A stretch of 30,946 nucleotides of DNA from positions 223,573 through 254,518 of the forward strand of contig KB445791.1 of the NCBI GenBank assembly GCA_000320605.2, written 5' to 3'. The notes below the pieces were generated by a model that was not told the DNA's origin, made no database searches, and saw nothing but the letters and a program-made list of their open reading frames with translations. This document shows positions 1 to 30,946 of this stretch, one piece after another. The stretch's first letter is position 1. The number at the start of each line of letters is the position of its first letter. Origin of the DNA: Gelatoporia subvermispora B. Lineage: Eukaryota > Basidiomycota > Agaricomycetes > Polyporales > Gelatoporiaceae. Both the position numbers and the translations under genes were made by a program.

Positions 1-380
1 ACAAGATGGCTCACATTGTGTTTGGTTCCACATACAATGTGCTCCAGAATCACCTTGCTTGTCAAGGTCTCTCACTGCCACAATCATGCCGCATTTTCGA
101 TCACGGATTCCCATGCCTCGCCTGACTTGCCTATTTTGTACATGTATTTACATGGATTCTCACGATCTCTCAACGCCGCGTCATCATGTGTGCTTATATA
201 CATGCTTATTATGCTCAATACACCGGTTCTATGCAGCTCGTCCAAGCTTACGCGCCATTCCTATTCATGCTTAATATGCCATTTTTATGCTGCTACTCCA
301 TCTGCTTATACATCGAGCTTTCACTTACTATCTGCTCGCCGAGCGTCACATTGGCAAACTCATGACCCTGACGAATTCAC
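1..380. other. Flank downstream of Helitron A, no clear gene
   Basis: This stretch follows the predicted stop of the Helitron A helicase. On the minus strand, from an ATG at 114 to the window edge, there is a short open frame (begins MGIRDRKCGMIVAV) that is cut by the edge. I do not recognise it and it may be chance or the first exon of a gene lying outside. The remainder is AT-rich with repeated gctta/catgctta words and no convincing coding signal. Confidence 0.3.
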
Positions 381-1861
381 TTACCTCAGTAGCCCGTGTA
401 TTGTCTCCCAATCCGCCTTTGTTTTCGCGTCCAACAGCTCCAAGCGATCGTCCTCGGCTTGCAGATCTGGGTCGTGTTGTTGCTTGAACAGATCTCGATC
501 GAACTGCCATAGTAATCGAATTGTGTCTCTCCCTGAACTCCGGGACAATGCCATATACAAATTGTAAAGGGTGAGTTTGCCGGGAGGTGGTGGGGACTAG
601 ATGTCGATCAACACGATTGGAATTGTCTGGCCTTGGGTGCGATAGTCGGTGAAGGCATACACACCTGTCAAGCTGAACTGTCGCTGGCGCACTGTCTTCC
701 GTATAGCCGCTCGTCCTTTCTTGTCCTGTACTGACACCTGCATCATCCTACTGCTGGGCTCGATCGGGATGACACATTCATCCAGTCCTTCCAGCTGTGT
801 TGCGCGTGTTCGTGTCAGTCGGACCAGCAGGTACAGAGGCATATGCTGCAATTCGACCACAGGTGTATCCGGCAATGGTGGCTCGTCTGGGTGTAGGATA
901 ATATCCACAATCTCACCTTGAGATCCGTTTGCGATGTCCAGGTCCATCTGTATATTTGTCGTCACCATCACCTTCATACCCTTGGCTATCTTGATCTTCT
1001 CTGGCAACCACCTGCAATGATTTGCCCGATCGTTCTTGTCACGCGCCACTTGTGCGTATCTCTCGCGCAACGTGAGTGGACGTCCATTGATCGGATCCTC
1101 CGCATTGACCACAAACAGTCGCTCCCCTGAGGCCGCACACCACTTCCGGACAGCCGCCGCGTTCCATGGTTCACAGACAGCATGCCGCGACGTCACAAGA
1201 CATGCTTCACTCCAAGGCAAAGCTGAGAAATCGACCGCAGCGCTGTCCTCCCCAAGTACAAGCCCTTGCAACATGTTGAGATGGTGATCTTCCACCTTTC
1301 CGTAGCGCAGATGCACCAAGAAGTCTCGCCAGACTAGGTCTGTCACCCGCATCTGTTGCTTCAAGATGACCACCGTCTTGAACGATTCATACAGTCTTCG
1401 ACCAATCAAGGCTTCTGCGCTATCGATCGCCAAATTCACGGGCTTGAACAATGCCTCCGTCATTGACTGGCGCACCGGGGCAAATTGATGGAGATTGCCA
1501 CATAGTATTACATTGATGTTTCCGAATGGGGTACTCTGTAAGTCCTTCTCGAGTGTTTCTTTGCCAGTGCCGATATTTGAAGACAACCGTGCCAGGAATG
1601 TTTTGGATATCATCGAGTATTCATCGATAATCAGGTATTTCCGCGTCTTCCAGAAGCCTTGCAACTCAGCCTTTGTTCCATCCGAGAGCCCTGACTTCAA
1701 GTCTAGGCTCACGTGCCCAATCGTGTGTGTTGTCTTGCCATTAATCAACGAAGCCGCGATGCCGGTGTATGCCACCTTCACCAACAGGTGTGACATTCCC
1801 TTCCGTTCGAATTGTTCAGTGATAGTCTGAATCACCTTCAATTTCCCGGTGCTGCCCTCCC

Positions 1862-1875
1862 CATACACCATACAG
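1862..1875 (-). repeat. 7-bp tandem duplication causing a frameshift
   Basis: Two adjacent, nearly identical 7-mers (catacac, catacag) lie immediately before the helicase Walker A. Taking one away joins the upstream frame (QMVLYG) to the downstream frame (GEGSTGK). It is a slippage-type frameshift in the relic. Confidence 0.8.
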
Positions 1876-2997
1876 GACCATTTGCAATGGAGGTGGCTCC
1901 GCACCTTGCAGAGTTTGATCCAGATGCCACGCAACAATTTCATATGTGCGGCGCTGGTCTTCTTTAAGCTCTGACGGGTCTGCCGCGGTCAAGACATCCT
2001 CAGGCATCAAAGCATCCCGCCACGTGACTCTCCCAGGTGATAGCTCATCCAGCCGTGCCACAGATGCGCTGCTCTCTCCTGTTAGCTCATGGTTTGGCTG
2101 TATTGCCTGCGCGTCCTACGTAACAATGTCACGTTCCATCTGGGCCTTCCATTGTAGGAGCCGCGCCACATCCTCACCATTGCTGGCTTGAAACGCATGA
2201 TTGGAGCGGATCTCCCATCCGTGGTGACACTCGGCATTGAACACCTTTACGAGTTTTGCCGTTTCGAGTGCGTGACACCCGTGTAAGAATTCTCGCCACA
2301 AGACCTGGCTCGCCTTGAGCGCCTTTAACCCTTTCTCGGTTAATTCATCGTCATCCAACAAGTCGTATCCTAGGTCTCCATCGTTCTCACCATCACCATG
2401 AGGGTCAACCCACTGCCGCACATGCGCATTCTGATCTGCGTCATCCTCACTTCGATCCAGAGTAGCCGCCACAGAGCACTCATAGAAATACTGAATGCCC
2501 GACAAGATGAACTTGATCTCGTCACCACATGTTGCCAGGAACGCGTCAAAGGCAGCTGACCATGTCTCGTTCTCGCCTTTAAGGTCCGTCCGTAGATCTC
2601 TCCATGGCTTCAGAAGCATCAACATTAATGCACAGTATAGATCATACATGTCTTCATCGTCACAGCGTGGGAACTAGCGTCTAATGAAATTTGGCAAATT
2701 CCGATAACCGAAGGTGTGCACAATCCGCATTTTCTTCCCATGCTGTGGATGCTCAGCTAGATAAGGGACACGTTCGTTTGCAGGACGTCCCCGCCGACAA
2801 GACCCCTCTTGCACTTCTTTGTGCTGCTGTACACGACGCAAGTCACGCGCCATGTCAGCCTCATACGTGTCCTTGAAGAAGTCGAACATGTTCAAATTGC
2901 TAAGTGCATCGCCACAAAAACGGTAATTATTGGGCTGCAATTTTGTGGTGACCTGCCCTGATGTGTCAATCTCTAATGTCACGTGTTCATTCCCCTC

Positions 2998-3050
2998 CTG
3001 GGTTCTAGATTAACTAGCGAGTCAGAACCAAGCATACTGCATGTACGTAC
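2998..3050 (-). other. Intron in Helitron A
   Basis: A 53-nt intron with donor GTACGT and acceptor CCCAG. Splicing gives ...ESFATE|EGNEHVTLEID... and removes a stop codon. A nearer TAG acceptor would run into a stop within five codons. Confidence 0.75.
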
Positions 3051-3207
3051 TTCCGTGGCAAAAGATTCTAAAATGTCCTCTTGATCGGCAGTTTCCAGGA
3101 CCTCCACTCGATTGACCTCAAGCTGTTCAGTCTGCACTTTCACAGTGTCTTGCTTCAATTCAGCCGGACGCATCGCTGCTGCCCGCATCACCCCATCACG
3201 ATGTATT

Positions 3208-3256
3208 CTACCAGGTATAAGGATGTTATCCATAGAATTTAATTTATTGCACATAC
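3208..3256 (-). other. Intron in Helitron A
   Basis: A 49-nt GTATGT...GTAG intron. Splicing joins ...LHTLSR to IHRDGVMR in frame; without it the frame ends three codons later. Confidence 0.75.
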
Positions 3257-5009
3257 CTCGATAATGTGTGTAGTTCTGGGTGCTGCCTGCACAATGCTCC
3301 CACGAACGAGGACCAGTAGACTGGTATGTACAGGTGGGACCGCTTGCTGTCTCCCCACCCCATTAGGTAAGAAACAACCAACGGGCCAGCAAGCTCCTGC
3401 TCCCGGTTCACAGTGTTAACGAGATGGAAGAGCAGCAACCTTTGCTGCTCCCGAACTTCATGTTTATACTCCGGCTTCAGGTGCTATATATGATAAGCGT
3501 ACCCATCAGCAGTCATGGCACTGATATTTGCCGTCTGCTGCACTTTCTTGCCCGCATATGCCAATACATAAAATGCGACGCTACGCGTCTCTTCACCATT
3601 CGTGAGAAGTTTGATATCGTTATTGCAGCGTGCATTGATAAGCACCGCTGGGTCCCATGCGTTTACGAACACAAACAGTCATTTGACTCCCCACTTCCCT
3701 GTCTCTTCAACGAAGTCCTTATCCGCTAGAGGAAACAGCGCGCGCCGCTTACAACGAAGACCGCCTTTGTCGTACTTTAAGCAGCGACCCACACAGCATG
3801 AGTGGATCTGTTCTGTCTGTGCGACTTGCAGCTCAAAGTCGTGTAAAGTATTCTCATAGTCTTCACTGGCTGGATCCGGAGGGCGGTTATACGCTACTTC
3901 CTTATCCTTTGGGATAGCTGATAGCGACGCAGGATCCTCCAGTCCAGGCAAATATGCGGGAATGTTGGCTGTGATGAAGCTGCGGATGGTGTTCCTGAAT
4001 TTGTCCTTAAGTAGAAGTGCAACCATCTCTTCAGATGAGGGCGCATTCTTAAGCCATGAGACACAATGCACATGTAGTGCCACACGCCCTTGCGTCTCCA
4101 CGGCACCCAAATAAGATGACACACGACCAAGTATCCCCGTCCCGCTCGTGACTGCATGTGATGAGACTTTGACCTGAAAGAGCGTCTCGAAAATTGTGTC
4201 GATCAAGAAGTGGAAGAAGCATGCACTTGCAAAGGGATCAGTTGCGATATTGATGGCCCTTTGTTTGGCATCAGGTCCGACACAGTTCAGGAGGTCATCC
4301 ATGTTGATTTTCTCGCCAGCAAAGACTTGGGCGATTGGATCATGCAAGTCACACGGGTTGATCGTAATCCAAATTGACGGTGGACTGTGAACGAGGCAAG
4401 TCGACCAAATCTGGCTCCAAATGGTTTGCCGAGACTGATCGGTCCCTTGAACGCGACCTGCAATGCTGTGCATGTGGCATCACAGTGCACATATCGCAGG
4501 ATCAGTGAAAGGAAGGCCTGCTTCCTCTTCTTGCTGAGCACATTGGATCATTTCAGGCGTCAGAGTCGCCATCAGGCGAGCATCCCGTTCAAAATCACAT
4601 CATCGCATTTGAACACGTGCTGAGCCAAGAGCTTGACAACGTTGCGAGATCCCAAAGAGATAGAATATGAAGCTCTGGTGATGTTGAAATCGGCCATTAT
4701 GATATTCGAGACACCAGCGACCATGAGGAGTCAATTCTACCTTGACGGCCCGTACGCGCTCAAGGCCGCCCTCCCCACATGGGAACAAGCATGGGAACGC
4801 CCATTCAAACAGATTCCTGGGTGCGTCGCTTTCCATTTCGGTGAAGCCAAAGTCACTGATTGGGTGGCAACCGTGTCAGATGGCATAGCCTCCTTTGCCG
4901 CCTTTCTGCCACAGATTGCTCAGTCCCCACTGCATGATCTCTGAAGACGTCATCCGAGAGAGATCCATATCGACAGAGCCTGAAACCACCAATGGCACCA
5001 CACCGGGTT

Positions 5010-5067
5010 CTGCAAATATATCGGTGAGTTCACATTGAAGGCTATATCTCATTGACAGGTCACGTAC
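5010..5067 (-). other. Intron in Helitron A
   Basis: A 58-nt GTACGT...GCAG intron. Splicing joins the frame ending EEAGAD to EPGVVPLVVSGS, which restores the Rep-domain reading frame; neither flanking frame reads through without it. Confidence 0.75.
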
Positions 5068-5755
5068 CATCAGCACCAGCCTCTTCGTCGCCCTCCTGTT
5101 GCCCAAACATTGCTTGTGTTTGTGGAGATATCCTCAGTGCCTCTATCTTTAGCAGAAACATACCTCCCATGCTCGCGCTCTAAGACCACCTCGTCTTCAC
5201 ATTGACGCACGATGGTTTCTACCTCGATCGGTACGTCATCTTCCGGTAGCATAGCGAGCCTTTCATCACTGATAATGATGTCGCCGTAGTATCTGGGGTT
5301 GTTCTGCTGTAGCTAGCGCAAGGCTTCTGCAATGTGACGGCGTCGGACTCAAAATGTTTGCTTCAGCCAATTCCGTGGCATTTTGCCACTGCCAACAAAC
5401 GTGATCAATATGAGAGATGCAAGGATGGCTGGCTGCCACGGCATGAGGTCTCCCTCGAGCATGGACACAACACCGCAAGTATCTAATTCAGTTGTACTGA
5501 CTGTACCCCTCATGGCACGTTGCAGCGACTCTTCCAGTGGCCGATAACCTCGAAGTTTCGGGAACAATTTGAAGACATACACCCAAGGGTAGACTTGCGC
5601 GATCAACAGTTGTTCCAGCACTGTTAACTCTGCTAGGATTAGCGGTACTGGACCAATCCAAAGCCCATTGGCCAATGCAAATTTGGGTAACAGTGCAGGT
5701 CCTTTGCATAAGTCGACCAGACACTCTTCAGGGTACACTTTCGAAACCCCCTACC

Positions 5756-8700
5756 ATGAGGGGTGTATGCCAGACCACATTGAGATGAGTTCTTTTCTAG
5801 TTTTCGAACCTATTGGTCCTCTAGACTTCCGTTTCGCATAGAACCGTAAAGCGGCATGTATTGTCACGCCCCCCAATGTTCCATGCAGTAATCCCAGTGT
5901 ACGCACACAGTCACAGATGCCTCGACTTGCCATGGTAATGAAAGAACTCACGGAGAGCGTTTATTACAGTAGATTTACCCATGCTGCCAGGCCCTCCCAT
6001 ATACATCTGTAGAGCGTGAAGGTGGGCGTCATCGCCATGCAAATGAGGTTGCACCGCCTGTTCGGCAATTATCCTAAATGCCCTTGCCTATTTACAGTTC
6101 AAAGTCCACTTCAAGATGAAGTGAGTAATCACGCTATCCCATTGCACATTATCAGCACCGCCCGCCGAATGAGCAGGGCTATCCAGATACATGACTGTGG
6201 CATGCAATAGTTGTTCTACCGACCATATCAAGCCATCAGGCATGATCACGCAAGTACTAGGAGCAGTTACAGATTGTGCTTGTGTTTGTGCAGTAAGAGA
6301 CATGCGTTGACGTGCAGCGGTCTTGCGAGAAGTGTACTCATCTCTCCATACATCCTCCAAGCCGTCAGTGGCGTCGACAGATTTCTCGCTTGCATGTTGC
6401 TCAGGCGCCATCCCTGACGGGCCAACACGCGTGAAGATATGATGACGATCTGCGAGATCGATGCATTCTAATGCAGTGGCTGTCAGACGGCTTTGAGCAG
6501 TCGCACGACCAATCTCAACAGATTCAAAGAACTAATTTAAAACCTCTGTCATAGGTTCGTCCCATGCAAGGTCATCAGCCTCCACCATGGCGCCGTCATT
6601 GAGACCACCTGCCGATCTGAATCGTCTATTTTGGTGCCCCTGGCGCAGATGGCGTTGACGACTGTCATTACATTCATGCATAATCTGCATGTTATTCATT
6701 ACCGCATCGAACTTGCAGTCACGGTCAACCGTGTGATGGTCAAATGCATTGGCCCAACTCTCTCCCGCACTTCGTAGGTTGTGTGCATGTCTCCAAGGCT
6801 TAAAAAACATCAACATCAAGCGACAATAACGAGCAGATTGTACGGGAACATCTCTACAGGGCAGGGCAGGGCCAATGGGCACAGGGACCAATCTTTTGGA
6901 TGGATGTAAGACTTTCAGACATTTACATTCCTGCTCCAAATGGCCTGGCATAAATGCAAATCGGGCATGCATCTAAGTTTGCGAAGCGAGTAATCTTTCC
7001 ATGTCAACAGGAACTTTGTTGGCTAAGTTACTTGCCTCAGGCACTACAGGCTCAAGATCATCATCACCCGACTCAGAGCTGGATTCATAGTCTTCTAAAT
7101 CGTTGGACTTGCTTTCCTCATCGGGCTCATATACCCGGATGTTCTCTTTCTTGAATCGAGAGATGAAGTCTCACAAGGTCAAATGTTCGAGTTCTGCAAA
7201 TCGGTAAATATAATTGTAAAGCTGATTTGCCACAGGTCTAATGGTCCCGTGCGAAGGCACGATCCCTATTTCGTCCACAGCATTCATTGCATCTAAATGT
7301 TCTTCTACCTCACTAGCCTCTTCATGAGCTACATGCGCGTCGGCATCCTCATTGTCCACGTTTGCGTCAATGTCCCAGGAGGGATCATTGGCACTTTCTA
7401 GCTGATTATCATTATCGGTCCAGCTCTGTGTAATGTATACACATTTAGAACTAGGGTCTTCATCGTCCATAAAATGTTCAAAACCTCACCAGTAGAGTTC
7501 GTTATATGAATGACTCATAAAATGATCTTTAAACCCAAGTAAATGTGCCATAACCTGTTGACTGCTCAGCTCTTGTTGTGCAACCATAGCAAAGGCAGCA
7601 CGCTGCAATATACGGCGGGCACGGGATGCAATGTCGTTGCATTGTCCATTGAACTGAGCCAGGTGTTTCAAAGCAATCTCAAGAGCAGCGTAGAACACAT
7701 GATTCTTCAGTGGGGTTTTAGTTACATAATCTGTAATGTACATTAACACTGCTTTGGCGTCGTCCCCTGATCTGATGAACTTTATGTCCATATTACAGCG
7801 CGTAGCCTCGAGGATGGTCTCATTAAAGTTGTTGACCATACCATCAATGCATTGCAAACAGATCTGACCAGTATTGGGGTCGATCATGCTCTCGAAGCAC
7901 ACTTTACCTTCATCCAAGTCAAAGCGACACTCGCGTGCATGTTCCTGACCCTTCCAGTACTTGTAGCACATAGCAGTGTGAACGTGTTTCTGACATGCAA
8001 ACACTAACCAGTAAAGATCAGCCGCCCTGTTGGTCAGGTCATCTAACGATGGTTCAAAAGATACCGGGACACTGCGCACCGAGCATGAGTGCGGTTTTGA
8101 TTCACCATCGATACCTTCAGGGTTTGGAGGTGCCGCGGTAGATATAGTGTCATCCAAGAAGTCAATCAGTCAACACCGAAATTCTTTACTACCCGCCGCA
8201 GTCACTCGCTCATGTAACGTGTTAGGATTCAAGCCTCCTTCAACCTAGACAACCATGTGGCAATAGAGTGTGCCACGACCTTGAGCCTCTACACAACTAT
8301 AATAGGCCTTGACGAGCCCCAAAATACCTCCTTCTGTGTCACACTGTTTAGGATCGTATGCCAGAAGACAAGACAAAAAAGCATTCATATAGATATCAAA
8401 AAAATGAGCTCCAACAGAAGGATTTTTTGCAATGAGGGGAGACTGACTCCAGTAGTCCGGCACATTAGCTGGGAGTAAGTTGTCGATATCTATATCCGAC
8501 CCATTTTAGAATTTAACTAACGGATTATATACATCTGCGGGGTTAATGGTGATATAAAAACTGGGCATCCCATGCTGGAGCATCAACCCGTGTATCTCGT
8601 TTCTTATTGTGATTCATGCATCGGAAGAGCCCAGAACCTTTTGAGTGACAAGCTTAACCTCGTGCATCAGTTTAAGTACCCAACGCTCCTCGCCTGAAGT

Positions 8701-11115
8701 TGCGTTAACCTGCCCATCAGCCTGCAAATGTTCACACATCCGCACCACCACTTCTGGAGAGATAGCCGCAAAATCTGAGGTGACAGAAGCGAAAGCCTCT
8801 TTCCGTACATGAAGACTTGAATGGAGAAAAAGGGCATGCCGTTGAAGAATGTTAAAGACTGTGAACATGAAGGAGGGATGCTCCTAAAAACGAACATCCT
8901 TAAGATTGAAGAAGTGCTTGTAATGTCGCCTAAAACTGATAGGGCGCAAGCGGCCCCAGTCCTCCAGACCTCCGACACCATACGGGAACAGAGTAGGGTA
9001 CACACGGGGGAGCAGAAGGGGATCAAAAAACTCATTTACTGGCTCAGGATCATGCGGTACCACCAAGAAGGGTAGCCGCCGTTGCTTGATGTGCCAGATA
9101 GCAGCTGCTCACAGTTCAGCAGCCAGTGCTCGTCCATCCACATCTGTAATGACGACGGAATGCATTGCATCTTCATGTTCGCCGCCATGGGTTGGAACGT
9201 GCATGGTATCTCCTACATCGTAGCACACGGTCAGGGTGTTGTGAGCTACACTGCTCTGTATATGTTTAACATGATAAGGTAGCAGCCCGTTCAGAGGCAG
9301 GGCATTTATGCAAGCCTGATCAATTTCAATGTCCCTGTACAATGGGTTATGCTGTTTCAGCCAGTCTAAAGCGGCACAAACACGCTCCCGGTGCACAGCG
9401 AGCGGTTTTGCTTTTGAAAGCAACCACTCTTTTGACGGAAGAACAGATCCAATGAATACGACAAAGATAGAAGTCATAGCATCCTTGATTGAGGGCGGCA
9501 GAACACGAGCAACATCTCCTGGTTGTTGGGGATGAATAACGACATGACCTTTCAAAGTGCGTTATGCGTTAGGGAGAGCGATGCCACATTTATCCTCCTT
9601 CAGCTGAATGATCCAGCACTTTGCTCGTGAAGACGTGATAAGACTCTTCTCAATTGGGGTCAGCGCCGCGAGCTCGTCTGGAACTGGGCCAGGGTACGTA
9701 TTATTTACCAAAGACAGAGCAGGTAGCTTGTTGTGACCCAACAAAGACAGACAAGGGGTGCAAAGAACCACTTCAATTTGTTCAGAGTTTGGTCCACCCA
9801 CAATGCCATCTGGATGGAGCATTATATGTTTCAATAGTCCCTCAGTGAAGAAGGGAGGAACTGCTTATGAATTATCAGGGGGTTGTCACCTGAGCAATTC
9901 CAATAGAACATCACAGAGAGGTACAGGCTTCAGACGGGATAGCAATGCAGATTCGGCACAGCACGCACATGTGCCACTTCGCAAAGACTTGCTCGAAGTC
10001 TCGCTCCTAAACTTATATATTAACCTGTCCTTGAGTGTGCGCGGAATAACACATGGCCATTCCTCTGCGACCCCGCAACAACAATCCTCCACATCATCTC
10101 TCTGTTGTTGCCTCCAAGCGGCCGCGCGAGCAGGAGCTTTCCCTTTCGCGATGTATGCAATGTGTGACTTAAGTAGTCGGCGCATATGAGCGAGACTATC
10201 ACCCGGCTTAAACTGTATGCCACAGGAGCGCAGCAAACGACACATCAGCCGCAGAGTGATAGAGCAGTGAAGATGTCAGAGAATGTGCAATTCCATATCT
10301 TGTGCATCTGAGAAGCCAGCTTGAGTAGAAGCATACAAGGTGCAATGAGGCCCCCCTGCTTGTGGCATTCCCCTTTGACGAGATGATCAATCAACAAGTT
10401 ACGTAACATGTCGATGGTGTAACACATAGGCAGCACCAAGGAATGAGCTTGCGCGAGTTTAACGAGCTCTGCATGTTTAAGTTCCTCGAGACTGTTCACG
10501 AGGCTAACAATGGATGGAGGAGACACGTGGGTGACAGGCAAAGAAGTAGCGAGCTTCTGCCCTAAGGCTATCCACCGGCTGCTGTGACGAGTATCTATAC
10601 AAACACCGTATTTAACACCTACACGACACATGAGGCCTTCGTCGCCCTCAGTGGTCAAGCAATAATTGGCCATGGCCTCTCGAAAAAAGTGAGCAAACGA
10701 CACGGCATCACTAGCCAGACGCCAGGAGGTGGCACAGGCAGAAGCCCTGATGCCAATGCAGTCACCAGATATAACGTGCTGTACCAGGCGAGTGTGTGCA
10801 GCACTCAGAAGCTCCCCGTTATCATAAACAAGACCGTGAGTAAACATGAGGTAACATACTACATGATGTGCGCGAGTCCGTCCCTCAAACGCATACATAG
10901 ACTCCACAAGAAGCTCGGCCAAGTGTATATACGACTGTGCAACAGAACCCCAGTTTTGACGTGCACTTGAGGAAGACGCCGCAGATGATGCACCCCAGGC
11001 AACGTCCGCTGGATGTGATGCTCGAGAGCCCACGAGGTGATCTAGAATGAGGACGTCAGAACAAGCAACTGCGTATGCCATGCAAACGAAACACACCATT
11101 ACAGGGCGTCCACCA
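5756..11115 (-). pseudogene. Helitron B Rep/helicase, ancient copy with 15 nonsense codons and truncated helicase
   Basis: A second Helitron-type protein relic. From 10245 down to about 5860 one reading frame continues without any indel, broken only by stops at 9886, 9865, 9562, 9109, 8884, 8614, 8506, 8245, 8170, 7486, 7171, 6973, 6532, 6088 and 5911. Visible parts: an N-terminal SAP-like segment (VKLAQAHSLVLP, about 10490-10370); a DUF6570-like block (NNTYPGPVPDELAALTPIE); a Rep block with paired tyrosines (YITDYVTK, near 7735) but with the first HUH histidine changed (LYCHM); an acidic linker; and a helicase start with Walker A (GGPGSMGKST, near 5980). A frameshift in a six-G run near 5873 precedes GGVTIHAALRF. 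The helicase then stops dead near 5756, where Helitron A sequence begins. Frame also changes near 10250, between SAP-like segments. Confidence 0.88.
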
Positions 11116-11703
11116 AATGTCTGTCGATATAGGTGGACTTTTAGGATCTTCTATGCCATTAGGTTGGACAGCGGGATCGAACACCATGAGGCTGTTGGCG
11201 CCAAGAACGACATTGAATGAAGAACATGCTTGAACAGACAAGGGTAGAGAGGCGGTGTATCACCCCCCGGCGAGTACAACATGAGTGGACCACGCGAGCA
11301 AAGATGCACAACCACATGATGAGCTGAGATGGAGCAGGGTACAGAGTGGCTCCGAACGAAGGCAGAAGACACAAATGACGTGAGAGATTTTGCATCAATA
11401 AGCACCTGGCAGGGATAGGAGGCAAAGGTACCTACCGGATAGGGAAAGTTGCATGTGCAGAGTACAAGTCAATGAGCCGAGAGGAAAGATGAACGCAGAA
11501 GGGAGATCTCTGAATGGTCGAGCAGTGAAAAAACCAATAAAACGAAGGTCAGAGGTGATGTCTTCGGTGCCTAGGGATATGTGATGACCAATCGGAAGGG
11601 ACGCCCATGAGGGCCATAAGTGGCGAGATGCAAACACGTACAAAGAGAGCGTGAGTAAAGTGAATCTGTCAAATTTTGGTGAGGGATCTGTACGCCGATC
11701 AGT
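11116..11703. other. Flank upstream of Helitron B, no recognised gene
   Basis: Minus-strand open frames here (11151-11405 and 11395-11712) have no family I recognise. The segment 11115-11240 may extend the N-terminus of Helitron B, because the frame above 11099 stays open (reads TFGGRPVMV). Otherwise it is likely 5' flank of Helitron B, or body of the older DNA element whose end lies at 12458. Confidence 0.35.
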
Positions 11704-11712
11704 GGTAAGACC
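11704..11712. repeat. Target-site duplication, left copy (GGTAAGACC)
   Basis: The 9-mer GGTAAGACC immediately precedes the terminal TAGTCTC of the 661-bp element and recurs exactly after its other end at 12374-12382. Confidence 0.85.
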
Positions 11713-12373
11713 TAGTCTCATGACCAGATGTTCGGAGCTGGAATCGGAGTGTCCCTCATCAAGTGATTCCAAGCTCCTGAATGTCTGGTGGCTTTACCCC
11801 CATGACTCCCGGGTTGGTGACATACGTGATGCCCTCATACTAAATTCAGCAGTCTGAGGAAGCGACGAGAGCCCCAATATCCCATTCCCGAGAACATTGA
11901 TATATAGCGCCCCGGCCATCAGCTTCACACTCACTACAGCCAACAATCTCAGACTGCAAGATGAGTACTCGAGGAATTTGCAGTTCGCAGGACGACTAAG
12001 ATTTCAGTGAGTCCGGTCTCACCTGATTCCTTTCGAGTACATTTGATGGCGAGAAGCGTTCAAATTGTACTTGCAACTCTGAGTGGCCGCATCCTGAGCC
12101 TGCACCAACGCCTTATACAAGTGCTACTGTTCTTTGTAGTGAGTACAGGTTTGACCAAAAGAGGTTTTCATGAGCCAGAAAAGCGCAGAAAATTGAAAGA
12201 GAACAGCGCAGATGACTGCCTGGTGTTCTCGTACTACTGGATTTGGTGTGGGAGCGTCACATATGTCACCAACCCGGGAGTCACGGGGGTAAAGCCACCA
12301 GACGTTTAGGAGCTCGGAATTACCTGATGAGGGACACTCTGATTTCAGCTCCGAACGTCTGGTCACGAGACTA
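11713..12373. mobile_element. 661-bp non-autonomous DNA transposon with ~145-bp inverted ends
   Basis: The first ~145 bases (TAGTCTCATGACCAGATG...) match the reverse complement of the last ~145 (TAGTCTCGTGACCAGACG...), with most mismatches being transitions. A perfect 9-bp duplication, GGTAAGACC, flanks it. Inside each arm is a second foldback (CCAGACGTTCGGAGCT against AGCTCCTAAACGTCTGG in the right arm), followed by GTCTGGTG. It holds no convincing gene, so it must be mobilised in trans. It shares the terminal TAGTCTCG and the foldback-then-GTCTGGTG layout with the RecQ-DUF6589 element next door, which makes it a likely passenger of that family. Confidence 0.88.
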
Positions 12374-12382
12374 GGTAAGACC
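12374..12382. repeat. Target-site duplication, right copy (GGTAAGACC)
   Basis: Exact repeat of 11704-11712, directly after the right terminus GAGACTA of the 661-bp element. Confidence 0.85.
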
Positions 12383-12398
12383 CACTGCAGTAGCGGCG

Positions 12399-12458
12399 GG
12401 AATTTTCGATCTCCAACCGGAGAGTGCCGAGCAGCACGTACGGATGGGAACGAGACTA
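12399..12458. repeat. Terminal remnant of an older relative (right end)
   Basis: This block ends in CGAGACTA, the reverse complement of TAGTCTCG. It is about 87% identical to 26726-26785, the right end of the RecQ-DUF6589 element, and in the same orientation. It includes the small foldback around gatcTCCxACCGGAg and the cgccgagcagcac word. It is followed by TCTGATTGG and then at once by the left end of the RecQ-DUF6589 element. I read it as the right end of a related element that was already there; its left end was not found. Confidence 0.7.
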
Positions 12459-12467
12459 TCTGATTGG
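12459..12467. repeat. Target-site duplication, left copy (TCTGATTGG)
   Basis: The 9-mer TCTGATTGG lies directly before the terminal TAGTCTCG at 12468 and is repeated exactly at 26786-26794, after the matching right terminus. Confidence 0.82.
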
Positions 12468-12618
12468 TAGTCTCGCAAGCCAGACATTATAGGAGGGTGG
12501 CTGCGCCACGGAGGCTGCCGAGCGGAGATCTAAAAACCGGTGCGCGCATCCTCCTATATTGTCTGGTGACTTTCGTGCGGGCGGGTGTAGCAAAGTCGTC
12601 ATGTGACCACGACGCGCC
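12468..12618. repeat. Left terminal region of the RecQ-DUF6589 element
   Basis: TAGTCTCG, a 4-base spacer, then a foldback: CCAGACATTATAGGAGG at 12480-12496 pairs with CCTCCTATATTGTCTGG at 12550-12566. The inner part after GTCTGGTGA is inverted at the right end. The first ~85 bases match, in inverted orientation, the remnant at 26795-26885. Confidence 0.8.
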
Positions 12619-12800
12619 GCGTTGCCGCAGCGCGATGCACAGATCGACGTGTATCTCTCGAGCTCACATGTTCCTCGCTCGCGGCTTGTGCACGCTTCGT
12701 CGAGTATTTTTATATATTTTGTTTGCATCCTGTACCTTCTGTACTGTCGGAAACATCATCTTCAACTACCACAAACTCGTCAAGAACAACCGAATTCTCA
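12619..12800 (+). promoter_or_regulatory. Upstream region of the RecQ-like gene
   Basis: The space between the element's inverted end and the chosen ATG. It contains a TATA-like run (tatttttatatatttt, 12703-12718) about 85 bp before the start. A comparable AT run (aaaaatatatta, 26552-26563) precedes the DUF6589 start at the opposite end, so both genes may be driven from the element's own subterminal promoters. Inference only. Confidence 0.35.
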
Positions 12801-15528
12801 ATGACCACCCCGAAGCTCGAGGGTGCCTCGCGGGAGACTGCTGCACATGAATGCCCATGTACTTCTTCAGCGGCTCAAGACGATGCTAATACGGACGTCG
12901 TAATTGAGGACCTGGATACCGAGGCGACGCCCCCAGAAAAAAACGGCACCTACAGTGTTCTCTGTGCCACTCGTAGATCCGCGACCAAGACTCGGGGCTA
13001 CTCTTCTGCGGACACTCGCGAGCGCATCACGCAGGCGTTCAGACATGCTTACGACGACAAAGAGCTGTATTCCTGGCAGCTTGATGTCTCTGAAGCCCTT
13101 TTACTTGGTCTGGACTGTCTGGTTGTGGCTGGCACTGGTGCTGGCAAGACATATCCGTTTGTGATGCCCCTCCTGGTGGATGACACAAAGTGCAAGAAGG
13201 TTATTATATTATCGCCCCTTAATGATCTGAAAGTGGATCAGGTAAGTCTGGTTTACATCATAAACATGATCTGTCTTGACGCTTCCAACTAGGCCGCGAG
13301 ATTTCGCAAAATGGGACTCACAGCTACGGCCATCAATGGTGAAGTCTACAATGATAGACTGCACAAGGTGAGCATATACTTTGGATTCCCTGAGAATTCC
13401 TGACGTACTTGTGAAGTCCATCATGGACGGCGCTTTCCAGGTCCTTCTTCCATCTCCAGAGATGTGTCTGAAGCACCCGCAATTCTCAAAGCTTATGCGC
13501 ACTCCAGACTTCATGAAGGATGTCTGTGCCGTCGTTATTGACGAAGCACACTGCATCTCTCAATGGGGCGAAACATTTCGCAAGGATTATTGCCAGCTCG
13601 CAAAACTTCGGTCATTTGTTCCAACCACAGTCCCCTTTCTGGCGACCTCGGCAACACTTCCACCAGCTGTTCTCTCCGATGTTTGGCAGCAGCTTTCTTT
13701 TAATTCTTCTCGGATGTTTCACGTGAATCTAGGCAACGACCACACCAATATTACCCCTCTTGTCTGTCGTATGTCGGGCGCTGCCAATGACCTTGATGCG
13801 CTCAACTTTACCATCGACGAAGCTGCTGCCGGCTTACCGCTTGAGCGCACTATCATCTTTGTAAACTCCCGACTGCTTGCCTACAAGGCATGTCAACATC
13901 TTCGAGAACGTCTTCCACCACATCTACAGCATCAAATCGACTTTCTGCACTCTCTTCAAAGTCCGCGAGCAAAGCACATGGTGATGAAGAAATTTCGCAA
14001 GGGCAAAATTAAGATTCTATGTGCTACCGAGGCCGCTGGCATGGTGAGAGAACTATTCTCTCTCGTAAATAGACTGCATATACTCACTCATTTGCTTATA
14101 TAAAGGGACTAGACATTGGTGACATAGCGAGGGTTGTTCAATTTATGATCCCGCAGTCGCTATCTGTCTGGTTCCAGCGCTATGGTCGTGGTGGGCGCTC
14201 GGGTCTTCTAACGGTTGCCATTTTGCTCGTTGAAGCATCTGTCTTTCAAATTATCAAAGCAGCCGTCAAGCGTGATCCAGATAAGGAGACGGTTGAACCG
14301 TATGAGCTCAGCGCACAAGTTCCGAATGCTACAAGTGCCGAAGACGACACAGATGATCACGAAGATGATCAAGATGAGAATTGTGTTGGAGCGGAGCTAG
14401 ATGATGAAGATGTGGCAGATCATGCTCAGCCGAAGCTCAAGTATTGCAAGAAGGTTGAAGAAGGCCTCCGTGTTTGGATTGAGACGACTGGTTGCCGGCG
14501 GGATGTTGCAAACAAGTATTTTAACAATCCGTCCTCACAGAGTATAATCCTTCACAGCTACGCAATGTGTTGTAAACTAACATTATATGTCCTTAGTCCC
14601 TTCAGTTCCTTGCTGCGATAATTGCATCACACGCATTGCGGCCTCACCAGGCTATGTTCCAACGGCCGTTGAGGTGTACATTCTTGCACTTCTCAAATCT
14701 GTTCAAACACGGGTTCCTCGCACATTTGCCACAGCAGATGATGTTCCGATGTCAGAGAACTCATGTGCTCAGCAAGCAACTAACGAGGGGCCAGCACACA
14801 AGAAGACTAAGCGCTCGGGTGGACAGCGACGGGCAGATCATCTCGCGAGGTGTCGTGATGCTCTCTCGCAGTGGGCAGACGAGACCTGGAATGAGCACTA
14901 TGATGCATGTATATGGGGGCCAGATGTTCTTCTCCCAGACAAAGTTCTCACCAAGCTTGCCTCACTTATGCGCATTCAAACACTCGAGGATCTCAAAAAT
15001 GAGATTCCTGAGTGGGAGTTTGCGTATAAATGGGGTGCAGATGCACTGGCACTTCTGGAGCGCATTGATCAGGAGTGGAGAGCTGAGAAAGAGCGCCAAC
15101 TTGCAGAGAAGAAGGCACTCAAGAAGGAGGAGTCTGCCCGCAAGAGTGCGCTGCGTGCTGAGAAGCGCCGTGAGGCACTCTATCAGGCCCGGCAACGGAA
15201 GAAGGCCCAGATGGCAGCTCCTTTGTCGAACCATCATGTTCTACAGACTGTACCACCAGCCCCAGTCAATGTCCCGCAAGGTGTATTGTCTCCTGCTGCA
15301 GTGCAGCTGTTCTTGCACACATTTCACGTTCAGCAATATCAAGATTCATTGCACTATCTGTCATATCCAGCCATGTCCTACTATCAGACTCCATCTAATT
15401 TACCCCAATCACACACATATACCCACCAGTTGGGTGTCTCGTATATGCCACTTGTGTCTACCTCGTATACTTATTACCCTCAGCCTTATGCAAGCTCAAG
15501 CACATCGACAAATGCGCCAATTTCGTGA
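12801..15528 (+). CDS. RecQ-like DEAH-box DNA helicase (5 exons)
   Basis: Predicted ATP-dependent 3'-5' DNA helicase. Exons 12801-13241, 13293-13367, 13417-14043, 14106-14541 and 14597-15528 give an intact 836-residue frame; all four introns are 49-62 nt with GT-AG borders. Motifs: Q-motif-like YSWQLDVSEALLLG (about 90-103), Walker A GTGAGKT (111-117), IDEAH (213-217), SAT (250-252), motif V ATEAAGMGLDIGD spanning intron 3, motif VI QRYGRGGRSG (405-414), then a possible RecQ zinc-binding remnant CCDNC (532-536). The C-terminus has a strongly basic coiled-coil-like stretch (about 683-731) and a Tyr/Gln/Pro-rich tail, not typical of cellular RecQ proteins. The ATG at 12801 is the first in this frame; a GTG-started extension to 12603 is unlikely. 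It ends 26 bp from the convergent DUF6589 stop. No disabling change seen, unlike every other element gene here. Confidence 0.9.
13242..13292 (+). other. RecQ-like gene intron 1
   Basis: 51 nt, GTAAGT...AACTAG. Joins KVDQ to AARFRKMG in frame, inside the helicase core. Confidence 0.85.
13368..13416 (+). other. RecQ-like gene intron 2
   Basis: 49 nt, GTGAGC...GTGAAG. Joins RLHK to SIMDGAFQVLLPSPEM in frame. A later CAG at 13438-13440 is an alternative acceptor but would delete conserved residues. Confidence 0.75.
14044..14105 (+). other. RecQ-like gene intron 3
   Basis: 62 nt, GTGAGA...ATAAAG. Restores helicase motif V (EAAGM|GLDIGD). Confidence 0.85.
14542..14596 (+). other. RecQ-like gene intron 4
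   Basis: 55 nt, GTATAA...CCTTAG, with a branch-like CTAAC. Joins NNPSSQ to PSVPCCDNC through a split codon. Confidence 0.8.
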
Positions 15529-15554
15529 GGACAACCACCCCCTGACCCTCAGAC
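15529..15554. other. 26-bp gap between convergent stop codons
   Basis: The RecQ-like TGA (15526-15528) and the DUF6589 TGA (15555-15557 on the minus strand) face each other with only 26 bp between. The 3' UTRs of the two transcripts must overlap, so antisense pairing between them is possible. Confidence 0.7.
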
Positions 15555-15934
15555 TCAGTGACAGCTCTCATCATTCTCGTCTTCAGACTCTGAGCCCCAA
15601 ATCTCCTCAGTTCCAAGCTTGTAATCACGGTTCTTCCACCAATGTTCCAGTGCCTTTCCTAGTTTACCTCCCGCAATACTGCTTGACATGACATCTGTAG
15701 ACCGATCACGTGTGTTGAGTTGTCGTCCACCAACAAATTCATGTAATTTCGATGCATGATATGACTCTTGCAGTTTTTTGACGTCGGACTCCTTACCTGG
15801 TGATGTATGCGACTTTCCACGTCGGAAATGGTTGATTTCAGCTTCCACATGGTCAAGAACTTTGCACTGAGTGGGAATCGAGGCAGATGTCTTGCGAATG
15901 TAGTCCCATGACGCATATGGGCCACACGATGCGA

Positions 15935-15939
15935 AGGTA
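15935..15939. repeat. Copia target-site duplication, left copy (AGGTA)
   Basis: AGGTA directly precedes the LTR start TGTTGAACG and is repeated at 24148-24152 after the other LTR. The duplicated site lies in the last DUF6589 exon. Confidence 0.9.
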
Positions 15940-16260
15940 TGTTGAACGCTAGGGTGCGGACGCGAAGCGTCCCGTCAGTCCGAGCGTATAGCGTCGAGGA
16001 CTAAGTTATCTACCTAGGGTGCGGATGCGAAGCGTCCTACAATATCGTAAGTAATCAGAATGTACGGTAGGTAGATTATATGCTTACCCGTCAGTCCGAG
16101 CGTATAGCGTCGAGGACTGAGGGAAAGCGTGGCTATGTGGCGTTGAATATGGACGCGCGTATGATTAAGTAAGCATGGTGGAACCTATAGTACGAATATG
16201 GAAGTGCTATCCTAATGGCCTAATCTACGAGTGAACGGGTTACCATTAACTGCTCTAACA
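15940..16260 (-). repeat. Copia 3' LTR
   Basis: 321 bp, bounded by TGTT and AACA. Within it two words occur twice: tagggtgcgga(c/t)gcgaagcgtcc, and cccgtcagtccgagcgtata with its continuation (15971-16002 and 16087-16118). ATCTACCTA near 16008 is inverted as TAGGTAGAT near 16068. Confidence 0.95.
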
Positions 16261-16270
16261 CACCCCCTTA
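16261..16270 (-). other. Copia polypurine tract
   Basis: On the minus strand TAAGGGGGTG abuts the 3' LTR, as expected for the plus-strand priming site. Confidence 0.75.
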
Positions 16271-19200
16271 AGCCGGAACAAGTGCCAAAGAGTCGCGGAG
16301 GCGCTCGAAATCCTCGCGTTCGAGTGGTTTCGTCAAGATATCGGCAACCAATTGGTGCGAGGGTTGGTGTTCGACAACGAAGGTGCCATCCGAGACACGT
16401 TTGCGCACGAAGTGGTGATGCATGCCGATGTGCTTCGTGCATGCGTGATGACGGGCATCCTTCGTTAGGTCGATTGAGCCTTGGTTATCACCGCGGATTG
16501 TGGTTGGCGCTCTCTCGTGCGGGCAGCCCATTTCCGTAAGTAGGCGGCGCATCCACAGACCTTGTTTCGCAGCGAACGAGAGGGCCATGTATTCGCCCTC
16601 GGTAGACAAGGCAGCAACAGTGGTCTGCTTCTTGCTGCTCCACGCGACGGTCGCCTTGCCGATCTTGAAGACATATCCGGATACGGAGCGCCGGTCGTCA
16701 ATATTGCGTGCCCAGTCCGAGTTGGAGTAGCCAGCGAGTGTGTCGAACGTGTGAGTGTCCGCGTTGTCACCGCCGAGTATGAGTCGATAGTCACGCGTTC
16801 CTGCGAGGTATTGCAGGATGCGTTTGGCTGCGCGCCAGTGCTTTGGGCCTGGGTCCGCGTTGAATTGCGCGAGGTTGTTGACTGTGAATGATATGTCGGG
16901 TCGTGAGATGACCGAGATCCATGTGAGGGCTCCGAGAAGTTCACGATAAGGGCGCCGTTTCATGTTGTCTGCCTCCTGAGCATTCTTCGGGCCATCGTCC
17001 TTTGTGAGGACATAGCTCGGCTGCATTGGGATTACCTCGGGAGTGCAGTCCTCCATTTTGAATCTCCGTAGAATAGAAATTATGTACTTCTCGTGTGATA
17101 TAGATATTGTACCTTGCTTTCGGTCGTCGAAGAGCTCAAAGCCCATAATCCAGTTTGGGTCTTCTTCCTTCATCTCGAAGAGGCTGTGCAGATTGTGACG
17201 GGCAGCAGCGAGTTCCTTGCGCGAGCTCGAGAACATGAGAGCATTGTCGACATGGATGCCCATGATGGTAGTACCAAGCTCGGTGTCACGGATATACACC
17301 GCGTTGTCCGTGAATAGCTGTCGGAAGCCGACCGATTTGAGTTGTGCAGTCATGTGACGATTCCAGAGTCGTGCTGCTTGCTTGAGTCCGTAGAGGCTGC
17401 GTAGTAGTCATACAACGCGATCGGTGCCGTCCGTAAAGCCAACGGGCTGTCGCATGTAGATCTCGTGATCCAGTTCGCTGTGAAGGAAGGCGCCAGTGAC
17501 GTCGTCTTGTGCGCGGTACCAGCCGCATGCAGCTGCAAGGTGGAGGATTGCGCGCAGCACATCAAGTCGAACTGTGGGTGAGAATGTGTCGTTGTAATCA
17601 ACACCGGGAATTTGCGAGAATCCCTGAGCAACGAGCCGTGCCTTGAATCGCAGGATCTCGCCGTCCGGGCCTCGCTTGATTGCGTAGGTCCATCTATTAC
17701 CTACCGCTTTCCGACCAGGTGGTAGGACTGTAAGCACCCACGTTTTGCGGCGCTCGAGCATACCAATCTCTTCGCGCATCGCAGTCCACCACTCGTCTGC
17801 ATACCGTAATCGGATGGCCTCATGGAAGCTTGCAGGAGTGTCGGGACCTTCTGCTGCCATATACACGAGTGCTGTGACTTCACCTTCCTTCGTGGTGGTG
17901 ACAGGTTCCAAGTCGGGTTGTGACTCGGCTTTCTTCGCAGCCTTGCACTGGGCTTTGGCTTGTTGGTCTCGGGCTTTCAGAATATCCGTAGCTTGCTTCT
18001 TCCATGTCGGTCGTGAGATGCGTTCGGAGCGACGTGGAGGAGGAGGAGTGGGAGATGGCACCTGTTCGGGTTCGGTTCGGGATAAAGTAGGAGATGGAAT
18101 AGGGGAAATGGATGGTTCCGGAGGTTTGGATAGGATCTCAGGTACATCAGGTGTCTTCACAGGTTCATCACGGGTCATGTGAGGCCCTCGTGAGTCGCTC
18201 AAAGTGGAATTATGTGACACCCCCTCGCTTGGAGCGACATCGAAAAAATTGTCCTCTGAGGGTAGCTTCTCATAGACTATAATGTCTCGAGAGTTCATGA
18301 ATTTACGCCGAGATGGAATCCAAACCTTATATGACTTGGAACCGGGCTTAAAGCCCATAAAGATCCCGTCAAGGGAGTGAGGATCAAGCTTGCCACGGCC
18401 TTGATTGGGAACACGGATATGGCATTTAGAACCAAAAATCCGTAGGGTGGAAACATCGGGCTTGGAGCCGTAGAAGGCCTCATTCGGAGTGCATTTCGAC
18501 AGCGCGTGAGTAGAACAGCGGTTGCGGATAAATGATGCGTACTCGTGTGCCTCGGGCCAGAAGCAGTTGCGAAGTCCGGCATCATGTAGCATCGCAAGGG
18601 CATGTTCATGCGTTGTTTGGTTGAAACGTTCGGCAACACCATTTTGCTGAGGTGTATGAGGTGCCGACATTTCTTGTGAGATGCCGCGCTCGTCGAAGAA
18701 CTTCTTGAGATCCTTCCCGATAAACTCGCCTCCACCGTCACTTCGAATATACTTCACCTTGTTGCTGGTGAGAGACTCAATGCGGTTAACGAGTGTGATA
18801 ATCTCGTCCGTGGCGTCGCTCTTGTTCTTGAGGTATGCCTTCCAGCCCTTGCGCGAGTGATCATCAACCATGGCGAGGGTATAGCGTAGACCGGTGACAG
18901 AGGAGTCGAACGGGCCTTGCAGATCGATATGAAGTCGCTCGCCAGGTTTCTTAGCGCGTTGTGTGGCTTGTGCGGGGAATGGAGCCTTGTGATGCTTTCC
19001 CTTAGCACAGCCATCGCACGGGCCGGAGTCACCTACAAGGTGAGAACTGAGTCCGGTAACTATATGGTTCTTCGCCATGTGGCGGAGGGTTCGCTCGCTA
19101 ATGTGACCGAGACGTCGGTGCCATAGATCGACATGATCTAATACTTGAAGAGAGGACGGTGTTTTTGGCTTATGTAATAGTGACTAAGCAGCTACTTTCC

Positions 19201-19370
19201 CGCGCGCGGAGCGCAGCGGGCGCCTGTATCCCGGGCTGCGCGGCTACACATCACGTGACCATGCAAGCGGTCAAATGTTGTGCTCGACTGCTGCGAGCCT
19301 GACCTTCGGCCTCTTTTGTTGGCTTCTCAGGCTGTCTCGGGCTCTGCTTCTGTTGGATCTTGGAGTCTCT

Positions 19371-19410
19371 GGGTCTCTCTGGGTCTCTCTGGGTCTCTCT
19401 GGGTTTCTCA
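19371..19410. repeat. 10-bp tandem repeat (gggtctctct)
   Basis: Three exact copies of gggtctctct and one variant (gggtttctca), with a degenerate copy before them. It is a small satellite within the insert. Confidence 0.85.
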
Positions 19411-19464
19411 GGGGGGCTGTAAGGGTAAGAGCACTGCCAGCACTGCCAGTTTGGGATTTGGTAG

Positions 19465-19828
19465 CCTGTGGGTAGTACACACCATAGGTACGGGTTGAGA
19501 ACTGCTAACCCGTGGTACCCACCAGAGACCTGTGGTCCACCAGGCACTGAATGTAGTACGATCAACTAGGACATTCTGGCAGCTATTGGTGGTACAAAGA
19601 ATAATTAGAGTCTATGTAATGCAGAAGGACATATGTAAACTATAGTAATGTTTGTTTAGATGTCCGTAAAGCCACCACAACCCATTGATACCAGTGAGAC
19701 CCACATACGACCCACCCGATGCGTGTCATACCCGTACCTGTATGATGGGTTACAAACCCGCGTGGGTATGGGTATGGGTAGAGAGCGAGACACCCGCAGG
19801 TGCAGCCATGGTGTGCACTACCTGTGGG
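19465..19828. mobile_element. hAT-like MITE, 348 bp, with perfect 8-bp duplication
   Basis: The element spans 19473-19820. Its ends TAGTACACACCAT and (reverse complement of the right end) TAGTGCACACCAT are inverted. CCTGTGGG occurs exactly at 19465-19472 and 19821-19828. The interior has GGGTACGGGT/ACCCGTACC-like words and no gene. An 8-bp duplication is typical of the hAT superfamily. Confidence 0.85.
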
Positions 19829-20570
19829 CAACAAGGCAAGCTTTTGTGATAAGTCCTATCTCTCTCTACGGGTGTCCGTTAGTTGTATAAACAGTCTTTT
19901 TGGGCTGGGAACCGCTATCCAAATTACAAGGTACTGGGAGATTGAGCTGGCAAGTTTACAGTTGCATTTCTGTCCAGCATAGCTAGATTGACTCTCCATT
20001 TTAACAGTTCCCGTTCATCTGATTTCCTCTATCCATACATTCTCTGGGCTGGCCGGTATTGCCTTTGCACTGCAGAGCATGTGGGGTAAAATGGCTGCCT
20101 TAATGCAGGTAAGGCTGCTACTGCGTGTGCAAAGTATACAGGCAGATGTTGAAAGATATGATCATTAAACTCAACAGAGACTGAGTATGCTGTTACTTAT
20201 ATAAATATTGCAAAATACATACACATTGTGTGGGGCAGGGAGATCCTCATAGGAGAGTCCAGGAAAAGAAAAGGGGAAACCAATTAGTCTATTTCTTTCA
20301 ACTTCAGTCACATCGGCTCTGTCTTCATAGAAATGAATAGATTATTATATACAATTATTCAAGAACATGTATATTGCAAAAATCAATGTAATGCCAGGGA
20401 GCAATGTTTAGGCACAACATGCCATGCCTTTTGCTCTGGCGCCTCTTCTACCAGCTACACCTGTTCCCACTCAACTACCTTTGGCTCCTATGCCTGCTCC
20501 CGCACCCACACCTGCACCTGTAGTGTTATCACTGTCTAAGCTGACTGGCAAGATGGCTGCCCACTCATAA
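19829..20570. other. Non-coding part of the Helitron-derived insert
   Basis: AT-rich, without a recognisable coding frame or repeat boundary. It probably represents decayed upstream helicase sequence or unrelated captured DNA. Confidence 0.3.
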
Positions 20571-20726
20571 TTTTATATAACCTGGATCATGCCAATGGGG
20601 TTTGCAATGGCACCCATGCTATTCTTACCTGAGCTTCTGACCGAGTATTAGAGGTGTGATTAATCGGAGGCAACCATACAGGCAAGTTGGTCCTTACTCC
20701 ACATATGACCTGCACTGCCTGAGAAG

Positions 20727-21070
20727 TAGTGCTTTTCATAGGTAAGGGTGACCTGCACGGCGGGTTGGGTACCTTTACCCGTGAGAGTACCAGTATGGGT
20801 TGTTGTTCCAATACCTGTAAACCCGGCGAGTCACCCAAAATACCCCAAAAAGCGCTCTAGGAATGCATTTGAGCATGCAGGAGCCATACCAGGGCTCCTG
20901 CATGCTCTTCGTGCCATTTTTTCCACTCCAGCAGTGTTCTGGAGGACACTTGCCCACCCCCGGACCAGCGCTTCGTGGGCCCATACCCATGCTCATGGGT
21001 CTGTACCCTCTGCACGTACGGGTATGGGTCATAGTGCTGGCACCTGGGAGTAGCATTGTAAAAAGCACTA
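20727..21070. mobile_element. hAT-like MITE, 344 bp, inside the Helitron helicase relic
   Basis: Ends TAGTGCTTTTCATAGG and (right end reversed) TAGTGCTTTTTACAATG. The flanking 8-mers CTGAGAAG and CCAGAAAG agree at four of eight positions, all differences being transitions, so the duplication is only a weak candidate. Helicase motifs resume on both sides. Contains a 15-bp perfect hairpin at 20871-20907. Confidence 0.7.
20871..20907. repeat. Perfect 15-bp stem hairpin
   Basis: GAGCATGCAGGAGCC, a 7-base loop, then GGCTCCTGCATGCTC, without mismatch. It lies near the middle of the MITE. Confidence 0.9.
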
Positions 21071-21348
21071 CCAGAAAGAAGATACTAGGTGGCCATTTGA
21101 GCTCAAGCATCACCAATTTCCAGTCCGCCTGGCATTCACAATGACAATCAACAAGGCACAAGGACAATCACTCAATCAAGTCGGTTTAGATCTATGTGTG
21201 CCAGTATTCTCACATGATCAACTTGACATTACTATGTCCCATGTGACATCTGCTACAAGAATGAAGGTGTTGTTTCCTTCAGACTGGAAGTTTACAACGA
21301 CAAAAAGTATTGTATACTTTGAGATTCTTTTACAGTAAGGATCTCTGT

Positions 21349-21365
21349 CAATTATTTGATAATTG
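21349..21365. repeat. AT-rich hairpin after the helicase stop
   Basis: CAATTAT-TTG-ATAATTG, a perfect 7-bp stem 11 bp after the stop codon. It could be a transcript end or a subterminal Helitron hairpin, but it is too far from a CTRR end to be sure. Confidence 0.4.
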
Positions 21366-22710
21366 TAAGGATAGGCTATTATAGTAAATGAGACACACTA
21401 GACTGTATCATACATAAATTTAATTGAACTTAAGGTACAATAATGATATTTATAACTGCGAGCCCGTGGTGTCCACGGGCGCCGTTGCTCGTCGAGGTCG
21501 GAAGAACGGGCAGTGAAAGCAAGGTGGGGTGGACAGGACAGTGAGCACGGAGCCGTCGCGCAGTCAAGCTCGTAAAGGCTATTACGAAGCCTGCTTTCGA
21601 TGGCAACTTCTCCAGACGAGTTGATGACCTTCACGCGGCCCTTGGACTTGGTGATTATAAGACCTCGCTTGTCCATATGGCTCTCCGAGATGAGATTGTC
21701 GCGCGCGTTCGGGCAGTACGAGACATCACGTAGAGTAATGACCCGGTCTTGACGGCTTGTGACGTAGCAGACGAGGTTGATGTCGCCACGTCCGAGAACC
21801 TCAAGTTGAGGTCCGCCGTCAAGAATGCCACCGATCGAGCTGCGAGATGGAGTGAATGTCGTGAAGGCCGTGCGGTCGTTACAGATATGTGTCGTAGCGC
21901 CACTGTCGAGGATCCAGGCATAGCGGGATGCCGAGCGCAGAGCGGCCATGTAGGATGAGTGCTCCGAGTCCGTCGTGTCGGCTTTGGTAGACTTCGACTC
22001 AACGGCCTCGTTCGCGCGATTCTTCGGCTTCGAGAACTTGCTCTTCTCGTCCTTCTTGTCCTGGTCCTTGTTGTCTTTACTGTCCTTATCGTCCTTCTTC
22101 TTCTTCGTACGACATCCGTCTCGGGAGCCCTGCTCATGGGAACCACCCCCTTTTCGGGTGCAGTTCTGTGCCCAGTGACCCTTCTCGCTGCAGTTCGAGC
22201 AGAATGACTCGCTCGTGCGTGGCGTGCTCAAAAATGACTTGCCCTTGTTAACGTGCTTGGCTTGGTAAGCTGCCATAGCTGCCGACTGCTGGTTGGCCCG
22301 AACACCGTGTTTGTCAAGGATACGGCGCAAAACCTCCTCAGAGGTGTAGCGATCGGGGAGTCCCGAGAACACGTAGTTCCAGGACGGGGGCATTGAGATC
22401 CGCAAGAAGCACGCGAACAGCTCGTCGGGTATATCGCGCTGCACAAGCACGAGATCGCGGCGGAATCCCTTCATCTTCGAGAGATGGGTCATGACGTCAT
22501 CGCCATCGATATATTTCGTCGAGACGATGTTGGTGATTGTGAGCGTCCAGTCGGTCGCTGTCTGCCCGCAGTATAAGCGCTGTGCCTCGCGCCAGATCTC
22601 GACGGCCGTATCCAGGTGGCCGACCTGGTTTATAACCTCTTCGGTCATGTTGGCGGTCAAGATCGCGCGTACAAGTGCATTAGCACGGCGCCATCCCGGG
22701 TATGTCTCAT

Positions 22711-23229
22711 CAAGCGCGTAGTGCTTTGCAGGGGTACGGGTAACCCTCGGGGTTGGAGGGTAGGGTCGGCCAAGGGTAAGGGTAAGGGTATCCATTATTG
22801 TACCCTTCACCCTTGGGTACCCATACGGTAAATAATTGAATTAGAATGTTTACAACAAGCTGACAGGCACACTGTTAGCCTTGTGGCTGGCTCGTTGTCC
22901 GTGCCCTTCTGTGTCTCGGTCACAGTGGTATCGACATGGGCTTCTCACTGAGGACAAACACATTCTTGAGGTCACACGGGATGCAGATGAGGACGCGGAT
23001 CATATTTAGTGTTGTGATTGAGCATTTAGTACGAGCTTGTACTGTACAGTGAATGAGAGCAGAGGCCCACTCGGAGTGACAACCCATATATGGACCCCTC
23101 ACCCTCGTGTACCCGCGCCACCCTTGGAATACCCATACCCGTCTGACGGGTCCGTACCCGTGGCGGGTAAGGGTAGGGGTAATGCCCCGGACACCCGGGG
23201 GTTCACCCCTGCAAAGCACTACAAGCGCG
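22711..23229. mobile_element. hAT-like MITE, 503 bp, inserted in Copia gag
   Basis: The element spans 22719-23221, with inverted ends TAGTGCTTTGCAGGGGT. CAAGCGCG is duplicated exactly at 22711-22718 and 23222-23229. Removing the element and one duplicate joins gag cleanly (GELDRPHAL then DETYPGWRR). The interior is rich in GGGTA/TACCC words near both ends and has no gene. Confidence 0.92.
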
Positions 23230-23814
23230 TGGGGCCGGTCGAGTTCGCCAGTGCAGTACTCGAAGAGATCGACAGTTTCGAGCGTCGATTTCATCTGGAT
23301 CATCCATGGCACGTAATTCATGCTAGCGAGCTTGTGAGGGAGCCGATACAACGAATGGTATTTCATTGCATCGATTGACTGGCTGTTGTATGTCCAATGA
23401 GCTGCGTCGGCGTAGTCGTCATACTGGCCGTAATCAGCGCGGCCTGCGTGTGAGCCAAAGCCTCCCATGCGGTACGCTGTATTAGCATAGTGCATTCTCG
23501 GTGAGAACATTGCCGGTCGGAGAGATGGTCCCGCACGGCCTGGAGACGGAGGCGGAGCCAGTTGGCTATCAACGCCTGCGACACCTTCGGCGTTTGGGTT
23601 CTGCGATCCGTAGGCATCTGGCGAGGGCTGGTCGACATCATAGTCGGGCTGCTGAGTGACATTGGTATCGTGCGGGAGCGGGTTGTTGCCGTCAGGTGGC
23701 GTGCGAGCGATGGGAGCCATCGTGAGGTCGTTAAGGGCGTGAGCGGGCGAGCGTTGGCGATCGTAACGGGAGCAAGCGACAGGTCCGAGATCGCGTTATG
23801 TGTTGCGCCTCTCG

Positions 23815-23826
23815 GGGCTCATAACC
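23815..23826 (-). other. Copia primer-binding site (internal initiator tRNA-Met sequence)
   Basis: Directly inside the 5' LTR the minus strand reads GGTTATGAGCCC, which is complementary to GGGCUCAUAACC in the anticodon stem-loop of initiator tRNA-Met. Priming from a half-tRNA, as known for Drosophila copia, would explain it; a 3' CCA-end match is absent. Confidence 0.8.
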
Positions 23827-24147
23827 TGTTGAACGCTAGGGTGCGGACGCGAAGCATCCCGTCAGTCCGAGCGTATAGCGTCGAGGACTAAGTTATCTAC
23901 CTAGGGTGCAGACGCGAAGCGTCCTACAATATCGTAAGTAATCAGAATGTACGGTAGGTAGATTATGTGCTTACCCGTCAGTCCGAGCGTATAGCGTCGA
24001 GGACTGAGGGAAAGCGTGGCTATGTGGCGTTGAATATGGACGCGCGTATGATTAAGTAAGCATGGTGGAACCTATAGTACGAATATGGAAGTGCTATCCT
24101 AACGGCCTAATCTACGAGTGAACGGGTTACCATTAACTGCTCTAACA
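23827..24147 (-). repeat. Copia 5' LTR
   Basis: 321 bp, same length as the other LTR. It differs from it at five sites, all C/T or G/A. Confidence 0.95.
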
Positions 24148-24152
24148 AGGTA
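24148..24152. repeat. Copia target-site duplication, right copy (AGGTA)
   Basis: Exact repeat of 15935-15939; falls within the first seven bases of the last DUF6589 exon. Confidence 0.9.
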
Positions 24153-24154
24153 TG

Positions 24155-24206
24155 CTAACAGAACTAGTGAGATTAACTGCACACCCGCTTTAATTATGCG
24201 ATGTAC
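24155..24206 (-). other. DUF6589 intron 3
   Basis: 52 nt, GTACAT...TGTTAG. Joins EHNVLGIK to HTFASCGPYASWDYIRK, the latter being continued at 15934 on the far side of the Copia copy. Confidence 0.7.
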
Positions 24207-24309
24207 CTTAATCCCAAGAACATTATGCTCTTGTAGCATGTCAATAGGAAGAAAGCAGGAAGGTCTTCCGGTGGTATTGGTAAGCCAGCAATGCTTCATC
24301 AAATAGTAC

Positions 24310-24355
24310 CTGCTCATCATGAATAACGAGAAATCATGTACATTGGTGAACGTAC
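24310..24355 (-). other. DUF6589 intron 2
   Basis: 46 nt, GTACGT...GAGCAG. Joins WPPDL(K) to YYLMKHCWLTNTTGRP through a split codon. Confidence 0.75.
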
Positions 24356-24624
24356 TTCAGATCCGGGGGCCATTCTCGGTGGATGCCCTGAAGCAGCTCG
24401 AGAACCTCGATGGTATATTTGGAGTTTCGGCCACCCGAGAAGCGAAAGAGAAGGCGAGGAAGTAGGACCTCCATGCGGCCAACATCACCACCGCAAATGG
24501 CGTCGTTTAGATTCAAATAGTCGAGGATGTCTCGGTTGAATTGGATTCCTTGCTGAAGTAGGTTATCTTGTTTCTCCTTTGGAAGCCTTGCTGATTTCCT
24601 CAGCGCTTTCGTCGAGGCAAAGTT

Positions 24625-24634
24625 GTTCAGTTCA
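24625..24634 (-). repeat. 5-bp tandem duplication disrupting DUF6589
   Basis: On the minus strand GTGAAC is followed by a second TGAAC and then AACTTTGCC. With one copy the frame reads AVYIVNNFASTKAL and continues through the conserved C-terminal half; with two copies it hits TGA at once. Confidence 0.8.
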
Positions 24635-25766
24635 CGATGTAGACTGCTATCTCGTGGAGTTGTGTTGGTGTTTTACTGCGAAGATCTGCGAGAGATGGTA
24701 CTCCAGAAACTGTACACCAGAGATCCCGAAATCGTGCCTCTGCGACGTGCTCTAGCAGTTCTTGAATGGTGTGATGGAATGTTCCCTGGACAGATGGTGT
24801 ATGAACACCTTTTCGATTGAGAAGCTCTGCGGCGTGTATTAGCCCTAGTCCGGCACGAGTTCCGAAGTATTGAGTATGGAGAGAATTTTCTAAGGCCATT
24901 TGCAAGTGCAGCCATCCTGGTTGAGTCTCAAGATGTTCAAGACGATCAAAAGCGTTCAAGTCCTGACACCGAAAGACCTGTAGACCACGAATACGAGAGA
25001 CAGTAAGTTGGTCGCCAACCCAAGGGATGACACAGTCGTGTCCGAGGTGTTGTTGCTTTTCCGGTGTGTCTAGTCCAAGCTGGTGCCAGATATCCTTAAA
25101 GACGCGGTCATTGCCTTCGTAGGATGCTTCGTCGATGTGCATTGTGTCCAGAACATATTGGCAAGTTGCGGATTCTGGACCAGTGGATAGCTGCATGACA
25201 GGAGAGGGTGCATTGAAGACATCACTATCCTTGTGCATATAGTCTTCGAATTGGAAATCCGGTGCGTTCCGGAGAGCATTTAGCATATAGAAGATGGCCC
25301 AGGTCTTCAGATAAGGCGCAGAAACTTGTTCGAGTTCAACAATTTCCTGTAGTGTAATTGAGTTTTGACTGCCTGTGAGACGCTGTTGTCGCCGAGCCTC
25401 AGGGTCAGGGACAAGAGTCTCGGAGTCTTTGATGATAATTATTGTGGCCGCAGTACCACTATCGAAGGTCGTCTGATGATCTAAGCGTTGCTCAAAGACA
25501 AGCTTCTTGATGTTCAGATTGTCGTAGGTGCCAAGATACAGAAATGAGTGTGTGTCGGAGATCATAGCTTGCTTCGACCTAATGGAGAGAGCTTGAATGC
25601 CATCATAGGCCCATTTCTGACTCATTGTGATGCCGAGTGCATGCAGGGTATCAAACGCTTTGGTGGCGATCCCGCAACTCTTGAAATATACAGTAAGCAG
25701 CTTCTGAACTCTGGCACATGCTTGAGATCTCGAGAAGCTGGCCATTGACATCATCATGAGGACGGT

Positions 25767-25830
25767 CTATTGATGGCACACGTGTGAGATAAGCGACACA
25801 ATTGTGAGCCCGGGTAAGGAAAGTGTTCAC
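25767..25830 (-). other. DUF6589 intron 1
   Basis: 64 nt, GTGAAC...AATAG. Joins KSPDA to TVLMMMSMASFSRSQ and removes an apparent frame change between the two long open frames. Confidence 0.75.
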
Positions 25831-26645
25831 CGCATCCGGGCTCTTATATGTATTGTGTCGCTTTTGCTTGTCTGTATGCGCAGCACGAGAGATAATAGAC
25901 CAGAACAGCGGTGCAGTGTTGCACATAGTAGTGATCAAAGGCTTCCAGTGGACTGCCAGCAGAGCCTCTTCGGATAGCTGGCTCTGAGGTGAGAGCATCT
26001 CTGGGCGCAGTTTTTTCATCTCTTTGTTAACTTTGTGCAAGACGACCTCAATGGCCCAGCTATCCAGCGTTGCACGAGCCGCCTTGGAGCGTATACCCTT
26101 GCCATGTGTTCGAGGTGGTCTGTACCAGTTATGGAGAATGTGCGAGAGCTCCTTGCTGCGCATAAGTGACGTGCGAGCGTACTGAGCTTTACAATTCGAG
26201 ACAAGTTCAGGGACATTCCAGCTAAGGGCCCAGAGAAAGAGAGCCAAGTCAAGACCTTGTGAATCTAAGCACTGCAGGACTGCGAGAACACGGGCAGCTA
26301 TGTCTCCCAAGATATTGAGAGCTGCACGAAGTCTATCGGTGCGGTCTTGATAATGGGTTTTGCTTCTAGTGCGTGTATGCTGAGGGTGCTTCCATCCTGA
26401 TTCAAAGCTGTCTGGACTATTGACAAAGTCCAGGTCATTGTCGTCTAGCAGCTCCGGGTCCCCATTCTCGCTGTCACTGTCTGACCAGACGGCTTCATCC
26501 GGATCATCAGACTCATAGTCGGGGTCGCATACGTGGCTCATGACAAGGACGAAAAATATATTACTGCGCGACGCGACATACAAGATGCCCGCTAGCGAGA
26601 AGAGTGGGGCGCATACGATCGACAGGACGCGCGGCGCGACGCGTG

Positions 26646-26785
26646 GGCGCGTTGACGTCACATGACGACTTCGCTACACCCGCCTGCACGAAACTCACCA
26701 GACGTTTGTGCTCGCTCGGTGCAGGAGATTTTCGATCTCCGACCGGAGGGCGCCGAGCAGCACAAACGGATGGGGACGAGACTAT
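26646..26785. repeat. Right terminal region of the RecQ-DUF6589 element
   Basis: Read inward: TAGTCTCGTCCCCATC, a foldback in which CGTTTGTGCTGCTCGG pairs with CCGAGCGAGCACAAACG, an inner mini-hairpin GGAGATcgaaaATCTCC, then GTCTGGTGAG and about 55 bp shared with the left end. Confidence 0.78.
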
Positions 26786-26794
26786 CTGATTGGG
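26786..26794. repeat. Target-site duplication, right copy (TCTGATTGG)
   Basis: Exact match to 12459-12467. Similarity to the left flank ends at the ninth base. Confidence 0.82.
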
Positions 26795-26885
26795 CGATTA
26801 GGAGGGTTGCGAGCACTGGTTTTTAGATCTCCGCTCGGCAGCCTCCGTGGCGCAGCCATCCTATAACGTCTGGCTTGCGAGACTA
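26795..26885. repeat. Terminal remnant of a third relative
   Basis: Read on the minus strand it begins TAGTCTCGCAAGCCAGAC and follows the left end of the RecQ-DUF6589 element for about 85 bases (ggctgcgccacggaggctgc, agatctaaaaacc). It is therefore the end of another family member into which the nested elements inserted. Confidence 0.75.
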
Positions 26886-26887
26886 AC

Positions 26888-26915
26888 CTCAGTCCAGATA
26901 GATGCCTGGACTGAG
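26888..26915. repeat. 10-bp perfect hairpin
   Basis: CTCAGTCCAG, loop atagatgc, CTGGACTGAG, three bases outside the remnant terminus. A further partial copy of the word (gggactgagg) follows at 26918-26927. Confidence 0.85.
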
Positions 26916-27290
26916 AGGGACTGAGGTGCCTATACACGGTACCCTGAGCGTGTTTTTCTCACAAGTCGCTATTGTTTGAAATGGGCTGCAAGACCTTCTC
27001 AAGACCTTGCTCGTGGGTTTCCTCCGGGCGTTCCGAAGACGCTCTCAGATGTTGACGTTCTCAAGAAATCCTTGCTAGGTTTTTTCACCGGACCTTCGTC
27101 GAGCATTCTTGAGAGCGTCTCAAGTGACAGACGCTCTCACGAATTTCTTGAGAGCACTGGACACCTGTGTAACAAATGAAACCTTATTCATCGGCCGAAG
27201 ACGAAGCTGTTGTGTCGAGTTTACTGATATTACCATACACCTCCCCCCACAACCAACACCCGCACTCGCTATTCCTTGTAGTACCTCATG
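26916..27290. other. Upstream region of the DUF2235 gene
   Basis: No gene seen. It contains several copies of a gacgctctc/gagagcgtc word, including a perfect 10-bp stem hairpin at 27111-27138 (gagagcgtct, 8-base loop, agacgctctc) and an inverted pair of tctcaagaaat/atttcttgaga. A C-rich stretch (ctccccccac, 27241-27250) precedes the ATG. Confidence 0.5.
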
Positions 27291-29776
27291 ATGTCTCAGT
27301 CCACCACTATCCCGGACGATCAGATGATCGCCGAGGTTCCAGTACGTCTGGCCATGTCATCTACTACGTAGTCATATCGATGAGCTTAAATATTCTGCAG
27401 CGCAACGCAAGCAACAGCTGTAGAGCTCAAGAAAGGGGAAAGACAGCGACGGATAGTACACAGTGCCAATGCCCCCCACACAGCGGCCGCAATCTGGTGG
27501 TCTGCATTGATGGTGTCTTCAACTATTGGCGTCTACAGGTTTGACGTCCAATTCTCGATTGAACTATCTCAAACGAAGTTATGACAACGTATATTCAGCC
27601 TACCAATGTTTACACTCTATATCATCTTGCGAAGACATCTTCTGGTGACAACAGCGAGCTCACGTACTACGACGACGGCACTGGCTCGCCCTTCGAACCG
27701 CTCGCGGACAACAGCAGCACTAGAAACTCCAGAATGCCCTCTAGACAGTCTGTTCGTTCCATTGCACAAGTTTTTAGCCAGAGGGTAGACATTGCAATCG
27801 CATGGTAAGACCGTTCCATGATTACTACCCCAATTTTTTTATCTTGACGTGCCTGGCGGTAGGAATTTCAAGGATACTGTTCTCCGTGCTTACAGGTGGT
27901 TGTCAGACAAGTACCAGGAAGGGGACCGGATATTCTTCTTTGGTGGAGAATTCTTGCGCCTTCTGTCTTGACCAGAAGTTCTGAGATGGCCCCCAGGATT
28001 CTCGAGGGGCGCATATCAGGTCCGGGCGCTCGCGGCTATGATCCACATGGTACGTTACTTTAGTTTTTCTTCTTCTACGCCGCTTATGATGCGTGGGTAG
28101 GTTGGGCTCATCTGCAAAGGCAACGAAGAACGGATACCAAGGTACGTACATATGCGCGTCTAACAACCTGAATTTGCTCACGGTGGCGAATAGTGCCTAC
28201 AAATTGTACTTCGCAGAAGGGAAGCCCAGAATGAAACCCTGGACAAAGACGCCACGTAGTGAGGAAAACAAAAAGGATACTCCTGACTCAAATACAGCCG
28301 ATGTACCACCCACTCGCAACATGGACGGTGCACCGCTATCTGGGACAACAAATGACGCGCCTAGAAGATCGATCATCGACGCAGCATCTGCACAAGCCGA
28401 GGTCACCAAGACTGAAACAGCTGCCAAACAATTCAAGGAGTCATACTCTCGCAACGTGCGAGTTCATTTTGTGGGTGCCTGGTATGTGGATTCTTTTACA
28501 TCACCTTTAATGCTATGACTCAACGATCTGTTCTCTCTCAGGGACACCACTGATTGGGGCCTGATACACCGTCTAGAGGCGCCCCATGTTGCGGATGGCA
28601 TGAACCATGTGTGCTTTTTTCGCCACGCGCTGGCCCTTGATGAGCGCCGTGTCACGTTCCTGCCGAAGTACGCAGACCAATGGCTGTCGAATACAAACGA
28701 CGACTCAAAAGATGCACCGACTTGGCATGACACAATCCAGGACGGCGATCAAAGTAGCGCGAAACCGCAGAACGGTGTCAGAGATTCGCGATCAGCTCAC
28801 ACGAAGGAGGTCTGGTTCGCCGGCACCCATCATGATATGTCAGTCCCGCCCGATTCTATGAGCATGTGACTAATGATTTGTGTAGTGGTGGTCTAGCTGC
28901 CACGAACAAGATGCTCGGAAGCAGGGCACCGGCACTTAGGTGGATGATGTATGAGGCGAGTCGAGAGGGACTACAGCTAAATGAATGGACGGTCCATCAT
29001 GATGGCCTGACTGAAGTTCATGAGTCCCTGACGGGCATGTGGTGGTATCTGGAGTTCCTGCCTATGAAACATCTTTCGTACGGATCGAATCATTGGTGAG
29101 TAAGAACTTACCCCCCGTGTCATTATACTCAATAAATTCTGATGAGCGCAGGCCGTACCTTGTAGCGCGCAGGCCGCACCTTGGAGCTGCCCGTTCGGTT
29201 ATAGAGGGCCAGAAGATCCACGACAGCGTATTAGTACAAGTACGTCGTGGACGTGACTACTATCATCCGAAAGCCCGCATCGTTTTCAAACCTTCCTTGA
29301 AAACGTCCTGGGAGGACGTGGCAACGGGCCCAAACGTAGACGTTACTGAGCAAGATTTATATGAATGTGTGGACGAGGCCATTCATAAGTCTGAGGAGAA
29401 GCTCAGAGCTTATGATAGCGTAAGTCCAGATGCGAGGAAGGATCCATTCAGCGACGTGGTGGAGTTGGCTAAAACAGGTGAGCATTCCCATTCGCGTCTT
29501 ACCGACCATGTCAACGCTGAGGACACCGAAGCTGCAGGTCGGCTTGCACTGCGTCACTTCGACGCATTTAGAAGATTGCTGGAAATCGTCCTTCGGGCTG
29601 GCGTTGTTAGCAAGCTGAGAGAAGATCACGCTAACGCTCTGGTAGACTTGCTACTTGAGATTGGGGTCGAATCCCGGCTGGATCTAACACCAGATCAGTT
29701 CTCGCGCTTGATGATTCTGTTTTGGGCACATCCCAAACGGGCGGAGCTTAGAGAGAAATATCCCGGTGTGTACTGA
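27291..29776 (+). CDS. DUF2235 family protein (alpha/beta-hydrolase-like), 10 exons
   Basis: Exons 27291-27341, 27401-27538, 27599-27804, 27863-27942, 27997-28049, 28101-28141, 28194-28481, 28542-28838, 28886-29095 and 29152-29776 give 1989 nt, a 662-residue frame without a stop. Family landmarks: RNLVVCIDG near the start, LTYYDDGTGS, QRVDIAIAWNFKDTVLRAYRWL, the nucleophile elbow FGFSRGAYQVRALA (formed across intron 4), GLICKGNEERIP, VRVHFVGAWDTTDWG, VWFAGTHHDIGG and HESLTGMWWYLEFLP. Ser in GFSRG, Asp in HHDIGG and His in HESLTG are the likely triad. The usual DGTxN after CID reads DGVFN. About 200 C-terminal residues are not recognised. Bacterial relatives include type VI lipase effectors; the fungal role is unknown. 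Introns are 47-60 nt. The ATG three bases upstream (27288) is an equal start candidate. Confidence 0.88.
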
Positions 29777-30946
29777 CCGCTGGCCGAAGGTGTATATTGA
29801 CTGCATTGCCCCATACCTCAACAGAAGTCTCTCAGTCTTGACGCGCTAGCCATGACATGTCTGTGCCAGTTGTTGAAGCATTTACTCACTCCGACGCCGT
29901 ATACCCACACGTACTGATTAGAAATACTATACTCCTCTGTCGTCGCCATTGTCCAATGCCCCTCAGGAGATTATGGCATCGATGTGAACAACCTCCACCC
30001 CCACTTTGCAGGCTTTGAGGGCATCTTTCCTATTCGGCGCGACCTCTCGGAATCTGAGTTACGCTGAATTATGTGTAGTAGCTTCTGTGTAAAACGATGT
30101 CTTCTTGATACACGCCATGGACATGTTCAATTCGGATCACGATTTCTCAGGACATACAGTGTATTAGCTGTTGACATGCATAGAGATGCTGGAGTTAGTT
30201 TGCGGGATTTTATGCAGGACATTGATAATGCACCTCAACGCGGGCGCGTCTGTTGCATGATGCGACTGATCAGAAGGGCATGGCCGCGGCGACTCGGCCC
30301 CATCACATTACCCGAAGAGGCTGGCTTACAGCTATTTTCATGTCTCTGGGCCTAAGCCGCACAAAATACGAGCACAGTCGGGTTGATCCGGAGTACGAGC
30401 CTTGAAGCTTAACCTACCATGGATGATATGGGGCATGTGGCTGCGACACGGCATTCTCTGGAGTCTCCGCATTCATTATCTGGACAAAGTAAGGGGACTT
30501 CTAGCGTTCAGAAAAGGTGTGATATTGACAGAGTGTCTGCCATCATCAGCAAATCCCACGGTTTACTTTCAGTTATTACATTTGCTTTATTTCCTTCGAG
30601 CGACTTGAGATCGCTTATTTGAGCGCTTAAAGTACAGCCAAGTGCCCAAGTATGCCCAAGTACGATAAGGAGATTCGGCGTCTTGATAGTACTTGGGTGC
30701 TTGCAGTCATCTTGACGGCGCACTTGTTTCTCGCAATAGAAGCTCTTCATAGTGGCTTCCAAACCCTTAGAAACCCTTAAAATAGCTTCTAGTCCAAATT
30801 GAAGCACACTTTCAATGTACTTATATTCCCACTCAAGTGCTCAAAGCCGTCCGAATCTATGCTAAGGAGCACATGAACTGGTTCGCAAGTCTCAGCAAGG
30901 CTTCCGCAAGCACACGCGAAGTCATGGCAAGCTCGGCGAGGCTCTT
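29777..30946. other. Region downstream of DUF2235, no recognised gene
   Basis: A plus-strand frame at 30071-30355 (94 codons; phrases FGSRFLRTYSVLAVDMHRDAG and LRDFMQDIDNAP) might be an exon fragment but matches nothing I know. From about 30590 the sequence is rich in CAAG/CTTG words, with CCCAAGTAC at 30655-30663 inverted as GTACTTGGG at 30689-30697. That suggests part of another non-autonomous repeat continuing beyond the window. Confidence 0.35.

What the first reader, a model, noticed from the sequence alone, without database searches (positions are those of the whole stretch)
12468..26785. A bounded mobile element carrying a RecQ-like helicase and a DUF6589 protein
Seen directly: inward-facing TAGTCTCG at both ends, an exact 9-bp duplication TCTGATTGG outside both, inverted subterminal sequence, and two convergent genes filling almost all of the ~6.1 kb left after removing Copia. 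RecQ-like helicases are known to be multiplied in mushroom genomes, and DUF6589 proteins have no assigned function. A tight two-gene unit with its own ends and target duplication would explain both expansions. I do not recall it being described as a transposon family, and I could not check.
Basis: partly seen in the sequence, partly recalled or inferred. Interest (0 to 1): 0.93.

Follow-up and report, generated by a model that had tools for sequence, protein, structure and literature searches.

The report
Helicase-bearing DNA transposon of a mushroom
The window holds one dead copy of a real jumping-gene family that carries its own DNA helicase and a likely cut-and-join enzyme filed until now as a protein of unknown function; the kind of transposon is already known, but the finding gives that unknown protein a likely job.

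Summary
The element spans window 12468-26784 (6.1 kb plus an 8.2-kb Copia), ends in TAGTCTCG on both sides and has a 9-bp duplication outside. In held sequence of the same genome I found 13 end pairs of this and two related families, the window's included: 11 have an exact 9-bp duplication of differing sequence, 2 have none. Four of nine sites tested have paralogous empty sites. A RecQ-like match accompanies DUF6589 at 12 of 13 DUF6589 loci. DUF6589 is predicted to share the fold of Hermes and P-element transposases. Its hint of novelty is not: helicase-bearing Academ transposons (AcademH; fungi and animals; 9- or 10-bp duplications) are in print. I could not compare the transposase with an Academ reference. 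The window copy is dead: Copia splits the DUF6589 gene, which also has a frameshift. Worth keeping: DUF6589 as the probable transposase, and a subfamily with divergent instead of convergent genes.

The parts
12468..26784 (.). RecQ + DUF6589 DNA transposon, 14317 bp with Copia inside (6104 bp without it and its duplicated 5 bp)
   Evidence: ends shared with other copies that sit in unrelated flanks
12459..12467 (.). left copy of 9-bp target duplication TCTGATTGG
26785..26793 (.). right copy of 9-bp target duplication TCTGATTGG
12468..12475 (+). terminal 8 bp TAGTCTCG, helicase-side end (end A)
26777..26784 (-). terminal 8 bp TAGTCTCG, DUF6589-side end (end B)
12561..12634 (+). subterminal inverted repeat, left arm
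   Evidence: 84% to 26628-26703 inverted
26628..26703 (-). subterminal inverted repeat, right arm
12603..15528 (+). RecQ-like SF2 helicase gene, in several open reading frames (DEAD and Helicase_C domains); outer limits are those of the reading frames, intactness not judged
   Evidence: a relative's closest solved structures are WRN and RecQ
15597..26475 (-). DUF6589 (PF20231) gene, proposed DDE-type transposase, split by Copia and frameshifted near 24630
   Evidence: fold
15940..24147 (-). Copia LTR retrotransposon inserted into the 3' part of the DUF6589 gene; LTRs 15940-16260 and 23827-24147
15935..15939 (.). 5-bp Copia target duplication AGGTA (second copy 24148-24152)
12402..12458 (.). 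fragment of another end B abutting the left duplication
26799..26885 (-). fragment of another end A just right of the element
11713..12373 (.). 661-bp non-autonomous relative with ends TAGTCTC(A/G)TGACCAGA and 9-bp duplication GGTAAGACC

Best explanation
The element is a DNA transposon of the AcademH kind, one of several subfamilies in the Gelatoporia subvermispora B genome. The DUF6589 protein is its DDE-type transposase: it recognises the TAGTCTCG ends and the subterminal repeats, cuts the element free (or copies it) and joins it to target DNA with cuts 9 bp apart, and gap filling leaves the 9-bp duplication. The RecQ-like helicase is an accessory motor that probably opens the ends or the strand-transfer intermediate. 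Short derivatives with the same ends are moved by the same machinery. The window copy inserted, and afterwards its DUF6589 gene took a frameshift and a Copia insertion (their order is not known); it cannot now make an intact transposase. Shown: ends, 9-bp duplications, empty sites, gene pairing; predicted: a transposase-like fold. Inferred: catalysis by DUF6589, the helicase's role, cut-and-paste versus copying, and kinship with Academ.
Confidence: 0.84

Rival explanations
1. A new superfamily of helicase-bearing DDE transposons that only resembles AcademH in cargo and duplication length.
For: No sequence link to Academ could be tested; the DUF6589 profile has only chance-level matches among solved-structure sequences and Pfam calls it a family of unknown function; no paper in the held library mentions DUF6589.
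Against: RecQ-type helicase, 9-bp duplication and basidiomycete host are the traits reported for AcademH; absence of the C/DxxH signature fits the printed list, which leaves Academ out of the five superfamilies that have it.
Confidence: 0.1
2. KolobokH: fungal Kolobok transposon with a RecQ helicase.
For: KolobokH encodes RecQ and is known only from fungi (PMC9587614, passages).
Against: Kolobok duplicates TTAA (recalled); here duplications are 9 bp of varied sequence. No C/DxxH column is kept between D494 and E698 (best 7 of 85), whereas Kolobok is listed as having it.
Confidence: 0.02
3. A MuDR/MULE-type transposon that captured a RecQ gene.
Against: No MULE Pfam match in the window reading frames of the DUF6589 gene or in three DUF6589 relatives; C/DxxH signature lacking; the helicase accompanies DUF6589 in four diverged subfamilies, so it is not a recent capture.
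Confidence: 0.03
4. Ordinary host RecQ and DUF6589 genes that lie in repeat-rich DNA, with chance terminal repeats.
For: The window site alone has a 66-bp repeat that could mimic a target duplication.
Against: Ends, duplications and empty sites at other loci; the two strongest general RecQ matches, C5:2310651 and C2:2292724, presumably host genes, have no DUF6589 match near them.
Confidence: 0.01

Closest known systems
AcademH lineage of the Academ superfamily (Kojima 2020, Mob DNA 11:15; paper itself not held, known here through later papers)
   Same: DNA transposon with helicase; 9- or 10-bp target duplication; fungi including Basidiomycota; DEAD/Helicase_C domains
   Different: Nothing found that differs; transposase kinship, terminal sequence and gene order of published AcademH could not be compared
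Academ with RecQ helicase (Kapitonov et al., cited in PMC3627910)
   Same: RecQ helicase carried by a DNA transposon
   Different: Source report not seen; no detail to compare
KolobokH
   Same: fungal DNA transposon with RecQ helicase
   [quoted passage not shown] here 9 bp, a separate gene on the other strand, no C/DxxH
hAT (Hermes) and P-element transposases
   Different: 6-12% identity, no C/DxxH; no helicase and 8-bp duplications in those groups (recalled)
Subtelomeric RecQ helicases of Agaricus bisporus var. burnettii (PMC7473861)
   Same: RecQ-like core without other domains, multiplied (passages); A. bisporus RecQ-like proteins are among the listed relatives of a subfamily C helicase
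   Different: Reported at chromosome ends, no DUF6589 partner mentioned in the passages seen; whether they belong to such elements is untested

Membership tests
AcademH | element encodes a helicase besides the transposase | tested here: met
   RecQ-like gene inside the ends and beside 12 of 13 DUF6589 loci
AcademH | 9- or 10-bp target duplication | tested here: met
   9 bp exactly in 11 of 13 end pairs; 2 without
AcademH | host in animals or fungi, Basidiomycota included | tested here: met
AcademH | Academ-type DDD/E transposase | not testable with these tools
   no Academ reference sequence held; the fold agrees with a DDE transposase but does not name the superfamily
AcademX | nuclease (XPG type, recalled) instead of helicase, and 3-4-bp duplication | tested here: not met
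   9 bp; helicase, and no nuclease domain, in the element's proteins and relatives scanned
KolobokH | TTAA target duplication (recalled) | tested here: not met
Kolobok, MuDR, hAT, P, Dada | C/DxxH signature between second D and last E | tested here: not met
   best column 7 of 85; the conserved H529 is preceded at -3 by G in 83 of 85; assumes E698 bounds the search; list of groups
DDE transposase (general) | RNase H-like transposase fold | tested here: met
   predicted only; Foldseek alone not significant
DDE transposase (general) | three catalytic acids | tested here: inconclusive
   D317 and D494 kept; third acid unresolved among E698, D672, E455
Helitron | Rep/PIF1 helicase protein, no target duplication (recalled) | tested here: not met
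   duplications present; the helicase matched no PIF1 model

The most novel reading that the evidence does not exclude
DUF6589, a large fungal family without assigned function, is a transposase family of its own that has travelled with a RecQ helicase long enough to form at least four subfamilies, in two gene orders, and with a putative catalytic residue that changed (E to H) in subfamilies of which one moved recently; most RecQ-like and DUF6589 'genes' counted in mushroom genomes would then be transposon genes, and the group may deserve a superfamily apart from Academ.
Probability: 0.15. Interest if true: 0.6.

Novelty: new member of a known kind. Interest (0 to 1): 0.36.

Why it matters
It gives a domain of unknown function (DUF6589/PF20231) a likely role as transposase, suggests that RecQ counts in mushroom genomes may be inflated by transposon genes, and supplies well-defined ends, empty sites and short derivatives with which a helicase-assisted transposition reaction could be tested. 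As a kind of element it is not new.

Tried and rejected
Looking for the original AcademH paper by DOI and PMC id failed; it is known here only through reference lists and later papers. One library search for DUF6589 found 0 papers. Other literature searches gave the papers cited or nothing more of use; one search was too broad. A DUF6589 scan of viral contigs matched 13 stretches, none of them a relative. The DUF6589 profile against solved-structure sequences gave 3 chance-level matches. Foldseek alone was not significant (best E 0.083, though its first five rows are Hermes and P element); the second look by VIA-align gave the separation. A first screen for paired ends with 8-10-bp duplications recovered the C1 and C7 copies and found none for C13, C10, C25 and C23 and only an 8-bp, apparently chance pair for C6; for C25 and C6 an end lay outside the held sequence and both were solved after fetching more, the rest stay open. 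My third protein search used a reading frame only partly in the gene's frame, so its 3 hits say little; it was meant to compare contigs that hold both genes. Among the contig lengths printed (120 of 141 listed; 120 of 221 listed), compared by eye, one short one, 6026, occurs in both (P0076, P0155): weak evidence for pairing elsewhere. The first coordinate assembly wrongly reversed some loci and was replaced. Neither the DUF6589 family search nor a search with P0001 itself showed an identical place for P0001, although its contig length equals that of C8; unexplained.

Full report
Where it lies. The window is G000:C1:223573-254518 of a 37.7-Mb genome in 52 contigs. Proteins named Gelatoporia subvermispora B sit on contigs of exactly the lengths of C8, C23, C13 and C10, so the host is taken to be that white-rot fungus (lifestyle recalled).

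Observation. Copia occupies 15940-24147, bounded by AGGTA. The 9-bp repeat of this copy is embedded in a 66-bp direct repeat because the left flank is a right-end fragment of the same family, so the window alone would leave doubt.

Other copies. A search with the first 433 bases gave 31 matches (a lower bound, as the tool says); 20 of the 31 start exactly at the element's first base. In the held sequence I looked for ends by fixed motifs: 17 helicase-side (A) ends, 15 DUF6589-side (B) ends, 5 of subfamily B and 3 of a short related family, and 13 inward-facing pairs among them: ten of the window family, one of the short family (window 11713-12373) and two of subfamily B; the remaining ends are unpaired in what I hold, and ends with a changed motif were not counted. 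Of the 13 pairs, 11 have an exact duplication of 9 bp and none of these extends to 10; C18:557845-558003 (159 bp) and C20:54225-54497 (273 bp) have none. Long copies of the window family are the window copy, C1:3569876-3576241 (6366 bp) and C7:1574903-1580912 (6010 bp); five short derivatives of 164-1162 bp also carry the duplication. A genome-wide search for one short end pattern gave 9 matches against 0 for the reversed control pattern. Subfamily B copies C6:593738-600133 and C25:347803-354203 are 97.5% identical over 6402 columns, end in CAGGCTCTT(G/A)AACCA, and have different 9-bp duplications; a third copy on C13 begins at the same base in an unrelated flank. One end of subfamily D, TAGGCTCGTCCCCAGCC, is shared by three loci with unrelated flanks; its other end was not found. 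Subfamily letters are mine, from DNA similarity.

Empty sites. The joined flanks of nine of ten sites (the window's was left out) were searched in the same genome. Four have paralogues that run through the junction: C6:593738 (C5:70741, 96%), C8:1181363 (C8:1230623, C8:1249505, C26:31896, 88-95%), C8:1132125 (C8:1111908, C8:669260, 89-90%) and C7:1574903 (C7:1570596, 85%, partial). All seven paralogues that I aligned have a single stretch corresponding to the 9 bp, some with a few differences, and no gap at the junction. Two of these four sites hold long RecQ + DUF6589 elements. The other five sites gave no match across the junction in that listing.

Gene pairing. The DUF6589 family search gave 22 matches that group into 13 loci (grouping by hand). 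A RecQ-like match lies beside 12 of the 13: within 7 kb at 11, and 10.1 kb away in the window, where Copia lies between; C1:1022652 is the exception. Of the 16 loci into which the 17 RecQ-like matches group, four have no DUF6589 match near: C3:834032, a fragment on C12, and two on C2; a second query added another helicase fragment at C1:216532. The strongest general RecQ matches, C5:2310651 and C2:2292724, have no DUF6589 near them and are presumably host genes. In subfamilies A-C the two genes converge. In the three subfamily D loci (C1:2.90 Mb, C6:0.63 Mb, C11:0.74 Mb) the strands given make them diverge.

Proteins. The helicase has DEAD and Helicase_C domains; a relative's closest solved structures are WRN and bacterial RecQ. 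The DUF6589 gene runs from about 26475 to 15597 on the minus strand by comparison with a Phanerochaete carnosa protein. It is split by Copia, and near 24630 the match changes frame with no room for an intron, while the C7 copy is open there. The window copy therefore cannot make an intact protein.

What it is. A DNA transposon with a probable DDE-type transposase and a RecQ-type helicase that duplicates 9 bp. In print, AcademH makes 9- or 10-bp duplications and AcademX 3 or 4, the difference being linked to helicase versus nuclease (PMC10045372, passages); AcademH is in Basidiomycota with DEAD/Helicase_C (PMC10799480, passages); and a 'RecQ Helicase in Academ' was reported earlier (PMC3627910, passage). 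Authors of the Marasmius oreades genome noticed widespread putative non-autonomous Academ elements, citing the AcademH paper (PMC8290104, passages). The traits that could be tested fit; the transposase itself could not be compared.

How it likely works. DUF6589 would bind the ends, cut, and join them to target DNA with a 9-bp stagger; the helicase would help open DNA. Insertion with target duplication is shown; excision, helicase role and catalysis are inferred.

Verdict. The kind is known; the assignment of DUF6589, the subfamily with divergent genes and the E-to-H change are the additions worth keeping. The statement that DUF6589 is not discussed in print rests on one search of the open library.

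Noticed in passing
window 597-9555: Broken Helitron pieces on the minus strand: PIF1-like helicase, Helitron_like_N and two DUF6570 matches.
   Followed up: partly
window 11713-12373: 661-bp non-autonomous element with about 144-bp inverted ends (87.5%) and a 9-bp duplication GGTAAGACC, just left of the main element.
   Followed up: yes
window 12402-12458 and 26799-26885: Fragments of both kinds of end directly beside the element: the site is a nest of related insertions.
   Followed up: partly
G000:C1:2.90 Mb, C6:0.63 Mb, C11:0.74 Mb: Subfamily D has the two genes divergent, whereas subfamilies A-C have them convergent.
   Followed up: partly
DUF6589 genes at G000:C25:347803-354203, C6:593738-600133, C10:0.48 Mb, C23:0.55 Mb: The position of the conserved E698 is H in these subfamily B and C copies, although B moved recently.
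   Followed up: partly
protein P0001 (contig of 1749049 bases, as C8): A Gelatoporia DUF6589 protein that was not found as an identical match in the held genome; the best match was 85%.
   Followed up: partly
G000:C12:214502-214986: Short derivative that has kept two 124-bp pieces matching the helicase gene of the C7 copy at 97.6-100%, next to end A.
   Followed up: no
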